Source: Candidatus Bathyarchaeota archaeon (GTDB taxonomy: Archaea > Thermoproteota > Bathyarchaeia > Bathyarchaeales > DTEX01). From it: 64,000 bases of DNA. A program made the translations under genes and the position numbers. Under the pieces are notes generated by a model, which was not told the origin of the DNA, made no database searches, and was given only the letters and a program-made list of their open reading frames with translations. Shown piece after piece: positions 1 to 64,000 of this stretch. Position 1 is the first letter of the stretch, and the number at the start of each line of letters is the position of its first letter. Location: assembly GCA_025059045.1 (NCBI GenBank), contig JANXEA010000005.1, positions 1 through 64,000 of the forward strand, given 5' to 3'.

Positions 1-2
1 CA

Positions 3-1163
3 ATGATAATTGATCAAGAACGCAGATTTTCTATTTATGGCACAAGAGGGGTTGGGAAAACAACAGCAATGCAGGGCATACTTTTGGAAACGCTTCTGCA
101 ATCTCGAGATTTGAAGGTTCTGCCTATTTCAGTCACAGTTAAAGGCGCCAAAGCAGCTTCTAGCATAAAAGAGTTGGAAGATGCATTTTATAGATCCGTA
201 ATATTAGGAGTCTGGAACATATCACAGCTTAAAGAAAGAGAGAATAGAATAAAAGAAAATGCGCAAAAATACGCTCCCTGGATAGCTCGCAAAATTCTAG
301 AGGTATCGTCGATAATCTTTCCACCGCTCATATTAGCTTCCGACGTATGCGAGAAATGCCTAAAATGGCTTATTAACAGACTAAATAAACCTAACGTTGA
401 AGCGATTATCACCTCGAAGGATTTAGATATTAGGCATGTATCTGAAATGCTTCTTTCAAAACTAACAAAGGATGAAGGCATTCCCATATTCGCTATAGAT
501 GAACTGGATAAAATGAGCTCTGACATGTTACTTTCCGACTTTTTTGACGGAAACCAATCATGGTTTCAAGGCAAAAGAGGAATAATAACACTAACATATA
601 CATTTGGAGAATCAATGAAAGAGGCTACAACATCCTCGGTTCGAAGGTTATCCACGGTAGAAACTTATCCAGGAGTTACTAGATATGAAGATGTAGAAAA
701 AATAATACACTCTAGAGCTTTCATAGGAATATCACAAATTCAGAAACAAGAAAAAACTGCGACTGAAACAGTCCAAAAGATTCTACCTCCAGAGACCATA
801 AAGGCGCTGCTAAATGTCTCTGCTCCAAATACGTATTTGATGCTAGAAAGAACATATGAAGCAATTCAGGCAGCAATCGAGTCAAAATCGGAAATAGTTG
901 AACCAGAACACGTTTTCAAAGAGGAAAAAGAAATTGAAATCCCGACGAAACTCGAATATCAAATATTAAAAGAGCTAAGTAAAGGAAGACTCACACCAAA
1001 GGACATTGCAGAACGAATTGATAGGCCTCTACCATCCATAGTTCGCGCCCTCAAAGAAATGATGAACAAGAATTGGGTCGTAAGAGTAGGCGCAGGCAAA
1101 AGAGCTTATTATTCCTTAACCAATCGAGGAGAAACCGCGACAAGAAGACACGTCCATAATTAA
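3..1163 (+). CDS. P-loop ATPase with C-terminal winged helix (probably 5'-truncated by the window edge)
   Basis: The protein opens almost directly with a Walker A motif (GTRGVGKTT, residues 13-21) and has a Walker B-like FAIDELDK near residue 165. The last ~70 residues read as a winged-helix DNA-binding domain ending in YYSLTNRGE. This AAA/STAND-like layout resembles ATPases of archaeal plasmids and integrated elements. It is not clearly Orc1/Cdc6. The P-loop is so close to the N-terminus, and the ATG so close to base 1, that the true start is probably left of the window. It is A/T-richer than the genes to its right and is followed by a tRNA-like fragment, which fits an integrated element (inference). 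The substrate and partner are unknown. Confidence 0.6.
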   Translation: MIIDQERRFSIYGTRGVGKTTAMQGILLETLLQSRDLKVLPISVTVKGAKAASSIKELEDAFYRSVILGVWNISQLKERENRIKENAQKYAPWIARKILEVSSIIFPPLILASDVCEKCLKWLINRLNKPNVEAIITSKDLDIRHVSEMLLSKLTKDEGIPIFAIDELDKMSSDMLLSDFFDGNQSWFQGKRGIITLTYTFGESMKEATTSSVRRLSTVETYPGVTRYEDVEKIIHSRAFIGISQIQKQEKTATETVQKILPPETIKALLNVSAPNTYLMLERTYEAIQAAIESKSEIVEPEHVFKEEKEIEIPTKLEYQILKELSKGRLTPKDIAERIDRPLPSIVRALKEMMNKNWVVRVGAGKRAYYSLTNRGETATRRHVHN

Positions 1164-1318
1164 CACAAAAAACGTTAATAATATATAAACAACCACTAAA
1201 AATTAACAAAAAGTTATCCATTGGACTGCTCAATACTTCTTATAAATGCTCAACATAATTGAGCAAATAAAACAGAAAAAGAAGGGTTTGCGGGAGTTTT
1301 CGCCATGACTTAAAAGCC

Positions 1319-1338
1319 GTTCAAATCCCACCCCCGCA
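1319..1338 (+). repeat. tRNA 3'-end-like fragment, possible attachment site
   Basis: This stretch looks like a tRNA T-loop (TTCAAAT at 1320-1326), the 3' side of a T-stem and the 3' strand of an acceptor stem (CCCCGCA). The 5' side of the T-stem and any D or anticodon arm do not fit, so it is not a whole tRNA. A short complementary piece, TGCGGG (1289-1294), can pair with CCCGCA (1333-1338). Archaeal integrases often leave such 3' fragments at the far end of an element that entered a tRNA gene on the same strand, which would put the element to the left, around the ATPase gene. Confidence 0.35.
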
Positions 1339-1496
1339 CTTTTGAGTGCAAATGCGAGCTACTATTTGCTGAGTAAGAAGGTGATTAAACCATTCACTAT
1401 TAAGAGTATGCTAAGGCATGGTGTTGACTTAGTGGATTCAAGACAATTACTAATTTTTTAATAAAGCAAATCGGTCTAACGGAACAGATGAATCAC

Positions 1497-1557
1497 CCTT
1501 GGTAGCTGGGGAGCTTATCTTAGAATAATATGCCCAGCCATGGTCAAAATTTTTTTT
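1497..1557 (+). other. Stem-loop followed by a T8 tract in the 1164-1636 gene-free stretch
   Basis: GCTGGG (1505-1510) pairs with CCCAGC (1533-1538), and the stem can be extended outward by CCTTGG (1497-1502) against CCATGG-like bases (1538-1543) with one mismatch and a small bulge. Eight T residues follow at 1550-1557. A TATA-like stretch (taattttttaataaag) lies near 1455, so this could be a short noncoding RNA with its terminator or just a terminator. The rest of 1164-1636 holds a GCTCAA/TTGAGC inverted repeat (1248-1264), the tRNA-like fragment, a small GCACT/AGTGC hairpin (1336-1349) and no convincing ORF. Confidence 0.3.
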
Positions 1558-1636
1558 AAAAAAGGAGTTAAAGGATAAATTAATGTGCACCTTTAGGATA
1601 TCAAGTGTTTCTGTTAGGGTCTGCTGAAGTGATGAA

Positions 1637-2503
1637 ATGGTAAAAGGCTTGAGATTTACGGTTATTGTTGAGGATACCCTTAGTAAGAAGTTAAAGAGCT
1701 TTGAAAGTCTCAGGGTTGAGCATGGTTTATCGTTTTATTTAAAATTAACAAGCGGGGAAGGTAAAGATCATTGCATTATTGTGGACACTGGTCCTCCTTC
1801 AAGTATAGTTGTTCAGAATGCTGAGGTTCTGCATGTAGATCTTGGGAGGACGGATACTATAGTGTTGACACATGGCCATTATGATCACATAGGCGGGTTG
1901 CTATCTTTATTAAGACACATTAATAAAAGGATCCCAATTATTGCGCATCCCAGAATCTTTGAGCCCAAATTGGCGTATAAACCTTTCTTGACGAGTGTCG
2001 GCGCCCCATTCTCGAAGCATGATGTAGAAGCAGTTGGCGGCCTGCTTATCCTTTCACGTAACCCTATAGCCATATCGGAGGATGTTTTTTCAACAGGTGA
2101 GATTGAGAGGGTAACCGGTTATGAGGATGTGAAGGGATTTTGGACTGTAAGCCGTGAGAGGTTCATCGAAGACATGATGATCGACGAGCAGGCGTTAGTG
2201 ATCAAAGTGGATGGGAAGGGGCTTGTAATCATTTCGGGATGCAGCCATTCAGGGATCATTAACGCGATACACTATGCAAAAAAGATGATGAAGGTGGAGA
2301 AGATCTATGCTGTAGTCGGCGGCCTACACCTCTCCAATGCAAGTGAAGAAAGAATAAAAAAGACTATGGAAGATCTTAAGAAAATTGACCCAGAAATCCT
2401 TTATTTAGGCCACTGTACAGGTAAAAAGGCTGTTGAGACCTTGCGGGAAAGTTTCGGAGATAGATGTGAAACGCTTTTTACAGGCCTTTCAGTCAACCTC
2501 TAG
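1637..2503 (+). CDS. Metallo-beta-lactamase-fold hydrolase, COG1237 type
   Basis: The metal-binding motif THGHYDHIGG is at about residues 77-86. It is followed by a second histidine region GCSHSGIINAI (about 200) and GGLHLS (about 230), the layout of the COG1237 branch of the MBL superfamily. Members are often annotated as a dihydropterin/ribofuranosylaminobenzene phosphate synthase of methanopterin synthesis. That assignment is weak and I would not rely on it. At 288 residues the length is normal. An ATG at 1632 is out of frame with this one. The 3' end overlaps the convergent MobB-like gene by 11 bases. Confidence 0.85.
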   Translation: MVKGLRFTVIVEDTLSKKLKSFESLRVEHGLSFYLKLTSGEGKDHCIIVDTGPPSSIVVQNAEVLHVDLGRTDTIVLTHGHYDHIGGLLSLLRHINKRIPIIAHPRIFEPKLAYKPFLTSVGAPFSKHDVEAVGGLLILSRNPIAISEDVFSTGEIERVTGYEDVKGFWTVSRERFIEDMMIDEQALVIKVDGKGLVIISGCSHSGIINAIHYAKKMMKVEKIYAVVGGLHLSNASEERIKKTMEDLKKIDPEILYLGHCTGKKAVETLRESFGDRCETLFTGLSVNL

Positions 2504-3347
2504 GTTGTCGCTTCAAGATCTCGATAATCACATCTTCGTCTCCTCTGACGGTAATCCCTTTCAAGGCGGATAACATTCCTAGCACTGTTCTCCTGACAAA
2601 CTCTGAAACAAATGGCTGAAGTGGAACATCCTCTCCATTCACTTTTATTTTGACCTTCAAGGCTGGTCTGAGTCTGAGGTGTATGCATTCTTCAGCTGTT
2701 GCCCTTCCTTCGATTATGTCGACTGCTAGATCCTCGCAAGATGTTCTGCCGCATTTGCCACAATCCAGTCTTGGAAGTATATCTAGACACTGGTAAACCT
2801 TCGTCATTTTCTCAACAAACCAATGCGTTTTTTGGAGAATAGCGGCCAAATCCTTTTTTAAATTCATAACGTTTACATCCACGTCATATAATGAGCAGAA
2901 TGCGATTATCTCGCCTTTAGCCTTCTCTTTAAATTCGATGTAATCTTCTTTGCCCTTAACACAGATAATCTTCCCAATCTTCACATCGCCAATAACAAAC
3001 GATGAAAAACCCTCAAGCAAGAGTACCGAAGCTCCTTCTTCTGCAGAGTATCTACGCAAGGCCTCAATAACTGAAGAATCCAAAGGTTTTCTAATTCTGA
3101 CGGCTACCTCAACGTCTGAGGCGGCTGCCGCCAGTTGAGCGCCTGCCACCGTATATCTCCAAGTGTCCTTTCCTTCAGCGTCCATTGAGAAACCCTTCTC
3201 GTTCACATGCTTTGCACAGGCAACCTTGATGCCTCTGGAGACGAAACTGGACGTCAATGCCTCAATCACCAAAGTCTTCCCGGAGTTCTTGCGACCTATT
3301 ACCGCAACAACAGGGATTCTCCCAAGATTCAACAATATCCACTCCAA
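2493..3347 (-). CDS. mobB: MobB-like P-loop protein fused to a 4Fe-4S domain
   Basis: The N-terminal ~170 residues are MobB-like: Walker A GRKNSGKT (residues 18-25), CAKHVNEKGFSMDAEGKDTW and VLLLEGFSSF. MobB is a GTPase that assists attachment of guanine nucleotide to molybdopterin. The C-terminal part holds a CxxCxxxxC...C cluster motif (CGKCGRTSC, then EEC) of the small Fe-S domain found in RnfB and acetyl-CoA synthase subunits. The fusion suggests an Fe-S cluster coupled to molybdenum/tungsten cofactor handling (inference). No other cofactor gene lies in the window. It ends inside the convergent MBL gene and is followed upstream by a separate AIM24 gene on the same strand. Confidence 0.8.
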   Translation of the reverse strand: MEWILLNLGRIPVVAVIGRKNSGKTLVIEALTSSFVSRGIKVACAKHVNEKGFSMDAEGKDTWRYTVAGAQLAAAASDVEVAVRIRKPLDSSVIEALRRYSAEEGASVLLLEGFSSFVIGDVKIGKIICVKGKEDYIEFKEKAKGEIIAFCSLYDVDVNVMNLKKDLAAILQKTHWFVEKMTKVYQCLDILPRLDCGKCGRTSCEDLAVDIIEGRATAEECIHLRLRPALKVKIKVNGEDVPLQPFVSEFVRRTVLGMLSALKGITVRGDEDVIIEILKRQPRG

Positions 3348-3412
3348 TATTGTTGGAGCCGCAAAACCGCAATTAGGGTTACATAAGGGATTTCGGAAAT
3401 TACCAATCTCGG

Positions 3413-4252
3413 TTACCCAAGCCTAAGAGAGACTCCCGATCTTCCTCCTCTACTTGCCTCCGCGCGGACGAGTGGAGCAATATATCTCCAGAGCCAATGA
3501 ACAAATTCCTGCGGGTTCTTAGTTTGAATGTAAACTTCGCCTGGACCTGTGACCTCTGTTACCAGCCCTTCTCCTCCCAGAATCGTAGATTTTAGGCCGC
3601 CAAACATTCTAACCTTATATTGGCAGGTTGTGCTTAATGCGGCTAAATGGAAGTTATCGACAACTATGCTCTCTCCAGCCCTAAGTTCATGCATGTCTAT
3701 CGCTCCAAACGTGTTAATAAACAATAAACCCTGGCCCAATGTTTTGATCATGAAGAGGTTTTGTCCGAAAAGCCCCTTTGTGAAACCTTGCCACTGTGTG
3801 TCAAGCGTAACGCCCGGTGTCGAAGCGATATAAGCTGAACTCTGGACGATATAGCCCCTTTCCGGGCTCACCTTGAGACATGTGATGTCTCCAAGCGGTG
3901 CAGAGACAAAGCCAACTTTACCCTCTCCGCCGCGTGCTATATAATCATTTATGAAGAGGGTTTCGCCTCCGAGCAGCGACACTTTTATCGTGCCCCAGAC
4001 CCCAGACTCGGCTAACCTAGTTCTCGTCTTAACCTCAATGTTGCTGCTCATATAGGTCATGGAGCCTGCTTCAGCTGTAATAGAGCCTCCAGGTGGAAGA
4101 TGCACCTCCAACAGTGAATATGACGGTCTATACTTTATCTCGTACTCTATCGGTTTATGCGCGCCTTCAGCCGCATAGAGCTTAGCTCCACATTTTGGGC
4201 AGAACTTCGCCTCTTCGTCGACTTTGATCCCGCAATTTGGACAATTTGCCAA
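3413..4252 (-). CDS. AIM24 family protein with N-terminal zinc ribbon
   Basis: Residues 4-21 form a CPNC...CPKC zinc ribbon. The remainder is an AIM24/DUF124 (TIGR00266-like) beta-rich domain, recognisable by the opening ITAEAGSMTYMS and the glycine-rich LGGETLFINDYIARGGEG region. The family is widespread and biochemically undefined, so no reaction can be given. At 279 residues it is complete. It lies in a same-strand run with the nitroreductase upstream and MobB-like gene downstream, but gaps of about 65 bases give no strong evidence of an operon. Confidence 0.85.
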   Translation of the reverse strand: MANCPNCGIKVDEEAKFCPKCGAKLYAAEGAHKPIEYEIKYRPSYSLLEVHLPPGGSITAEAGSMTYMSSNIEVKTRTRLAESGVWGTIKVSLLGGETLFINDYIARGGEGKVGFVSAPLGDITCLKVSPERGYIVQSSAYIASTPGVTLDTQWQGFTKGLFGQNLFMIKTLGQGLLFINTFGAIDMHELRAGESIVVDNFHLAALSTTCQYKVRMFGGLKSTILGGEGLVTEVTGPGEVYIQTKNPQEFVHWLWRYIAPLVRAEASRGGRSGVSLRLG

Positions 4253-4317
4253 AAGATTCCACCTAAAGAATTACCCTTTAGCTAATAAGCATATATCCTT
4301 TATGAAGCAGGAGCTAA

Positions 4318-4839
4318 TTAAAACGTCTCATAATGCACTATCTCTTCGAGTGGACGCTTATATGGCGGCCGGGGAGTTTCAGCAGGATATCCTATTGGGA
4401 TCAGAGCGACTGGCCTCAAGCCATGAGGAACCTTCAAAACCTCCCTTACCTTATCCTCATTGAAAGCTCCAACCCAGCATGCTCCAAGCCCAGACGCCTC
4501 GGCCGCTAAAAGTATATTTTGTGTCGCGGCCGCCGTATCCTGCAAGCAGTAAAGCTCAGCTCCACGGATGCCATAGCCGCGCCTTGACCAGTCAACATTT
4601 GCGCATACAACAATCACTACTGGAGCCTCCTCTACGAAAGACTGTCCCAAAGCAGCTTCACATAATCTTCTCTTTATCTCAGGCCTTCTGACCACTATGA
4701 ACTCCCATGGCTGTATGTTCCCCGCGGAAGGCGCGCATCTTGCAGCCTCAATCAATTTCATTACGTCCTCCTCAGGCGGTATTTTTTCTGTGAAGGCGCG
4801 GATGCTCCGCCTCCGCTTTACTACATCGAAAAAATCCAT
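4318..4839 (-). CDS. Nitroreductase-family FMN oxidoreductase
   Basis: The N-terminal RRRSIRAFTEKIPPEE and APSAGNIQPWEFIVV segments are the FMN-binding signature of the nitroreductase fold, and GLGACWVGAF plus PVALIPIGYP complete the C-terminal half. At 173 residues it is one of the short archaeal forms, which act as dimers with NAD(P)H. The physiological substrate cannot be told from sequence. It begins with ATG at 4839 and is followed on the same strand by the AIM24 gene. Confidence 0.85.
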   Translation of the reverse strand: MDFFDVVKRRRSIRAFTEKIPPEEDVMKLIEAARCAPSAGNIQPWEFIVVRRPEIKRRLCEAALGQSFVEEAPVVIVVCANVDWSRRGYGIRGAELYCLQDTAAATQNILLAAEASGLGACWVGAFNEDKVREVLKVPHGLRPVALIPIGYPAETPRPPYKRPLEEIVHYETF

Positions 4840-4916
4840 CTCAGAAACCTCCTAGAATACTTCTTCAATATTCATATATCAAGATTTAAGTTTTTAATCA
4901 GGATACGAAATATTCA

Positions 4917-5756
4917 TCATAGCACTAAGTTTTTTGACTTTAAAGTTTTGATGTAGGCTTCTAGACCGCTTGCAAATCCCATTGCTTTGCCAACCTCCTT
5001 TGTAAATCCCCTTATCTTTGCCAGCGTCCGAACAGCCTTGTCTAGCCCTGAACTATACTGAAACGCTTTCTTAACCCTAAAGGCTGCGAATTCAGGAACC
5101 CCCATCTCAAGCGCCACCTGCCTTAACATATGCTTCCTTATACCATCATCCTTACCTAGGATCTTGCTCTTTATAGGCAACTCCTTCGCAAACTTGACAA
5201 AGTCCTCGAAAAGAAACGGGCAGACATATTTGACTCCGAAGAGATTTGAGACCTTCTCGATTTCTCGCATGTCTTCGTATGCCGTTTTCACGAGATTCTC
5301 CATTAGACGCTTAACGCTGAGCTCATCTCCAAAACTTTCTTTATAGATATTGTATCCGCAGAAAAGCTCATCTAACCCATTCGCAGAGGCGACGACTCTT
5401 ATTCCATGCCTTGAGGCAAGTCTGAAGACGAAATAGAAGCAGACGCTGTTCTCAATGCATGAGATCCTCTCGGTCTCGACAACACGTAGAGTATCCATCA
5501 AACCCTCTTCAAGGTCTTCCAGAGAAACTACTTCGTTAACTATCTTGAGACGCATTGCATTCGCTGTCTCCTCGGCTATTCTGATGTCACGATCATTTAT
5601 GAAGCCCACGGTTAGCGCGGTCACCGCCTTTCCCTCATCCTTGCAGACCTTTGCGAGTAGGGAGCTATCAACCCCACCGGAGAATGCGACGCCCAGATTG
5701 TCAGCATCAATAGATCTGACCGCTTCTCTAATATGCTTCTTTAATTCATCATTCAT
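4917..5756 (-). CDS. Stand-alone asparagine-synthase-like PP-loop ATP pyrophosphatase
   Basis: AFSGGVDSSLLAK is the PP-loop, and ANGLDELFCGY matches the second ATP/aspartate motif of asparagine synthase. There is no glutaminase domain, so the enzyme must take ammonia or another nucleophile. Short archaeal proteins of this type are annotated only as asparagine-synthase-related. The longest reading frame starts with TTG at 5813, next to the polB stop. An ATG at 5774 and one at 5756 are also in frame. I chose 5756 because homolog-like sequence (NDELKKHIREAVRS) starts there and GAGGT lies 11 bases before it. A TATA-like TTTATATAAG sits across the polB stop and could give it its own promoter. Confidence 0.75.
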   Translation of the reverse strand: MNDELKKHIREAVRSIDADNLGVAFSGGVDSSLLAKVCKDEGKAVTALTVGFINDRDIRIAEETANAMRLKIVNEVVSLEDLEEGLMDTLRVVETERISCIENSVCFYFVFRLASRHGIRVVASANGLDELFCGYNIYKESFGDELSVKRLMENLVKTAYEDMREIEKVSNLFGVKYVCPFLFEDFVKFAKELPIKSKILGKDDGIRKHMLRQVALEMGVPEFAAFRVKKAFQYSSGLDKAVRTLAKIRGFTKEVGKAMGFASGLEAYIKTLKSKNLVL

Positions 5757-5814
5757 CGTTAGAGAAGACCTCATAACAGATTGAACGGTTGGGCGGTTAC
5801 ATTCCCCCTGCAAC

Positions 5815-8517
5815 TTATATAAACTGCTCCAGCCTTGTTAATCCGATTATCTTTTCAAATTCCAAGCCTAGTGCATCGAGGACTTGATCGAATGTTGACT
5901 GCAGGTAAGCGACGTACTTGTCTACGTCGATCTCCCTGTCGGTTGCGAGCTCCACGGGCTTTACATAAGGCTCTTTGGTCACTTTCACAAATCTTATTAT
6001 ATCGCCTGCCTTGAGTTCGACTCCCCTATCCCTTAAAAGTCTAGCAGCTTTAACGTGCTGCGGCGTGGTCTTTGTATAGTATCTGGGCAACTTTCCAAGC
6101 ACAACCTCAAACGCCAACTCGTCAATGCTGTTCCATTCTCGGCGTTTAATCGTGTTATAGCAGTCTCTGATAATCTTTTCAATATCGTTCTTCGCTTCCT
6201 CAAAATCCCCAGGTGTCTTAACCTGGCTGAGCCTCTCCTCCATCTCGTCGAAAAACCTCTTAATCAAAACTGGTATATGGCGTTTCTTGCCAGTTAAACC
6301 CTTAACATCTACTGTTCCGTCTAAGAGGACGCCTAAATAATTCTTTTTCCGCGAGCTCAAAACAGCGTACCTGTAAGATTTGTCCACGTCGATCTCCATC
6401 CCGAGTGATTTTTCACACCATTCAGACAGCGCCTTAATCTGCTCCTGCGTAGGATTCTTCAGAAATATGCTGTCTGTGTCGCCGTATATCACTTGTATCC
6501 CAAGCTCTCGGGCCTTCTCTATCGTCTGGGTTATCACGTCCCTACCAATAGCCGCCGTAGCCTCCGCAACAGGTGGGCAATATAGATCGAATGTTTCAGC
6601 CCCGAAGACGCCGTAAGAAGCGTTAAGAATAACCTTTAATGCGCTTTGAGTCACGTCGTACCAGTTTCTCTGCGACTTTGGAAGCGATGGATCTTTAGCT
6701 TTTGGCTTATACCATTTTACTCTCAAGTCACGAAGTGATCCTATAAGGGCGCTCTCCAACGCTCTCTGCCTTCTACATATCCAATGTGGAGTCCCAGGCA
6801 CCTTATTCTCTCTGCATTCTTCATGCCCACAACGGATTGACTGATAGCCAAGATTGTAAACTTTGATTATGGATGGATATAGGCTCTGAAAGTCCATAAC
6901 TCTAACGTTAAAGTGCACTCCCGCTACTGGTTGAACAACGATGGCTCCCATGTACTTCTTTCCCTTAATGATTGCCTTCGTTGCAGTTGTCCCTTTAACC
7001 GCTATTATGTCCTCCTGATTTGGAATCAGCATACATTTCCTTCGATGCTCATACTGCATGAAACTCCTTATCCACCTTGAGACACCTTGGCGGCTCACAT
7101 CCTCCATAGGCATTCTGCTTATCCTAGTCAATATGAGAATCAACTTCATGACGAGGTCGTCATTATAGGAGGTCAGCTCATACGTTATCAGTGCATCATT
7201 GAAGCAGTATTCCGCAAGCTCCTTATAGCTTAGATCAGCCACGGGTCTTGATATCTCGATCTTTCTTTTTCCCAGTATTGCTTTAGAGATTTCGTCAAGT
7301 GTGACGTTACGGTACTTCTGCCCGAACGCGTAAACCTGAATCGACCTGTTGAAGAAGAACTTGTAAAGGTCGATGTGAACCCCTCGGCGAAGTAGATATA
7401 CCTCCCTCCCAGGCTCTATGGGAACCTCGCTTCGCTTAAAACCTAACTTCTGGGCTCTATGGTAAAGGTATTTTAGGTCGAAATCATCTCCGTTAAAGGT
7501 TATGACGAAGGGATATTCCGCAAGAACTTTAAAGATGGCAGACAGCAGATCCTTTTCTGTATCGTAAAATTCAACACTTACATCGTGGAGTATGCCGAGC
7601 TGATAATCATCAATTTTCTTGTCTTCACGCTTAAGAAGAAAAACCCTTCTCTCATCGTCTGAGCTGACAGTAGAAGCGCAGATTACTGGGTAATCTGCAA
7701 CGTCGGCATCTGGTACACGTGTAGCCACGGGTGAGAAGACCTCAATATCGATGGCGATACGTCTCATCTCTGGCGCCGGATATTCCAGAAGCCTAACCCA
7801 AGACCTTAGATAGGGAAAGAGATCTTTCGGTTCATCATTGAAATTGTTCCTGAGAATCTCATCCACAGTCTTTTCCGCTTCCTCATATAGGACTGGAACC
7901 AGGTTTCCATCCTCAATCCTATATATCATGCCTGGAGAAAGATCTAAATCAAATATGTAACATTGATAGTATTTTATCGCTGCCTCCCAAACTTTCGGCT
8001 GCTTCGAATCCCCAAATATCTTCACATATTCCTCTGGCACTATGTCCCTGATGCATCCTGAGGCGCGGCCACCGATGGCCAAGGGATCTTTAGCAACAAT
8101 CTTGGTCACTGTTACCCTTCTATCTAAAAGAGCATCATATTTTTCAACAGTCTCAAGGCGGTCGAATCCCGGATGGCTGATCAGCCGATCCATCTTTTGC
8201 AGCTCTTCAGGAGATACATTCGTAAAACAGTATGGCTGATGCCCAGTATTGTCGTACCAGAGATAAATCTGCTTAGAGTTCGGTTCATACAGCTTAAGAC
8301 ATGCAGCCTTTTTCTCCCCATCATATGTTACGGATACAAGGTATGAGGGGGCAAGGTTCTTTGGACACTCATCTCCAGCCAGTACGTCCCCCTTTCCTTG
8401 TGACAGGTTTTTTTGATTAATCTTCTCTCCTGAATCCGAAAATGATGATTTCACCTTGTCCTTTTCACGTTCTTTTTCGGGAAACTCTAAATATTCGTCA
8501 AGACGCCCTAGTACCAT
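5815..8517 (-). CDS. polB: DNA polymerase, family B (replicative/repair)
   Basis: All exonuclease and polymerase motifs are in order: ExoI DIEVF (257-261), ExoII FNGDDFDLKYL (341-351), ExoIII YCFNDALITYEL (437-448), motif A DFQSLYPSI (542-550), motif B KVILNASYG (628-636) and motif C YGDTDSI (678-684) with both catalytic aspartates. The proofreading and polymerase sites are thus intact. Cysteines at about 563, 568 and 581 form the usual metal-binding insert near motif A. At 900 residues it is somewhat long, with an extra hydrophilic stretch in the first ~55 residues. It is divergent from the VTT membrane gene. Confidence 0.97.
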   Translation of the reverse strand: MVLGRLDEYLEFPEKEREKDKVKSSFSDSGEKINQKNLSQGKGDVLAGDECPKNLAPSYLVSVTYDGEKKAACLKLYEPNSKQIYLWYDNTGHQPYCFTNVSPEELQKMDRLISHPGFDRLETVEKYDALLDRRVTVTKIVAKDPLAIGGRASGCIRDIVPEEYVKIFGDSKQPKVWEAAIKYYQCYIFDLDLSPGMIYRIEDGNLVPVLYEEAEKTVDEILRNNFNDEPKDLFPYLRSWVRLLEYPAPEMRRIAIDIEVFSPVATRVPDADVADYPVICASTVSSDDERRVFLLKREDKKIDDYQLGILHDVSVEFYDTEKDLLSAIFKVLAEYPFVITFNGDDFDLKYLYHRAQKLGFKRSEVPIEPGREVYLLRRGVHIDLYKFFFNRSIQVYAFGQKYRNVTLDEISKAILGKRKIEISRPVADLSYKELAEYCFNDALITYELTSYNDDLVMKLILILTRISRMPMEDVSRQGVSRWIRSFMQYEHRRKCMLIPNQEDIIAVKGTTATKAIIKGKKYMGAIVVQPVAGVHFNVRVMDFQSLYPSIIKVYNLGYQSIRCGHEECRENKVPGTPHWICRRQRALESALIGSLRDLRVKWYKPKAKDPSLPKSQRNWYDVTQSALKVILNASYGVFGAETFDLYCPPVAEATAAIGRDVITQTIEKARELGIQVIYGDTDSIFLKNPTQEQIKALSEWCEKSLGMEIDVDKSYRYAVLSSRKKNYLGVLLDGTVDVKGLTGKKRHIPVLIKRFFDEMEERLSQVKTPGDFEEAKNDIEKIIRDCYNTIKRREWNSIDELAFEVVLGKLPRYYTKTTPQHVKAARLLRDRGVELKAGDIIRFVKVTKEPYVKPVELATDREIDVDKYVAYLQSTFDQVLDALGLEFEKIIGLTRLEQFI

Positions 8518-8672
8518 CTTACCAGATCCGTCATATTAATAGAGCAGAAATAGATTTAAGGCTTCCAGTTAGATATTTTAGGGTTGTCCCTCCTTTATTA
8601 GGGACGTATTCAAACATGCATGGAAGGTCTATATTGCATCCCATTTGGAGCGCCCAAGGGACACTAAATTTG

Positions 8673-9275
8673 ATGGATCAGATAGATCAATGGTTAAGGG
8701 AAGTGGCCATTCAGTATGGATATGTCGGCATATTCGCCGTCTCATTTATAGGCGCCTCATCCGTCATCATCCCCATCCCATACACTCTCATCGTCTTCTT
8801 CATGGGTAAAATTCTTGATCCCCTTCTTGTCGCATTGTCAGCTGGAACAGGTTCTGCTCTGGGAGAGTTATTCGGCTATCTTCTCGGATTTTTTGGAAGA
8901 GCCGCCGTAAGCGAGGAAAGAAAGAAGAAGATGGAATATATGGTGAAAATTTTTGATAGGTACGGCGCGACTATGATCATCTTTCTTTTTGCTTTGCTTC
9001 CCCTCCCAGATGATCTCCTATTTATACCTCTTGGAATAATGCGCTACAACTTTTTCAGAGCTTTCTTACCCGCATTCGCCGGTAAGATTCTGATGTGCCT
9101 TATTCTCGCCTATGGAGGTCGCCTATCAATCAGCGCTATTGAGGTTCTACTAGGAGGTGAGGGAGGCATATTCACGATGCTGGCTACGGCGATCTTACTT
9201 ATAATCATCGTTTGCGCCATGCTTAAAATAGATTGGGAAAAATTGTTTCCGTTAAAAGGAGAAAAAGAGGGGTGA
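8673..9275 (+). CDS. VTT/DedA-type integral membrane protein
   Basis: The protein has the SNARE-associated/VTT layout: an amphipathic N-terminus, then VGIFAVSFIGASSVIIPIPYT, a glycine-rich GSALGELFGYLLGFFG re-entrant segment, ALLPLPDDLLFIPLG and two C-terminal membrane segments. Such proteins act as phospholipid scramblases or transport-related factors in other organisms. The role here is unknown. The frame is open from 8442, inside the divergent polB start, but the hydrophobic homologous part begins at MDQIDQW, so I chose the ATG at 8673; ATGs at 8616 and 8620 were considered, of which only 8616 is in frame. Confidence 0.8.
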   Translation: MDQIDQWLREVAIQYGYVGIFAVSFIGASSVIIPIPYTLIVFFMGKILDPLLVALSAGTGSALGELFGYLLGFFGRAAVSEERKKKMEYMVKIFDRYGATMIIFLFALLPLPDDLLFIPLGIMRYNFFRAFLPAFAGKILMCLILAYGGRLSISAIEVLLGGEGGIFTMLATAILLIIIVCAMLKIDWEKLFPLKGEKEG

Positions 9276-9319
9276 AATATACTGTACGGAAAACATGTTT
9301 ATCATTATGAAGGCGAGGA

Positions 9320-9622
9320 ATGGCTACGCATTTTGACGTGAAAAAATTGATCGGAACAACTTTAACGGATATTGCACTAGGAATCTCCTTCATAGCTAGG
9401 ATGATTGTATTCTATGCTGAGAACAAAGGGGCGTCTCGAGAACGTGGCTATCGACGCAGAGAGACCTCGAAAAATCCTCCTTTAAGAAGGCATCCCCAGT
9501 TAAATGATACTTTAGCGGTGAATGAGATGAATCACTACGCCCAAAGTCTATGTAGAACCTTAAATGATCCCATGCAATTTAAAGATATGAAATTTAGATG
9601 GTTGGAATGGTTATGCGAGTAA
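9320..9622 (+). CDS. Possible small hypothetical protein
   Basis: An open frame of 100 residues fills the stretch between the VTT gene and EndoQ. It has an ATG preceded by GGCGAGGA and overlaps the EndoQ start by about 10-25 bases. The first ~35 residues (IALGISFIARMIVFYAE) could be a membrane helix. The second half is compositionally odd, with basic and Pro/Asn-rich runs. No family is recognised and codon use is not convincing, so it may be noncoding sequence. Nothing else was seen in 9276-9597. Confidence 0.3.
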   Translation: MATHFDVKKLIGTTLTDIALGISFIARMIVFYAENKGASRERGYRRRETSKNPPLRRHPQLNDTLAVNEMNHYAQSLCRTLNDPMQFKDMKFRWLEWLCE

Positions 9623-10905
9623 TTGCGGATCTTCACATTCACGGTAAGTACAGCCGCGCTACAAGTGAGAAGATGGATATAGAGGAGATCGAAAGGTTCG
9701 CGCCACTGAAGGGATTAAATCTTGTCGGGACGGGAGACTTCACCCATCCAGAATGGCTTAGGCACCTTAAGGATGTACTTGTTGAAGTACCTGGGACAAG
9801 CCTATATCAGCCGTTAAAGGCTAAATCTGATCTAAGGTTTATGATCACTGGAGAAGTGTCCACAGTATTCACGTATGGTAAAGAAGTAAAGAAGATCCAT
9901 CATGTAATCTTCACGCCAAGTTTTGAGACGGCTGAGCAGATTATCGATAGGCTTGCCAACTATGGAAACCTCAAAGCCGATGGAAGACCTACACTAGACA
10001 TGTCTGCTCCACAACTCGTCGAAGAAATTATGGAAATATCGAGAGATAACGTGGTTATCCCGGCACATGCATGGACACCTTGGTTCAGCATTTTCGGCGC
10101 CTTCGCAGGCTTCAATAGTGTTGAAGACTGCTACCAGGATATGACACGTCACATCTTCGCCATCGAAACCGGCCTTTCCTCCGATCCGCCAATGAACTGG
10201 CGTCTAAGTAGATTAGACCATTTTGCTCTCGTCTCAAATAGCGATTCACATTCAAGCTGGCCTTGGCGAATTGGACGTGAAGCCAACGTCTTTGAGTTGG
10301 AGAAGTTTACCTACCAGAATGTCATAAGGGCCATTAAAGAAAAAGATCCATCATATTTCAGATTTACAATCGAAACCTACCCAGATTATGGAAAGTACCA
10401 TTGGACAGGACATAGAAACTGCGGCGTGTCTCTGCCTCCACAGGAGGCAATTATGTGTGGAGGATTATGCCCAGTCTGTCACAGGCGACTCACAAAAGGG
10501 GTTGAGGAGAGAGTTGAGGAGTTAGCGGATAGACCTGATGGATATAAGCCACCTAATACCCCGGGATATAAATACCTATTACCACTTTCTGAGATAATCT
10601 CCACCGTCATCGGCGTCAACTATCCTGGCGTCCAAAAAGTTTGGGAGATTTATAACGTTCTCGTCTCAAGGTTTGGAGACGAGTACACAGTTCTGTTGGA
10701 GACACCGATTCAAGCCATTGCTGAAGCCTCAAACTTAAGGATAGCCGAAGCCATATCTCGGGTGAGGGATGGGAGGGTGAAAATAATCCCAGGGTATGAC
10801 GGAGTTTATGGTCAAATAGTAATCTTTCCTGAAGATGAGAAAGCCAATGCGGAACACAGGGAAAAAGGGGTGAGTAAGCAGAAGTCCCTATCAGATTTTG
10901 TCTGA
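9613..10905 (+). CDS. Endonuclease Q (PHP-fold deaminated-base endonuclease)
   Basis: The protein starts RVIADLHIHGKYSRATS, the first metal-binding HxH of a PHP fold, followed by TGDFTHPEW, PAHAWTPWFSIFG and SNSDSHSSWPWRIG, as in archaeal EndoQ. EndoQ nicks DNA 5' of uracil, hypoxanthine and related lesions. Cysteines in the segment NCGVSLPP...MCGGLCPVCHRR form the expected zinc site. A helix-hairpin-helix-like region follows. The last residues, QKSLSDFV, are a PCNA-interacting peptide, so the enzyme probably works on the sliding clamp. Three in-frame ATGs lie at 9598, 9607 and 9613; I chose the last because family members begin at MxVIADLH. Confidence 0.92.
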   Translation: MRVIADLHIHGKYSRATSEKMDIEEIERFAPLKGLNLVGTGDFTHPEWLRHLKDVLVEVPGTSLYQPLKAKSDLRFMITGEVSTVFTYGKEVKKIHHVIFTPSFETAEQIIDRLANYGNLKADGRPTLDMSAPQLVEEIMEISRDNVVIPAHAWTPWFSIFGAFAGFNSVEDCYQDMTRHIFAIETGLSSDPPMNWRLSRLDHFALVSNSDSHSSWPWRIGREANVFELEKFTYQNVIRAIKEKDPSYFRFTIETYPDYGKYHWTGHRNCGVSLPPQEAIMCGGLCPVCHRRLTKGVEERVEELADRPDGYKPPNTPGYKYLLPLSEIISTVIGVNYPGVQKVWEIYNVLVSRFGDEYTVLLETPIQAIAEASNLRIAEAISRVRDGRVKIIPGYDGVYGQIVIFPEDEKANAEHREKGVSKQKSLSDFV

Positions 10906-10912
10906 GGGTCAC

Positions 10913-11422
10913 TTAAACGTCTTTCGCTCTACAATCTATTATTCGATCTAAATCTCCTGAAGAAAAAACTTCCCCAATTATCATTTCAAGCCATTTTAAG
11001 TCAACTTCATCGAAGCTTTCGACTTTATCACTGTCAACATCCAAAACTGCCACTACCTCACCTCTCTCATTAAGCAATGGTATTGCAATTTCGGATCTCG
11101 ATCTAGGATCACATGCGATGTGACCTGGAAAACGGTCCACGTCTGGGACGATGATCGGCTTCTTCGTTTTTACCGCTCTGCCACAAACGCCTGTGAGCGG
11201 TATCTGAGCACATGCAGGCGGTCCCATTGAGGGGCCCAGCTCAAGAAGACTCCCCCTATTAAAGTAGAAGCCTATCCAGAAGAAATAAGGGATATGCTCC
11301 TTTAGAACTTTACAAAATATTTTCATCTTTTCAAATAATGGTCTATTGGAGCACGCGCCCACAATCTCTCGGAAACAAAAATTATACAATTCTTCTTTGC
11401 TAGACCCTTTCAAGTTACACAC
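10913..11422 (-). CDS. msrC: Free methionine-(R)-sulfoxide reductase (GAF domain)
   Basis: This 169-residue single GAF domain carries the fRMsr signature: WIGFYFNRG, LELGPSMGPPACAQIP, GVCGRAVKTKKP, VPDVDRFPGHIACD and SRSEIAIPLL. All three redox cysteines of the family (in PPAC, GVCG and HIACD) are present, so it should reduce free Met-R-sulfoxide in the cytoplasm. The start is probably GTG at 11420-11422, since no in-frame ATG precedes the domain. It is convergent with endoQ, with only 7 bases between them. Confidence 0.88.
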   Translation of the reverse strand: MCNLKGSSKEELYNFCFREIVGACSNRPLFEKMKIFCKVLKEHIPYFFWIGFYFNRGSLLELGPSMGPPACAQIPLTGVCGRAVKTKKPIIVPDVDRFPGHIACDPRSRSEIAIPLLNERGEVVAVLDVDSDKVESFDEVDLKWLEMIIGEVFSSGDLDRIIDCRAKDV

Positions 11423-11491
11423 ACTTCATACCATCCTACGGACAGAAAATATTTATAAGCATTAAGCCTAAAGGATCGCACGCCTAAAAGT

Positions 11492-12154
11492 TTGCTTAGA
11501 ATTCCACATGTGGTATTACAGTTGAGGGACACTTATATCCGGCGGAGATTTGACCCCCCATTAGAGAGGCCGTCCCTTATCATCGGGCTTCCTGGACCGG
11601 GAAATATTGGAAGGATTGCAGTAAAGTTGCTAATTGAAAAATTAGAGGCGAAGATATTTGCTGAACTATATTCGCCTACATTTCCAGACCATGTGCTTAT
11701 CAGTAGGAGAGGCGTATGCCGTCTCCCAAGGTACGAATTTTACATCGCGAAAGATCGAAGTGACATTGTCATTTTAACCGGGGATGGTGAACCGTCGGTT
11801 GAGGATGTCACAGCACATTATGAACTCGGCAATGATGTGATAGATTTTGCCGCGCGTTTAAGAAGTAGAAGAATCATCGTTGTCGACGGGCTGCAGGCTC
11901 TTCAACCTACTGGAGATATACTTGTAGCATCGACATCTAAGAAAATGTATGCTGAGTTAACAGGTATGGGTGCTGCTCAGTTCAGGAGTGGAAGTATAGT
12001 TGGGGTTCAGGGGCTGATATTAGGCCTTGCTAAGATGAGGAGAATGGAGGGAACGGGTATTCTAATTTCTACGGAGGGTTTGAAATCAGATCGAATAGGT
12101 GCATTCAGAGCTTACGAGTTTCTTGTAAGGATGCTCGAGAAGGAAAGGGCATGA
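11492..12154 (+). CDS. PAC2-family protein (proteasome-assembly-chaperone-like)
   Basis: The segment SLIIGLPGPGNIGRIAVKLL followed by AELYSPTFPDHVLI and DIVILTGDGEPSV is the archaeal PAC2/DUF75 fold. The fold is related to eukaryotic proteasome assembly chaperones, but the archaeal function is not settled. The length of 220 residues is usual. The start is a TTG at 11492. A TATA-like TTTATAAG lies about 40 bases upstream (near 11450), in the short region shared with the divergent fRMsr gene. Confidence 0.82.
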   Translation: MLRIPHVVLQLRDTYIRRRFDPPLERPSLIIGLPGPGNIGRIAVKLLIEKLEAKIFAELYSPTFPDHVLISRRGVCRLPRYEFYIAKDRSDIVILTGDGEPSVEDVTAHYELGNDVIDFAARLRSRRIIVVDGLQALQPTGDILVASTSKKMYAELTGMGAAQFRSGSIVGVQGLILGLAKMRRMEGTGILISTEGLKSDRIGAFRAYEFLVRMLEKERA

Positions 12155-12172
12155 GAGCTGGAAGTTCCTTTC

Positions 12173-13630
12173 TTACTTTTTAGATTTGAGAAGATTTAGC
12201 TTCTCTCTTACGAGCTCGTTCGCCATAACTGGATCCGCTCTTCCATTTGTCTTCTTCATCAGTTGACCTATTAAATAGTGAATCGCTTTTTCGTCCTTGA
12301 ATGAATCTTGAACGGCTTTTGGATTTTCGTCGAAGACAATATCTATTAAGCCGCTTAAAATATTCCGGTCATCTATCTTCATTAGTCCCTCCTCCTCCAC
12401 TATTTTTTGCGGATCATCACCAGTTTGGATCATCTTCGGCAAAATTGTCTTAGCTATCTTTCCGCTTATCACCCCATCCTTAATCATTTTTATCATTTCA
12501 ACAAGTTTCTCCGGGGTTATTTTAGATTCTTGTATCTCAAGATCGCTCTCATAGAGATAACGCAGAAGATCGCTCATTATCCAGTTGCTCACTTCTTTCG
12601 GCTCCTCATATAACTTTACACATTCTTCGAAGAAGTCGGCTAATTGTTTTGAACCCACAAGAACCTCTGCGTCATATCTTGGCAGACCATAAGTGGCCAT
12701 AAACCGTTTCATCCGTTCTTCCGGGAGCTCAGGCATCTTCGCCTTAACTTTTGAAATAAATTCTTCATCCAGAACTACGGGGGGAAGGTCGGGTTCTGGA
12801 AAGTAGCGATAATCCTGTTCCTCCTCCTTGGTTCTCAGAGACACCGTTATCCTTCTCACCTCGTCCCAATGCCTTGTCTCCCTCTTTACAAGCAATCCTT
12901 TCTCTATCAGCCCTTTCTGCCTGGTAATCTCAAAACTTAAGGCCCTCTCAACCTCCTTAAAGGATGATATGTTCTTGACCTCAACTCTAGTCCCTCCCGC
13001 TAAAGAAATATTGGCATCGCATCGCATAGCTCCCTCTAGACTGCCATCAAAAATTCCTAAATGCTCAAAAACGGACCTAAGTTTATGGAGAAAGATCCTA
13101 GCTTCCTTCGGCGAATTTAAGTCTGGCTCTGTCACCGTTTCCAGGAGGGCTACACCTGAACGATTATAATCTACAAGCGTATATGGTGACTGATCAATAG
13201 GACCGATATGGACAAGTCTACCAGGATCCTCTTCTAGGTGCACGCGGCTGATCCTCACCTTCTTTCTTCTCCCCCCATCCTCTATGAAGAGGTAGCCTTT
13301 AGTCGCTAAGGGGACGCCTCCAGCCTTATCATATTGGGTGATCTGAAAGTTCTTCGGTAAGTCCGGATAAAAGTAATTCTTACGAAAGAATAACATGCGT
13401 TCCGAGATCTTACAGTTTAAGGCAAGGGCGGCCATGACAGCGTATTCGACAGCCTTCTCGTTGAGGATGGGAAGCGAGCCTGGAAGGCCTAGACATACGG
13501 GACACACAACAGAATTTGGTTCCTTGCCTCTATAATCTGAAGGGCAACTACAAAAAAGCTTCGTCTTTAGACTGGTGAGCTGAGTGTGAATCTCGAGGCC
13601 TATCTTAACACCTTCATCATCTCTTGACAT
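12173..13630 (-). CDS. gatB: Asp-tRNA(Asn)/Glu-tRNA(Gln) amidotransferase subunit B
   Basis: KIGLEIHTQL, CSCPSDYRGKEPNS, VCPVCLGLPGSLP and YFYPDLPKNFQITQYD are classic GatB, and the C-terminal ~150 residues form the helical tRNA-binding YqeY-like tail. GatB activates the Asp or Glu esterified to tRNA for amidation by GatA. GatA and GatC are not in the window. The open frame extends upstream to 13903, but the domain begins just after the ATG at 13630, giving 485 residues. The longer form would run through the divergent comB start and is rejected. It lacks the AspRS-like insertion of GatE. Confidence 0.95.
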   Translation of the reverse strand: MSRDDEGVKIGLEIHTQLTSLKTKLFCSCPSDYRGKEPNSVVCPVCLGLPGSLPILNEKAVEYAVMAALALNCKISERMLFFRKNYFYPDLPKNFQITQYDKAGGVPLATKGYLFIEDGGRRKKVRISRVHLEEDPGRLVHIGPIDQSPYTLVDYNRSGVALLETVTEPDLNSPKEARIFLHKLRSVFEHLGIFDGSLEGAMRCDANISLAGGTRVEVKNISSFKEVERALSFEITRQKGLIEKGLLVKRETRHWDEVRRITVSLRTKEEEQDYRYFPEPDLPPVVLDEEFISKVKAKMPELPEERMKRFMATYGLPRYDAEVLVGSKQLADFFEECVKLYEEPKEVSNWIMSDLLRYLYESDLEIQESKITPEKLVEMIKMIKDGVISGKIAKTILPKMIQTGDDPQKIVEEEGLMKIDDRNILSGLIDIVFDENPKAVQDSFKDEKAIHYLIGQLMKKTNGRADPVMANELVREKLNLLKSKK

Positions 13631-13745
13631 TATGATGAACCGTCGCTTAAAGGATAAAAAATAATAGTTTAAGCCTCGTATTAAAAGGATTTTCTGGACA
13701 ACTGGAAAATTATAACTTTTAGGTTCTAAAAAGTCTTTAGCGGAT

Positions 13746-14483
13746 ATGGAGGAAGGATCTTTGGACGTGAATATGGAGATGACGGCGAAGGACGGCGATA
13801 TGGCCGTTAAACGTGGAGACCTAATCATAGTTGTGGATGCGTTGAGATGCACTTCGAGCATAGTAACCGCGCTTAGCAATAATGCAAAAGCGGTTATTCC
13901 CACTCGCTCATTGAAGGGTGCACTCTATCTGAAAAGGAATAACCCCGAATACCTGACCGCTGGCGAGAGGGGCGGATTAAAACCGAGGGGCTTCGATTTT
14001 GGGAACTCGCCTCTCGAATTTACATGTGATAGGGTATGTGGCAAAACGCTTATCTTCTCAACTACGAGTGGAACCCTGGCATTAACAAACGTGAAGGATG
14101 CCCCATGGATTCTACTTGGCTCTTTCCTTAACGCGAGCGCTGCAGCATCGAAGTCTTTTCAGATAGCCTATAGTAATGGACTCAATATTACCATTCTGCT
14201 TTCAGGGAGCCAAGGTAGGTTCTCACTAGAAGATTTTCTATGCGGCGGTGCAATTGTAAAGAGATTAAGTAAAATGGGAGTTAATCTTTCAGATGCCGCC
14301 TTCGCAGCCCTATTATCTTTTGAGCGGGCAGAGAGTAATCTGCTTGAGCATGTAATGAGGGGCGCGCATGCCAAAAAATTGGCGGGGATAGGGTTTAAAA
14401 AAGATGTGGAATTCTCATGTCAGCTAGATATTTTTGACACTGTCCCATTCTATAAGGAGGGAGTTATCAAACTTCTCATCTAG
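13746..14483 (+). CDS. comB: 2-phosphosulfolactate phosphatase family protein (ComB)
   Basis: The ComB signature is present: VVDALRCTSSIVTAL near residue 30, LTAGERGGLKPRGFDFGNSP, and TTSGTLAL. ComB is a Mg-dependent acid phosphatase that turns 2-phosphosulfolactate into sulfolactate on the way to coenzyme M. The length of 245 residues fits. Family members also occur outside CoM producers, so CoM synthesis is an inference. No comA, comC or comDE is nearby. The start could be ATG 13746 or one of the following in-frame ATGs. It is divergent from gatB and overlaps the convergent aldolase gene by 4 bases. Confidence 0.85.
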   Translation: MEEGSLDVNMEMTAKDGDMAVKRGDLIIVVDALRCTSSIVTALSNNAKAVIPTRSLKGALYLKRNNPEYLTAGERGGLKPRGFDFGNSPLEFTCDRVCGKTLIFSTTSGTLALTNVKDAPWILLGSFLNASAAASKSFQIAYSNGLNITILLSGSQGRFSLEDFLCGGAIVKRLSKMGVNLSDAAFAALLSFERAESNLLEHVMRGAHAKKLAGIGFKKDVEFSCQLDIFDTVPFYKEGVIKLLI

Positions 14484-15472
14484 ACGTGACCGGCGAATAA
14501 GCGCATATATTGCTTGGCCTTCTCCTTCACTCTGTCTCTTGCAGGCCCTCCCAGCTTACGGAAGTCTTTCTCGCTAGGATTAGCCTGATATGCCTGGATG
14601 AAACCTTCTATGAAGGCGATTGAGAGGGCGGTGGCAACGTTAACCTTGGTAACACCGCCTGTCTGAATGGCATCCAGCAATGTTCCTTCTCCCTTTGCGA
14701 GTTTGATTCCTTTTTCACGTGCATCCTTAGGTGACATGAGTATACCTGATGAGCCGTGAGAGACGAGTGGAAGACTTGTGCGTTCCTGTATCTCTATTAG
14801 GCGGTCAACACGGATTGGCCAGATGTCATCCCATATTCCGTGTATTGAACCGAAAGCCGCTGCAAGAAAATCGCAGCCAGTCTTCGATACAAAATATTCT
14901 ACGTCTTCAGGTTTGGCCATTAGGTCCTCAACAGATTTTCCAGCCCTTTCACGAATTATTTTGACAGCTTCGGCGGCTGGGAGATTTCTCAGATGCGCTA
15001 TCTCCGATGAAGTGAAGTAGTCCTCAATTTTCGGTATCTTTCCGAGCTCGGCTTCCACTGGCACACCTTTTGCGTGGCACATCTCAACGACCTGACGGGT
15101 TAACCTTATATTCTCTTCGAAGGGCAATGAAGAACCGTCGAAAAGTACGGCTGTGAAACCTGCATCCAATGCTTTTTTAACCTGATCGATTTCCGTCGCA
15201 TGATCTAGGTTAAGTGCAACTCTAACATCAGTCTCGGAGGCAGCTATCTTCACCATCCCTGCGCCAAGGGCCCAACCCGCATATTTACTTGCGCCTGGAC
15301 TGAGCTGAATTATAAGATCCACGGGTTCCCCTAGTTCTTTGCTTGCCTCTTCAGCCGCCCATATAAAAGCTTGCACCATTTCCATGTTGTTGGCGTTGAA
15401 TGCTCCAACCGCTCTTCGCTCCTTCAATGCCGGCAAGAGTAGATCCCGCTCATTTACAAGAGGCATTCGCAT
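14480..15472 (-). CDS. fba: Class II fructose-bisphosphate aldolase family enzyme
   Basis: VGAFNANNMEM, VALNLDHATEIDQ, VLFDGSSLPFEEN, AAAFGSIHGIWDD and LVSHGSSGI reproduce the class II aldolase barrel. These include the Asp of LDHA (proton donor) and the histidines of LDHA, SIHG and SHGS that bind zinc. The family splits C6 or related ketose phosphates. Substrate length or stereochemistry cannot be read here, so tagatose or fructose bisphosphate are both possible. Two starts (ATG 15472 and ATG 15466) follow a GGTGA ribosome-binding site. A TATA-like TTTTTATTTT lies about 40 bases upstream. Confidence 0.9.
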   Translation of the reverse strand: MRMPLVNERDLLLPALKERRAVGAFNANNMEMVQAFIWAAEEASKELGEPVDLIIQLSPGASKYAGWALGAGMVKIAASETDVRVALNLDHATEIDQVKKALDAGFTAVLFDGSSLPFEENIRLTRQVVEMCHAKGVPVEAELGKIPKIEDYFTSSEIAHLRNLPAAEAVKIIRERAGKSVEDLMAKPEDVEYFVSKTGCDFLAAAFGSIHGIWDDIWPIRVDRLIEIQERTSLPLVSHGSSGILMSPKDAREKGIKLAKGEGTLLDAIQTGGVTKVNVATALSIAFIEGFIQAYQANPSEKDFRKLGGPARDRVKEKAKQYMRLFAGHV

Positions 15473-15662
15473 TCACCTACTAGATGCTCCCCTAATATGG
15501 TGAGCGAGTAAAATAAAAACTTTCTGGATCGTTAAAGATGCCCATCAGTTTCTCTAAAATTAGGTAATCTGGAAAGAATTATGCCGCATCATCTGGAATT
15601 AAAATGTTTTTTTATTGTCGAAAAAGAAAAAAGGAGAACTTTCGCTGAACTTCCTTCTCGGT

Positions 15663-15935
15663 TTAAATCTTAGAGATCCTTGCCACCGTGGCTCCTTCAT
15701 TAGTGCTGAGTGTCAGTTTGCATTCCATTGAGAGAACACGAATGGTATTTCCCTCATTTTTTACTTCGACATCGCCATCGATAGTAGGGGGAGAGCTAAC
15801 CGTAATCGTAGTTAAGTTCGGGCTTCTCCACGTAATCTTATAGCCATTAGCTTCCTTGGTGATCTCGCATCCCCCATAGATGTCGTACTTCATCTCTTGA
15901 GTGTTAGGCGACTTTTTCTTTCCGAAGAGCTTCAT
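15663..15935 (-). CDS. Small hypothetical protein
   Basis: A 90-residue protein from ATG 15935 (a TTG at 15959 would add 8 residues). It starts with a basic MKLFGKKKS segment and continues with alternating polar/hydrophobic residues (TTITVSSPPTIDGDVEVKN) that suggest a small beta-sandwich. No cysteine pair, P-loop or membrane segment is seen, and no family is recognised. It lies between the aldolase gene and a second small gene on the same strand; all three are minus-strand. Confidence 0.55.
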   Translation of the reverse strand: MKLFGKKKSPNTQEMKYDIYGGCEITKEANGYKITWRSPNLTTITVSSPPTIDGDVEVKNEGNTIRVLSMECKLTLSTNEGATVARISKI

Positions 15936-16002
15936 TTTGACCACTTTAAGATGAAACAAGCGGTTACTAACTTAAAGCTATCGGAAACTTCAGGAATAAT
16001 CG

Positions 16003-16182
16003 TCAATTCACATCAGTAGTCTCGGGCTTGGATCCAATGACGTGGACGTTCACATATAAAATTAAGTCGCCGCGATATACAACCTTTGTCTTGAAGGCTG
16101 AGGGGGGAACAAAAAGATTAATAGGCCGCATAATGTCAAAATCATTATCCCATCCGATCTCGTGAAGAGTATGCCTAACCAT
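16003..16182 (-). CDS. Small hypothetical protein (59 residues) with a possible upstream coupled ORF
   Basis: Reading the minus strand from the ATG at 16182 gives a 59-residue protein beginning MVRHTLHEIGWDNDF and ending KPETTDVN. Its content (DIMRPINLFVPPSAF, KVVYRGDLILYVNVHVIG) looks like real protein, not random frame. Just upstream a 19-residue frame begins with ATG near 16238 (MRVLREIDNIVRKL) and its stop overlaps this ATG as TAATG. The two pieces read together like one small protein with a frame change, or like a coupled pair. The region otherwise lies between the 15.9 kb gene and the divergent EF-2 gene. Confidence 0.5.
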   Translation of the reverse strand: MVRHTLHEIGWDNDFDIMRPINLFVPPSAFKTKVVYRGDLILYVNVHVIGSKPETTDVN

Positions 16183-16260
16183 TACGAGTCTGAAGCCCCA
16201 AGTTTCCGCACTATGTTATCTATCTCTCTTAATACACGCATACTATAATGGTGGTTTGAT

Positions 16261-18480
16261 ATGGGACGCTACAAGCAGATCGAGGAAATCATTAGACTCA
16301 TGAATGACCAAGAGAGGATTAGAAACACCAGCATAATCGCTCATGTAGATCATGGCAAGACAACTCTTTCCGACAGTCTACTTGCTGCGGCGGGAATAAT
16401 AAGCGAGCAGACAGCTGGACAGAAACTTTACCTAGACTCGTGGGAGCTTGAGCAGAAGAGGCAGATGACCGTCTTCGCCTCCAACATTAGCCTAGTCCAC
16501 AATTATAAGGGGAAGGAGTATCTTATCAACTTGATAGACACGCCCGGGCATATAGATTTCAGCGGTGCAGTTACACGTAGTCTCAGGGCTGTCGACGGTG
16601 CCCTAGTAGTTGTAGACGCCGTTGAGGGCCCTATGACCCAGACTGAAACCGTTCTGATGCAGGCTTTACGCGAGAAAGTAAAGCCCCTGCTCTTCATAAA
16701 TAAGGTTGACCGGCTGATTAGGGAGATAAAATTGACGCCTGAAGCCATGCAGAGCAGATTCGCCAAGATAATCATGCGAATAAACAGTCTGATAGAGAGG
16801 TATGCTCCGCCTGAACACAAAAAAGACTGGCAGGTTAGGGTTGAGGACGGAAGAGTTGCCTTTGGATCAGCCCTTCACAAGTGGGGGTTCAACCTGCCTT
16901 ACATGAAGATGAAGGGTATAACCTTCAGGGATGTTATAGATGCTTATACCGGCGAGCCGGAAGAAGTCGGAAGAAAAGTTGACTTGTTAAGCAAGAAGGT
17001 TCCCCTCTGGGAACCAGTACTGGACATGTTTGTTGAGCACCTGCCAAACCCATTAGAGGCTCAGCCCTATAGACAAAATCAGATATGGCCGGGGGATCCA
17101 AACTCACCTGTAGGCAAGTCGATGGCAAAAGTTGACCCCAACGGACCATTACTTATGTGCGTTTCCACCATCGAAGTTGACCCGCATAGCGGCGTGGTCG
17201 CTATTGGGAGGGTCTTCAGCGGTACTGTTGAGAGAGGAAAACCCGTTCGATTGGTGACTTCCAATCAGAGGGGAACGATTCAACAAGTCTACATGAGCAT
17301 GGCCGCGGACAGAGTGATTGTCGAGAAAATCCCAGCAGGCAATATCGCAGCCGTTTCAGGTTTACCTACAATGCAGGTTGGCGAGACAATCGCGGAGGAA
17401 GGAGTGGAGACGCAACCATTCGAAGCTCTAAAGTATGTATCAGACCCTGTCGTGACAGTAGCAGTTGAACCTGAAGACATCAAGGATCTGCCACTTTTTG
17501 ATAAGGTCATTCATAAATTAACCCTTGAAGACCCTAATCTTCACTTTGAAATAAACAAGGAGAGCGGCGAGTATCTGCTGAGCGGGATGGGGGAGCTTCA
17601 TCTTGAGATCGCGGCTTATAGGATGCAGGAGGCAGGTCTGAAGGTAAGACTAAGCAAACCAATAGTTATCTACCGGGAAACTATCGGCAGTGACTATAAG
17701 GGTCCTCCAGTTATGGGGAAAAGCCCAAACAAGCATAACAAGCTATGGGTCACATTAGAAAGACTATCCGAGGATGTCATCCAAGCCATCAAGGAGGGCA
17801 GGATCTCTGAGATGCAGAAAAGGGACGAGAGGCAGAGAATTCTTACTCATGAGTTCGGATGGCCCACTGAGGATGCACGTAACGTTATTGCGATTGAGGG
17901 GACAAACATTCTTGTAAATCGGATAAAAGGTAAACAGTTCGTTGAGGAGGTTTTAGACCATATTAAATCCGGTTTCCGTGAAGCGGTGCACAGCTGTGTG
18001 TTAACCAAGGAGCCAGCTTATGGATTAAAGGTGAACCTTGAGGATATCCTTATCCATGAGGATCCGGTCCATAGGGGACCCGCACAGATCCTGCCTATGA
18101 CATGGAGACCTATTTGGGGCTGCTTCCTTCTATGCAACCCAAAACTTTTGGAGCCTATCCTCACCTTTGAATGTAAAGTTCCAAGCGACTTCGTCAGTCC
18201 GGTGATATCAATAATCCAGAAGCGCAGAGGCAAACTCCTCGACATGATTAATGAGGAGGACATGATGATCGTAAAGGCTGAGATTCCGGTTGCCGAGTCC
18301 TTCGGTCTGGCCGAAGAGTTAAGATCATCTACTCAGGGCAGGGCATTCTGGGCTATGCAGTTCAGCAGATGGTCACCTGTGCCAGACTCTATGCAATTAG
18401 AAGTGATTGAGCAGATACGTGAACGTATAGGACTGAGCAGGACGCTTCCTAAGGCAGAAGAGTTCTACGACACCGAGTGA
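16261..18480 (+). CDS. fusA: Archaeal translation elongation factor 2 (aEF-2)
   Basis: GTPase motifs are G1 AHVDHGKT (27-34), G3 DTPGH (93-97) and G4 NKVD (147-150), followed by all later EF-2 domains to the usual C-terminus GRAFWAMQFSRWSPVP. The diphthamide loop IHEDPVHRGPAQ has the modifiable histidine at 604, so diphthamide modification is possible. The switch I segment reads KRQMTVFASN where most archaeal EF-2 proteins have RGIT. Threonine is kept but glycine is replaced. At 739 residues it is full length. It starts with ATG at 16261 and is divergent from the small minus-strand genes. Confidence 0.97.
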   Translation: MGRYKQIEEIIRLMNDQERIRNTSIIAHVDHGKTTLSDSLLAAAGIISEQTAGQKLYLDSWELEQKRQMTVFASNISLVHNYKGKEYLINLIDTPGHIDFSGAVTRSLRAVDGALVVVDAVEGPMTQTETVLMQALREKVKPLLFINKVDRLIREIKLTPEAMQSRFAKIIMRINSLIERYAPPEHKKDWQVRVEDGRVAFGSALHKWGFNLPYMKMKGITFRDVIDAYTGEPEEVGRKVDLLSKKVPLWEPVLDMFVEHLPNPLEAQPYRQNQIWPGDPNSPVGKSMAKVDPNGPLLMCVSTIEVDPHSGVVAIGRVFSGTVERGKPVRLVTSNQRGTIQQVYMSMAADRVIVEKIPAGNIAAVSGLPTMQVGETIAEEGVETQPFEALKYVSDPVVTVAVEPEDIKDLPLFDKVIHKLTLEDPNLHFEINKESGEYLLSGMGELHLEIAAYRMQEAGLKVRLSKPIVIYRETIGSDYKGPPVMGKSPNKHNKLWVTLERLSEDVIQAIKEGRISEMQKRDERQRILTHEFGWPTEDARNVIAIEGTNILVNRIKGKQFVEEVLDHIKSGFREAVHSCVLTKEPAYGLKVNLEDILIHEDPVHRGPAQILPMTWRPIWGCFLLCNPKLLEPILTFECKVPSDFVSPVISIIQKRRGKLLDMINEEDMMIVKAEIPVAESFGLAEELRSSTQGRAFWAMQFSRWSPVPDSMQLEVIEQIRERIGLSRTLPKAEEFYDTE

Positions 18481-18521
18481 ATGATAAAAACCTGTGCATC
18501 TAGCCTTCAGAACAGCTGGAT

Positions 18522-20303
18522 TTACATCAAGTATGCTCTAAAGGTCTTTGCACTTTCCGAAATTACTAGTCCCTGTAGGTCTCTTTCCGGGTCAAGAACA
18601 TTATGTATCATAATGTTTGGTGTCTGTTTCAGAACCTCTATCCTCTCGGGATAGTTGCCTCCTTTCAGCAGGAAGAGGACTATTCTATGACCTGAATCGG
18701 CAATCCTCTCTAGTGCCGGGGCTACTTCGGCCAGATTCTGCCATCCGCCATCCGTTATTATCATAATGAAGCAGGGACTACGCTCTCCTTTCAAAAGTCT
18801 TAAGACTTCATGTATAGGGAAAACTGTATATTCATTAAATTCCATTGCTAGAGCAATCTCCTTAACATCCTCTGCGGAGTCCCAGCCTGCTGAGAAGTAT
18901 TTTGTTGAGAAAGCGATTGTGGATGTCTGTCCACCGGCCCTGCGGGCACTTAGGTAGGCAATGTATGCTGCTACAGCGGCCTCATTATGCACATTAAGCA
19001 TACTCCTGCTCACATCTAAGATCGTGATGGCTGAGGGTACGAATCCGCTAATTATAGATTGTCCATGAGGAGTGGGCTCCTCAACCCATTTTATCGTTGT
19101 AACCTCAGGGATGAGCGGCCCCTCATCCAAACTTGTTTCAACATCCAAGGCTTCTATTTCATCTTCTATATACCATTCATCCGGATACTTCATTACGGAC
19201 CATGTCGGCTGATGCCTCCTGCTCTCAGATAAATACCTGAGTATCGCATGCTCAGCCCTTGCCTTATACCAGTATCTCTTCCAGAGAAGATCATCCAACT
19301 GTCCTGACCTTATCCTTGTAATAGGCGTAGAAAGCGATGTAGGCAGCACTGGTTCCCTTCCAGCGGCCTCCCCTGTTGTAAAACGTTCAAGCGAAGACCT
19401 TTCCGCTCGGCTTGCTTTTGTTACTTCAAGTGTCTGCCTCAACGCTTTAATCTCCTTCATGATCTCTTTTTCGTTTCCTCCCTGCATTCGCATCTTCTCA
19501 TTAATCAGCGACTTGATCTTTTCCATCTCATTCCTAGGCATCCTCGGCTTTATCCACTGGTTATAAAATTCTTTTGCAGCTGACTCCTCGGATATTGAAC
19601 CGTAGGTTTCGGAGAACATGTCTAGGGATGAATGGGAAAAATCTTCTCTGACAATTAGCGGGTTATATTCAATATCCCTCATCAACTCTTTTTTTGAAAT
19701 GATTTCCGGGTGCCTTGCAACAAGACTTGTTAGAATATGTGCGATTATCTGAACTTTCGTATGCCACGTTTTGTCAAGTAATGTAACCGTTAGGATCTCT
19801 CTCGCAACCCCGGCTAACTCTTTACTCTTAGACTTATGGACTGGAAAAACGTGTAGGTAAATTTCCTTCATCACCTGCTCGGCGAAGGATCTTGGTCGAT
19901 CACCAACGATCCGCATATAGTATGGAAATTCGCCGAATCTCCTTGGAAGGTAATTGATATCGATCTGACAGTCGCAGAAAATCTTAGTGGCCAAAAAGGC
20001 TAATGCCCAGTCGCGGGTGATCTCGTATGCCGCCTTTTCTAGGCTATAGGCCGTCTTTATGTCATAGGGGCAATGATGAACATGAGAGAGCTCATGACGA
20101 AAAATCCACAGAAGAAACTCGTTAGGATTACACCCTGCTGGAACAATAAGTGAGCTTATGTTTACTTCACCATTCAGAACAGAAATTGATGGTCTACGCT
20201 TCCGACCAGCCTTCTCCTGCAGGGAGAGCTTCACTGGTGGACAGTATAATTCGGCCCATGCCTGGTTAAAAATGTCGATAACATTCAATTCTTCTTTAGT
20301 CAA
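18522..20303 (-). CDS. HExxH metallopeptidase-like domain plus VWA domain protein
   Basis: The N-terminal ~170 residues contain a zinc-peptidase motif HELSH (70-74) inside IFRHELSHVHHCPYD, then a following YEITRDW helix that could supply the third ligand. The middle is helical and charged. The C-terminal ~190 residues are a von Willebrand A domain with MIDAS DVSRS and later ITDGGWQN. This is the DUF2201-type layout (putative metallopeptidase plus VWA) that is normally paired with a MoxR ATPase. Here the TTG start at 20303 abuts the MoxR stop with no gap, so translation is probably coupled. Cytoplasmic; the target is unknown. Confidence 0.82.
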   Translation of the reverse strand: MTKEELNVIDIFNQAWAELYCPPVKLSLQEKAGRKRRPSISVLNGEVNISSLIVPAGCNPNEFLLWIFRHELSHVHHCPYDIKTAYSLEKAAYEITRDWALAFLATKIFCDCQIDINYLPRRFGEFPYYMRIVGDRPRSFAEQVMKEIYLHVFPVHKSKSKELAGVAREILTVTLLDKTWHTKVQIIAHILTSLVARHPEIISKKELMRDIEYNPLIVREDFSHSSLDMFSETYGSISEESAAKEFYNQWIKPRMPRNEMEKIKSLINEKMRMQGGNEKEIMKEIKALRQTLEVTKASRAERSSLERFTTGEAAGREPVLPTSLSTPITRIRSGQLDDLLWKRYWYKARAEHAILRYLSESRRHQPTWSVMKYPDEWYIEDEIEALDVETSLDEGPLIPEVTTIKWVEEPTPHGQSIISGFVPSAITILDVSRSMLNVHNEAAVAAYIAYLSARRAGGQTSTIAFSTKYFSAGWDSAEDVKEIALAMEFNEYTVFPIHEVLRLLKGERSPCFIMIITDGGWQNLAEVAPALERIADSGHRIVLFLLKGGNYPERIEVLKQTPNIMIHNVLDPERDLQGLVISESAKTFRAYLM

Positions 20304-21533
20304 CTATACCGTGACACCCCTATAGAATGGCCGCTGCCAACCCATCTGCATATATAGGGTTTCATCCCTTTTCAGTATTCCCTCTTGAACCCATTTTTCC
20401 TCCATACGTATGAGCTCCTCTGCAAAGGCGACGTCCTCAACGGCAGCGTCTCTTGCTAACCTATAAACGGTTGGATTGAACTCTTTTATGAGCTCATTAA
20501 GTAGAGGCCATTGCCTCCTCACATTCCTATCGGCAATCTTTATCCTTTCCCTTTCAAGAAGATCGATTATATCGGTTAGCATGTTCCTTGTTCTGACTAA
20601 AGTTAACCTGTGAGGTAAAACCCAGACAGCCATCTTCAGGAGTTCTTCAAACTCGCATTTCCCGTAAAGCCAGATCGCGGCTTTAGCCAGATGCATCATA
20701 GCTACGGTGGCACGTTCACTAAGGGGTTCTTTTATTCTGCCGCAAACATCTCTTATGAAGTGGCAACCTTCGCAGAGAGCGGGCGGCTTGATCTCGGATT
20801 CCTCCTTATCCCTTATGCAGGCCTGGAAGTCTCTGACCAGGAGGTTAATGTACCCTGACAAAGCAGGATCAAGCTCAACCTCTGAAACCTCTTTTCTAAT
20901 AGTCTCCATCTCCTCAAACGAGATAACCTGCGGCATAGAGTCAACTAGGTTCCAATCATACTTTTCCAAGATCTCCTGAAGCCTAAATTTTTCACTCAAG
21001 GTCAATGACCTGAGGAAAAGGCATATGTCAAACCTATCATAGAACGGCGGTGGATGAATGAATGACGTTGCATCCATTGGATTCTCATTCGCTACTAAAG
21101 CATAGTCTTCCACTTTCGCCTTCTTTCCATACGCCCAGACTTCTCCGAACTGCATCATATGATGAATGTTCGCGGTTGTGTAAGGGTTAAGCCTGTTAAC
21201 CTCGTCTATAGCCTTTCCCTTACTCTTTACGAATGCAGCCCAAAGAACTTTCTCAACACCCTCCTTCTCAAGTGAGGGAATATGAAGCCTGCCTACAACC
21301 TCGCCTCTCTTCACTTCTGACGCGCCAGAGACAACCACCAAATTGTCGCCGCAAATGCCCTTAAGAATGAGGAGCATAAGCGTTGATTTACCTACTCCAC
21401 GCGGCGCTCGTATCAGAGTAGTCGATCTGTAATGGAGTTGGTTAAGCACGAGCATACGTACAGCTTCTTCATTGCCGACGAACCGATCGCATATTTCTCG
21501 TTGCAGATCGTATATCTTGTTTCGAGCACTCAT
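20304..21533 (-). CDS. MoxR-family AAA+ ATPase
   Basis: Walker A APRGVGKST is at about 43-51, Walker B is KAIDEVNRLNP, and VANENPMDATSF is the sensor-1 region with the MoxR-typical FYDRFDICLFLRSL that follows. An additional CEGCHFIRDVC cluster near residue 258 is an unusual possible metal site within the C-terminal lid. MoxR ATPases remodel client complexes together with VWA partners, and the next gene is such a partner. It is preceded by the tail-anchored gene with a 15-base gap, so the three form one operon on the minus strand. Confidence 0.9.
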   Translation of the reverse strand: MSARNKIYDLQREICDRFVGNEEAVRMLVLNQLHYRSTTLIRAPRGVGKSTLMLLILKGICGDNLVVVSGASEVKRGEVVGRLHIPSLEKEGVEKVLWAAFVKSKGKAIDEVNRLNPYTTANIHHMMQFGEVWAYGKKAKVEDYALVANENPMDATSFIHPPPFYDRFDICLFLRSLTLSEKFRLQEILEKYDWNLVDSMPQVISFEEMETIRKEVSEVELDPALSGYINLLVRDFQACIRDKEESEIKPPALCEGCHFIRDVCGRIKEPLSERATVAMMHLAKAAIWLYGKCEFEELLKMAVWVLPHRLTLVRTRNMLTDIIDLLERERIKIADRNVRRQWPLLNELIKEFNPTVYRLARDAAVEDVAFAEELIRMEEKWVQEGILKRDETLYMQMGWQRPFYRGVTV

Positions 21534-21548
21534 GGCATTCCTTTTCCC

Positions 21549-21932
21549 CTAGAAAACATTAATCATGTATTGGGAAAGAATAAGGTAAGAGAGTAAGAGT
21601 GCTAGGAGTGCTAGGAGAAAAATGTTTAGAAGCTTTTGCAGCTTAAGCCTTTTTCTCATGCGAATATTCTCTTCTTCAAGCCCTCTTAAACGGTCTTGAA
21701 GAAGCATTGCAATTCTTCTGTCTACGACAACGCTCTCTTGCATCTCCCTTCCCAGATATAGTGATTCTATAATATCCGAGGACCCTGGTAAAGCATGCTT
21801 TCCCTCAGGCGACTGCCAAGAGATCCTGAATTTTTCACTTTTCAGGGATCCCTCTATTCTAACAGGGTTTTGATGCGCCTGATGCTCAAGAAATTTCATA
21901 TACTTCTTGCTTTCCATCAAAATCGGGCTCAT
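21549..21932 (-). CDS. Small coiled-coil, C-terminally membrane-anchored protein
   Basis: This 127-residue protein has a polar N-terminal half, a predicted coiled coil (RLRGLEEENIRMRKRLKLQK) at about 83-102 and one hydrophobic helix LLNIFLLALLALLLSYLIL right before the C-terminus. That is a tail-anchored topology with the bulk in the cytoplasm. It is not recognised as a family. It is the first gene of the MoxR/HExxH-VWA operon and is the obvious candidate to hold that complex at the membrane (inference). ATG start at 21932. Confidence 0.65.
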   Translation of the reverse strand: MSPILMESKKYMKFLEHQAHQNPVRIEGSLKSEKFRISWQSPEGKHALPGSSDIIESLYLGREMQESVVVDRRIAMLLQDRLRGLEEENIRMRKRLKLQKLLNIFLLALLALLLSYLILSQYMINVF

Positions 21933-22024
21933 AATAAATTAACCGCTGCATTTTAAGTTTTCTAGTTCTATCAACACTTTCGAATAATTAAAAATCAGAA
22001 GTCTTCTATTCACGGATGCTAATC

Positions 22025-23215
22025 TTATTTTAGCAAGTAAATTAGGTCTAAGCCAGCCGTCCTAAGGGCTCTTAGGAGCGGCGTGGCCAGGAGAGCGGTA
22101 ATTGTTGCTTGAAGAAGTCTGACCCCAAAATAGAAGAAGGGAGCGATAACAAGGGATAAGCGTAAGGTCTCGATGCTGGCTATCTGAAAGATATTCTGGT
22201 AAACGAATGGTGTTGAGTAAATTAGGATTCCCAAAGCGTTATCCGCTTCGTTTCCGATAAAGCCTATAAGAAAATATGACACCATCTCCTTGAAAACCAT
22301 TCTTCTTGGTTGATGAAACTTCTCCGTGAGTAGTCCAGAAAGCCCTCCGATAATTCCCATGAAGACGCCAGTGTAAAAACCTCCCCCGAAAGTCACGCTT
22401 AAGCATGAAAATATTAAGATTAAGATGCACCAGGTTTCACGGTTTCTATGTTTTTTCGCGAGTTTCAGTGAGGAAAGAAGAACTGCCGCGCCAACTAAAA
22501 GCCCAATATAAGAGTACGGCGGCACGGACATAAAGGATAACTCTTTCGGTATAAGATTGAATCGAAAGGTTGTTCCAGCAATGTTTAGGTCAATTTTCAA
22601 GCTCCACCCTGCTACAATATATAGTGCATTCGCAATGATCAGCATGGAGGCGACGATTGGGAAAAGCGTCGGCAAGTCGATCCTTTTTGATGAAACTGTT
22701 TCCTTAGATGCGGTGGGCTCATGAGGTTTTTCTAAAACCTTAACTAGTAAAGCCACGGTTGGAGGAATAAGAATAAGAGCTAGAATTTTATCCCACATCG
22801 CGCATAGGCCGACATATGAGTAAAGGCTCCACGGCTGGGTGACAGGTAAAAGCCAAAACATAGCTATCACGGCTGCCAGCGTCAACATTGGAATCTTCCA
22901 TCTCCTCAAGTATATGTTGCCAACTATGAAGGCATTTATCGCAGGTGATGGAAGAAAAACAGCGCTGGTCAAGCTTGGTGTCCCAGGAGGGAGAAGCCAT
23001 GCTAGGAACGCGCCTAATAAAGCAGTTAGGGTGCCAAGATATGGGCCTAGCAGAAGCCCATATATCGACGCCATGAACGCCTCAATCTGGATCGAGGTGT
23101 TAACGCCGCCTGTCATAATCCTTATTCCCGGCATGAACGAAAATGCATAATAAAGTGCTGAGAAGACCGAAACCAATGCTGCCTTTTTTGCCGTTAGGAT
23201 GGATAGACGTTTCAT
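22025..23215 (-). CDS. Polytopic membrane protein resembling ECF transporter S components
   Basis: About 10-11 hydrophobic segments. The N-terminal half (KAALVSVFSALYYAFSFMPG, GGVNTSIQIEAFMASIYGLL, LGPYLGTLTALLGAFLAWLL) has the look of the substrate-binding S component of vitamin ECF transporters. The C-terminal half repeats a similar pattern (GGGFYTGVFMGIIGGLSGLL, GFIGNEADN). No ATPase or T component is in the window. The frame is open to 23260, but I place the start at ATG 23215: a TATA box (23243-23253) and a palindrome (23223-23242) lie just before it, which fits a leaderless message. A divergent winged-helix gene may be its regulator. Confidence 0.7.
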   Translation of the reverse strand: MKRLSILTAKKAALVSVFSALYYAFSFMPGIRIMTGGVNTSIQIEAFMASIYGLLLGPYLGTLTALLGAFLAWLLPPGTPSLTSAVFLPSPAINAFIVGNIYLRRWKIPMLTLAAVIAMFWLLPVTQPWSLYSYVGLCAMWDKILALILIPPTVALLVKVLEKPHEPTASKETVSSKRIDLPTLFPIVASMLIIANALYIVAGWSLKIDLNIAGTTFRFNLIPKELSFMSVPPYSYIGLLVGAAVLLSSLKLAKKHRNRETWCILILIFSCLSVTFGGGFYTGVFMGIIGGLSGLLTEKFHQPRRMVFKEMVSYFLIGFIGNEADNALGILIYSTPFVYQNIFQIASIETLRLSLVIAPFFYFGVRLLQATITALLATPLLRALRTAGLDLIYLLK

Positions 23216-23222
23216 GGAAATC

Positions 23223-23242
23223 CAATGTAATAACATACATTG
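23223..23242 (-). promoter_or_regulatory. Perfect palindrome downstream of a TATA box (operator)
   Basis: CAATGTA and TACATTG form a perfect 7-base inverted repeat around a 6-base spacer. On the minus strand a TATA box (GTTTTATAAAG, 23243-23253) lies immediately upstream, and the transporter-like gene starts 8 bases downstream. A protein bound here would block the transcription start. The divergent winged-helix gene at 23335 is the natural candidate. Confidence 0.6.
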
Positions 23243-23334
23243 CTTTATAAAACTTTTCATGAGTCCAATTTCATGACCGTAAATGATAATTTCTTCCCTA
23301 AACCTATTATGAAAATATTAGGGCGGCATGCGCC

Positions 23335-23790
23335 TTGAGCGAGCGTCTTTATCCATATGTGATTTTCCTTCCGAAGGATAAGAAGGAGAAGGTTTTAGAG
23401 ACGATTTTCGGCTCTAAGGTTTCTGTCAACATCCTAAAGTACTCCATTGAGAAGGGCCTAAATACGAAAATCTTCCAAAAAGACCTGATCTGCAAGCTTG
23501 GTTATTCAAACAAGACGATCATCGGATGCCTGAAGTCTCTTGTCGAACAGGGTGTTTTAATGGAATTCATGGAGAAGGCCGAGTCTCCGAGTAGAACAGT
23601 CTGGCTGAAGTATTATGTGTTGACCGACCTAGGTAAGTGGTTTGCGATGCTCCTAATCGAGGAGGAAAAACTTTCGAGGGAGGAAAAAGCTGAGATCGCG
23701 CGTGCCGCCTACACGTCCTATAAGAAATGGATTAGAGAATTCTCCGAGAAACTTGGTATATCATGGGAGGAGTTCTCCCCCTCCAATTAG
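23335..23790 (+). CDS. Winged-helix transcriptional regulator
   Basis: Residues ~27-90 form a winged helix (SVNILKYSIEKG, IFQKDLICKLGYSNKTIIGCLKSLVEQGVL, then a wing in RTVWLKYYVLTDLG). The C-terminal ~50 residues are a charged helical tail. At 151 residues it resembles small archaeal MarR/PadR-like regulators. The start is TTG 23335 (no upstream ATG in frame); a later start is possible. It is divergent from the transporter-like gene with a palindrome between them, which suggests local control. Confidence 0.72.
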   Translation: MSERLYPYVIFLPKDKKEKVLETIFGSKVSVNILKYSIEKGLNTKIFQKDLICKLGYSNKTIIGCLKSLVEQGVLMEFMEKAESPSRTVWLKYYVLTDLGKWFAMLLIEEEKLSREEKAEIARAAYTSYKKWIREFSEKLGISWEEFSPSN

Positions 23791-23798
23791 CATCCTTT

Positions 23799-24470
23799 TC
23801 ATCTCATAGTAGCTATTAGCTGCATTTCGATAATTGCTGCGAGTAATAGGACCGTCGCGCAGATGAAGATGGCCTTCAGCGCATTCGAAAATTCCTGCTT
23901 GAACCCTAAGATTTTATACCTTAGCAGGGCGTAGACTAGCAATATACTCTCAGATATGGCAAGACTATAGGATAAGTACTCCATCCAAGCATGAGGGTAG
24001 AGGAAAAGAAGGAAAAGAATTAGTAGAGGGTTGGTTCCCGCCGACGAACTCATAGCGGCTATGCTCAGCCCAGTTGAGTAGAGAACAAAGAAACCTGAGA
24101 TCGGTCCGACTAAAGGAACAAACATCATTAAGCAGTACATTAGGTTGTTACCGAATATCAGAGGCAACCCAGCATAATCTAAAACTTCTCTAAGCCGCTC
24201 TAGATCTTGGAGCATATCTTGCGCTTCAGCTGGGTCAATCGTGCTCGCAGCACCTAGAGAAGTCACAATAACAGATGTAAGAAACATTAGACATAGAAGG
24301 AGAACCCTAGCTCTAAGTGAAATCAGTCTCTCGCTTTTACCTGTTGCCGGCTTGAGTTCGCCTCTCGCCACGCCTAATCTTTCTCGACCTAGGTAACTTC
24401 CGCAGCTTGGACAGTAACGCAGTTCCTCGTCCAAGGGTAAATGGGCTCCGCAGATCTTGCAGTATGGCAT
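23799..24470 (-). CDS. SpoIIM-like membrane protein with zinc ribbon
   Basis: An N-terminal zinc ribbon (CKICG...CPSCG) is followed by a hydrophobic domain with about five membrane segments and the SpoIIM-type features NNLMYCLMMFVPLVGP and LYPHAWMEYLSYSLAISES. SpoIIM-domain proteins in archaea are uncharacterised membrane proteins. Nothing implies sporulation. The frame begins at a TTG at 24479, but the ATG at 24470 places the ribbon two residues in. Convergent with the winged-helix gene. Confidence 0.75.
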   Translation of the reverse strand: MPYCKICGAHLPLDEELRYCPSCGSYLGRERLGVARGELKPATGKSERLISLRARVLLLCLMFLTSVIVTSLGAASTIDPAEAQDMLQDLERLREVLDYAGLPLIFGNNLMYCLMMFVPLVGPISGFFVLYSTGLSIAAMSSSAGTNPLLILFLLFLYPHAWMEYLSYSLAISESILLVYALLRYKILGFKQEFSNALKAIFICATVLLLAAIIEMQLIATMR

Positions 24471-24527
24471 TTTGATCAAATGACTTTATGTGATGAAAGA
24501 GAAAAACATTCCTATTTTTCACATGCC

Positions 24528-25556
24528 TCATCGATTTTCTAATGCAAGCCATAGATGATCAAACGTAGGCCTTTCCAGATCACCGACAGATCCGTCGCTC
24601 CGGATAATTAATCGCTTCTCAGGATCCTCAAGCATCTCTCCTATAACCGCAGCATTTATTCCGCGTTCCGCAAGATTTCTCATAATAGCTTCCACGTACA
24701 GGTTGTCAGCAGTGATAAGGAGCGCTCCCGAGCTGATCAAGTGTAGCGGATCAATCCCGAAGAATTTGCATATCTCCAATGTCTCCCTAGAGACTGGTAT
24801 ACTATTCTCGATTATCTTAAATCCGAGGTTTGAGGCGTCTGCCAATTCATGGATTCCGCCTGCCACTCCGCCTTCCGTTGGATCATGCATGGCGGTCACG
24901 CCGCCAGTATTGAAAGCCGCCAAAGCCTCTTCAACAATGCTGATGCGCTCGTAAAACTGCTTAGCCGACTCTAGCAGGGATTTGTCAATTGACACTTGAA
25001 GAGTGTCGTATCTTTCTTTCGCCAATATGGCTGTACCCTCTATTCCTGCACTCTTTGTCAGAATAATCTTGTTACCTGGTCTTGCGCTACTTGATGTTAC
25101 ATAACGGCCGAGCTCGGATACTCCCATCATGCATCCTATAACAATGGGTCTATGTAGGCCTGGTGAAACTTCTGTATGACCGCCAATTATGGCAATGCCA
25201 AGTCTTTCCGCGGCCGAGTCCATTTGCTTGCATATAGCCTCTACAGTATCCTCAGAGGAATTTTCAGGTAGAAGAATGCAGGAAGAGAAAAAAGAAGGCT
25301 TAACGCCGAATGTGGCAACATCATTCGCGTTTATATTGACCGCCAGCCAGCCAATATTCTCCACGGCGCCTGTTATAGGATCCATTGAGGAAATAACGAT
25401 TTTATTTCCAACTCTAATGACCGCCCCATCCTCTCCGGGAGCTGGTCCCAGAAGAACATCCTTACTCTCTGCACCCAAATACTTTAGCACTACCCTTTTA
25501 AGCGCCTCGGTTGGAAGCTTGCCTAACGGCAATATCAACCCTGCGTAATCCTCCAT
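24528..25556 (-). CDS. HypE-like/AIR-synthase-family ATP-binding protein
   Basis: APGEDGAVI near residue 39 and SSMDPITGAVENIGWLAVNINANDVATFG are the HypE/ThiL/PurM N-terminal signature, followed by MHDPTEGGVAGGIHELA and SSGALLIT in the C-terminal half. True hydrogenase maturation HypE ends in a short cysteine-bearing tail (PRIC-type). This protein ends LWLALENR with no cysteine, so cyanation of that tail cannot occur. It is better called an orphan HypE-like enzyme with unknown substrate. ATG at 25556. No other hyp genes are in the window. Confidence 0.85.
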   Translation of the reverse strand: MEDYAGLILPLGKLPTEALKRVVLKYLGAESKDVLLGPAPGEDGAVIRVGNKIVISSMDPITGAVENIGWLAVNINANDVATFGVKPSFFSSCILLPENSSEDTVEAICKQMDSAAERLGIAIIGGHTEVSPGLHRPIVIGCMMGVSELGRYVTSSSARPGNKIILTKSAGIEGTAILAKERYDTLQVSIDKSLLESAKQFYERISIVEEALAAFNTGGVTAMHDPTEGGVAGGIHELADASNLGFKIIENSIPVSRETLEICKFFGIDPLHLISSGALLITADNLYVEAIMRNLAERGINAAVIGEMLEDPEKRLIIRSDGSVGDLERPTFDHLWLALENR

Positions 25557-25694
25557 TCTCCATCCTTTATGAACACAGATGCCGCATTTTTAGCATACTA
25601 AGCCTTTCTTCGAGCATTTATAAACTTTCTTAAATTGAAAATTGCAAGAATTTCGTTCAAGGCTAGCATTTGTTAAAGTTTTTACGGGATGATG

Positions 25695-25704
25695 CTTTAA
25701 ATAT
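25695..25704 (+). promoter_or_regulatory. TATA-like element before a candidate noncoding RNA
   Basis: CTTTAAATAT reads as an archaeal TATA box. It lies 20-30 bases before the base of the stem at 25725 and faces away from both neighbouring protein genes, which are on the minus strand. It therefore has no obvious coding client. Confidence 0.4.
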
Positions 25705-25724
25705 TAATTTCTTAATTTCTAATT

Positions 25725-25794
25725 TGTGGGTAATGACAGGTCTGACCCTTCTGAACTCTAGCTGATGATGACGATCTTGAGTGCGGAGCCCACA
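25725..25794 (+). ncRNA. Candidate structured noncoding RNA
   Basis: TGTGGGT (25725-25731) pairs with GCCCACA (25788-25794) to close a 70-base element. Inside it are several CTGA boxes (25742, 25751) and an exact RTGATGA box (ATGATGA, 25765-25771), spaced like D' and C' of archaeal C/D guide RNAs. The canonical outer C and D boxes do not appear where expected, and an H/ACA reading (stem then ACA) is also possible, so the class is open. It lies in the 326-base gene-free stretch 25557-25882, which holds nothing else I can identify apart from the TATA-like element. Confidence 0.35.
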
Positions 25795-25882
25795 TCCTGC
25801 TCTTGAAGAAAAATCGCTCATCTCTCACGGATTGTAAACAGAGACTTCTGTCAGCATACACTATCGTATTCTTCTATGTTGT

Positions 25883-27424
25883 TTACACTCGCTTGATGAA
25901 TATCCACGCTACAATCGCTATGACGAGAATCACAATCCCGATTAAAACGTAATAAAACGGATCAGGATCTCTAATAGAGGTTTCCCCGCCACCTACACTG
26001 CCTCCTCCGCCCCCGCTACCGCCACTGCTGGGACCGATAACGTTTAATGTTGCGTTGATAATGCTGATCGTTGAGCCTTCTGGACTTTTCAATGATACGG
26101 TGATATTGTATATTCCTCCGAACTGGTAGATGTGTATGATGGAAGTTGATGTAGTTAAGGTTATGTTGCCGTCTCCGAAGTTCCATTCGTATATGCTTAC
26201 TCTCTCAGATTGGCTTCTGTATGGCGGTATTACGGCGTAGAGTGTAAGGGCTGTTCCCGCTTGGACAGGGTCTGTTAGCGGAGCTTTGAAGCGCCAATCT
26301 TCTCTCTGCAGCTTCGAATCCGTCATTATTTTGGGCTTAACGGGTATGCTGGCACCGGCTTGAGCCATTATCTTTGATCTAAGCGCATCGTCAGCCGGCT
26401 CCACTCTTGCTTCATAATATTCTGAACGGTTGAAAACGTTTTCCGCCTTATAACTCTTCGCGTTTGCTCCGTTTAGCAGGAGATTATTAACCATCTTAAT
26501 GTATCCTTCCTCCGGATCTGAGCCTACTCGGTACTGTGCAACAACCTTTTGGTTTTCCGCCTCAAAGATGTTTGCTTCTGCAAGCACCTGCCCGCCCATT
26601 GCAACGCCGATCGCATAGCTCTGCCAGCCGAAGTAATAGTTGTTGTAAGCGTCGACTTTGCCGAATCTCAATCTGGGAGTACGCTGGACTGTCCTGAAAA
26701 AGAAGTTGTGGTGAAGAGTGACTCGGATGATGGCGTCCCCGGTCTTGCCCGGATCATTTCCGATCAGCATTACCTTGTCATGGTTCCAGAATCTGCACCA
26801 AGAGATGGTGATGTCTGTTGATTGGTTTGTGATGTCAAGTGCTCCGTCCGAGTAGTTTGTGAAGTCGCAATGATGCACCCATATGTCACGTGAGTTGCTA
26901 TCAATAGATAATGCGTCTATGTCCACGTTGGCCGCTGTGTCAAACCTTATGTTTACGATTATAATGTTTGAGGCTTTGCTTATCTTTAATCCATATCCGG
27001 TAATTGTTATCTCAGCCCCTCTTCCGTCGATCGTCTTATTAGATCTGACATTAATCGTGCTTTTAAGCTCAATTGTTCCAGAAACGTCGAAGACTATCCA
27101 TAGAGGCTCACTTGTTGAGGCGGCCTCTCTCAAGCTTCCAGGCCCGCTGTCAGCAAGTGTAGTCACACGGTAGACCCGTCCGTTTAGACCACCAGTCGCG
27201 TTCCTACCAAAGCCCTCCCTTTCTTCAAGCAGTTCCGCCACAGAGAAACCTCTATACGACCAATTATAATCTGCGGTCTCTACGTTCTGTTGCTGGCGCC
27301 AAACTGTTTCTACCACACTTGACTCTTTGCAGATGACCCCGTGGCAGAAGTTAGGAATTATGAGAAGCAGTAGGAGAACAGTTATGAAATACAAAGCTCG
27401 TGCATGTAAAGAGCCCAATTTCAT
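25883..27424 (-). CDS. Secreted, membrane-anchored pectate lyase (PL1) with PKD domain
   Basis: A signal peptide (LYFITVLLLLLIIPNFCHG) is followed by a right-handed beta-helix with PL1 marks: VYRVTTLADSGPGSLREA, KTIDGRGAEITI, DIWVHHCDFTNYSDGALDI, ITISWCRFWNHDKVMLIG and the catalytic-arginine block RTPRLRFGKVDAYNNYY. This enzyme class cleaves polygalacturonate by beta-elimination with calcium. A PKD domain (YEWNFGDGNIT) follows, then a glycine/serine linker and a C-terminal membrane helix ending IKRV. The enzyme should sit outside the cell. The frame extends to 27472, but ATG 27424 gives a normal signal peptide and lies ~35 bases after a TATA-like sequence. Confidence 0.88.
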   Translation of the reverse strand: MKLGSLHARALYFITVLLLLLIIPNFCHGVICKESSVVETVWRQQQNVETADYNWSYRGFSVAELLEEREGFGRNATGGLNGRVYRVTTLADSGPGSLREAASTSEPLWIVFDVSGTIELKSTINVRSNKTIDGRGAEITITGYGLKISKASNIIIVNIRFDTAANVDIDALSIDSNSRDIWVHHCDFTNYSDGALDITNQSTDITISWCRFWNHDKVMLIGNDPGKTGDAIIRVTLHHNFFFRTVQRTPRLRFGKVDAYNNYYFGWQSYAIGVAMGGQVLAEANIFEAENQKVVAQYRVGSDPEEGYIKMVNNLLLNGANAKSYKAENVFNRSEYYEARVEPADDALRSKIMAQAGASIPVKPKIMTDSKLQREDWRFKAPLTDPVQAGTALTLYAVIPPYRSQSERVSIYEWNFGDGNITLTTSTSIIHIYQFGGIYNITVSLKSPEGSTISIINATLNVIGPSSGGSGGGGGSVGGGETSIRDPDPFYYVLIGIVILVIAIVAWIFIKRV

Positions 27425-27498
27425 TTTATGTCTCGTTTTAAGGAATGGAAAGGACCAATAAAAACTTTTCACACTGGAACCATAAAAGTCTCATGGCA

Positions 27499-29373
27499 TC
27501 ATATTGGCAGTAGCCAAATTGAGGAAACTATGAAGCTTATTGCTACCGATATGGTAACGGCGATGCTTACTCCGACGCCGAGACCAGCTGCCAGAAGCCG
27601 GTGATTCGCCGACCACCAATTCTTTCCTTTATACCTCCTTATAGCCATCTTGATCATTAAACCTATGGCAAGTAGAGATGCATAGTGCGGCGTTGTCGCT
27701 GTCCCAGCGGCCAATCCTATTGCGGATAAGAAGCCAAACATTTCAGTTGCAAAGTACGCTATGGCCCCTACTCCAAATGCATATAGGAGCCAGTAGGGAT
27801 TGAAGAGCCCAATTTCTCGACCCTTGATCCATATGCACCTGTTTATGGCTCTCACCCGCCAGAAAATTCTTGCACCTGGGTAAACGCCGGATGGAATAGG
27901 TGCAAGCGACCAGAATAGCTGGACGAACATATACCCAACAAACCATAGTAGAGGTGTGAACATTAGTCTAGTCTTTATCAGGCTCCATATTGAGGTTCCG
28001 GTTAGCTCAGCCACCTTATAATTCTTTAACCAGCCAGTTCCCTCGATGTTTATAAGTGTTGGAACAAACCAGACTTCTACCCCCTTGTATCCGCTCGCGT
28101 AATAGATTAAGTTCATTGGAACATCGACATCAAGGTTTACGCCTGTCTCTCCCACCATTTGACTGTTCACCATTGATAGGGTTAGGGGTGCGAATATGAA
28201 GAGCGGCGCTGCAATGTATAATGGGAAATCTGTGAGCAACATGTAAATTGTTAGTCCAGCCGCTATTGGGGCGGCGATTCCGAGGATTACATAATACTTT
28301 ACTCGTCTCCCCCATGCACTCAGAGAACCAAGAGAGGATATAGCCTTTACAAATTTCCTAGGGTAGCGGAAGATTGGCATCAGTCCTGCTGCTAGCGAGA
28401 ATCCGATAAGCGGTACAGCCCAGAAGTACATGGTCGAACGTGAATATATATCTTCAGCTGACATTCTTGGCAGCCACCAGCTCTGGTATCCCAGAAGAAT
28501 TGGGTCAGTGTCTGGGGCGAGCTGATAGGCGACTGTCAGCCAGTTTCCAAAGAACCAAACGGCATAGGATCCGATAATCATGCTGGCGACCATCTTCTCA
28601 GACAATACAAGCGCGGATATTATTGGGGATAGACTTGTCGCAACGCCGAACATTGCTCCGGGAAAATAATTTTCGATCTGCGCTGAAAAATCATACCATG
28701 GAATTGGGACAAGTTCGATCGATCTCCCCATATATGCTTTGGTTAAATTTGGGATGGCGTAGACTATAAAGCCCCACATAAATCCGATAACGCTTGCCCC
28801 GAAGAGCAGATTTACAGATGATTCTTCTCCCTCGCTAATGGTCTCTATCTGCTGCGCGTAGACTTGTTGAAGTGGAAATGGGAGCTTTTGTATGTCAATG
28901 TAGAATTCCTTGAGTAATAGGCCTAGGGATATGGCCAGTATTGTTCCGAGTAAGTATTGTATAAAATAGAGGAGGAAAGGCGTTGTCCATGAGGGATGCA
29001 GAAATGTTCTAGTCCATTGAATGTTCGCGGATGGGGGCGGCACATACCATTCGGGGATATAATCTGCGATCCCAAATGAGCCTACAATGTCTGAATTTCT
29101 AAAATATACTCGATAAACCATATCTAGTGGAGCGTATGTGCCAAGGCTTGCCAAGAAGCTTATTAAGAAGGCTTCTTGGCGAGTGATTCTTTTTCCAAGC
29201 AGTTTTCCCATCTCCACAAAGAGGAGCATTGCGAATATGGAGACTTCGATCTGCTGGCCTGTCATCAGCTCCAAATAGATGTTTGCTGGGATGAAGACAA
29301 ATATGGAGAAGATACCTGCAAGCATGCTGATCCAGCTTATTCCAGACCTTATTCTTTCATCGGCTTGCATCAT
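27499..29373 (-). CDS. Large polytopic membrane protein (OPT/DUF6785-like)
   Basis: 624 residues with about 14 hydrophobic helices. Segments such as GRRVKYYVILGIAAPIAAG, KLPFPLQQVYAQQIETISEGEE and NYKVAELTGTSIWSLIKTR recall oligopeptide-transporter (OPT) and DUF6785-type families. The assignment is weak. It is the last gene of a tight minus-strand set: the M28-like/FtsX gene ends 6 bases before its ATG at 29373, and the related-looking 750-residue membrane gene lies before that. The pectate lyase gene follows after ~75 bases with its own TATA-like sequence. Confidence 0.6.
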   Translation of the reverse strand: MMQADERIRSGISWISMLAGIFSIFVFIPANIYLELMTGQQIEVSIFAMLLFVEMGKLLGKRITRQEAFLISFLASLGTYAPLDMVYRVYFRNSDIVGSFGIADYIPEWYVPPPSANIQWTRTFLHPSWTTPFLLYFIQYLLGTILAISLGLLLKEFYIDIQKLPFPLQQVYAQQIETISEGEESSVNLLFGASVIGFMWGFIVYAIPNLTKAYMGRSIELVPIPWYDFSAQIENYFPGAMFGVATSLSPIISALVLSEKMVASMIIGSYAVWFFGNWLTVAYQLAPDTDPILLGYQSWWLPRMSAEDIYSRSTMYFWAVPLIGFSLAAGLMPIFRYPRKFVKAISSLGSLSAWGRRVKYYVILGIAAPIAAGLTIYMLLTDFPLYIAAPLFIFAPLTLSMVNSQMVGETGVNLDVDVPMNLIYYASGYKGVEVWFVPTLINIEGTGWLKNYKVAELTGTSIWSLIKTRLMFTPLLWFVGYMFVQLFWSLAPIPSGVYPGARIFWRVRAINRCIWIKGREIGLFNPYWLLYAFGVGAIAYFATEMFGFLSAIGLAAGTATTPHYASLLAIGLMIKMAIRRYKGKNWWSANHRLLAAGLGVGVSIAVTISVAISFIVSSIWLLPI

Positions 29374-29379
29374 CTTTCT

Positions 29380-32300
29380 CTATTCCCCGTTCGACCCGCT
29401 TTTTTGGCCATATTTTGATTTCCAGAGGAGGAACTGCTTTCTAATTTCGTCTACAAATTTAAGCGTTAACCTCTCCCAGTCCTCTGTTAGTCCCGCAGTC
29501 CTCCTAATAGTCAGTCCAGCCTTCCACGTATCCTCTTCGGCGTCTCTGATTAGACGTATTATTGCATCCTGTTTCACGCCTAAGTCATATGGCGCTAAGT
29601 TTACATATAGGCTGAGAACCATCTCTCTATCATCTGCCAACTCTTCCTTGATCTCATCCACATTAAAAATAGGCGCGTCACGGAAGGAGTGGCGCTTGGA
29701 AAACTCTTTAAGGTAATCTATCATCTGCTCAGCCTCTTTCCTATTTGAGAAGGTGAAAGGAAGTGGAAACTCCCAAGTATCCCCAACAGGCTTAGATGAA
29801 GGAGCCCATTTTCTCTCCATACTGGGAGTCACCAACTTTGCAGCCGAGACTATTGGAAAGATTGTTGAGGTTATAACTGTAACCATTGCGACCATTAGAA
29901 CAAGGAGAACATGTGAGGAGGTAGGATCTAATGTTACGCCGGTTGGGGCGATATAGCTAGTTATTGGAAGGGACAGTAGGTAACCTATTATGGAACCGAC
30001 AATAGCATATGTAATTGTTTCCGCTAGGAAGAGGAAACCTATATGTGAGGGTGAGAGACCTATGGAGCTGAGGATCGATATCTCTCTTCGTCTCTCATAA
30101 ACGGCGCTTATGAGCATATTCAATAGTGATAGAATCACGAGAGTTATTGGAACTATTTGGCTTTCAAATCCGAAAGCTCTGTATGTTAACCCTTGGGATA
30201 ACAAGTATATTTTGTCGCCCGAAGTGTAATAGACCGCGTATACGTTGAAAAGATTGAATATTTTTTTAGCCATCTTGGGCACATTGACGCTTTCTAACGG
30301 CTTAATCGATACGCTTGCAACACGTCCTCCCAACGATATTAGAACCTCATATGGGATTATGACATAATAGCTTGGATCCACATGTACGTTCCAGGGATTG
30401 TCGGGGGTTATATCGAACTTTATTGGTGAAAGTTCTTCACCATCAAGGTCTCGCAAGAACTGAATATTGTTACTCATTATTCCTATAACCGTGAAGTTTG
30501 TACCAGCGATTGTAAGGATGTCGCCTATGCTGAAATTTCCTTCCTCCGCGATGGCTTCAGTAATTATACATAGTGGCGCCTTCTCCTGACCTCTTCCAAA
30601 CCATGAACCATTTACTAGAAAGTTTAATCTCGTTATTTCTTTCTCTTCCGGGGTCAGCCCCCACAATGTATTGACTGAAACGTTCCGTCCACTTGTGACC
30701 GATACGCACTCAAATCCGTAGGTTCCATCCACATCCTCGACAGTTCTGAACCTTGGAAACATATATATCCAAGCCCTCGGCGCCACTATAGCTTGATCTC
30801 CAAATTCTGCTTTGAGAAAGTCAACGATTCTAGTTCCTAAGTCGAATCCGCCATAGCCCCACATATCCTTTCGGATAAGTATCCCTTGATAAGGGGGACT
30901 TCTTCCCCTTTCCTCCTCTCTCACACCCACAATCGCGGATACTGAGGAGAAGCTTGAGACGCTGAAAACTAATATTATCAAAGCGATCAGTACAAGTCCG
31001 CTTCTAATCTTCCTTCTTTTCATGTTTTCTATACCCTGCTTGAATGAAATGAAGAATGAACTTCTCATTCTAGATATGTCTATTTCATGTTCGCCTAAGA
31101 GCTTGATGCGGGATGACCTGAGGAGGTTAGCAAAACGCATGAACATTACTATAAGTATTGGGAACATGAGTATAAGCATCGAAAAGCCGATGACATTTAT
31201 CATCGGGCTTGCAGCTATTGAGAAGCCAGGATGGAACAAATAAAGAAAAACGATTAATGAGCTAAAGATGAGGACTAAGGACAGAATCTTCCTCTTTCCC
31301 CTAAAGTCAAGGAAAAGGGCCTCCGCTATTATCGTGAATGGGATAGCGATGAATGAGAAGAAGGGTACAGTTGCAGCTGCGTCTTCGGCTTTGGCTCTGA
31401 AATGCAAATATGCCCTTAAGGCCTTGTTCCAGCTGGCGATGCAGTTAACTAAATACTTGGAATATGAATGATTATGTTCGAGGGCTCTTATAGCCTCTGA
31501 TAACATTTTTTCAGCTTCGATTAGCCCTTCAAACATTTCGCGATTCTCTTGTGAGGGTATATTATCCAATATGCTTGCTGAGATTCTCTTAGTCCACCTT
31601 ATAAGATCTGAGATCCCGCTGTGAAGCTTTATGTATCTTTGCTCTCCAGGTTTCAGAATGTAGCCGTAACCTTCTGGATTGTCGCCTGTACTATTGAGGA
31701 TCATGCCAAAAGGGTATCTATCAACAGTCGCATACATCATCACCTTTATGTATTCGCCTGGGGGAACGGCAAGCACGTAAAGGTTGCTTCGGCTCCATAC
31801 ACCATAACTCAGGACATCTTCGAACTTCTCATTTTTCAGGGAGATTTGAATTGGAACGCTTTCCCCGCTTGGCAGTACTGGTGAAGTCAAGGAACTTGGG
31901 TGAAAGACATCTACTACAAGTTGAGAGCATCTGAAGATGGGTAGGACACCAAGCTCAGGGATGCCGCTACCCGCGCATATGTAGCTAGCGTAGTAGCGGG
32001 ATCTCATGTCGGGGGCGTACAGGATCTCCCCAGTTTCAGCGTCAATAACCCATGCCGATATTAGAAAGCCTACGTATCTTCCGTCTCTCTGCCCAATTCC
32101 GCCCTTAAATAGGTATCTTCCATTTTCGTCGGCGAATGTGAAACGTCTGAACGAAAGTGGCATGTTGAAGAATGTTTTATAGTTGCTTGAGGCCTGGGGT
32201 CCTGCTCCCCCTTCAAGTATGACAAGAGCGTTAGGGACTGGAGAGAACCATCCAATAGAATCATTCCATATTCCAATCATGCCTGTAGCGTTTACTTCCC

Positions 32301-34011
32301 ATCTGCTTACTGTTCCTCCAGCTGAGATCGTGTTCTTTAGTGTCTGCTTGTTTGCCTCTCTGTTCGCAAGCCAGTTTCTTATCACATTCTGGGCGGCCGT
32401 GTTTCCTATCTCACTGGTCCAGTCGAGACTATCAAGCCTTACGATTGAATAAAGTATGAATTCGATTTGGTCCTGGAGGTTTCTGAGATTCACATATTCA
32501 TATCTATCGAATGGTCTGCCTAGGAACTTATTATAATAGGCTGTTGTGAATGCAGATGCAGAGGGGAACTGTGAGAACCCATTGCGCAGAAGGAATATGG
32601 GCTCCATATCATATATTTTTGTGTACCAGCTGAACTGATTTCCTACATCCCACTCAACGTCCAACACGTGGCTGGATGAGAAGATATAGACTGAGTATCT
32701 TTTTTTCCCTAAACTCGCCATGTTTATCTCGGCATATGTATTTGTGAAAAAGTTTTCTAGGTAGAAGGCTGTCTCTGCAGATGTGTAACTATCGAATGTA
32801 TTTCCACACCAGTACACCGTTGTAACCGCTCCAGCCTTCTCTCCGCTGCTACAGGGAACCCACAGGAGTTCATTGCTGCCTGTGTCGAGCTGTATGTTGA
32901 TTAGCCAAAAGATGTTCTTCTCTACGATTAGCCCGAGATCTTTCCTGAGATACCAGCTCCTCATCGGATCTAAGAAGTCATCTATGAACTGGACTGATCC
33001 CTCAAGGTTTTGATGATGAGCTGAAAGCGCTGCAAATATAATAGTATGTTTCGGTCTGTGAAGGCTGAAATACCTGGCTATCTCAAGGAGTGAAGCAATT
33101 CCGCATGCCTCCTGTGCCCCAGGCGCGTACCTAGGGGAGTCGGAATAAGAGTCATAATATGCTATTAGTAGTAGGGATTGGTTAGGCCACTGCGTTCCCC
33201 TTATTTCCCCCCATATGTTCCATGTTTTGACCTTCTCCCAGAATGTGCTGGCTTTTATCAGCACCTCCTCTCCGACATGGCCTAGGAGTCTATTTCTTGC
33301 TTCTTTGGTGGCGATAAATCTTGGAAATTTGAGCGGCAGATCCTCAATAAATGTTGTAATCAGTTGGTACTGCGGACTGAATACGTCATCCTTCAGTGGG
33401 GCGATAAAAGTGTAGAGGGGGTCGGGTTCCATGAATATAACTGCCTTGGCGCCCTGGCGATACAGTTCAATCCATTTGGACGATGCGGATGCCCAATCAA
33501 GCAGAGCAATGCATCCTTCAATTTCCTTTCCGTCAAGGTCCTCTAAGTCAGCGTCTTCTAGGTACATTAGGCGGCCCTTGATTCCTTCCGGGGGCGTCGT
33601 TGAGGGAACGACAAAGTTCGGTCGCGCTGCATATACCTCTATGGTTTCTCCTGTCGAAAGGAATGTTATATTGGCGCCATGATCTATGCAGTCTACAACC
33701 TCAAACTCTTGAACTGTAACATTATCCATCAGACTCCTAAACTGTTCATATATATATTGGGCTGCGATTCTGTTCCCGGGATATCCAGTTGCCCTGCTGC
33801 CGAGACTTGAGAGAAAACGTATATGTTGGTCGAGCAATGTCATATTTATACTTGCTATTACTCGAGAGTAATCAGTGATCAAAAACGCATTGGTGCTACT
33901 AAAGATATGACCGTTTGCCATAGGCGCTGCCTGAATAGAAATGAGTATTAATAGAATGGATGAAACAAGTATCCTGTGAGGCTGTAATATTAAGATTTTT
34001 CGGGACATCAT
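29380..34011 (-). CDS. M28-peptidase-like / FtsX-type permease fusion protein (1543 residues)
   Basis: A signal/anchor helix (about 13-30) precedes an M28 aminopeptidase-like region with a PA-type insert (about 145-220). The M28 core reads AYYDSYSDSPRYAPGAQEACGIASLLEIAR (shown in parts: AYYDS 284-288, APGAQEACG 296-304), then AALSAHHQNLEGS. Usual metal ligands (HxD, DDN and EE) are replaced by YYD, QE and HH, so it is probably inactive as a peptidase. A carboxypeptidase-regulatory-like stretch sits near 600. Two membrane segments near 890-960 and a C-terminal FtsX/MacB permease domain (about 1010-1430: RRKIRSGLVLIALIIL, ERRREISILSSIGLSP) follow. No ABC ATPase partner is in the window. Confidence 0.75.
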   Translation of the reverse strand: MMSRKILILQPHRILVSSILLILISIQAAPMANGHIFSSTNAFLITDYSRVIASINMTLLDQHIRFLSSLGSRATGYPGNRIAAQYIYEQFRSLMDNVTVQEFEVVDCIDHGANITFLSTGETIEVYAARPNFVVPSTTPPEGIKGRLMYLEDADLEDLDGKEIEGCIALLDWASASSKWIELYRQGAKAVIFMEPDPLYTFIAPLKDDVFSPQYQLITTFIEDLPLKFPRFIATKEARNRLLGHVGEEVLIKASTFWEKVKTWNIWGEIRGTQWPNQSLLLIAYYDSYSDSPRYAPGAQEACGIASLLEIARYFSLHRPKHTIIFAALSAHHQNLEGSVQFIDDFLDPMRSWYLRKDLGLIVEKNIFWLINIQLDTGSNELLWVPCSSGEKAGAVTTVYWCGNTFDSYTSAETAFYLENFFTNTYAEINMASLGKKRYSVYIFSSSHVLDVEWDVGNQFSWYTKIYDMEPIFLLRNGFSQFPSASAFTTAYYNKFLGRPFDRYEYVNLRNLQDQIEFILYSIVRLDSLDWTSEIGNTAAQNVIRNWLANREANKQTLKNTISAGGTVSRWEVNATGMIGIWNDSIGWFSPVPNALVILEGGAGPQASSNYKTFFNMPLSFRRFTFADENGRYLFKGGIGQRDGRYVGFLISAWVIDAETGEILYAPDMRSRYYASYICAGSGIPELGVLPIFRCSQLVVDVFHPSSLTSPVLPSGESVPIQISLKNEKFEDVLSYGVWSRSNLYVLAVPPGEYIKVMMYATVDRYPFGMILNSTGDNPEGYGYILKPGEQRYIKLHSGISDLIRWTKRISASILDNIPSQENREMFEGLIEAEKMLSEAIRALEHNHSYSKYLVNCIASWNKALRAYLHFRAKAEDAAATVPFFSFIAIPFTIIAEALFLDFRGKRKILSLVLIFSSLIVFLYLFHPGFSIAASPMINVIGFSMLILMFPILIVMFMRFANLLRSSRIKLLGEHEIDISRMRSSFFISFKQGIENMKRRKIRSGLVLIALIILVFSVSSFSSVSAIVGVREEERGRSPPYQGILIRKDMWGYGGFDLGTRIVDFLKAEFGDQAIVAPRAWIYMFPRFRTVEDVDGTYGFECVSVTSGRNVSVNTLWGLTPEEKEITRLNFLVNGSWFGRGQEKAPLCIITEAIAEEGNFSIGDILTIAGTNFTVIGIMSNNIQFLRDLDGEELSPIKFDITPDNPWNVHVDPSYYVIIPYEVLISLGGRVASVSIKPLESVNVPKMAKKIFNLFNVYAVYYTSGDKIYLLSQGLTYRAFGFESQIVPITLVILSLLNMLISAVYERRREISILSSIGLSPSHIGFLFLAETITYAIVGSIIGYLLSLPITSYIAPTGVTLDPTSSHVLLVLMVAMVTVITSTIFPIVSAAKLVTPSMERKWAPSSKPVGDTWEFPLPFTFSNRKEAEQMIDYLKEFSKRHSFRDAPIFNVDEIKEELADDREMVLSLYVNLAPYDLGVKQDAIIRLIRDAEEDTWKAGLTIRRTAGLTEDWERLTLKFVDEIRKQFLLWKSKYGQKSGSNGE

Positions 34012-34025
34012 GATACCATGCTAAG

Positions 34026-36278
34026 TCATACTCGTGAGAGTTGATAAAGCCAGTATGTGGGGTAGCTGTAAAACGCTATTAGGAACCATAGTATTGATAT
34101 CGGCACAAAGAAGCCTACGACGAGCCCCATGCACAAGGGCGATATCTTGTTGTTATAATCTTCAACTAGACCGGCCTTGAATGTTAGGTATTTGAGAATT
34201 AGCCCGACGAATAGAGCTGGGATGACGCAACTTTCTCCCATAAATATTCCTATAAGTATTCCTTCTGGAAGCAGTCTAAGCCATGGTAGCCTTCTCCTCG
34301 CAAAATAGATTAGCGATACAATTGCAAACCCTAACGTCAGATAGCCGAAAATCTGGATTATTCCCTGCGTTCCGAGCTTGTATATGTTAGCAAACTGGAA
34401 TCGAACGGTTTCGTCGTCCCAGTCTCCTGAACGGAGTTTTCCATAAACATTACTCAACGCGTTAGTGTATATGCTCACGGATCCATGTGGCATACCTAAT
34501 GGTCCTCCTTCATAGAATGGCCAGATATGGAATCTGAGAACAGCGAAGGGTGTCGCCACAATAGGCATTACAAGAAACGTGACTAGAAGAGCAAGCCCCA
34601 CGTCTCTTTTTCTCAGATTTAATGCATTGCCGATTCTAAAATTATATAAGGAGAAGGCCATCTGCTCGATCTGCCTGTCCATCCATCCATCTAACGTTCG
34701 CATACCCGCTACGGCTGTTGTGGCCCATCCGGCAGGGGTTGGGGTTGCCTTTGGACCAAAGTAAAGTAATGAGAAGCCGCCTGCAAACTTCCATGGCCCC
34801 CTACCGAAGTATGCCCCATAACCGCTCACTGTATTTAGAAAATGGTTCCCCCCAGTATATACCACTACTCTCGTCGCCCCTATCACGATTAGTGTATTAA
34901 TCAATAGAGTTAAGATTATGATCTTTACGTCTGCTTCAAGTGCTATCCAGCATGAGAACCACACAATCATTGAACAGATCATTAAGGTGACCACTATTCT
35001 CAACGGGAGCGGTGACAGAGCTTCCAACTCTGGATCGGGTTTTCCAAAAGCCGATCGGAATATTCTCTTAACACGCTTCCTATTCACGTAGAGCGGGTAT
35101 ATCACTATGGCCAGCAGCATGCCTATAGGCAGAACCGTATATATTCCTCTTGCCCAGCTCCCGCCAACATACGACTCGTAGAGCATTCTTTTTGAGACAT
35201 CGGGCCAAGCGTATCCAGAGGAGGATGATGGGAACATACCGATTTGTGAGAAGGTTACTGGGATAAGCATCATGAAGATGAAATACCCTATGAGGCAGGA
35301 GAGGGAAACATCTATGGGAAGAAGATAGGCAAAACCCAAATGATGCGGCATAAAGGATACGAAGAGCGGGACCCAAGGTAGGAGTCCCAGTGGTGTAAGA
35401 TCAAAGACGGGAGCAATTCTTATGGGTGTACCGAAAAGGAAACCATTATATTCTGTTACAGGTCCAGCTTGGACCGGATTAATCAGTGCTGCGTAGACTC
35501 CATATCCATGGGCCAAAATCGCGTAGGCTGCAGATATCAAGAAGCCTATCATAAACCACTTAACTTTACCAACCTTTCCACCACCATCCACGTTTTCTGT
35601 TTGAACCAGGGATATTGCTCCAGCCTGTATTTCAGCCCAGAGTGATGGGATATTTTCAACATCAAACCAAATTATCTTGAGGATCATGGAGAGGGATAGG
35701 AACGCCATTGTCATTGAAGTATAGTATAAGATGGACCAGACCATCGATGGATAGAATGCTGGGTGAATTGACCACGTCGACACAGGCACGACAGCAGAGT
35801 ATACAGAAGGATCTTTAGGGGATATCAAGGATGGTATCATCGTCCATATTCCGCTTGAGGCCCTATGCCAATATGCAGCCAACCCGATTACATTGTAGTC
35901 CCAGCATTTGCCCCAGTCAGAGCAGTTTGGTCCATGAATGAAATTATAGAAGAAGCATGTGGACAACATTATGGAGAATATAACAAGTTCCGGTGACAAC
36001 GGTTTTTTTCTTAAATTTTTTATGAGATATGCAGCGAGAAGGTTTACTGTCATAAAGAAACCTATGGAAATGGGCCAGCTACTTGCCACGCGGTAAAAAT
36101 ATCTATCTGTTTGGTAAACCTCTCGAATATTATCATACCTTAATAATTGGACTATCCCTTCAGCGAAATTTCTGATTATAAGGTTATGGTACCCAGTTAT
36201 AATGATCACCAAAAGCAGGCCTATAGCCAAAACCTTTAGTGTGAGCCCCTTACCAACCTTATATTCTTCGCTCAACAT
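34026..36278 (-). CDS. Large polytopic membrane protein (DUF6785/DUF6784-like)
   Basis: 750 residues with roughly 16 membrane segments. Features such as FMPHHLGFAYLLPIDVSLSC in the middle and LLPEGILIGIFMGESCVIPA near the end resemble the DUF6785-DUF6784 arrangement known from archaea and planctomycetes. No function is established for that family. The long extracytoplasmic loops (Trp/Tyr-rich) and position directly upstream of the M28-like/FtsX gene (15-base gap) suggest the three are one membrane complex or pathway. ATG at 36278, with a TATA-like sequence about 30 bases upstream. Confidence 0.6.
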   Translation of the reverse strand: MLSEEYKVGKGLTLKVLAIGLLLVIIITGYHNLIIRNFAEGIVQLLRYDNIREVYQTDRYFYRVASSWPISIGFFMTVNLLAAYLIKNLRKKPLSPELVIFSIMLSTCFFYNFIHGPNCSDWGKCWDYNVIGLAAYWHRASSGIWTMIPSLISPKDPSVYSAVVPVSTWSIHPAFYPSMVWSILYYTSMTMAFLSLSMILKIIWFDVENIPSLWAEIQAGAISLVQTENVDGGGKVGKVKWFMIGFLISAAYAILAHGYGVYAALINPVQAGPVTEYNGFLFGTPIRIAPVFDLTPLGLLPWVPLFVSFMPHHLGFAYLLPIDVSLSCLIGYFIFMMLIPVTFSQIGMFPSSSSGYAWPDVSKRMLYESYVGGSWARGIYTVLPIGMLLAIVIYPLYVNRKRVKRIFRSAFGKPDPELEALSPLPLRIVVTLMICSMIVWFSCWIALEADVKIIILTLLINTLIVIGATRVVVYTGGNHFLNTVSGYGAYFGRGPWKFAGGFSLLYFGPKATPTPAGWATTAVAGMRTLDGWMDRQIEQMAFSLYNFRIGNALNLRKRDVGLALLVTFLVMPIVATPFAVLRFHIWPFYEGGPLGMPHGSVSIYTNALSNVYGKLRSGDWDDETVRFQFANIYKLGTQGIIQIFGYLTLGFAIVSLIYFARRRLPWLRLLPEGILIGIFMGESCVIPALFVGLILKYLTFKAGLVEDYNNKISPLCMGLVVGFFVPISILWFLIAFYSYPTYWLYQLSRV

Positions 36279-36387
36279 ATCCCCCTTAAAAATCTTTAAT
36301 CCGCCACCTTATAAGATTAACGAGCCATATGTCATTTATTTAACGCATGATCATCCTAAAAAATGGTAGAAAAAAGGCGCTTATCCC

Positions 36388-37977
36388 CTATTTCTTTCTT
36401 CGAACAACCGCGAAGATCACGGTGACCGCTATAACTGCGACGACACCGATGCCAGCTATCAGGTATGGATCGAACGAGCTTTTCTTCGGGGAAACTGTAA
36501 CTTGCGCGGATATCCTATCCGTCCCGCCCCTATAGTCCTCAACAGTAAGTGTCACATTATATTGCCCTTCTGCCGCGAATATATGGATGATCGTTGGAAC
36601 AGAGACTGTAGTTACGTTCCCATCCCCAAAGTTCCATGTATATTTAACAACGTTCGGTTGGGATGCTGATGCGTTGAAAGTTACCGCTTCGCCTGCCAGC
36701 GGGTTGGTCGGCGAGAAGGTGAAGGAAGCCTTTGGCCCTGTGTAAAGCTCGCCAAAGACGTACAAGTTATCATCCATCGATCCAACAATAAGGAGGCCGC
36801 CTACAATCGCAGGGGCACCACGTATGTCTCCGCCAGTCTGATAACTCCAGACAACGTCGCCTGTCGTTGCATTTAGGCAGTATAATACATCATTAGACGA
36901 CCCGATGAAAACAAGCCCATCCGCCACGCTCGCTGAGGAGTAAGAAAAATCCCCTGCGATGGATCCGCCAGTATTGAATCTCCATACTTGTTCTCCAGTT
37001 TCAGCGTTTAGGCAGTATACATACCCGTCAGCTGAAAGAATGTAGATTTTCCCATAAGCCGCTGCTGGAGTGCTCCTTACCATCCCGCCTGTCTTAAACC
37101 TCCATTTCTGCTCACCAGTATTCATGTCTAAAGCGTAGACGTATTGGTCGTCGGATCCTATGTAAACTTTCCCATAAGCAACTGTGGGGGATCCTCTGAA
37201 ATCCTTTGGATCTGTTGGGCTCTGGAACCTCCAGATCTCAGTTCCGGTTAAGAGGTCTAAGCAGTAAACTTTTTTGCTGCTTGAACCCATGTAGACCTTT
37301 CCGCCGACGATGGCTGGAGTGCCTCGAACTTGACCTCCAGTATTAAACGCCCATATAATCCTCTTCTCCTCAGCCATTTCTACCTCGGAGGCGTTTAATG
37401 CATATATTGTATGATCACAGGAGGCCACTATAACCATTCCGTTAACGAACTTTGGATGAGCACGGGAGATTTTGTCATAAGTTGAGAATGTCCACAATAT
37501 CCTTCCAGTGGCGGCATCCAAGCAGTAGAGTCTACCATCTTCACATCCTGCGAAGACCTTTCCTTCGGCTACAGCAGGCGCTCCGCGCATGGTTGTTCCA
37601 GTTACTCGACGCCACAATATCTTCCCTGTAATCAAGTCTATTGCATATACGCTGGAATCGGACCCAGCGGCCGTTGCCACATAGATTACGCCATCATAAA
37701 CAGCTGGGCCTCCTTCCGGCACATCTCCTATTGTCAGGTTCCATAAAAGACTGCCTTTTCTAGGCGCTGGGCTATCAGAGTAGCCAGTGTTAGCTAAGTC
37801 ATAATGGAAGCAAGGCCAAGAGTACTTAACCTTTGAAACTTCATCCAAATTTTGAAATGAAAACGATGAGACCAAATTACAATGGGACATAATTGCCACG
37901 GTTAGGATTAGAGTCGGAAGCAGAATTGCCATTGCGGCTGAAAATCTGCACTTAGCCGTAGAATGCACGCTCCTCAC
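36388..37977 (-). CDS. Secreted PQQ-type beta-propeller protein with PKD domain and membrane anchor
   Basis: A signal peptide (LLPTLILTVAIMSHC) is followed by about eight repeats of the form YAIDLITGKILWRR / YCLDAATGRILWTF, the PQQ-like (outer-membrane-assembly-like) propeller blade. A PKD domain (YTWNFGDGNVTT) and a C-terminal membrane helix ending RRKK follow. Without the calcium/PQQ ligands this is a binding or scaffold protein outside the cell, not clearly a dehydrogenase. The start is GTG 37977 (a GAGG lies before it); ATG 37932 is an alternative. The PKD-plus-anchor tail is like that of the pectate lyase. Confidence 0.85.
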   Translation of the reverse strand: MRSVHSTAKCRFSAAMAILLPTLILTVAIMSHCNLVSSFSFQNLDEVSKVKYSWPCFHYDLANTGYSDSPAPRKGSLLWNLTIGDVPEGGPAVYDGVIYVATAAGSDSSVYAIDLITGKILWRRVTGTTMRGAPAVAEGKVFAGCEDGRLYCLDAATGRILWTFSTYDKISRAHPKFVNGMVIVASCDHTIYALNASEVEMAEEKRIIWAFNTGGQVRGTPAIVGGKVYMGSSSKKVYCLDLLTGTEIWRFQSPTDPKDFRGSPTVAYGKVYIGSDDQYVYALDMNTGEQKWRFKTGGMVRSTPAAAYGKIYILSADGYVYCLNAETGEQVWRFNTGGSIAGDFSYSSASVADGLVFIGSSNDVLYCLNATTGDVVWSYQTGGDIRGAPAIVGGLLIVGSMDDNLYVFGELYTGPKASFTFSPTNPLAGEAVTFNASASQPNVVKYTWNFGDGNVTTVSVPTIIHIFAAEGQYNVTLTVEDYRGGTDRISAQVTVSPKKSSFDPYLIAGIGVVAVIAVTVIFAVVRRKK

Positions 37978-38122
37978 ACTAAAATTTCATATTCTAATGT
38001 GAAAGAATTAGGATTTAAAAGTTTCTTTAAAAATGGCCGTAGATTTCACCGTTAATAATATAAGGTAGAAGGGATGAAAATAGAAATGCTAATTTTTGAT
38101 AAGAAATAGGGGTTTGGAAGAG

Positions 38123-40876
38123 ATGGATAAAAGAGCAATTAATAATGGAGCAGCAGCACTTCTGATGGGCATACTTCTAGCCTCGACAATCGCTCTGCTT
38201 GCAAAGCCTAGCCTAGGAAGCCAGCTGATCCTATATCCTTGGCCCATGGGAGGCAGGAGCATATCTAGAACCAATTATACGCCTGCTTCTGGACCAGTAA
38301 AAAATGAGACCGCATGGACCTTCCAGACAGGTGGGCCGATCAGGTCAGGTGTAGCCGTTGTCGGCGGCGTAGTCTACGTAGGCTCCAATGACGGCTGCTT
38401 ATATGCCCTTAACCTCACAAATGGAAAGATGATCTGGAAGTTCCAGACAGCGGGCAACGTAACCGCTGAACCAGCGGTGGCGGATGGAAGAGTGTACTTC
38501 CTCTCAACGGAGACCCCTCCAAACCTTTACTGCCTAGAGGCGGCGACAGGTAAAAGGCTTTGGAACTATAGCGCGATATATGGGGGTGCAATATACTGTG
38601 GTCCAGCGATAGATGGTGGCAGAGTGGTATTCAACGTTGGCATGTATGTTTATTGTGTGAATGCGACGTCTGGAGAGCCCATATGGTCTCCATGCAACCT
38701 TCATGACAACCCTATCGTCGGCGGAGTTACAATTTATGGTGACAGGATCTATGTTGGCAATGACAGAAACATGCTTTACGTAGTCTACATGGCCACTGGT
38801 ACATGGACGGCTGGGGATAGAATGGCTTTAGGAGGGGACTTCGCAGGTTATGCGGTCATATCCGAGGGGCTGTTATACGTTGCAATGGAGGACAACTTAA
38901 CCATAATCTTTAACTTGGCAACCCCGCTCCCGCACACTGAAGTTAGGAGAATAACTATTCCAGATAAGACCCATGGCATTGCAGTCTCTGGGACACTGCT
39001 TGTAGTCCAGGGTAGAGACCGAGGATCATTATACGCGTATAACTCTTCAACTGGAGACCTATTGTGGAGCTTCACGGTAACACCCAGTGCAACATCATGG
39101 ACATTCCCAATCATTTCCGGCAATGGACTCGTCTACTTTGCCGCTGTTGACGGATACATCTACGCGCTAGACGCGAGGAGCGGCAGGATGGTGTGGAGCT
39201 ATCGGACCAATGCGACGGCCGGCACGCCACTTTGGGCGATTGGCGCAGTGGTGGATGACAGGTTTATCATTGGGCATGAGGACGGTGTAGTCTACTGCTT
39301 CGGAAAGAAGGCACCAGAGGAGGAACCTCCAGTACCAGGAGAAGAAGTCGTTTATGAGTGGCCCATGGGCATGGGAAACGTTTACAGGACAGGCTATACG
39401 GATGCGAAGGGACCCGTATCAAACAAGACCTTATGGACATTTAGGACTGGCGGGCCGATAAGATCTGGTGTTGCAGTAGCAGGTGGGATTGTATACGTTG
39501 GATCTGATGACAACTGCCTCTATGCAATTAACCTAACAACCGGAGAGCAGCTATGGAAATTTGAGACGGGGCATGATGTCCGGTCAGATCCGGCGGTTGC
39601 CGACGGCATGGTATACTTTGGCTCTAGGGACAGGACATTCTACTGTCTTAACGCAACAACTGGGGCGCTTATATGGAACTTCACGACTCCATTCGAATTA
39701 TACGGCGGATCTGTAGTTGCAGGTGGCAGAGTAATCTTCGGAACAAGAGGGAATGGCACGGTATACTGCTTGGACAGCAAGACAGGTCGGCTTATCTGGT
39801 CCGCAGTTACTGGAAGGGACATTAGAGGGGGGCCAGCAATCTCCGAAGGGAAGGTGCTCATAGGCAATGATGATGATAGGGTCTATATGATCGATTTTGT
39901 CTCAGGCGTCATAGAGAGGAACGTGAGCATGGGTGCAGACATCTACCGCTACGTCGTAGTCTCAGGAGACCTTGTGTTAGTGGTTAACCAGGCAACGGAT
40001 GGTAGGATTGGAATCTTCAGCCTGCCAACATTAGCATCAGTCAGGAATATTACAGGGGTATTTAAGGTCCGCGGGGGATTAGCGGTCGCTGGAGGTGTCG
40101 CTTATCTCGCAGGGAGGGAGGACGGGGTTGTACAAGCATTTAACATTACTACTGGAGAGCAGATATGGAACTTCACAACAGGGGTTACTGGTTCATGGTA
40201 TTCGCTGCCCGTTGTCTCTGGTAACGGTTTAGTCTACTTCGCAGCTATGAATGGACAGGTTTACGCGCTAGATGCTAAGACTGGTAAGATAGTATGGAGC
40301 TACCTGACTGAAAAGACGAATATTACTGAGTGCTGGGCTCACGGCGCAATAGTCAATAATAGACTGATCATTGGGCATGAGGACGGTGTAGTCTACTGCT
40401 TCGGAGAGATCTTAGTCACCTTGAGGGTTACCCTGCAGTGGACGAACTCTACTGCCATATCGGGCGCAGAGGTAACAATTGCTGGGCAGACCAAGCAGAC
40501 CAATGCCTCGGGAGTAGCCGTTTTCAACTTCACAAGCGGCGTCTACAAATTGACTGTTAAATACATGGGAGTCACAATGGAGGAAATAGCAAACCTCACC
40601 ATGTATTACGACCGAGCATTAATGTTTAGAGAGGAGGCTGGACCATACGAGAGGATAATACTGCTCAATTCACAGATTTCAAGCCTGCAAAGCCAAATTT
40701 CAAGCCTCAACAGTCAAATCGGTAGTCTCCAAGGTCAAGTGAGCAGCCTGCAAGGACAAGTGTCAAGCTGGCAGACTCAGGCCTCCAACAACCTATACAT
40801 GGGTCTTGGTGCGGGCGTAGTCGTCGGCCTAATTGTAGGGTTTGCCGTCGCTTTCATGCTACGCAGGAAAGGATAG
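38123..40876 (+). CDS. Double PQQ-type propeller surface protein with coiled-coil stalk
   Basis: A signal peptide (LLMGILLASTIALLAKPSLG) is followed by two copies of the same propeller: each begins YPWPMGGR/YEWPMGMG, then FQTGGPIRSGVAV / FRTGGPIRSGVAV and ends IIGHEDGVVYCFG. Copy one covers about residues 35-395 and copy two about 410-760. A small beta-sandwich (GAEVTIAGQTKQTNASGVAVF), a coiled coil with heptads SSLQSQISSLNSQIGSLQ, and a C-terminal membrane helix with RRKG follow. It probably projects the propellers from the cell. The frame is open from 38096, but ATG 38123 with GGAAG before it gives the signal peptide. Confidence 0.85.
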   Translation: MDKRAINNGAAALLMGILLASTIALLAKPSLGSQLILYPWPMGGRSISRTNYTPASGPVKNETAWTFQTGGPIRSGVAVVGGVVYVGSNDGCLYALNLTNGKMIWKFQTAGNVTAEPAVADGRVYFLSTETPPNLYCLEAATGKRLWNYSAIYGGAIYCGPAIDGGRVVFNVGMYVYCVNATSGEPIWSPCNLHDNPIVGGVTIYGDRIYVGNDRNMLYVVYMATGTWTAGDRMALGGDFAGYAVISEGLLYVAMEDNLTIIFNLATPLPHTEVRRITIPDKTHGIAVSGTLLVVQGRDRGSLYAYNSSTGDLLWSFTVTPSATSWTFPIISGNGLVYFAAVDGYIYALDARSGRMVWSYRTNATAGTPLWAIGAVVDDRFIIGHEDGVVYCFGKKAPEEEPPVPGEEVVYEWPMGMGNVYRTGYTDAKGPVSNKTLWTFRTGGPIRSGVAVAGGIVYVGSDDNCLYAINLTTGEQLWKFETGHDVRSDPAVADGMVYFGSRDRTFYCLNATTGALIWNFTTPFELYGGSVVAGGRVIFGTRGNGTVYCLDSKTGRLIWSAVTGRDIRGGPAISEGKVLIGNDDDRVYMIDFVSGVIERNVSMGADIYRYVVVSGDLVLVVNQATDGRIGIFSLPTLASVRNITGVFKVRGGLAVAGGVAYLAGREDGVVQAFNITTGEQIWNFTTGVTGSWYSLPVVSGNGLVYFAAMNGQVYALDAKTGKIVWSYLTEKTNITECWAHGAIVNNRLIIGHEDGVVYCFGEILVTLRVTLQWTNSTAISGAEVTIAGQTKQTNASGVAVFNFTSGVYKLTVKYMGVTMEEIANLTMYYDRALMFREEAGPYERIILLNSQISSLQSQISSLNSQIGSLQGQVSSLQGQVSSWQTQASNNLYMGLGAGVVVGLIVGFAVAFMLRRKG
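39266..39304 (+). repeat. 39-base exact repeat, copy 1 (propeller gene)
   Basis: This stretch is identical, base for base, to 40367-40405 (both encode IIGHEDGVVYCFG). It marks a duplicated end of each propeller and implies a recent duplication or gene conversion within the gene, since flanking codons have diverged. Confidence 0.8.
40367..40405 (+). repeat. 39-base exact repeat, copy 2 (propeller gene)
   Basis: Second copy of the 39-base repeat at 39266-39304, lying at the end of the second propeller. Confidence 0.8.
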
Positions 40877-40890
40877 ATTCTTCATTCCCC

Positions 40891-40901
40891 TTTATTTTTT
40901 T
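40891..40901 (+). terminator. T-rich terminator after the double-propeller gene
   Basis: A TTTATTTTTTT run 15 bases after the stop codon, with no hairpin needed, is the usual form of an archaeal terminator. Confidence 0.5.
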
Positions 40902-41001
40902 AATATCTAGATCCTCACATGGAACTAGATTTTGTTTTTGACTGAGAAAGGCTTATTCTATACCGTCTCATTCGATTAGGGAGAGGGCGGTAGCGCTTAA
41001 C

Positions 41002-41988
41002 ATGGGTAAAGGGGATAAGATCAGAGTTCTTCCCTTGGCCTTTGAAAGCTTCGGTGTACGTTCTATGTGCACGTATGTCGAAACCGGGGACCTAAGAATT
41101 CTTTTGGATGCTGGTGTCGCCCTAGGCCCTAACCGTTTCGGCCTACCCCCGCATCCAAAAGAGTATGAGGCGCTTAGGGAGAGAAGAAACCTCATTCTAA
41201 AGTTTTCTGGAAGATCTGAGATAATTACGGTAAGCCATTATCATTTTGACCACCATACACCCTCGTACACGGATTGGGCAAACACTTGGTCAACAGGAAA
41301 GATTGCAGAAAAGATCTATGGGGGAAAAGTTATTTTTGCAAAAAGTTATAAGAGCAAGGTTAATGCAAGCCAGAGGCAACGCGGATGGATGTTCGCGAGG
41401 ACAGGCGGCAAGAACGCCGCACGGCTCGAATTTGCTGATGGAAGGTCTTTCAGGTTTGGGGAGACATGCATCCGGTTTTCGGAGCCGGTCTTTCACGGGC
41501 GGGAGGAATCCGAGCTAGGCTGGCTCCTCATGGTTACGATCGAATATGATGGGGATAGAGTGCTACTCGCTCCTGATGTACAGGGTCCCATATGCCAGAA
41601 GACTGTTGACATCATCTTAGCTGAGACGCCAAGACTTGCGGTCATTGGTGGTCCACCAACATATCTAACAAATTTCAGCGAAGATGTGGAATCATTCAAG
41701 TCGGCATTGATGAACCTCAAAATCCTAGTCTCGAGAATCCCCACAGTTATTCTTGATCATCATATTCTCAGGGATGGAGGGTGGAGGGAGAAGATTATGC
41801 CCGTTTTTGAGGCGGCTGAAAGTGTGGGTCATAGAATAGTTACGGCGGCAGAGTTTTTGGGTGAAAATAACCGTCTTCTTGAGGCTTCCAGAAAGAAGCT
41901 TTACGAGGAAGAGCCTCCTTCGAAGGAATTTAATGACTGGTTGAGGTTGGACCCTAAGAAAAGAAGGACTGTCATGCCTCCCATCTAA
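41002..41988 (+). CDS. UPF0282 family metallo-beta-lactamase-fold protein
   Basis: The sequence begins IRVLPLAFESFGVRSMCTYVET and contains TVSHYHFDHHTPSY (residues ~76-89), the altered metal motif HxHxDHH of the UPF0282 archaeal family, and later VILDHHILRDGGW. The fold is MBL-type and nuclease or hydrolase activity is plausible, but no function is established for the family. The length of 328 residues is normal. ATG 41002. It is convergent with purQ, with a 3-base gap. Confidence 0.88.
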   Translation: MGKGDKIRVLPLAFESFGVRSMCTYVETGDLRILLDAGVALGPNRFGLPPHPKEYEALRERRNLILKFSGRSEIITVSHYHFDHHTPSYTDWANTWSTGKIAEKIYGGKVIFAKSYKSKVNASQRQRGWMFARTGGKNAARLEFADGRSFRFGETCIRFSEPVFHGREESELGWLLMVTIEYDGDRVLLAPDVQGPICQKTVDIILAETPRLAVIGGPPTYLTNFSEDVESFKSALMNLKILVSRIPTVILDHHILRDGGWREKIMPVFEAAESVGHRIVTAAEFLGENNRLLEASRKKLYEEEPPSKEFNDWLRLDPKKRRTVMPPI

Positions 41989-41991
41989 TCC

Positions 41992-42810
41992 CTAGAAGTT
42001 AGATATGATATATTCTATGGCCGATCTGAAGATGGCTCTACCGTCTCCGTAGGGTGGAGCTTTTCCCTTTCTCGTCCAGTCTGGAAGTTGCCACCCATAA
42101 TAAGCTCTTTCAGGATGCGGCATTAGACCGAAAACTGTGCCGTCCCTATTACATACTCCTGCAATATCATAGAAGGAGCCGTTAGGATTCCAAGGGTATG
42201 CGCCAAATGCTGGCGACCCATCTTCAGTGCAGTACCTGAAGACTAGCTGATCCTGAGAGAGAAGCCTCTTCAGCAGCTCTTCTTCCCGCTCTCTTGGAAA
42301 AACAAATCTTCCCTCAGCATGCGCGACCGGCATCCTCAGAACTTTTCCATTAGGCACCACCCGTGTGAATATGCATCGACCGTTATTCTCATGCCTAAGA
42401 AACACCCATCTACACCTGTAGCCAATGGGAGAGTTTGTGGCTAGGGCGGCCTCAGGAAGATCGCTTACACCATCAAAGCCTGGAAGCAGTCCACATTCTA
42501 CCAGCACTTGGAAACCGTTGCATATGCCTAAGACTGGTTTACCGCTTTCTACGAAGGTTAGTAGGTCGCCTCTGATCCTAGCCATCAGTCTCTTAGCCAG
42601 TATCGCCCCAGCCCGCACATAATCTCCGTAGGAGAAGCCTCCTGGGATCACTAGCATTTCATAGTCGCTGAGCCTCGCCCCCTTAATCAGCCTATTAAGG
42701 TGGACTATTTCCGCCACTACACCTAAATCTTCGAAGGCCCTCTTTGTCTCCTCATCACAATTAGTCCCGCCAACTCTCACAATACAAACCTTGACTTCAG
42801 ACCTTTCCAT
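41992..42810 (-). CDS. purQ: Phosphoribosylformylglycinamidine synthase, glutaminase subunit
   Basis: The class I glutaminase subunit of FGAM synthase supplies ammonia to PurL. Conserved parts are VIPGGFSYGDYVRAGAI, the catalytic cysteine in GICNGFQVLVECGLLPG and the histidine/glutamate near the end in MPHPERAYYGW. The open frame starts at 42843, but ATG 42810 (MERSEVKVC) matches family length (272 residues) and does not overlap purL, which ends at 42815. Last gene of purS-purL-purQ. Confidence 0.95.
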   Translation of the reverse strand: MERSEVKVCIVRVGGTNCDEETKRAFEDLGVVAEIVHLNRLIKGARLSDYEMLVIPGGFSYGDYVRAGAILAKRLMARIRGDLLTFVESGKPVLGICNGFQVLVECGLLPGFDGVSDLPEAALATNSPIGYRCRWVFLRHENNGRCIFTRVVPNGKVLRMPVAHAEGRFVFPREREEELLKRLLSQDQLVFRYCTEDGSPAFGAYPWNPNGSFYDIAGVCNRDGTVFGLMPHPERAYYGWQLPDWTRKGKAPPYGDGRAIFRSAIEYIISNF

Positions 42811-42814
42811 AACA

Positions 42815-45196
42815 TCAACCTCCAAGCGTCCTATTCCATGCATTGTAGAGATCCCCTAATGGGGACTCGACCGCAACTCTCCCATCAAGGCCGATAATTT
42901 TAAGAGTATTTCTTCTCATTACTCTGCCTACTAAACCCATAATGCAGCCATCCATAATTTCTTCGAATTTTTCCTTCATCCTTTGAGGCACTTCCAAAAG
43001 GAATCGACTGTTAGACTCTGAGAAGAGGACATGATCATTTCTAGATAACTCGCGTGATCTTGGAACACTTGCGAGATGGATCTCTATACCATAGTTTCCT
43101 GAAAAGGCCATCTCAGCCGCGGCTACCGCAAGTCCTCCATCCGATATGTCATGGCAGGCACGTACCACTCCAGCATCTATTGCATGTGTCAATAGTTCAA
43201 AGGTTCTTTTCGCCTCTTCAAGCCTAACCTTAGGCACACTTTTTCCAAGATATCCATGAATACTATAGTATGCGGAGCCGCCAAGTTCAGGGTAAGTTCT
43301 GCCGAGAATGTAGATTAAATCTCCAGGAGCCTTTACGTCTGGTGAGACCGTGTTTCTAATGTCAGGGATAACCCCTATGCCTGTTATTAGCAGGGTAGGC
43401 GTCACTGGTCCCAGCGGAGACTCATTATATAAACTGTCTTTCCCAGAGATGAATGGGGTGCCGAAACCTTTTGCATACTCGTAGCAAGCTTCACAGGCTC
43501 TGACCAGCGCCCCAAGCCTATCCGGCTTCTCCGGGCTTCCCCAGACAAAGTTGTCAAGGAGGGCGATTCTTCTCCCTCCAACAGATAAATTATTTCTTAT
43601 AGCTTCATCGATAGCGGACGCGGCCATCCAGTATGGATCGATCTTTCCGTAATTCGGGTTTATTCCGCACGATATTACAAGCCCCCTCCAAGAGTTTCTC
43701 AGCGGCTTGAGGACGGCGGCGTCGCTTGGACCATTATTTCTGCCGCATAGGGGCTTCAGAACAGTGTTACCCTTAACTTCATGGTCATAGGTCCTTATCA
43801 CTGATTCGCGGCTCGCAATATTCGGATAGGATAGCACCTTAAGCAATTCATTTGTTAGATCGTTAGGCTCCGGGAAACACGGCTCGACAAGCGCAGGCTC
43901 TTTCCATTCCGCATATCTCTTAACCGCAGGTGGACTGAATAGGAAATCAATGTCAAGCTCCGCAACCTTTATTCCCATGTAATTTATGCGGAGAACCCTA
44001 TCAGACGTTAGTCTACCTATTGATGTTGCCTCAATTTCCTCTGACGAAAAAATCTCTAGAACAGCATCCAAACTAGGTTCTGGAACAGTTAGTAACATTC
44101 TCTCCTGGGACTCGGATATGTAGATCTCCCATGGGGGTATATTCAGATATTTCAGTGGAACCCTATCCAGATCAACAGTGGCTCCGCATCCGAATTTATG
44201 CGCGGTTTCCCCGACGGCGCTTGATAGGCCTCCCCCGCCCAGATCAGTAATTGATGATGCGAGGTTTAGGTCTCTTATCGCAATTATAGCTCGTTTGAGC
44301 TTCTCCTCTTCTATCGGGTTGGCTATTTGGACAGCTGGACGTGAGACCTTCTCCGATTCTTCAGTCAGCTCAAGCGAGGCGAACGTTACGCCGTGAATAC
44401 CATCTCTCCCAGTTCTGCCACCTGCAAGTACCAGGTGATCCCCAGGCTTAGCATTCTTCACATACTTATTTGTGGGCAGAATGCCAATGCATCCACAATA
44501 TACTACTACGTTCCCCACATAGCTCTCATCGAAGTATATGGCTCCGTTAACTGTTGGGATGCCCATGTTGTTGCCATAATGGCCGATCCCTGCGATAACG
44601 CCTCGGAACACGTATCTAGGATGCTTTGTTCCAGGTGGAAGCCTTTTAAAGTCATAGTCTAGCGGACCGAATCCTAAAACATCTGTGCACGCTATCGGGT
44701 CAGCCCAGACGCCGAGAACATCTCTGATGACGCCCCCAACTCCTGTCGCAGCTCCGCCGAACGGTTCAATAGCTGAGGGGTGATTATGAGTTTCAACTTT
44801 GGCGGCGACTGCCCATCCAGTCTCGAATTCAATAATCCCAGCGTTATCCTCGAAGACTGAGATACACCATGAGGGGTTGAGCTCTTTGGTGACGCTTGCA
44901 ATGAAGGTTTTGAAGAGGGAGTCGATTGTCCTCCCATCAGACGTGATGACCTTGCCCTTAAAGGTTTTATGGAAGCAATGCTCAGACCACGTCTGCCCTA
45001 TCGTCTGAAGCTCAACGTCAGTTGGGTTCCTACGCTTGGCCTTGAAATATTCCTTTATGGCCTTCATTTCCTCCAAGTTTAGGGCTAGACCCATCTCCTC
45101 GCTTATCCCACAGATCTCATTCTCTCCAGCCTCGAGAATATCGATCTCGTAAAGTTCGAATGGCACATTTCTCCTTATGTATAACTTACGAGTCAT
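42815..45196 (-). CDS. purL: Phosphoribosylformylglycinamidine synthase, large subunit
   Basis: FGAM synthase catalytic subunit of the small archaeal/Gram-positive form. Signature segments include TIGQTWSEHCFHKTF, EPFGGAATGVGGVIRDVLG, VLAGGRTGRDGIHGVTFAS and SDAAVLKPL. At 793 residues it is a little longer than the ~740 usual, but complete. The start at 45196 overlaps the purS stop by 4 bases, consistent with coupled translation in purine synthesis. Confidence 0.95.
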   Translation of the reverse strand: MTRKLYIRRNVPFELYEIDILEAGENEICGISEEMGLALNLEEMKAIKEYFKAKRRNPTDVELQTIGQTWSEHCFHKTFKGKVITSDGRTIDSLFKTFIASVTKELNPSWCISVFEDNAGIIEFETGWAVAAKVETHNHPSAIEPFGGAATGVGGVIRDVLGVWADPIACTDVLGFGPLDYDFKRLPPGTKHPRYVFRGVIAGIGHYGNNMGIPTVNGAIYFDESYVGNVVVYCGCIGILPTNKYVKNAKPGDHLVLAGGRTGRDGIHGVTFASLELTEESEKVSRPAVQIANPIEEEKLKRAIIAIRDLNLASSITDLGGGGLSSAVGETAHKFGCGATVDLDRVPLKYLNIPPWEIYISESQERMLLTVPEPSLDAVLEIFSSEEIEATSIGRLTSDRVLRINYMGIKVAELDIDFLFSPPAVKRYAEWKEPALVEPCFPEPNDLTNELLKVLSYPNIASRESVIRTYDHEVKGNTVLKPLCGRNNGPSDAAVLKPLRNSWRGLVISCGINPNYGKIDPYWMAASAIDEAIRNNLSVGGRRIALLDNFVWGSPEKPDRLGALVRACEACYEYAKGFGTPFISGKDSLYNESPLGPVTPTLLITGIGVIPDIRNTVSPDVKAPGDLIYILGRTYPELGGSAYYSIHGYLGKSVPKVRLEEAKRTFELLTHAIDAGVVRACHDISDGGLAVAAAEMAFSGNYGIEIHLASVPRSRELSRNDHVLFSESNSRFLLEVPQRMKEKFEEIMDGCIMGLVGRVMRRNTLKIIGLDGRVAVESPLGDLYNAWNRTLGG

Positions 45197-45444
45197 TCAG
45201 CTTCCTCTATCCGGAAATTGAAATCATCTTTGACAGGGTTTGCTAGTAGCCTTAGGCACATCTCTTCAACAATCTTCTCAGCTTCGCTGAGGGATGACGC
45301 CTCTACCACTATTTCATAGACTTTACCTACTCTCACAGCCTTTACAGGGTACTTCAGCTCCAAAAGTGATTCTCGAGTCGTCTCGCCCTCAGGATCGGAA
45401 TGGCCCGGCTTAAGGTTTACTTCCACCCTCGCCCTGAATTCCAT
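45193..45444 (-). CDS. purS: FGAM synthase small subunit PurS
   Basis: An 83-residue protein with the PurS pattern: ARVEVNLKPGHSDPEGETTRES, VRVGKVYEIVVEA and EEMCLRLLANPVKDDF. PurS dimerises to bridge PurL and PurQ for ammonia channelling. First gene of the purine operon, overlapping purL by 4 bases; ATG at 45444. Confidence 0.93.
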   Translation of the reverse strand: MEFRARVEVNLKPGHSDPEGETTRESLLELKYPVKAVRVGKVYEIVVEASSLSEAEKIVEEMCLRLLANPVKDDFNFRIEEAE

Positions 45445-45548
45445 AGGTGAGAGAAGATGAGGCCCAATTAATTAAGGTTATTTTTCCGTTTTAATGATTT
45501 CGAAGAATAAGTGTTCCACGTTAGAAGTGGTTTAAAAACGGATTGAAA

Positions 45549-45995
45549 TCATAATGGTCTCTCCAACCAGAGTCTAAGAGTCTCAAACCAGAGTATGATG
45601 CAGGCGGAGAAGCCGAAAATCAATGCCACCATGTTATGTATGCTACCACTATGACCGTAAAGTATGATGTAGGTTATTAGCATGGTTGTGAACCAGACTG
45701 AGTAGAAGAGGTAGCGTGGAACCATGAATCGTCCTATCCTCGTGAACAGCCTTAAAACTCCCACTTTAACTTCCCGGGCAAGGAAATATTCTCCTCTCAG
45801 ATTCTTATTAACTAGGCCCAGGGACACCAACTTCTCTAGGTGATGCGCCGCAACGCTTGGGCTGGAAAAACCCAGCTCACGTTGGATTTCACGGACACCG
45901 ACAGGCAACTTCTGCGTTCTCAGGAGAAACCAGTAAACCATAAGCGTCTTACCCTTCAATAAGGATTCAATCTCGTCTTCAGATGCTCCGCTCAT
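45549..45995 (-). CDS. Winged-helix protein with C-terminal membrane segments
   Basis: Residues ~10-75 form a winged helix (KTLMVYWFLLRTQKLPVGVREIQRELGFSSPSVAAHHLEKL, given here by position rather than in full: helix 2-3 at about 32-58). The C-terminal half has two membrane helices (YSVWFTTMLITYIILYG and MVALIFGFSACIILWFETL). This membrane-tethered regulator layout is common in archaea. The target is unknown. At 148 residues it is complete, with ATG at 45995. It is divergent from the FG-GAP gene, with about 120 bases between. Confidence 0.72.
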   Translation of the reverse strand: MSGASEDEIESLLKGKTLMVYWFLLRTQKLPVGVREIQRELGFSSPSVAAHHLEKLVSLGLVNKNLRGEYFLAREVKVGVLRLFTRIGRFMVPRYLFYSVWFTTMLITYIILYGHSGSIHNMVALIFGFSACIILWFETLRLWLERPL

Positions 45996-46114
45996 TACTC
46001 CTCAGCCAAATCTAAATTATCACCTTCGACATTAAAAAGCTAGCATAAACATTCAATCTTACTTCTCAGCCGCATAGAAGAACTAAAATAGTTTAGATCT
46101 GAAAACATTTCAGT

Positions 46115-47953
46115 ATGGAATCTTTAAATTTGTCAAAGGGCGCCGTAGATTTAGACTTTAGGAAGGAATTCAGGGGGTGGATTGTAAGCGAAAAATGCCC
46201 AGTATGCCTGAGCATCGATGAAGACTGCGGATTGAGGATCGTTAGCGGAACTACCTTTTGGGAGATCTCTTACAAGCCGCTCTTACTTGTAAATAGTGAT
46301 GAACATTATACTATTGAGCTGGAGTCTAAACATTCCTTTAAGGAAAGGAGCTATGGGCCTAGAGGCTACTCATTCTTCATGATGAAGCTTGAAGCCCTTG
46401 ATGCGGATACAAGGCCAGTCAATGTAAGGTTTGATAGTTGGCGATTCGGTGACCCCGGCGAGCCCTTTATCCGTCTTGATCTAGGATCATGGAGATCTGG
46501 CGAGATCGCGTTGACAGGGAGAAGCGATTGGATTACCTCGCTGGGCTTCTTCAAGCCTTTTCCAGGAACAAAATTCATGAGACTAACACTGCGCGGCATG
46601 GGCAAGGGAGAAGTCTACGTGAGGCGAATCACCATAAAAAGAGGCGTACCAGTTGGAGTCAATCTCTCTTCAAAACCATCTTTGCCTAAATCCGTTCCAA
46701 AACCAAGGTTGCTGCGACACATAAGTGTAGGAGATTACATGGGCAAACTTATAAGAATAGGCGACCTTAATGGGGACGGCGTGCCAGAGATTGTTACGGC
46801 GCAAAATGAGAGGATAGGACCCGGCAACATATATAGGCAGATCACATGTCTAACCGCAATAAACCTGGATGGATCTATTCTTTGGCAGATAGGGGAACCA
46901 GATGCCGAGAATTTTGAAGCTTTATCCGATCTTCCAGTGCATGTGGCAGACATAAATGATGATGGAAGAGACGAAGTTATCACATGCATGAATTTTAAGA
47001 TCCTAGTGATGAACGGCGAAGACGGCAGAATCATTAATAGTGCTACGACTCCGCGCTCAAGGAAGGGCGGCGGATACATGGAGGGGCCTGAAACTCTCTT
47101 CGACAGAATATTAGGTGACTGCATAGTCACATGCAATCTCCGAGGAGCAGGAGATAGGAAGGATCTCATCCTAAAGGACCGATATAATAATATGTGGGCT
47201 TACACAGTCAGCCTTGAACCTCTATGGGACTATGCTGGCAAACTGATTCATTCACCATCAGTATTTGACGTGGACAGGGATGGTAGGGATGAGGTCTTCG
47301 CTGGAGACGCACTTTTGGATCATGATGGCAGTGTGATGTGGCAGTTAGATGCATACGACCACTGCGACAGTGCCGTATTTTACGAATATCACGGTAAAAT
47401 CTTGTTGGCTATCGCTAACCAGTGTGGGGGATTCTATTTTCTAGACGCTTTGTCTGGGAGGATTCTGAGGAAGTGGCATATAGGTCACGCCCAGGTTTTG
47501 TCGGCTGCAAACTTCGATCCAAAGTATGGATATCCTTTGATCTGCGGTCAAACTTTTCATGGAGGGCTCCACCAATTCCTATTCAGCCCAGAAGGCGAGA
47601 TACTCTTTTCACACTTCGACGGGGTATACGGATGGGTCCCCGTAAACTGGACTGGGGACGGGGTGGAGCTCATAGCCGCCCCCCAGGGGCTGTTTGACTG
47701 CTATGGAAATCTAGTCGTAGAGTTTCCAAATAGAGATTATGTGGATAGCAGGTGGGGCAGTAAAGTTTACGTTTGGAACTTTTATGGAGACTGCAGAGAT
47801 GAAGTCATAGTTTGGAACGAAAAATCTATTGTGATTTATACTCAGGAGGACAATCCTAGAAGAGGGGGGATCCTATATAGCCCTATAAGGAATGTTAGAA
47901 ACCAAACATTCTATGGAAATATAAGGTCTGAACCCGATTGGACTTCCCTTTAA
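46115..47953 (+). CDS. FG-GAP/VCBS-type beta-propeller protein (possible PL11-like lyase)
   Basis: Repeated calcium-loop segments GDLNGDGVPEIVTA, ADINDDGRDEVIT and DVDRDGRDEVFAG alternate with LDGSILWQIGE-type strands. That pattern is shared by FG-GAP propellers and by family-11 rhamnogalacturonan lyases. No signal peptide is seen, so it is probably cytoplasmic. A jelly-roll-like N-terminal ~200 residues precede the propeller. The pectin-linked neighbours make a polysaccharide lyase plausible, but no PL11 catalytic set can be confirmed. ATG 46115. Confidence 0.6.
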   Translation: MESLNLSKGAVDLDFRKEFRGWIVSEKCPVCLSIDEDCGLRIVSGTTFWEISYKPLLLVNSDEHYTIELESKHSFKERSYGPRGYSFFMMKLEALDADTRPVNVRFDSWRFGDPGEPFIRLDLGSWRSGEIALTGRSDWITSLGFFKPFPGTKFMRLTLRGMGKGEVYVRRITIKRGVPVGVNLSSKPSLPKSVPKPRLLRHISVGDYMGKLIRIGDLNGDGVPEIVTAQNERIGPGNIYRQITCLTAINLDGSILWQIGEPDAENFEALSDLPVHVADINDDGRDEVITCMNFKILVMNGEDGRIINSATTPRSRKGGGYMEGPETLFDRILGDCIVTCNLRGAGDRKDLILKDRYNNMWAYTVSLEPLWDYAGKLIHSPSVFDVDRDGRDEVFAGDALLDHDGSVMWQLDAYDHCDSAVFYEYHGKILLAIANQCGGFYFLDALSGRILRKWHIGHAQVLSAANFDPKYGYPLICGQTFHGGLHQFLFSPEGEILFSHFDGVYGWVPVNWTGDGVELIAAPQGLFDCYGNLVVEFPNRDYVDSRWGSKVYVWNFYGDCRDEVIVWNEKSIVIYTQEDNPRRGGILYSPIRNVRNQTFYGNIRSEPDWTSL

Positions 47954-48109
47954 TCAGCAATCATAAACGCGGTGGAAGCAATTAAATATGCAACTTTCGC
48001 TGAAGAGACGTTTCATATATCCACATTAGAAAATCTTTTCGTAGGAAAACCTGATGATTTTTATATTACATGGCTGAATATGCGGAGTATACGTTTATAG
48101 AGGGCTTCT

Positions 48110-49177
48110 TTAGTGCAGATTGGCAACTAGTCCATCTGTTGGGGCAAGAAGTAGGTTAATGAAGGCTTTATTGAAACCGTTCTTCATTACGTAGGTTAGG
48201 ATCTGGGTGTTTTGGGCGCCTGATCTAAGATATTCCACTATATCTCTGCCTCTGTATATTCCGCCTGTTGCGCTTATCGGGATCCCCAGGTATACCGCCA
48301 TTGACACTTGTCTCATATTTGTTTCTTTCAGCTCTCGCCCACCATGGGCCGTTCTGTATTGCTTACCAGTTTCAGGGTCTTCTATTGTTCTGAAGAATCT
48401 GTTTGCTATCGTTATCCCGTCTGCTCCTCCTTTCTTTGCCGCTTTAACCATCTCGATTTGGAAGTCTATACCGTAGTCCAGGTTTAGTAGTTTTGGGATT
48501 ACTTTGATCTCTCTTGATGCCTCTTTTACGAGGCTTGTGGATTCCTCATACCATCTTAGTACGGTCTCTTTATCCTTGGCTATATTTTCGCCTTTAATGA
48601 AGGGGCAGAAGTCTATCTCGATGTGGCTGTAGCCGATATTGAATAGTTTCTCGGCTGTGTAAACCCATTCTTCAGTTTTCCATTTTTCTTCAATAGATGA
48701 TGGTAGGTGGCAGAGGATAGAGGCAATTATCGGCGTGCCAGTTTTCTCGCTGATTTTATGGGCTTTCTCGGCGAATTTTAGGTATTCTGGGAGGGTTCTC
48801 AGGTCGAGCCCACCGTCCCAATGGAGTATAGGGTAGAGACGGCTTACATCATCCTTGTCGTAGAACCACCGCATGAACGTCGGCTTCCTTCTTAAGAAAT
48901 GCATGGACGCGTTTCCATGTTTATCCTCCCCCACGACCGATTTAAGAACTATTGCCCCAAACCCGGCCCTAATAGCGCGTTCTATCTGCTCCGGATACTG
49001 GGAAAGTGGACCGGGAGCAAGTATTATCGGGTTCCTTAATTCCATGTCTACATAACGTGCTGAGAGATCTATTCCAAACTCTTCCCTTACCGCTTCTTCG
49101 ATTCCAGACGGGTTGGCTTCGAACCTTTCTCTCAACTTTTTTAGTTCTTCATCGATCTTCTTTACTCTCAGGTCCAA
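48110..49177 (-). CDS. Dihydroorotate-dehydrogenase-like FMN oxidoreductase
   Basis: The alpha/beta barrel starts with VDMELRNPIILAPGPLSQYP and has the DHOD-family FMN-binding pattern ADGITIANRFFRTI and TGGIYRGRDIVEYLRSGAQNTQILT. It lacks a conspicuous DHOD active-site loop, so the substrate is unlikely to be dihydroorotate. There is no Fe-S domain. 355 residues, start at 49177. It is the last gene of the five-gene KDG operon, 9 bases after the FAD oxidoreductase, so the two probably form one redox enzyme (inference). Confidence 0.7.
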   Translation of the reverse strand: MDLRVKKIDEELKKLRERFEANPSGIEEAVREEFGIDLSARYVDMELRNPIILAPGPLSQYPEQIERAIRAGFGAIVLKSVVGEDKHGNASMHFLRRKPTFMRWFYDKDDVSRLYPILHWDGGLDLRTLPEYLKFAEKAHKISEKTGTPIIASILCHLPSSIEEKWKTEEWVYTAEKLFNIGYSHIEIDFCPFIKGENIAKDKETVLRWYEESTSLVKEASREIKVIPKLLNLDYGIDFQIEMVKAAKKGGADGITIANRFFRTIEDPETGKQYRTAHGGRELKETNMRQVSMAVYLGIPISATGGIYRGRDIVEYLRSGAQNTQILTYVMKNGFNKAFINLLLAPTDGLVANLH

Positions 49178-49186
49178 ACGAACTCT

Positions 49187-51160
49187 TCACCTTATTATTC
49201 TGTCCTCTCTATATTCTTGCCAGACCTTTTCAAACCATCCCTCAGAGGTCGGGATCGGCCGAACCTTTATCCATTCAGTTTTAACACTCATGTTCTCGTC
49301 AAGCCACACTTCGCAGATTCTATCCATTAGGGACTCGTCATAGGGTTTGAAGCGCCATTCTGGTTCTAGCTTTTCTAGTGGGCAAACACCGTTAGGGTCT
49401 AGTATTATGTAGGAGCCCCTGCTCCCTCCGCCTTTTTCCAAGTACTCTCTCATGGCCTCAAGATATACAATGTGTGTTAGTGTCAGCTCTTTTACTTCAA
49501 GCGCGTCAAGCAGTTCTCTCTTCGAGGATAAGACGAGACGGTTTTGCAGGTTTTCTTTCAGCATATATGCTTCCTTTAGCGCCCGCCTTATCCCCTCTAG
49601 GCTACGGACATGGGCGGCATACTTTGTCATGCGCTCTTGAATCTCATTTTTTATCTCTTTAATGGATCTTGATTTTGGATCTATCCTTTCAGTGAGCCTT
49701 CGCATAAGATTGATCTTATCCTCAAGCCTCGGCCTAATCATCTCGAGAAACGTCTCTATTTTGGGCGGCGGATCCCTATACCTAGCGGCGATATATTGTG
49801 CAGCCCGGTATCCCCCAACTTGCCCGGCGTTAAGTGCCGATCCTCCGGGCCTGTACACTCCATGCGTCCCGTTGACCTCTCCTATTGGAAAGAGGTGCTT
49901 TATATTTGACTCCCACCATATATTTCCAGAGAGCCCGCCGTTATTGTGCTGCGCGCAGACCGCTACCTCTAGGGGTTCCCTAGTCAAGTCTATACCGTGA
50001 TCCGCGTATAGTTTTACGGCTGGCGGGTTCATCTTCATGAGCCTTTCGATAGGCGTGCCGAATAGCGCGTCAGACTTCTCCAAATATTCATAAGCTTCCT
50101 TCTCCAGATCCTCAAACTTGAAGCCTGTGATATTTCTCGTGAAGTCCATGAAGACTCTTCTTCCAAGTTTTACGGTTTCACGGTATACTAGGAGGTCTAT
50201 TAATGAAGAGCCGTAGTTCAGGATCCTCCTTGCATCGAATGGCCATTGATATCCTTTCAGAAATATGCATGTGGCAAGCTTGCCTATGGAGGGAAAGAAT
50301 TCATTTAGAAACTCTTTTTCATCATGTCCTTCCTTATCAGTGGATATGTATCTAGGTATAACCTGCTGATAGGTTCCCGAAACGTTCCATCTAAACTTCA
50401 CTGAGGCCAGCCCATATTGCCATTCTGTTAGGTTTCTTCCTCTTGCGCCAATCTCGAATGCCAATCCTGTGCTTCCTCTCTGTGCTTCGGGATATACCGA
50501 TGCCTTGTAAAGGGCGGCGGGCCCGCCTGTCGCGAGGACTAGGTTTGTACAGTTGAAGAGAACCATTCCAAAGTTTTCTGATTCAACTTCCTCTCTATTT
50601 ATGCAGAGGAACCCGACAACCCTTTCTCTCTGCCTAAATAGCGCCACTGCCTCATGCTTGTCAAAGATCGGTATCCCCTTCGCCCTAACCTGCCTAAGTA
50701 AACATTCATGCATATAGTAGGAGGTTAGCGGGCCGGCTGATGTTCCACGCTGCTTTGGATCATGATCCGTCTTATAGCCTACGTAGGAGCCATACTCATC
50801 ATGTGGGAAGGGTACGCCTAATGAGACGAGATGATAGAACTCTTGAATTGAAAGTGTCGCCTCTATAAGGGCGATGTCCCCATGCATACATCCCCCTGAA
50901 AAGAGAGCCTGCGCCATCTCATATGGGCTGTCGCCAGTCCTGCCGACAAGAGATAAGCGGTAGTAGGTCTGCTTATCCGATCCGGTGTTCCTTGAAGTGC
51001 CACCATATATATCCTCGGTTACTATAGCAATGTCCCTTTGCCCATTGGCATATAGGTGGTCTGCGCAGTTCAACCCTGCGGCTCCGCTTCCAATTATCAC
51101 GGTGTTCAGAGAATAGACTGGTATCTTATACCCCAATACTTCGACTGTTCCCTTTTCCAC
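49187..51160 (-). CDS. FAD-dependent oxidoreductase of the fumarate-reductase type
   Basis: VIIGSGAAGLNCADHLY near residue 22 is the Rossmann FAD site, and LVLATGGPAALYKASVYPEAQRGSTG and ALNAGQVGGYRAAQYIA complete the FAD-binding layout of fumarate reductase/aspartate oxidase flavoproteins. At 657 residues it is long for that family, with a C-terminal ~180-residue helical part as in succinate dehydrogenase subunit A. No Fe-S or membrane subunit is nearby. Start is probably GTG 51160. It is co-transcribed with the SDR and DHOD-like genes; the natural substrate is not known. Confidence 0.75.
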   Translation of the reverse strand: MEKGTVEVLGYKIPVYSLNTVIIGSGAAGLNCADHLYANGQRDIAIVTEDIYGGTSRNTGSDKQTYYRLSLVGRTGDSPYEMAQALFSGGCMHGDIALIEATLSIQEFYHLVSLGVPFPHDEYGSYVGYKTDHDPKQRGTSAGPLTSYYMHECLLRQVRAKGIPIFDKHEAVALFRQRERVVGFLCINREEVESENFGMVLFNCTNLVLATGGPAALYKASVYPEAQRGSTGLAFEIGARGRNLTEWQYGLASVKFRWNVSGTYQQVIPRYISTDKEGHDEKEFLNEFFPSIGKLATCIFLKGYQWPFDARRILNYGSSLIDLLVYRETVKLGRRVFMDFTRNITGFKFEDLEKEAYEYLEKSDALFGTPIERLMKMNPPAVKLYADHGIDLTREPLEVAVCAQHNNGGLSGNIWWESNIKHLFPIGEVNGTHGVYRPGGSALNAGQVGGYRAAQYIAARYRDPPPKIETFLEMIRPRLEDKINLMRRLTERIDPKSRSIKEIKNEIQERMTKYAAHVRSLEGIRRALKEAYMLKENLQNRLVLSSKRELLDALEVKELTLTHIVYLEAMREYLEKGGGSRGSYIILDPNGVCPLEKLEPEWRFKPYDESLMDRICEVWLDENMSVKTEWIKVRPIPTSEGWFEKVWQEYREDRIIR

Positions 51161-51171
51161 AGCGTATCCCT

Positions 51172-51978
51172 TTAGAGCCTCTTTAGGTGAAATCCTCCAT
51201 CCACATTGAAGACTTCGCCCGTTGAGAATGGGAAGTACCCTTTGGCGATAGCGACTACCGCCTTTGCGACATCTTCAGGTTTTCCCCACCGTTTAATAGG
51301 CGTTATGCCTTCTGAGATTAGGCGGTCGTACTTTTCTTTGACCGGCTCGGTCATGTGGGTTAAAATTATTCCGGGCCTTATCTCATAAACATTTATTCCA
51401 TATTCTGCAAGTCTATCGGCGTAGAGCTTCGTCATCATACTTAATCCCGCCTTGGATATGCAGTACTCGCCTCTGTTAATTGAGGATGTGTAGGCTGATA
51501 TCGACGATATGTTTATGATCTTCGGGTCTAGGTCCGCCTTTTGCTGCTTAAGTTCGATCATCCATCTCGCAATGATCTGTGTTAGAAAGTATGGTCCCTT
51601 CAAGTTAACCGCTAAAACCTGGTCAAAGCTCTCCTCAGACGCTTCAAGGATGTCAGCTCTCACCTTTGGTGCAATGCCAGCATTGTTTACAAGAATATCT
51701 ATACGTCCAAAAGAAGACTTCATTGTTGACAGCATCCTTTCTCTATCCTCTTTGATTGATATGTCTGCCCTAATGAAGATCGCCTTACATCCAGCCGCCT
51801 TTATCCCATCTAGCACTTGAGAAGCTTGTTCAGGCTCGCATATGTCATTCACGGCGATGTCGAAACCATTTCTTGCAAGTTCAACCGCTATCGCCGCGCC
51901 GATCCCTCTTGCCGCCCCAGTTATCAGGGCGACTGGGCGACTATTCCAGACTCCATCTGTTATACGAGCATCTTCCAT
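51172..51978 (-). CDS. Short-chain dehydrogenase/reductase (KduD-like?)
   Basis: [18 protein letters not shown] near residue 24 is the SDR dinucleotide site, [10 protein letters not shown] the NNAG motif, and ISSISAY with YCISK the catalytic Ser-Tyr-Lys. NVDGGFHL ends the fold. The family is broad, but placement between KDPG aldolase and the FAD enzyme, in an operon with KDG kinase, suggests a KduD-type 2-dehydro-3-deoxygluconate dehydrogenase (inference). The open frame starts at 52008; ATG 51978 is preferred because the SDR core starts soon after. Confidence 0.82.
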
Positions 51979-52018
51979 CCGATTTTCACCGCAATTAACA
52001 ATGAACATCCTGAGCCCA

Positions 52019-53047
52019 TCAATTGCTTGAATATATTAGGTGTATTCTGTTGCCCATGGGGTCCGGGTTCTTCAGGAAGACGCTTTTTACACCTTTCTTT
52101 ACTTTAGGCTCCTCAATCATTATGCCCATTTTCTGCAGATAGTTGCATGCCTCCTCAAAGTTTGAGACCCTTATTGCGATGTGGCATCTCTGCCGCTCAC
52201 CAGTCTTCATCACTTCGATCCTTCCTGCCCCCTGACCAGAGATGAAGAAGGAAGTTGCTCCCTCAGCCTTCGAAAAGCCAAATATCCTAGCATACCAGTC
52301 TACAAGTTCTTCCGCTGCGACCCCTTCAGGGTAAAGCCCCACGTGCTCAACCCCAAGAAAGAGCGGCGTACCCCTCGCCTCCTTTATCCACCATAGACAT
52401 TGTTCAACCTTCTTCGCGATCTCTTCGAACTTGCCCGCGCTGACTAGATCTTTTGAGATGAGTTTTGAGCCTATGCCGAGCGCGGCTGTGCCAGCCTTTA
52501 TCCATTCGAATATGCTCTCACGTGTTGGGTCAACTCCTCCCGTAGGCATGATCTTCGCCCATGGGCATGGGCCAAGAAGATTTCTTACGAATTCTGGACC
52601 CCCTACCTCCGCGCCTGGAAAAATCTTCACTATGTCGCAGCCCAGCTCCTCCGCCTGAGATATCTCGGACGCGCTTCCGCAGCCCGGCATATATGGAACC
52701 TTCCTCCTGTTGCATACCTTTGCAATCTCAGGGTTCAGTACGGGTCCCACGACGAAGTTGGCGCCACTATTAATGTATAGGGCCGCTGTTGCAGGATCGA
52801 TTACTGATCCCACCCCCAAGATTACGTCTGAAAACTCTTTGTTGCACCATTTGGCTAGCTCCGTGAAAACTTGGTATGCAAAGTCTCCCCGGTTGGTGAA
52901 CTCTATCACCTTTGCTCCGCCGTCTACGCATGCCATCACAATCTTTTTCGCGGTTTCAAGATCCCCCTCATAAAAGACTGGGACGAGCCCGAGTTCAAGG
53001 ATCTTCCCTATGACGACATGCTTAAGGAATTTTGCCAATACTTTCAA
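52019..53047 (-). CDS. eda: KDPG aldolase fused to a VOC (glyoxalase-like) domain
   Basis: Residues 1-215 are a KDPG/KHG aldolase: VIEFTNRGD (Glu49), [24 protein letters not shown] and [11 protein letters not shown] with the Schiff-base lysine at 141. This splits 2-keto-3-deoxy-6-phosphogluconate into pyruvate and glyceraldehyde 3-phosphate. The C-terminal ~110 residues ([49 protein letters not shown]) are a vicinal-oxygen-chelate domain. Such a fusion is unusual and could isomerise or open the substrate (inference). Start: TTG 53047 or the TTG three codons on, which has a GGGAGG 10 bases before it. Confidence 0.88.
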
Positions 53048-53056
53048 GCCTCCCTC

Positions 53057-54094
53057 TTACCTTGCAATCCTTCCAGACGCTATTCCTGCTGCAAGCCTTT
53101 CAACTTCATCCACACCGATCATGTTAGAATCCCCTACAATCGTATGTTTTAGGCATGAGGCTGCAACTGCGAAGTTTAGAACCCTCTGGAGATCTTCTCC
53201 GAACTTCAGCAGCCCATATATGAGGCCCGCCGCAAAGGCGTCTCCGCCGCCAACCCTATCCACGATATGCGTTATCTGATAAACAGGAGCCTTATAGAAT
53301 GTTTTCCCATCATAGAGGACGCCTGACCATGTGTTGTGGCTTGCGCTAATGCTTCCCCTAAGGGTAATAGCCACCTTCTTCAGGTTGGGAAAAATCTCCA
53401 TAAGTCTCTGCGCAACTGGCAGGTACTTGTCAGCTTCAACCTTCCCCGAAATAACGTCTACTCCCGGCGCTTTGATCCCAAAAACTTTCTCTGCGTCTTC
53501 CTCGTTACATATGGCTATGTCAGCATATCTAAGTAGCTCCGCCATGACTTCACTCGCTGTCTTCCCCCACTTCCAAAGCTGTGCCCGATAGTTCAGGTCT
53601 GCGGAGACCGTTAAGCCCGCCGCTTTAGCCTTCTGGACGGCATCTAAGCATGCTTCGGCAGCGCCCTTGCTCACAGCTGGCGTTATTCCTGTCCAATGGA
53701 ACCAGCAGGCGTCAGTGAAGACCTTTTCCCAGCTGATCATTCCCGGAGTTATCGTTGCAAACGAGGAGTTCGCCCTGTCATAGATCACTTTGCTTCCTCT
53801 CTGGACTGCTCCTGTCTCGAGGAAGTAGATTCCGAGCCTGTCTCCTCCTCGAATGACATTATCAACCTTTACCCCAAATTGGCGTATATAATTGAGACAG
53901 GCATCCCCCAGATCATTGGGCGGGAGACGTGTCACGAACTCAACTGGAATCTTGAAGTTGGCAAGCGAGATCGCCACATTCGCTTCCCCTCCCCCATAGG
54001 TCGCATCGAAGGATCTGGCTTGGATAAACCTCTGAAAGCCTGGCGGTGAAAGACGGAGCATAATCTCGCCGAAGGTTACAACCTTTTTGTCCAT
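53057..54094 (-). CDS. kdgK: 2-keto-3-deoxygluconate kinase (PfkB family)
   Basis: VVTFGEIMLRLSPPG and ATYGGGEANVAISL open the ribokinase fold, and VDRVGGGDAFAAGLIYGLL near residue 285 is the catalytic GxGD region. The layout fits archaeal and bacterial KDG kinase, which makes KDPG with ATP. The open frame begins at 54151; ATG 54094 (MDKKVVTFGE) is preferred. It is the first gene of a tight five-gene operon (gaps of about 10 bases) that continues with eda/VOC. Confidence 0.88.
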   Translation of the reverse strand: MDKKVVTFGEIMLRLSPPGFQRFIQARSFDATYGGGEANVAISLANFKIPVEFVTRLPPNDLGDACLNYIRQFGVKVDNVIRGGDRLGIYFLETGAVQRGSKVIYDRANSSFATITPGMISWEKVFTDACWFHWTGITPAVSKGAAEACLDAVQKAKAAGLTVSADLNYRAQLWKWGKTASEVMAELLRYADIAICNEEDAEKVFGIKAPGVDVISGKVEADKYLPVAQRLMEIFPNLKKVAITLRGSISASHNTWSGVLYDGKTFYKAPVYQITHIVDRVGGGDAFAAGLIYGLLKFGEDLQRVLNFAVAASCLKHTIVGDSNMIGVDEVERLAAGIASGRIAR

Positions 54095-54231
54095 ACCCAA
54101 AACCCCACGCAACCTATTCTCTCCTGAACTACGTATTTTTACTTTTCGCAACCCATCACCTTAAAATCAAAATCATCTTGCAGCCTTTTTTAGTTTAGTC
54201 GTAGAGAACCCGATCCAGCAGATCAGAAATT

Positions 54232-54240
54232 CTTAAATTA
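54232..54240 (+). promoter_or_regulatory. TATA-like element for tRNA-His
   Basis: CTTAAATTA lies about 25-32 bases before the tRNA-His gene, the usual distance for an archaeal promoter. It is on the plus strand, facing away from kdgK. Confidence 0.45.
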
Positions 54241-54263
54241 TGCAGAGCAAGATGAAAAAGCGT

Positions 54264-54358
54264 GGCCGCCGTAACGTAGAGGCTTATAACAGCCGCGGAT
54301 CCTGGAAGCGTACAGGCCTGTGGAGCCTGGAGGCCGGGTTCAAATCCCGGCGGCGGCC
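54264..54358 (+). tRNA. tRNA-His: tRNA-His (GTG) with an intron in the D-loop
   Basis: Acceptor GCCGCCG (54265-54271) pairs perfectly with CGGCGGC (54351-54357). A G at 54264 faces the C at 54358, the G-1:C73 pair that marks histidine tRNA. The anticodon stem is CAGGC/GCCTG (54313-54317, 54325-54329) around loop CTGTGGA with anticodon GTG. The T-arm is CCGGG-TTCAAAT-CCCGG. The D-stem is ACGT (54274-54277) with GCGT (54308-54311), but the D-loop between is 30 bases instead of 8-10. About 20 bases of it, including a GGCT/AGCC hairpin, read as an intron to be spliced by the archaeal endonuclease. Confidence 0.85.
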
Positions 54359-54472
54359 TCCAAAATTTTAGGCCTCTAAAGAATCAACTAATAACCGTCA
54401 CATTTTTATGCCATTCTATCCTTGCATCAGCACCACATAAGAAAGACGCAGAGGGGAATAGGTGAGAAACTT

Positions 54473-54913
54473 CTAGCCAGTCGGCTCAGCAGACCTTCCC
54501 GATCGTATCAGTTCCTGCAGCAGACTTGCAAGCTTTGGCGCCGCGTTCATAATATCCATCGACGTAACTATGCCGACAAGCTTCCCATCTTCAACCACTG
54601 GCAACTTCTTAATCCTTTTTCCCGCCATGAGCCTAGCGGCCTCTTCTACGCTCTTGTCAGGATCAGTTGTTATGAGGGGATGGGACATTATGTCGCCAGC
54701 CTTCACGAGAGAGGGGTCAACGCATTGCTCAACAATCTTCCGCATTATATCCCTCTCAGTAATTATACCGACAGGCTTCTTATCATCCATAACCACAATC
54801 GACCCTATGTCAAATTTGTTCATCTTCTGAACTGCTTCCCTCACAGTAGAGTCAACCCTGACAGTTTTCACGGACCTAGTCATCACATCACGAACAAGAA
54901 GAACCTCAGCCAT
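54473..54913 (-). CDS. Two-CBS-domain protein
   Basis: Two tandem CBS domains: VRDVMTRSVKTVRVDSTVREA ... GIITERDIM and GDIMSHPLITTDPDKSVEEA ... GIVTSMDIM. These pairs bind adenine nucleotides and act as energy or ligand sensors. Stand-alone versions have unknown partners. The open frame begins at 54946, but ATG 54913 (MAEVLLVRDVM) is the likely start (146 residues). It lies between two tRNA genes on the opposite strand. Confidence 0.85.
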   Translation of the reverse strand: MAEVLLVRDVMTRSVKTVRVDSTVREAVQKMNKFDIGSIVVMDDKKPVGIITERDIMRKIVEQCVDPSLVKAGDIMSHPLITTDPDKSVEEAARLMAGKRIKKLPVVEDGKLVGIVTSMDIMNAAPKLASLLQELIRSGRSAEPTG

Positions 54914-55014
54914 GCCTACATCCACCATAAAATATAATGAGGCCACCTATTTTCTATATTTCCCTCAGAACCTATATTTGGCTTTTATCTATCATCCTAA
55001 CGAATAACAAATCA

Positions 55015-55024
55015 ATATTTAAAT
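55015..55024 (+). promoter_or_regulatory. TATA-like element for tRNA-Ala
   Basis: ATATTTAAAT lies about 35-44 bases before the tRNA-Ala gene on the same strand. Nothing else in 54947-55058 looks like a feature, and 55134-55283 is also empty. Confidence 0.45.
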
Positions 55025-55058
55025 TCCCGAATCAAAATTGTTATTCTAAAAGGCGCTT

Positions 55059-55133
55059 GGGCCGGTAGTTCAGCCTGGCATGAACGCCCGACTTGCACTC
55101 GGGAGGTCGGGGGTTCAAATCCCCCCCGGTCCA
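55059..55133 (+). tRNA. tRNA-Ala: tRNA-Ala (TGC)
   Basis: Acceptor GGGCCGG (55059-55065) pairs with CCGGTCC (55126-55132) and includes the G3:U70 pair that specifies alanine. The discriminator is A at 55133. The anticodon stem CCCGA/TCGGG holds loop CTTGCAC with anticodon TGC. The T-arm is CGGGG-GTTCAAAT-CCCC-like. Length 75 bases, no intron, no encoded CCA. Confidence 0.95.
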
Positions 55134-55283
55134 CTACGCAGAATACCAGTGATCTTTCCATGATGTTAGAATGCTTTTCGCGTTCAGATTGAAGGATTTA
55201 TTGAAGCTGAATTCAAAAAGAGGCCTCTTTCACGTGAAAAATTATTTAAAATGGACAAGGCATTAAAGTCTTGAGAGATTGGG

Positions 55284-56743
55284 TTGATTTCGAGATTTGC
55301 GAGTCTGGTCTCTTACCCGCCCTTAGGGAAGACGGCTATAAAATATATGAAGAGTAGGGGTTTGAAGTTTCTTCAAGTCCCGCTTGAGAAAGCATTAGAG
55401 AAACAGGAGGAGATGCTTAAAAACAAATTTTCGAAGATGAGAGATACGCTTATAGGAAGGAAGCTTGGCTTCAAGCCTCTTATAAGTTGGCTGATCTTAC
55501 GTTGACTGGATACGAGTTCTACGAGCCATTCTTTAGCGCTCCCTCACAAGACGCTTTCATGTATCCTCTTCATGAATACAATAGGACTAGGACAAGCGGG
55601 TCAAGCGGCAAGGAGAAATGGTTCCTTCTTCCCCGCATCTCTTTCACGAATGCCCTGCATGAAGACTGGAATGGCATTACTTGTTCTTCTCTTTCATGAC
55701 GGCGAAAAATGTAGGTTGGAATACGGGGATACGGTGTACGTTAATGTGGCGCCGCCTTTTCCTGCCGGTTTCATGCTACCTCAAGTCGAGGATGTCGGCA
55801 TAATAAAACTAGTTCCGAATATGAATCTTCCTTACAAAGACAAGATTGAGTTCTTCATTTTCAATTATGATAAGATTGACGCAGCTGTTATGCTTTCATC
55901 TGCGCTTTTGACTCAAGTTAAACCCAGAATTGGGAAAAATATTAGATTGAAGGGCTTGCTAGCTTTGGATTCCGTTATTGCTGACGTAAATATAGAAGAG
56001 ATAAAGCAGTTTGTGGGAGTAACCCCAAAAACAACTTATTCTTCAACAGAGATGCAGGCGCCGAGCGTTCCCTCCCTTGAGCATCCATTGGGCTTCATCT
56101 TTGATTGGCGTAGAAACATAATTGAGCTGCACCCTATTTCAAAGGGGAAAATAAGCCCCGAGACTTTAGTTGGCTTGGATAGTGTGGATGTAGGCGAGGT
56201 TTATCAACCAGTATACACATCGCTTGAAGGGGAGCTCACAAGATACGTTATTGAGGACTCGATAAAATGTATAGCCAAAGGTGATAGCATAATAGGCTCA
56301 GATTACCCTGTTTTCAAGTTCCATTCTAGGATAGGCGGCGAAATTTCCCTTCAAAACTTCACTAGGATCACCGAGGATGATCTGGTTGCGTCTCTTAGGA
56401 GCGGTAAGGTGTCATTCATAGATTTTGTTGCAAAACCAATGATTGATGGATGCTTTGAGTATCTTGTAATTTACCTCGAGCACACTTGCAATAAGTCTTC
56501 CGTCGATATTGCTCATGCCATTCACAAGTATCTTTATGAAAATGATGCCGACTACGGAAGCCTTGTCGACTTCTTTGGATATTTACCTATAAGGGTGCGC
56601 GCCGTTCCTAGGGGGTCTTCGCCAGATATCTGGATGATATACAAGCCGGATCGATCCCGAAAGTTCCCATAGTAGGAATTGGGGATAGAGACTTCGATCG
56701 GCTTATAAAAATAATTGAAGAGTGTGGAGGATTCATTTGTTAG
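55284..56743 (+). pseudogene. Frameshifted GH3-like acyl-adenylate-forming enzyme gene
   Basis: The pieces join into one GH3/ANL-type protein: 55284-55505 (YPPLGKTAIKYMKSRGLKF), then in another frame 55487-55699 with the adenylation motif TSGSSGKEKWFLLPR, then 55572-56672 (LFHDGEKCRLEYGDTVYVNVAPP), then a last frame ending VGIGDRDFDRLIKIIEECGGF with a stop at 56741-56743. At least three frame changes (near 55480, 55670 and 56650) break it. No substrate can be given. Neighbouring genes to the right are broken in the same way. Confidence 0.65.
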
Positions 56744-56752
56744 AAACACTCT

Positions 56753-57850
56753 GTGGCAGCTAATGGCATTGTCACAACTTCATGTGGCATAGCCTTAGCT
56801 ATGGTCATTCGCCATGGAAAACTTGAAAGAAACCTCTTTTATTATGCTTGGACAGGAGGCTTCATTGCCTATGGTCTTGAAATATTGCTTCGCCCTTTTT
56901 ATGAGCCCATCAGATTCATACTCGGCGGTGTTGCATATATTCTAGTCGCCCTTGGCATATGGAGCCTTACTGGAAAGAAGGGAATAATACGCTAGGAGCA
57001 CTAATGGCAGGTCTTTTTTCTCATAGTTTGGCTTAGAATTGTTCCGATCGAGGCGGCATTGGGCACGATGTATATTATAATAACAATAGCTGTTATACAT
57101 CTCAGGTTTGCCTTCGGCAGATCTGCTGAAATGTTTGTAATAGGCTGGATACTCCTCGGACTAACAAATGTATTCTTGGCCAAAAATGGCTGGGTCACAG
57201 ACATCTTCGCAATCTTTTCAAAAATTATTATTTTCTTGGGCATTATTCACAAGGAGTTTGCAACAATACCTAAAAGGTTGGAGAACCTTTTAGCCTCGAG
57301 GAAGTCATATCCAATCGATGCAGAGCTACCACAGAGTGAGGGAAGATTAATCCTTGTTCTTTCAGACATCAGGTCGACACGCGCAACTGAAATAAGGTGG
57401 ATCCAAAAGCAGATACGGGAAGCGCTTGAAAGAAACATGGACTCCTACCTCTTCCTGATTGAGAGTCTGCCGCCTCTAGACGAGCTGAGACGCCTTGTTT
57501 GGATGAGCCCAGATAGAGTTCACATTCTAATCTTCTCGAGTAGCGCTGATAAATTGAGAAATGAATTTCTAGTTTTTGACCCGGACCTCCAAGCGGTCGG
57601 CGCATCTCTCCATGAGCTGCTTAAGATCTCACAGCAAAAAGACCTAAGATGTAAGATAATAATAGATAGTATATCTACCATGATACAGATTTTCGGCGGA
57701 CCCCAAACACATCGGTTGTTCCTTCAGAAGATGGGGATCCTAAGAGAGAGCATGGCATCCATTTATGGGCTGCTGCACTCTGAAATGCATGAAGACAATA
57801 TCGCGGCCATGTTTCAAAAACTCTCGGATTCAACACTAACCATTGAGTAA
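56753..57850 (+). pseudogene. Frameshifted membrane protein with DUF835-like cytoplasmic domain
   Basis: 56753-56995 gives two or three membrane helices (FYYAWTGGFIAYGLEILL). 57005-57850 continues in the same frame after stop codons at 56993 and 57002 with more membrane segments (TMYIIITIAVIHLRFAFG, FSKIIIFLGIIHKEF) and a ~180-residue DUF835-like domain (GRLILVLSDIRSTRATE). Between them another frame (TLGALMAGLF) bridges the gap up to a run of six T at 57014-57019, where the frame returns. So one gene has been split by two indels. DUF835 proteins are archaeal and uncharacterised, often beside KaiC-like ATPases. Confidence 0.6.
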
Positions 57851-57899
57851 ACACCTATTGAAACCGCTTTAGCGACAAGATCTGCTTGAAAGAGTTAGG

Positions 57900-58616
57900 C
57901 TAGAACCTCACGGGCTCTGTGTGGTAGACCGTGATGCCTCTACCATTTATGATATACCGTCTTGGCTGTTCATCATGCCTTATGCCACGCATCTTCTCGA
58001 TTCGAAGAGTTCTCAAAAGATTAAAATTATGAACCGTTTTCTCAAGCCATATTACGCCATCAGCTAAGAATTGTTCCATATAAAAGTCTTGATGGGAAGC
58101 GATCTCAGATGTGAGAAGAGATGTGACGCCAATCTTTCTTAACTCCTCAAAAATCGTCGCTATCCTATACCTCTTTAATCCAGCTCTTTGCTCGCGAACT
58201 GTTATGCTATTAAGCGGATCAATGACCACGCATTGCGCGTTAATCTCTCTAACCGCCCTAACGAGGTCTCGGGTTATAAAAAAATTATCTCTTCGCTCTC
58301 CCGATTTTTCATTTCATATGTGCTAATTCCAAGAGGCACCGTACAGAAATCCAGCATCTTAAAAGTCCTATTCATCTCTTTCTCCCTCAGGTTCCAGCCA
58401 AAACCTTCAACATTCTCTAGGACAAGACGCTTAGGCTCCTCTAAGGTCACATATATTCCTAGTTCACCTCTCTCAGCCGCAGCAACCAAAAAATTGAATC
58501 GGAAAAAATGGTTTTTCCAGTTCCGGGGCCGCCGCAGAGCAAGATGACTCTCCCCTAGGGAAACCGCCTCCCAGCATCTCATCTAGACCTTTTATCCCCG
58601 AAGAAACCCGCATCAT
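57900..58616 (-). pseudogene. Frameshifted KaiC/RecA-superfamily ATPase gene
   Basis: Read on the minus strand from ATG 58616: SSGIKGLDEMLGGGFPRG, a frame change in GGGGA, then RVILLCGGPGTGKTIFS (intact P-loop), a frame change in a T6 run, then the 58582-58274 piece QFLVAAAERGELGIYVTLEEP, a change in a T7 run, then RDLVRAVREINAQCVVIDPLNSI and the 58229-57900 piece. All three breaks fall at short homopolymers. The reassembled protein is a single-domain KaiC-like ATPase of about 237 residues. It faces the DUF835 gene, a pairing that is common in archaea. Confidence 0.7.
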
Positions 58617-58856
58617 TCAGTGTCCTCCAAGCTTCACGCCCATACAAGGAAACATTCAAAAAATAGTTACTCCCTAATATAAGAACCTTGCTAAAACTGC
58701 TGTCCTAAGAATTTAGGTATTATCAAAATTCTTTGAGTATAATTTTCTTCATACTTATTGAGCTATAGATCGCATCCTTAATACTCTATGAAGAAATGAA
58801 GAAAAAAGTGTGGTGTATTCTCTCTAAAATTTAATTCCATATCCCCCTTTTTGTTT

Positions 58857-60365
58857 TCATTTGAAGTGTTCCGCCATCTCCTCATTACCGGGAGCTTTGA
58901 GTATTCCATCAATGACTTCGTCAACTTGCCTCAAGCACTTTGTTCTTATGTCCATCAGGAGCCAATGAGCCAATGTATCTCTGCCTCCTTTGAGATTGGC
59001 TTCGAGAGCCCATTCCGCTCTCATTATTCTAGGCAGCATCGCATATTTGCGTATCTTGCTTGGAATAGCATCTCTAGGTATTGGATGGATCCCGTTGCCG
59101 TCTACCTTCACATGAGTTTCAATCGTAACATCATCTTGAATGTTAGGTATTGTTCCTCTATTCATAACATTCGCGTAAATTGGATTCCTAACTTTGCCCC
59201 CGAACCATGGTGTTTCGTAGCTATCAGCAGGTTTGTCGTTGTATATTGAGTCCATGAGCGGTACGAGTACCTCTCCGCTTGGTCTCAGCTGTAGCATCTG
59301 TGACAATGGTCTTGAAGTGTCAAAGGCTATTCTCTCCATCTCGCCGAAGCCTCTTCTAACCTCAAGGATTCTTATTGCGCAGCCCATCTCCGAATCTGGT
59401 CCTCCATATGGCCCATACCAGTACTGTTTGGTCTTCAGATCCCAGTGATATTTCCATGTGCCTCCCCTGACACTGTCACCTATAGGCAAGTAGCCATAGG
59501 TTTTATACATGTCGATGGCAGCTGGGCATAGGTCCAGATCCCATGGGCTTACGGTGTGCTCTCTCCAAACCGCCCAATATTCCTCAGCGTCCTCTCTGAT
59601 CCAGTCATCAAGATAAGCGTACCCATCCTCACCCTTATACCTAAACTTTGTTAACCATATAACATGGTTCAACCCCTTCATCTCTATCTCAACTTCTCCT
59701 AGATCTACGAGATTCATTAGCTCCCTGTAAAATTCTGGTCTATGCGCGGCGCATTGAGCTGTTATATTCTTGCCCAGCTTCTCTTTGGCAAGACGCATCG
59801 CTAGAACTTCGAGGGCGGCCCTGTAGCCTAAGAAGCCGTGACATATACCTGCAACGTTAACTTTGGTCTCCCTGCCGACCATAGTGGAGAGCTCTAGAAC
59901 AGGATTTGAGACGATGAAGAACCAGGCGTGAGGGGCCAGATTCTCAATATCTCTAGCTATCTCTAGATGTAGCTTGAAGAGGTAGTACCCCCATATCGTG
60001 TGATAGTCTCCAACATAATTCCATTCGACGCTATTGATCCCCCTATAGTATCCATGCTCCTCGGATATGTCCCTCATCCTCTCATAGTACAGGTATCCCA
60101 TAGGAAGAGCGGTCGATATAACGAAGTCGGCCTCCCTTATGGCTTCCGACCTGTCCTTCGTTGAGTGTACTTCCGCAGGAACTTTAAGCTCATCAACAAA
60201 TCTCTTAGCCAATGTGGAAACGACCTTCAGCCTGTAATCGTTAATGTCCATAAGCCATATCTTAGACCCGCGTAGACCTTCATTCAAGAATATGTCAACA
60301 AGGATCCGGCTCGTCCACCTGGCGCTACCAGCCCCTATAAATGTTATCTTTGGACCTTCACGCAT
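58857..60365 (-). CDS. GH4-family glycosidase (possible alpha-galacturonidase/glucuronidase)
   Basis: ITFIGAGSARWT (7-18) binds NAD, SNPVLE (N154, P155) follows, and the subfamily motif is C175-H176-G177-F178 with GLNH at 231-234. GH4 enzymes use NAD and a divalent metal for an oxidation-elimination mechanism. The four-residue motif after cysteine sorts substrates, and CHG-type members are among those acting on uronosides or alpha-glycosides; I am not certain which. The pectin-degrading context favours galacturonides. 502 residues, ATG at 60365. A perfect 8-base palindrome lies 20-42 bases upstream. Confidence 0.88.
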   Translation of the reverse strand: MREGPKITFIGAGSARWTSRILVDIFLNEGLRGSKIWLMDINDYRLKVVSTLAKRFVDELKVPAEVHSTKDRSEAIREADFVISTALPMGYLYYERMRDISEEHGYYRGINSVEWNYVGDYHTIWGYYLFKLHLEIARDIENLAPHAWFFIVSNPVLELSTMVGRETKVNVAGICHGFLGYRAALEVLAMRLAKEKLGKNITAQCAAHRPEFYRELMNLVDLGEVEIEMKGLNHVIWLTKFRYKGEDGYAYLDDWIREDAEEYWAVWREHTVSPWDLDLCPAAIDMYKTYGYLPIGDSVRGGTWKYHWDLKTKQYWYGPYGGPDSEMGCAIRILEVRRGFGEMERIAFDTSRPLSQMLQLRPSGEVLVPLMDSIYNDKPADSYETPWFGGKVRNPIYANVMNRGTIPNIQDDVTIETHVKVDGNGIHPIPRDAIPSKIRKYAMLPRIMRAEWALEANLKGGRDTLAHWLLMDIRTKCLRQVDEVIDGILKAPGNEEMAEHFK

Positions 60366-60384
60366 AGACTTTCAACCCTTAGCA

Positions 60385-60407
60385 TTTAAGTTGGTCTAGA
60401 ACTTAAA
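60385..60407 (-). promoter_or_regulatory. Palindromic operator/promoter of the GH4 gene
   Basis: TTTAAGTT (60385-60392) and AACTTAAA (60400-60407) form a perfect 8-base inverted repeat with a 7-base spacer, 20-42 bases upstream of the GH4 start. Each arm includes a TTTAA core, so the palindrome overlaps the TATA position and a repressor here would block transcription. The remainder of 60408-60633 holds a TATA-like CTTATAAG (60555-60562) and nothing else recognised. Confidence 0.5.
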
Positions 60408-60633
60408 TCTTGCAGTGAAAAAGTCTCACTTTCGCTCCTGCATTAAATAAAATTATTACATAATTGCATTGAACCGGAAGGCAACCTAAACCTAAAACTC
60501 TCCTGTTTTCCCAACCAATTCAGAGGCTGCTCCCCAAAAATTCTTACACCATCGCTTATAAGTAGAGGATAAGGTTCACCTCAGTCTAGGATGGAACATT
60601 CTAAGCGTGGAAAACAGTATATGTTTTTGTCAT

Positions 60634-60643
60634 CCTTATAACC
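60634..60643 (+). promoter_or_regulatory. TATA-like element for the sensor kinase gene
   Basis: CCTTATAACC is centred about 31 bases before the ATG at 60669, so transcription would start a few bases before the codon, giving an almost leaderless message and supporting that start. Confidence 0.45.
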
Positions 60644-60668
60644 AATTCATAATTCTTTTTTCCTACGC

Positions 60669-62975
60669 ATGCCCCTGTATGGTCTAACCGCACACTTTAA
60701 GGGCAGGGGAATGTGTTCGCAAGTGGTAGAGTCCGCTCTAGAGACTATTCCTAAAGCACAGAAGACCAATGTCGACAATCTGCCAATAAAGGTCTTGCAT
60801 GTTGATGATGAAGAAGATTTCTTGAGCGTTGCTAAAGAGTGTCTAGAGTTGGAGGGCGCCTTCAATGTACATACCGCATCATCCGTTGATGAGGCAATTG
60901 AGAAGATGAAAAAGTCGGAATACGACGCAATTATCTGCGATTATTTCATGCCTAAAAAAGATGGACTGACATTTCTGGAGATGTTAAGGAAAGATGGAAA
61001 CAACATTCCTTTCATTATTTTTACAGGTAAGGGAGGAGAGGAGATAGCTGTAAGAGCATTAAACCTTGGGGCAGATGGTTACATCAATAAAAACGGCGAC
61101 CCACACAGGGTCTACTGCGAACTTGCACATATTATAGGGCAAGCCATAGAAAAGAGGAAATCCGAGAAGCTTTTGAAGTTATCTGAAGCCAAGTATCGCG
61201 CGGTTTTCGATAGTTCAAATGACTGCATACTCCTGCTAGACCTGAAAGGCAACATTATGGATGTAAACAACGTCGCTATGAAATATGGATTCAGGAAAGA
61301 GGATCTAATCGGCAGAAACGTAACCGAATTTGTTTCGTTAAAGGATAAATTACAACTGCTCAAGGATATTGCCAAGAAACTGAGGGGAGAGTCAGTCGAA
61401 AACCTAATTGAGGTAAAGACCCCCAAGGGGAATGTTCTTGCTGCATATAGATGCAAACCCTTAGTCGTGGACGGACGGGTCGTCGGCATACATGCAGTAT
61501 TGGCCGATGTCACAAAAAGTAAGGAGATGGAGAGAAACTATCAGGCAGTGTTTGAGAACACAGGCACAGCCATGTGCATAATAGATGAGGATAATACTCT
61601 CTCTTTAGTGAACAAAGAATTTGAGAAGATAAGCGGCTACTCAAAGGGGGAGATTGAAGGAAAGAAGAAGTGGACAGAGTTCGTAACCCCAGAGTATAGG
61701 CGGATTATGGAGAAATATCAAGTAGAGAGACGGAGGAAAGGCGGAAAGGCTCCTACCCAGTATACCTTTGACTTTATGAATAGAAACGGGCAAAAAAGAA
61801 AGATGCTCATAAATGTTGGATTGCTTCCAGGAACGAAGAAGTCAGTCGCCTCTCTCCTAGATATAACCGAATATGAGGAGACCCAGAAAAAAATCAAGAA
61901 ACTCAGTGAAGCCCTCCATGAGAGTGAGGAGACATACCGAGCGCTCATTAATGGCATGAATGATACAGCATGGGTTATAGGCTTCGATGGCAAATTCATA
62001 GATGTCAACGATGCTGCAGTCAGGGTTTTAGGATACTCAAGAGATGAACTACTGAAGATGGGTCCACCGGACATCGACTCCACATTAACGGAGGAGCAGA
62101 TCAGAGAGCTCATTAAAAATATGCCGAAGGACAAGATACAAGTCTTCGAGACCACCCATATTACCAAGGATGGAAGGATAATCCCCGTAGAGATTTCATC
62201 AAGCCTTGTAACATATAAGGGGAAAACAGCGATTCTAAGCATCGCGAGAGACCTCACAGAACGTAAGAAGGCAGAAGAAAAACTGAGAAAGACTATGGAC
62301 GAGCTTAGGCTAGCCAACGAGAAGCTAAGTGTTGTAGGAAAGTGGACGAGGCATGACGCCCGAAACAAACTTTCGGTTATTAAGAGCCACATATACTTGG
62401 CAAAGAAGAAGCTGCCAGCTGACCATCCGGCCCTAAAGCATCTGAACGAGGTTGAACTGGCCTGCGATCAGATCGTCAGAATATTCGATTTTGCAAGCCA
62501 ATATGAGATGCTGGGTAAGGAGAAAAGGTTCTATGTTAACGTCGGAAAAAGCATCGACGACGCAATCTCACTAATCTCAAACCTGAACAACATAAAGATT
62601 ATCAACAATTGTTACGAGCTAACCGTACTTGCCGACTCTCAGCTGAGACAGCTATTCTATAACCTAATCGATAATTCAGTTAAGCACGGCAAGACCGTAA
62701 ACCAGATAAAGATACATTTTGAGGAAGACGAGGATAAACTGAATCTAGTGTATGAAGATAATGGTGTTGGAATATCAGACAAAGTTCGGCGCAACCTCTT
62801 TAAGGAGGGACATGGAGAGGTAGGCGGCTATGGACTATACCTAGCCGCTAAACTCTGCGAAATATACGGCTGGAAGATAGACGAGACAGGAGAATACGGG
62901 AAAGGAGCAAAATTCACACTAACAATACCGAAAACAAACGTGGAAGGGGAGCAGCTCTACAAACTACATCGATGA
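60669..62975 (+). CDS. Hybrid sensor histidine kinase: receiver - multiple PAS - HisKA/HATPase
   Basis: The N-terminal receiver domain has VLHVDDEED, the phosphoacceptor D91 in IICDYFMP and FTGKGG. At least three PAS domains follow (about 175-290, 290-410, 425-540; typical ISGYSKGEIEGKK and VLGYSRDELLKM). The kinase core begins with the phosphorylated histidine H562 in RHDARNKLSVIKSHI and ends with N/G boxes FYNLIDNSVKHG and GGYGLYLAAKLCEIYGW. There is no membrane segment, so it senses a cytoplasmic cue. The receiver in front is the arrangement of archaeal kinases that lack a separate regulator. No cognate DNA-binding regulator is beside it. A second start is M15. Confidence 0.92.
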   Translation: MPLYGLTAHFKGRGMCSQVVESALETIPKAQKTNVDNLPIKVLHVDDEEDFLSVAKECLELEGAFNVHTASSVDEAIEKMKKSEYDAIICDYFMPKKDGLTFLEMLRKDGNNIPFIIFTGKGGEEIAVRALNLGADGYINKNGDPHRVYCELAHIIGQAIEKRKSEKLLKLSEAKYRAVFDSSNDCILLLDLKGNIMDVNNVAMKYGFRKEDLIGRNVTEFVSLKDKLQLLKDIAKKLRGESVENLIEVKTPKGNVLAAYRCKPLVVDGRVVGIHAVLADVTKSKEMERNYQAVFENTGTAMCIIDEDNTLSLVNKEFEKISGYSKGEIEGKKKWTEFVTPEYRRIMEKYQVERRRKGGKAPTQYTFDFMNRNGQKRKMLINVGLLPGTKKSVASLLDITEYEETQKKIKKLSEALHESEETYRALINGMNDTAWVIGFDGKFIDVNDAAVRVLGYSRDELLKMGPPDIDSTLTEEQIRELIKNMPKDKIQVFETTHITKDGRIIPVEISSSLVTYKGKTAILSIARDLTERKKAEEKLRKTMDELRLANEKLSVVGKWTRHDARNKLSVIKSHIYLAKKKLPADHPALKHLNEVELACDQIVRIFDFASQYEMLGKEKRFYVNVGKSIDDAISLISNLNNIKIINNCYELTVLADSQLRQLFYNLIDNSVKHGKTVNQIKIHFEEDEDKLNLVYEDNGVGISDKVRRNLFKEGHGEVGGYGLYLAAKLCEIYGWKIDETGEYGKGAKFTLTIPKTNVEGEQLYKLHR

Positions 62976-63155
62976 AAAGTAATTAATTGAGCCAGCACAT
63001 TATCAAACTTTTTCGAAAACGTTTACCCGTTAATCAGATTGGAAAGAAAGAAGCGAACACGCAGATCATGTAGACTGTGAAACTATAAAATGAATTCACA
63101 AATGTTAAGGCGTGTCCACCCATAATTATCCCATAAAAAAGGAGCAAAGGATAGT

Positions 63156-63590
63156 ATGCACCGATTATTTAGAAATAAGCGCGGCGTAAGCCCTGTAATA
63201 GCCACGCTACTCCTCATATCGATCGCGGTTGCAGCGAGCGTCATCGTCTACTCATGGGTCACAGCCATGGTGACTCAGCAGGGTCAGCAAGCACAAGTGA
63301 TGATAAAAATAGATTCAGTACAGTTTGAAAACAATACTACTGTTAACGTAACAGTAAGGAATACGGGCACAGTACCCGCAAAGATAGGCAGCATATATGT
63401 TTACGCGGCAAATGGTACAAGGGTCGGGGCCAAGAACTTTGATGTAGAGATCCAAGTTGGCGGTACAGCATCCTTTAACGTTACAATTAACGGCAATTAT
63501 ACACCTGCTGCAGGATATTGGGTCAGAGTTGTCGCCAGCACTGGTTATTACGCTCAAGAGATTTTCTTTGCGCCTTCGCAACAGCCTTAG
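63156..63590 (+). CDS. Archaeal type IV pilin/archaellin-like protein
   Basis: The N-terminus MHRLFRNKRG/VSPVIATLLLIS is a class III signal peptide. The cleavage site is after Gly10 of the basic stretch, and the hydrophobic VSPVIATLLLISIAVAASVIVYSW helix polymerises into the filament core (DUF1628/DUF1628-like pilins). The remaining ~100 residues are a Thr/Val/Asn-rich beta domain with likely N-glycosylation sites (NNTT, NVTV, NGT, NVT, NYT). A prepilin peptidase is not in the window. It is followed by a T7 run and a KaiC/ArlH-like gene. Confidence 0.88.
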   Translation: MHRLFRNKRGVSPVIATLLLISIAVAASVIVYSWVTAMVTQQGQQAQVMIKIDSVQFENNTTVNVTVRNTGTVPAKIGSIYVYAANGTRVGAKNFDVEIQVGGTASFNVTINGNYTPAAGYWVRVVASTGYYAQEIFFAPSQQP

Positions 63591-63618
63591 CTGTAAGAGA
63601 AATAATAATGATCCCGCA

Positions 63619-63625
63619 TTTTTTT
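63619..63625 (+). terminator. T7 terminator after the pilin gene
   Basis: Seven consecutive T bases about 30 bases after the pilin stop codon form a typical archaeal terminator, separating pilin from the ATPase gene. Confidence 0.4.
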
Positions 63626-63659
63626 ATCTTAACCCATGCCTAAAAATGGGGTCCGCCAA

Positions 63660-64000
63660 ATGATTAGTGAAACAGCTAGAGATAGGAGAGGTGTTTTAAG
63701 AAGCAGCATTGAACGACCATTCGCATTAATTGAGGCTGGAAGGACTGTCAGGGAGGCTCAATTCGAGGCTCAGATTCTAGGCCCAAGAAACGTTCCATCA
63801 GGGATTACTGGTTTAGATACCTTCTTAGACGGAGGCTTACCTGATAGGAGCTTGCTTCTCATTCTCGGGGAGACTGGAAGCCACTATGAAACATTTGTAC
63901 AGCAAGTGATGATTAACCATCTCTCGAATGGTGGAAGAGCCGCCTACTACTTGACGGAGAACTTAGCCGTTGACATTCGGCAGAAGATGGAAATCTTTCG
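63660..64000 (+). CDS. KaiC/ArlH-like RecA-fold protein with degenerate P-loop (3' end outside window)
   Basis: The visible 113 residues begin MISETARDRRG and reach GPRNVPSGITGLDTFLDGGLPDRSLLLI, the usual KaiC/ArlH entry to the P-loop. Where GxxGxGKT should follow, the sequence reads LGETGSHYETFVQQV, so the lysine and Ser/Thr of Walker A are missing (His-Tyr-Glu instead). Nucleotide binding by the normal P-loop is therefore doubtful. It starts at ATG 63660, right after the pilin, and resembles ArlH in context. The rest of the gene lies beyond base 64000. Confidence 0.75.
   Translation, partial: MISETARDRRGVLRSSIERPFALIEAGRTVREAQFEAQILGPRNVPSGITGLDTFLDGGLPDRSLLLILGETGSHYETFVQQVMINHLSNGGRAAYYLTENLAVDIRQKMEIF

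Follow-up and report, generated by a model that had tools for sequence, protein, structure and literature searches.

A conserved archaeal gene trio that looks like an apparently undescribed machine for the uptake of plant-sugar fragments

Results

The window, by which we mean the whole 64-kb stretch of DNA that was analysed, contains three adjoining open reading frames for membrane proteins (Table 1). The gene order is a DUF6785/DUF6784 protein, a long protein that joins an M28-like domain to a MacB/FtsX-type permease, and an OPT-type protein. The original prediction had a 1543-residue protein packed between two membrane proteins, with gaps of 6 and 15 bases. The frames are as described and the gap of 6 bases, between the 1543- and 624-residue proteins, stands, while the ORF coordinates put the other, between the 750- and 1543-residue proteins, at 14 bases. 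A pectate lyase gene follows 26 bases downstream of the OPT gene. Its product matches Pectate_lyase_4 (Pfam, E = 3.1e-34) and PKD, carries an RxPxxR motif at residue 264 and a transmembrane segment at residues 508-526, and is probably a surface-anchored enzyme that generates the substrate. On the same strand and 109 bases upstream of the trio lies the gene of a PQQ/PKD propeller protein (Pfam PQQ_2, E = 1.4e-53; PKD_4, E = 5.4e-17; transmembrane segment 507-525), possibly another surface component.

Table 1. Features of the trio locus and associated genes in the window.
Feature	Position	Strand	Basis
DUF6785/DUF6784 membrane protein, putative OPT-fold carrier subunit, 1st gene, 750 aa	34026..36278	-	Pfam, AlphaFold model, hhalign
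M28-like pseudo-peptidase fused to MacB/FtsX-type permease, 2nd gene, 1543 aa	29380..34011	-	Pfam; paralogs
N-terminal hydrophobic segment, residues 14-32, signal peptide or anchor	33916..33972	-	Hydropathy 2.19, conserved in family average
Extracytoplasmic region, residues 38-880	31372..33900	-	AlphaFold model; Foldseek
Former metal/catalytic site, residues 285-338: YYDS, GAQE, HHQNLEG	32998..33159	-	Family alignment
Three TM helices joining ectodomain to permease, residues 882-958	31138..31368	-	Hydropathy, conserved in family average
MacB-type permease unit: TM1, MacB_PCD, FtsX domain TM2-4, residues 1006-1392	29836..30996	-	PF12704, PF02687; hydropathy
Conserved C-terminal domain, predicted cytosolic, residues 1396-1543	29383..29826	-	Invariant W/P/G/R/Q in six paralogs
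OPT-family membrane protein, 3rd gene, 624 aa	27499..29373	-	Pfam OPT; 6-paralog alignment
PL1-type pectate lyase with PKD, signal peptide, C-terminal membrane anchor	25883..27472	-	Pfam; RxPxxR; TM
PQQ-type beta-propeller with PKD, C-terminal membrane anchor	36388..37977	-	Pfam PQQ_2, PKD_4; TM
KDPG aldolase and KDG kinase genes, associated, outside transporter	52019..54151	-	Pfam Aldolase, PfkB

FtsX, Peptidase_M28 (37.7 bits, cut-off 21.3) and MacB_PCD are all found above the Pfam cut-offs in the 1543-residue protein, whose six paralogs are 27-31% identical. Structure prediction had been proposed as a check, and the AlphaFold model of the ectodomain (pLDDT 81.5, pTM 0.88) shows an M28-like domain with a PA-like insert, a beta-sandwich of the carboxypeptidase-regulatory-like type and a helical stalk. 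Foldseek matched this model to the zinc aminopeptidases 6hc7 and 2ek8 (E about 1e-22) and also to the transferrin receptor. Pfam score and Foldseek match together identify an M28 fold, and the succession of one helix, an extracytoplasmic domain and three helices is that of a MacB-like permease, in support of the predicted coupling of an inactivated M28 fold to an FtsX-type permease. LolCDE membership was not found, with 34.8 of 362 bits for NCBIfam lolCE (sub-threshold) and 237 of 308 bits for LolD.

The two-zinc site and catalytic glutamate of M28 peptidases (H, D, EE) are not retained in this family. In the 1543-residue protein YYDS replaces HxDS, QE stands at GAxD and HH replaces EE, exactly the substitutions that had been read at the outset. 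The family alignment contains 82 homologs that cover the site, and none of them keeps the Glu-Glu pair; its first position is H in 67/82 and its second W, F or Y in 60/82. The Asp of HxD is invariant (82/82) and the His is kept in 32/82. Since the pair is missing throughout the family, the loss is not peculiar to the 1543-residue gene, and we rejected a quirk or assembly error of a single copy. Homologs with intact metal sites, named beforehand as the contrary case, do not occur among the 82.

The flanking proteins had been described as two giant transporters of about 14-16 helices. Both are membrane proteins with a compatible number of strong helices by hydropathy (12 and 14), but they are related members of one OPT-fold superfamily. 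The 750-residue protein matches DUF6785 (E = 2.4e-15) and DUF6784 (E = 6.8e-8) above the Pfam cut-offs, and the 624-residue protein scores 23 bits with OPT, just below the cut-off of 25.8, an assignment supported by the 57.8 bits of its paralog at locus L011. Alignment of the DUF6785 and OPT profiles by hhalign (probability 99.6, E = 1.7e-24, 585 columns) led us to reject a pair of unrelated transporters. The AlphaFold model of DUF6785 has the OPT carrier HvYS1 (7wst, E = 2e-5, TM 0.51/0.61) as its best and only strong fold match in the PDB; neither profile matched PDB sequences.

The source genome, of 1.42 Mb, holds six paralogous trios. The gene-neighbourhood search proposed in the original prediction found all three genes at 45 of 80 homologous loci (Bathyarchaeota, Brockarchaeota, Thermofilaceae and others). 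With six copies in one genome and conservation in many other archaea the arrangement is far beyond chance. An OPT gene is present at 63 of the 80 loci with the long protein, and at 50 of these it lies on the same strand with a gap of <300 bases. Across the 45 loci the trio proteins show correlated divergence (Mantel r 0.90-0.93), confounded in part by shared ancestry; among the six own trios the correlations with DUF6785 are weak (0.45-0.50). From the tight OPT adjacency and the correlated divergence we argue that the proteins act jointly.

The three genes are found apart, the other case named as contrary, only in a minority such as the Calditenuaceae-type loci L034, L036, L038 and L041, where the long protein occurs without OPT or DUF6785. 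Such loci would suit an operon for two independent devices: a conventional secondary carrier for sugars, formed by the OPT-fold pair, and a mechanotransmission device, the M28-MacB protein, which would activate or position enzymes that degrade polysaccharide at the surface, like FtsEX with hydrolases. This also fits the surface-anchored pectate lyase directly downstream of the trio, and FtsEX, MacB and LolCDE act outside the membrane with no transport across it (PMC5985334, PMC10694151). The OPT adjacency and correlated divergence given above speak against independence, however, as do the many loci without an adjacent surface enzyme, and we regard two devices as possible but rather unlikely. 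No Pfam family matches the GWxG-type proteins of about 300 residues that occur at Armatimonadota and Calditenuaceae loci.

A search for a paired ABC ATPase elsewhere had been proposed, and a LolD/MacB-type ATPase was found on contig C8 of the source genome, side by side with a mini-FtsX. At the Armatimonadota-type loci L023, L025, L031, L052, L072 and L081 the long protein, OPT, a mini-FtsX of about 210 residues without ectodomain and a LolD/MacB-type ATPase are encoded in one run; the C8 ATPase and mini-FtsX are 68% and 45% identical to this pair. At the Bathyarchaeote locus L044 an ATPase 94% identical to that of C8 lies 172 bases upstream of the DUF6785 and long-protein genes. The candidate cognate ATPase, which adjoins trio genes in Armatimonadota and at L044, is thus encoded in trans in the source genome, where further LolD-type ATPases are also present. 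Most archaeal loci have no ATPase nearby; that it is missing altogether was rejected given this linkage and the C8 homolog. The mini-FtsX occurs as one copy per genome, with orthologs in 17 of the 23 relatives with the long-protein family and in 0 of the 18 without it (Fisher 7e-7). No ortholog was found in G002, G013, G014, G019, G020 and G037, all with the long protein and some of them incomplete genomes.

Carbohydrate enzymes lie near five of the six own trios (PL1, GH51, GH42/GH30/GH10, PL22). Sister copies adjoin oligogalacturonate lyase, GH42/GH30/GH10 and GH51 genes, and both PL1 genes and one of the two PL22 genes of the source genome are near trios. A census of neighbours at other loci gave GH2, 4, 13, 28, 29, 30, 31, 38, 53, 57, 106 and 130, apiosidase, PL1 and PL22. 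At E<=3e-43, 10 of 103 neighbours matched carbohydrate enzymes versus 0 of 100 control proteins (p 9e-4). At four loci the long gene has a TrmB sugar regulator 0, 5, 676 or 687 bases away, and further neighbours are Gfo/Idh/MocA, isomerase-like, KDG kinase and KDPG aldolase genes. The KDG kinase is supported by NF005499 (330 bits, cut-off 275) and by the T. maritima enzyme 2afb (E = 4.7e-103); judged by sequence, it and the aldolase are the lower pathway of pectin/uronate catabolism. A reading of the SDR gene at 51172-52008 as KduD is not supported: its product satisfies the PRK12745 3-ketoacyl reductase model but falls short of the KduD cut-off. No sugar-binding protein of the CUT1 mark, SBP_bac_1 (PF01547), was matched in the whole source genome. 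Because this absence does not track the trio among 41 relatives (8/19 vs 8/22), we give it little weight.

Peptides or glycans had been suggested as ligand; glycans are possible, and peptides are unlikely because the trio neighbours are carbohydrate enzymes. If the OPT pair imported oligopeptides, the M28-like domain would be a peptide receptor that kept its fold and lost its chemistry. Peptides are what both the OPT and the M28 family work on, and the M28 fold best matches aminopeptidases by Foldseek, but no peptidase family is among the 25 commonest of either neighbour set, glycosidases and lyases are many, TrmB sugar regulators are adjacent, and active relatives hold the peptide by a metal centre that is absent here. 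We consider peptide uptake improbable. MacB-type ABC systems also include exporters and lipoprotein-trafficking machines (PMC5985334), so that the ABC system and OPT pair might export or build S-layer glycans or exopolysaccharide. Degradative neighbours (PL1, PL22 and GH families), together with the sugar-metabolic genes listed above, and the lack of glycosyltransferases among the commonest neighbour families make this very improbable.

Discussion

The trio is a conserved archaeal gene set that looks like an apparently undescribed machine for the uptake of plant-sugar fragments. With confidence and doubt about equally weighed, we propose an oligosaccharide uptake machine of a dead-peptidase receptor, a type VII ABC motor and an OPT-fold conduit. 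The data show the gene set and its conservation, the lost metal site, the OPT fold and homology, the linkage to ATPase and mini-FtsX, and the carbohydrate-enzyme setting. We infer sugar binding, motor sharing, a heterodimer, hand-over to the OPT pair and the direction of transport, which would work together as follows. Surface-anchored enzymes, here the pectate lyase, would cleave polysaccharide, and the metal-free M28-like domain would bind the freed oligosaccharide outside the membrane as a receptor, a role favoured by the replacement of EE by H and W/F/Y in most members. The MacB/FtsX-type part of the long protein would form half of a type VII ABC permease, with the mini-FtsX, which has a gene of its own and would be powered by the LolD/MacB-type ATPase, as its probable other half. 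A single C8 motor set may serve all six receptor-permeases of the genome, comparable to the energising module of group II ECF transporters. Driven by ATP, the ectodomain would move and hand the sugar on to the DUF6785 and OPT proteins, the OPT-fold pair that would take it across the membrane, probably together with protons. MacB-type ABC proteins that have been characterised transport no substrate across the membrane they sit in (PMC5985334), and for this reason the coupling of the ABC part to the OPT pair is put forward as a proposal.

More tentatively, the trio could represent a new transporter class, in which many pseudo-enzyme receptor-permeases have a type VII ABC motor in common, and this motor drives or gates the import of oligosaccharides by a heteromeric OPT-fold carrier. 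Several lineages of uncultured archaea, and some Armatimonadota, would then have in it a main route for the uptake of plant polymers. The uptake route for polysaccharide fragments in Bathyarchaeota, Brockarchaeota and relatives is largely unassigned, and the trio with its linked motor offers specific, testable proteins. If our proposal were correct, uptake would be energised in a new way, by ABC-plus-OPT coupling, and the DUF6785/DUF6784 families and a pseudo-M28 receptor would gain assigned roles. No matching system was found in the literature searched, either for DUF6785 or for the gene combination, in line with the original prediction, which knew of no described system with this set. No paper found on polysaccharide use by Bathyarchaeia and Brockarchaeota names a trio system; papers about Bathyarchaeia and about Tardisphaera report carbohydrate enzymes but name no such transporter. 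A search of plasmids matched only M28 peptidases.

The long protein resembles type VII ABC systems (MacB/LolCDE/FtsEX) in its MacB_PCD and FtsX topology and in the LolD/MacB-type ATPase co-encoded in Armatimonadota. It differs in a pseudo-M28 ectodomain of about 840 residues and three extra helices, in a probable partner half, the mini-FtsX, that has no ectodomain, in its link to OPT-fold carriers, and in an ATPase that archaea usually encode away from the permease. Both flanking proteins belong by fold and homology with the OPT superfamily (OPT/YSL, e.g. HvYS1), whose characterised members carry peptides or metal chelates rather than sugars; unlike these, the trio pairs two diverged members beside an ABC permease in a sugar context. 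The ectodomain shares the M28 fold with PA-like insert of M28 peptidases and their non-peptidase relatives, the transferrin receptor and nicastrin. Receptors of this fold have likewise lost the metal ligands, whereas the pseudo-M28 domain here is prokaryotic, fused to an ABC permease and marked by a conserved His/aromatic replacement motif of its own. Group II ECF transporters use a single energising module for many receptors, and the logic proposed here, a shared ATP-driven module with many substrate-specific partners, is similar; the proteins are unrelated, and sharing of the trio motor is suggested by gene counts and linkage alone. The proposed role, oligosaccharide uptake beside degradative enzymes, is that of SusCD and CUT1 importers, but the trio would fill it with different protein families, in a genome without SBP_bac_1.

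Results

In the window, the trio of a DUF6785/DUF6784 membrane protein, a long protein joining an M28-like ectodomain to a MacB/FtsX permease, and an OPT-type membrane protein is spaced by 14 and then 6 bases, ORF starts throughout being mechanical calls. A PL1 pectate lyase with a surface anchor and a PKD domain starts 26 bases past the trio and a PQQ-type propeller with a PKD domain and a C-terminal anchor lies 109 bases before it; because of these spacings and the common strand, the five genes may form one transcription unit.

Features of the window and of homologous loci (L numbers)
Location	Strand	Feature	Basis
36278-34026	minus	DUF6785+DUF6784 protein, 750 aa	Pfam
34011-29380	minus	long protein, 1543 aa, Peptidase_M28 + MacB_PCD + FtsX	Pfam
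29373-27499	minus	OPT protein, 624 aa	sub-threshold Pfam OPT match
36388-40876		two divergent PQQ-type beta-propeller proteins, one with PKD domain, the second with two propeller repeats and coiled-coil anchor	
48110-54151	minus	DHO dehydrogenase-like, FAD-binding, SDR (3-ketoacyl reductase type), KDPG aldolase, KDG kinase genes	
23799-24479		SpoIIM-like membrane protein with zinc ribbon	
22025-23260		ECF riboflavin S-component	weak match
L010:3-2747		pectate lyase fused to propellers like those at 36388-40876	
L009:16461-19511		~1000-aa MacB-part relative	
L012:14699-17722		~1000-aa MacB-part relative	
L014:8016-11027		~1000-aa MacB-part relative	
L025:16526-17503		~300-aa protein, GWxG start	
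L034:15610-16500		~300-aa protein, GWxG start	
L087:20711-21691		~300-aa protein, GWxG start	
L015:11699-12394		~220-aa protein	
L060:6545-7204		~220-aa protein	
L021:6905-7594		~220-aa protein	
L083:6792-7430		~220-aa protein	

The host genome (1.42 Mb, 98% complete) encodes six long M28-FtsX proteins, each adjoining OPT and DUF6785-like partners. Identity among the paralogs is low (long protein 27-31%, OPT 26-36%, DUF6785 19-23%), pointing to an old expansion. Three more host proteins of ~1000 aa share the MacB part, with a carboxypeptidase-regulatory-like domain replacing M28; this form is common in relatives, including four that carry a separately encoded mini-FtsX and in which a full-length M28-FtsX protein was not detected. 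GTDB species genomes, when scanned, gave 79 loci, in Bathyarchaeota, Brockarchaeota, Thermofilaceae, Calditenuaceae/Thaumarchaeota, Alkanophagales, Armatimonadota and Poribacteria, nearly all genomes examined being metagenome-assembled. With profiles derived from the six paralogs, and counting the host genome, the long protein was found in 80 loci, with OPT in 63 (50 on the same strand, <300 bases away) and DUF6785 in 48. All three genes occur together in 45, bearing out the grouping of the original prediction; Calditenuaceae-type loci hold the long protein without OPT or DUF6785. Gene order differs between loci, which argues against mere inheritance of a single arrangement.

The predicted loss of the M28 metal ligands extends to the family: the Glu-Glu pair is kept in none of the 82 homologs covering the site. 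Its first Glu is replaced by His in 67 and its second by an aromatic residue in 60 (W 31, F 16, Y 13), while in the HxD motif the zinc His is present in 32 and the Asp is invariant (82/82). A confident AlphaFold model of the ectodomain (70 sequences; pLDDT 81.5, pTM 0.88) has its best PDB matches in the transferrin receptor and in zinc aminopeptidases that carry PA inserts. A binding domain would be expected to look like this, with the fold kept, the chemistry lost and its own replacement motif.

Over 585 columns the profiles of OPT and DUF6785 can be aligned along their full length (probability 99.6, E 1.7e-24). The only strong PDB match of the DUF6785 model (pLDDT 73) is HvYS1 (E 2e-5, TM 0.51/0.61), an OPT/YSL carrier that works as a proton-driven symporter (PMC9691689). 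By alignment and modelled fold, the flanking proteins are two diverged OPT-fold subunits.

A search for an ABC ATPase encoded elsewhere, as had been proposed, gave a candidate. Six Armatimonadota-type loci (L023, L025, L031, L052, L072 and L081, of which L023, L031 and L072 are closely related) carry the run long protein, OPT, mini-FtsX (~210 aa, four helices, without ectodomain) and LolD/MacB-type ATPase. L087 (Poribacteria) has the ATPase without mini-FtsX; L030 and L089 have neither at the locus. The best host homologs of the Armatimonadota mini-FtsX (45%) and ATPase (68%) adjoin tail to tail on another contig, C8, with a second ATPase (61%) ~3 kb away. In Bathyarchaeote locus L044 an ATPase 94% identical to that of C8 lies 172 bases upstream of a DUF6785-long-protein pair, and in relative G016 mini-FtsX is 1.8 kb from a trio. 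Of 23 relatives that have the long-protein family (M28 or ~1000-aa form), 17 carry a mini-FtsX ortholog, one copy per genome; of 18 relatives without the family, none does. Among Bathyarchaeote relatives compared, the ATPase is 92-95% identical and the long proteins ~30%, a difference that would be expected if many partners constrain the motor.

Carbohydrate enzymes adjoin five of the six host trios: PL1 in the window; at L009, GH51 together with a BNR sialidase-like protein and a weak match of GH27/36 type; a PL1/PQQ fusion at L010; oligogalacturonate lyase PL22 at L011; and GH42/GH30/GH10 at L015. Of the four PL1 and PL22 genes in the host, three lie near trios, namely both PL1 and one of the PL22 genes (p ~0.003 if placement were random). 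Genes for a KDPG aldolase and a KDG kinase, both of the lower part of the pectin catabolic pathway, lie 16-18 kb upstream of the window trio, in a gene run that fits uronate/pectin catabolism. At other loci, the set of 103 neighbours lying no more than 5 kb away includes PL1, PL22, GH2, 4, 13, 28, 29, 30, 31, 38, 53, 57, 106, 130 and apiosidase; at E<=3e-43, where a listing of 25 families leaves the count unaffected, 10/103 were carbohydrate enzymes against 0/100 control proteins, drawn from Bathyarchaeote-like genomes only (p 9e-4). Recurring neighbours include Gfo/Idh/MocA oxidoreductases (17 loci), sugar-isomerase-like proteins (8) and TrmB sugar regulators, which occur at 4 loci and at two of them touch the long gene. 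The ligand of the M28-like domain may be a sugar.

URO-D-like (cobalamin methyltransferase-type) genes stand beside trios in 10 loci, including L058, L078, L018, L047 and L076. Soluble ~300-aa proteins with a GWxG start recur in Armatimonadota, Poribacteria and Calditenuaceae, where they lie downstream of OPT or of the long gene; the two scanned match no Pfam family. Archaeal trios have a recurrent soluble ~220-aa protein next to DUF6785 or to the long gene, and the one scanned likewise matches no Pfam family.

Discussion

On the best account of these data, the pseudo-M28 domain would serve as receptor, a type VII ABC motor common to several receptor-permeases would provide the drive, and the OPT pair would form the conduit. 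MacB-type proteins known so far pass no substrate through their own membrane (PMC5985334), and the strongest rival is therefore two separate devices, OPT being a carrier and M28-MacB a mechanotransmission device that works on enzymes at the surface.

As the original prediction held, no described system with this gene set was found: the literature searched, with few subscription papers within reach, gave no mention of DUF6785 or the trio combination, nor is the system named in papers on archaea that degrade polysaccharides. Its components come from superfamilies already known; as an assembly, the system appears undescribed. A new transporter class would be the stronger claim, and we take the trio system as a variant of type VII ABC systems.
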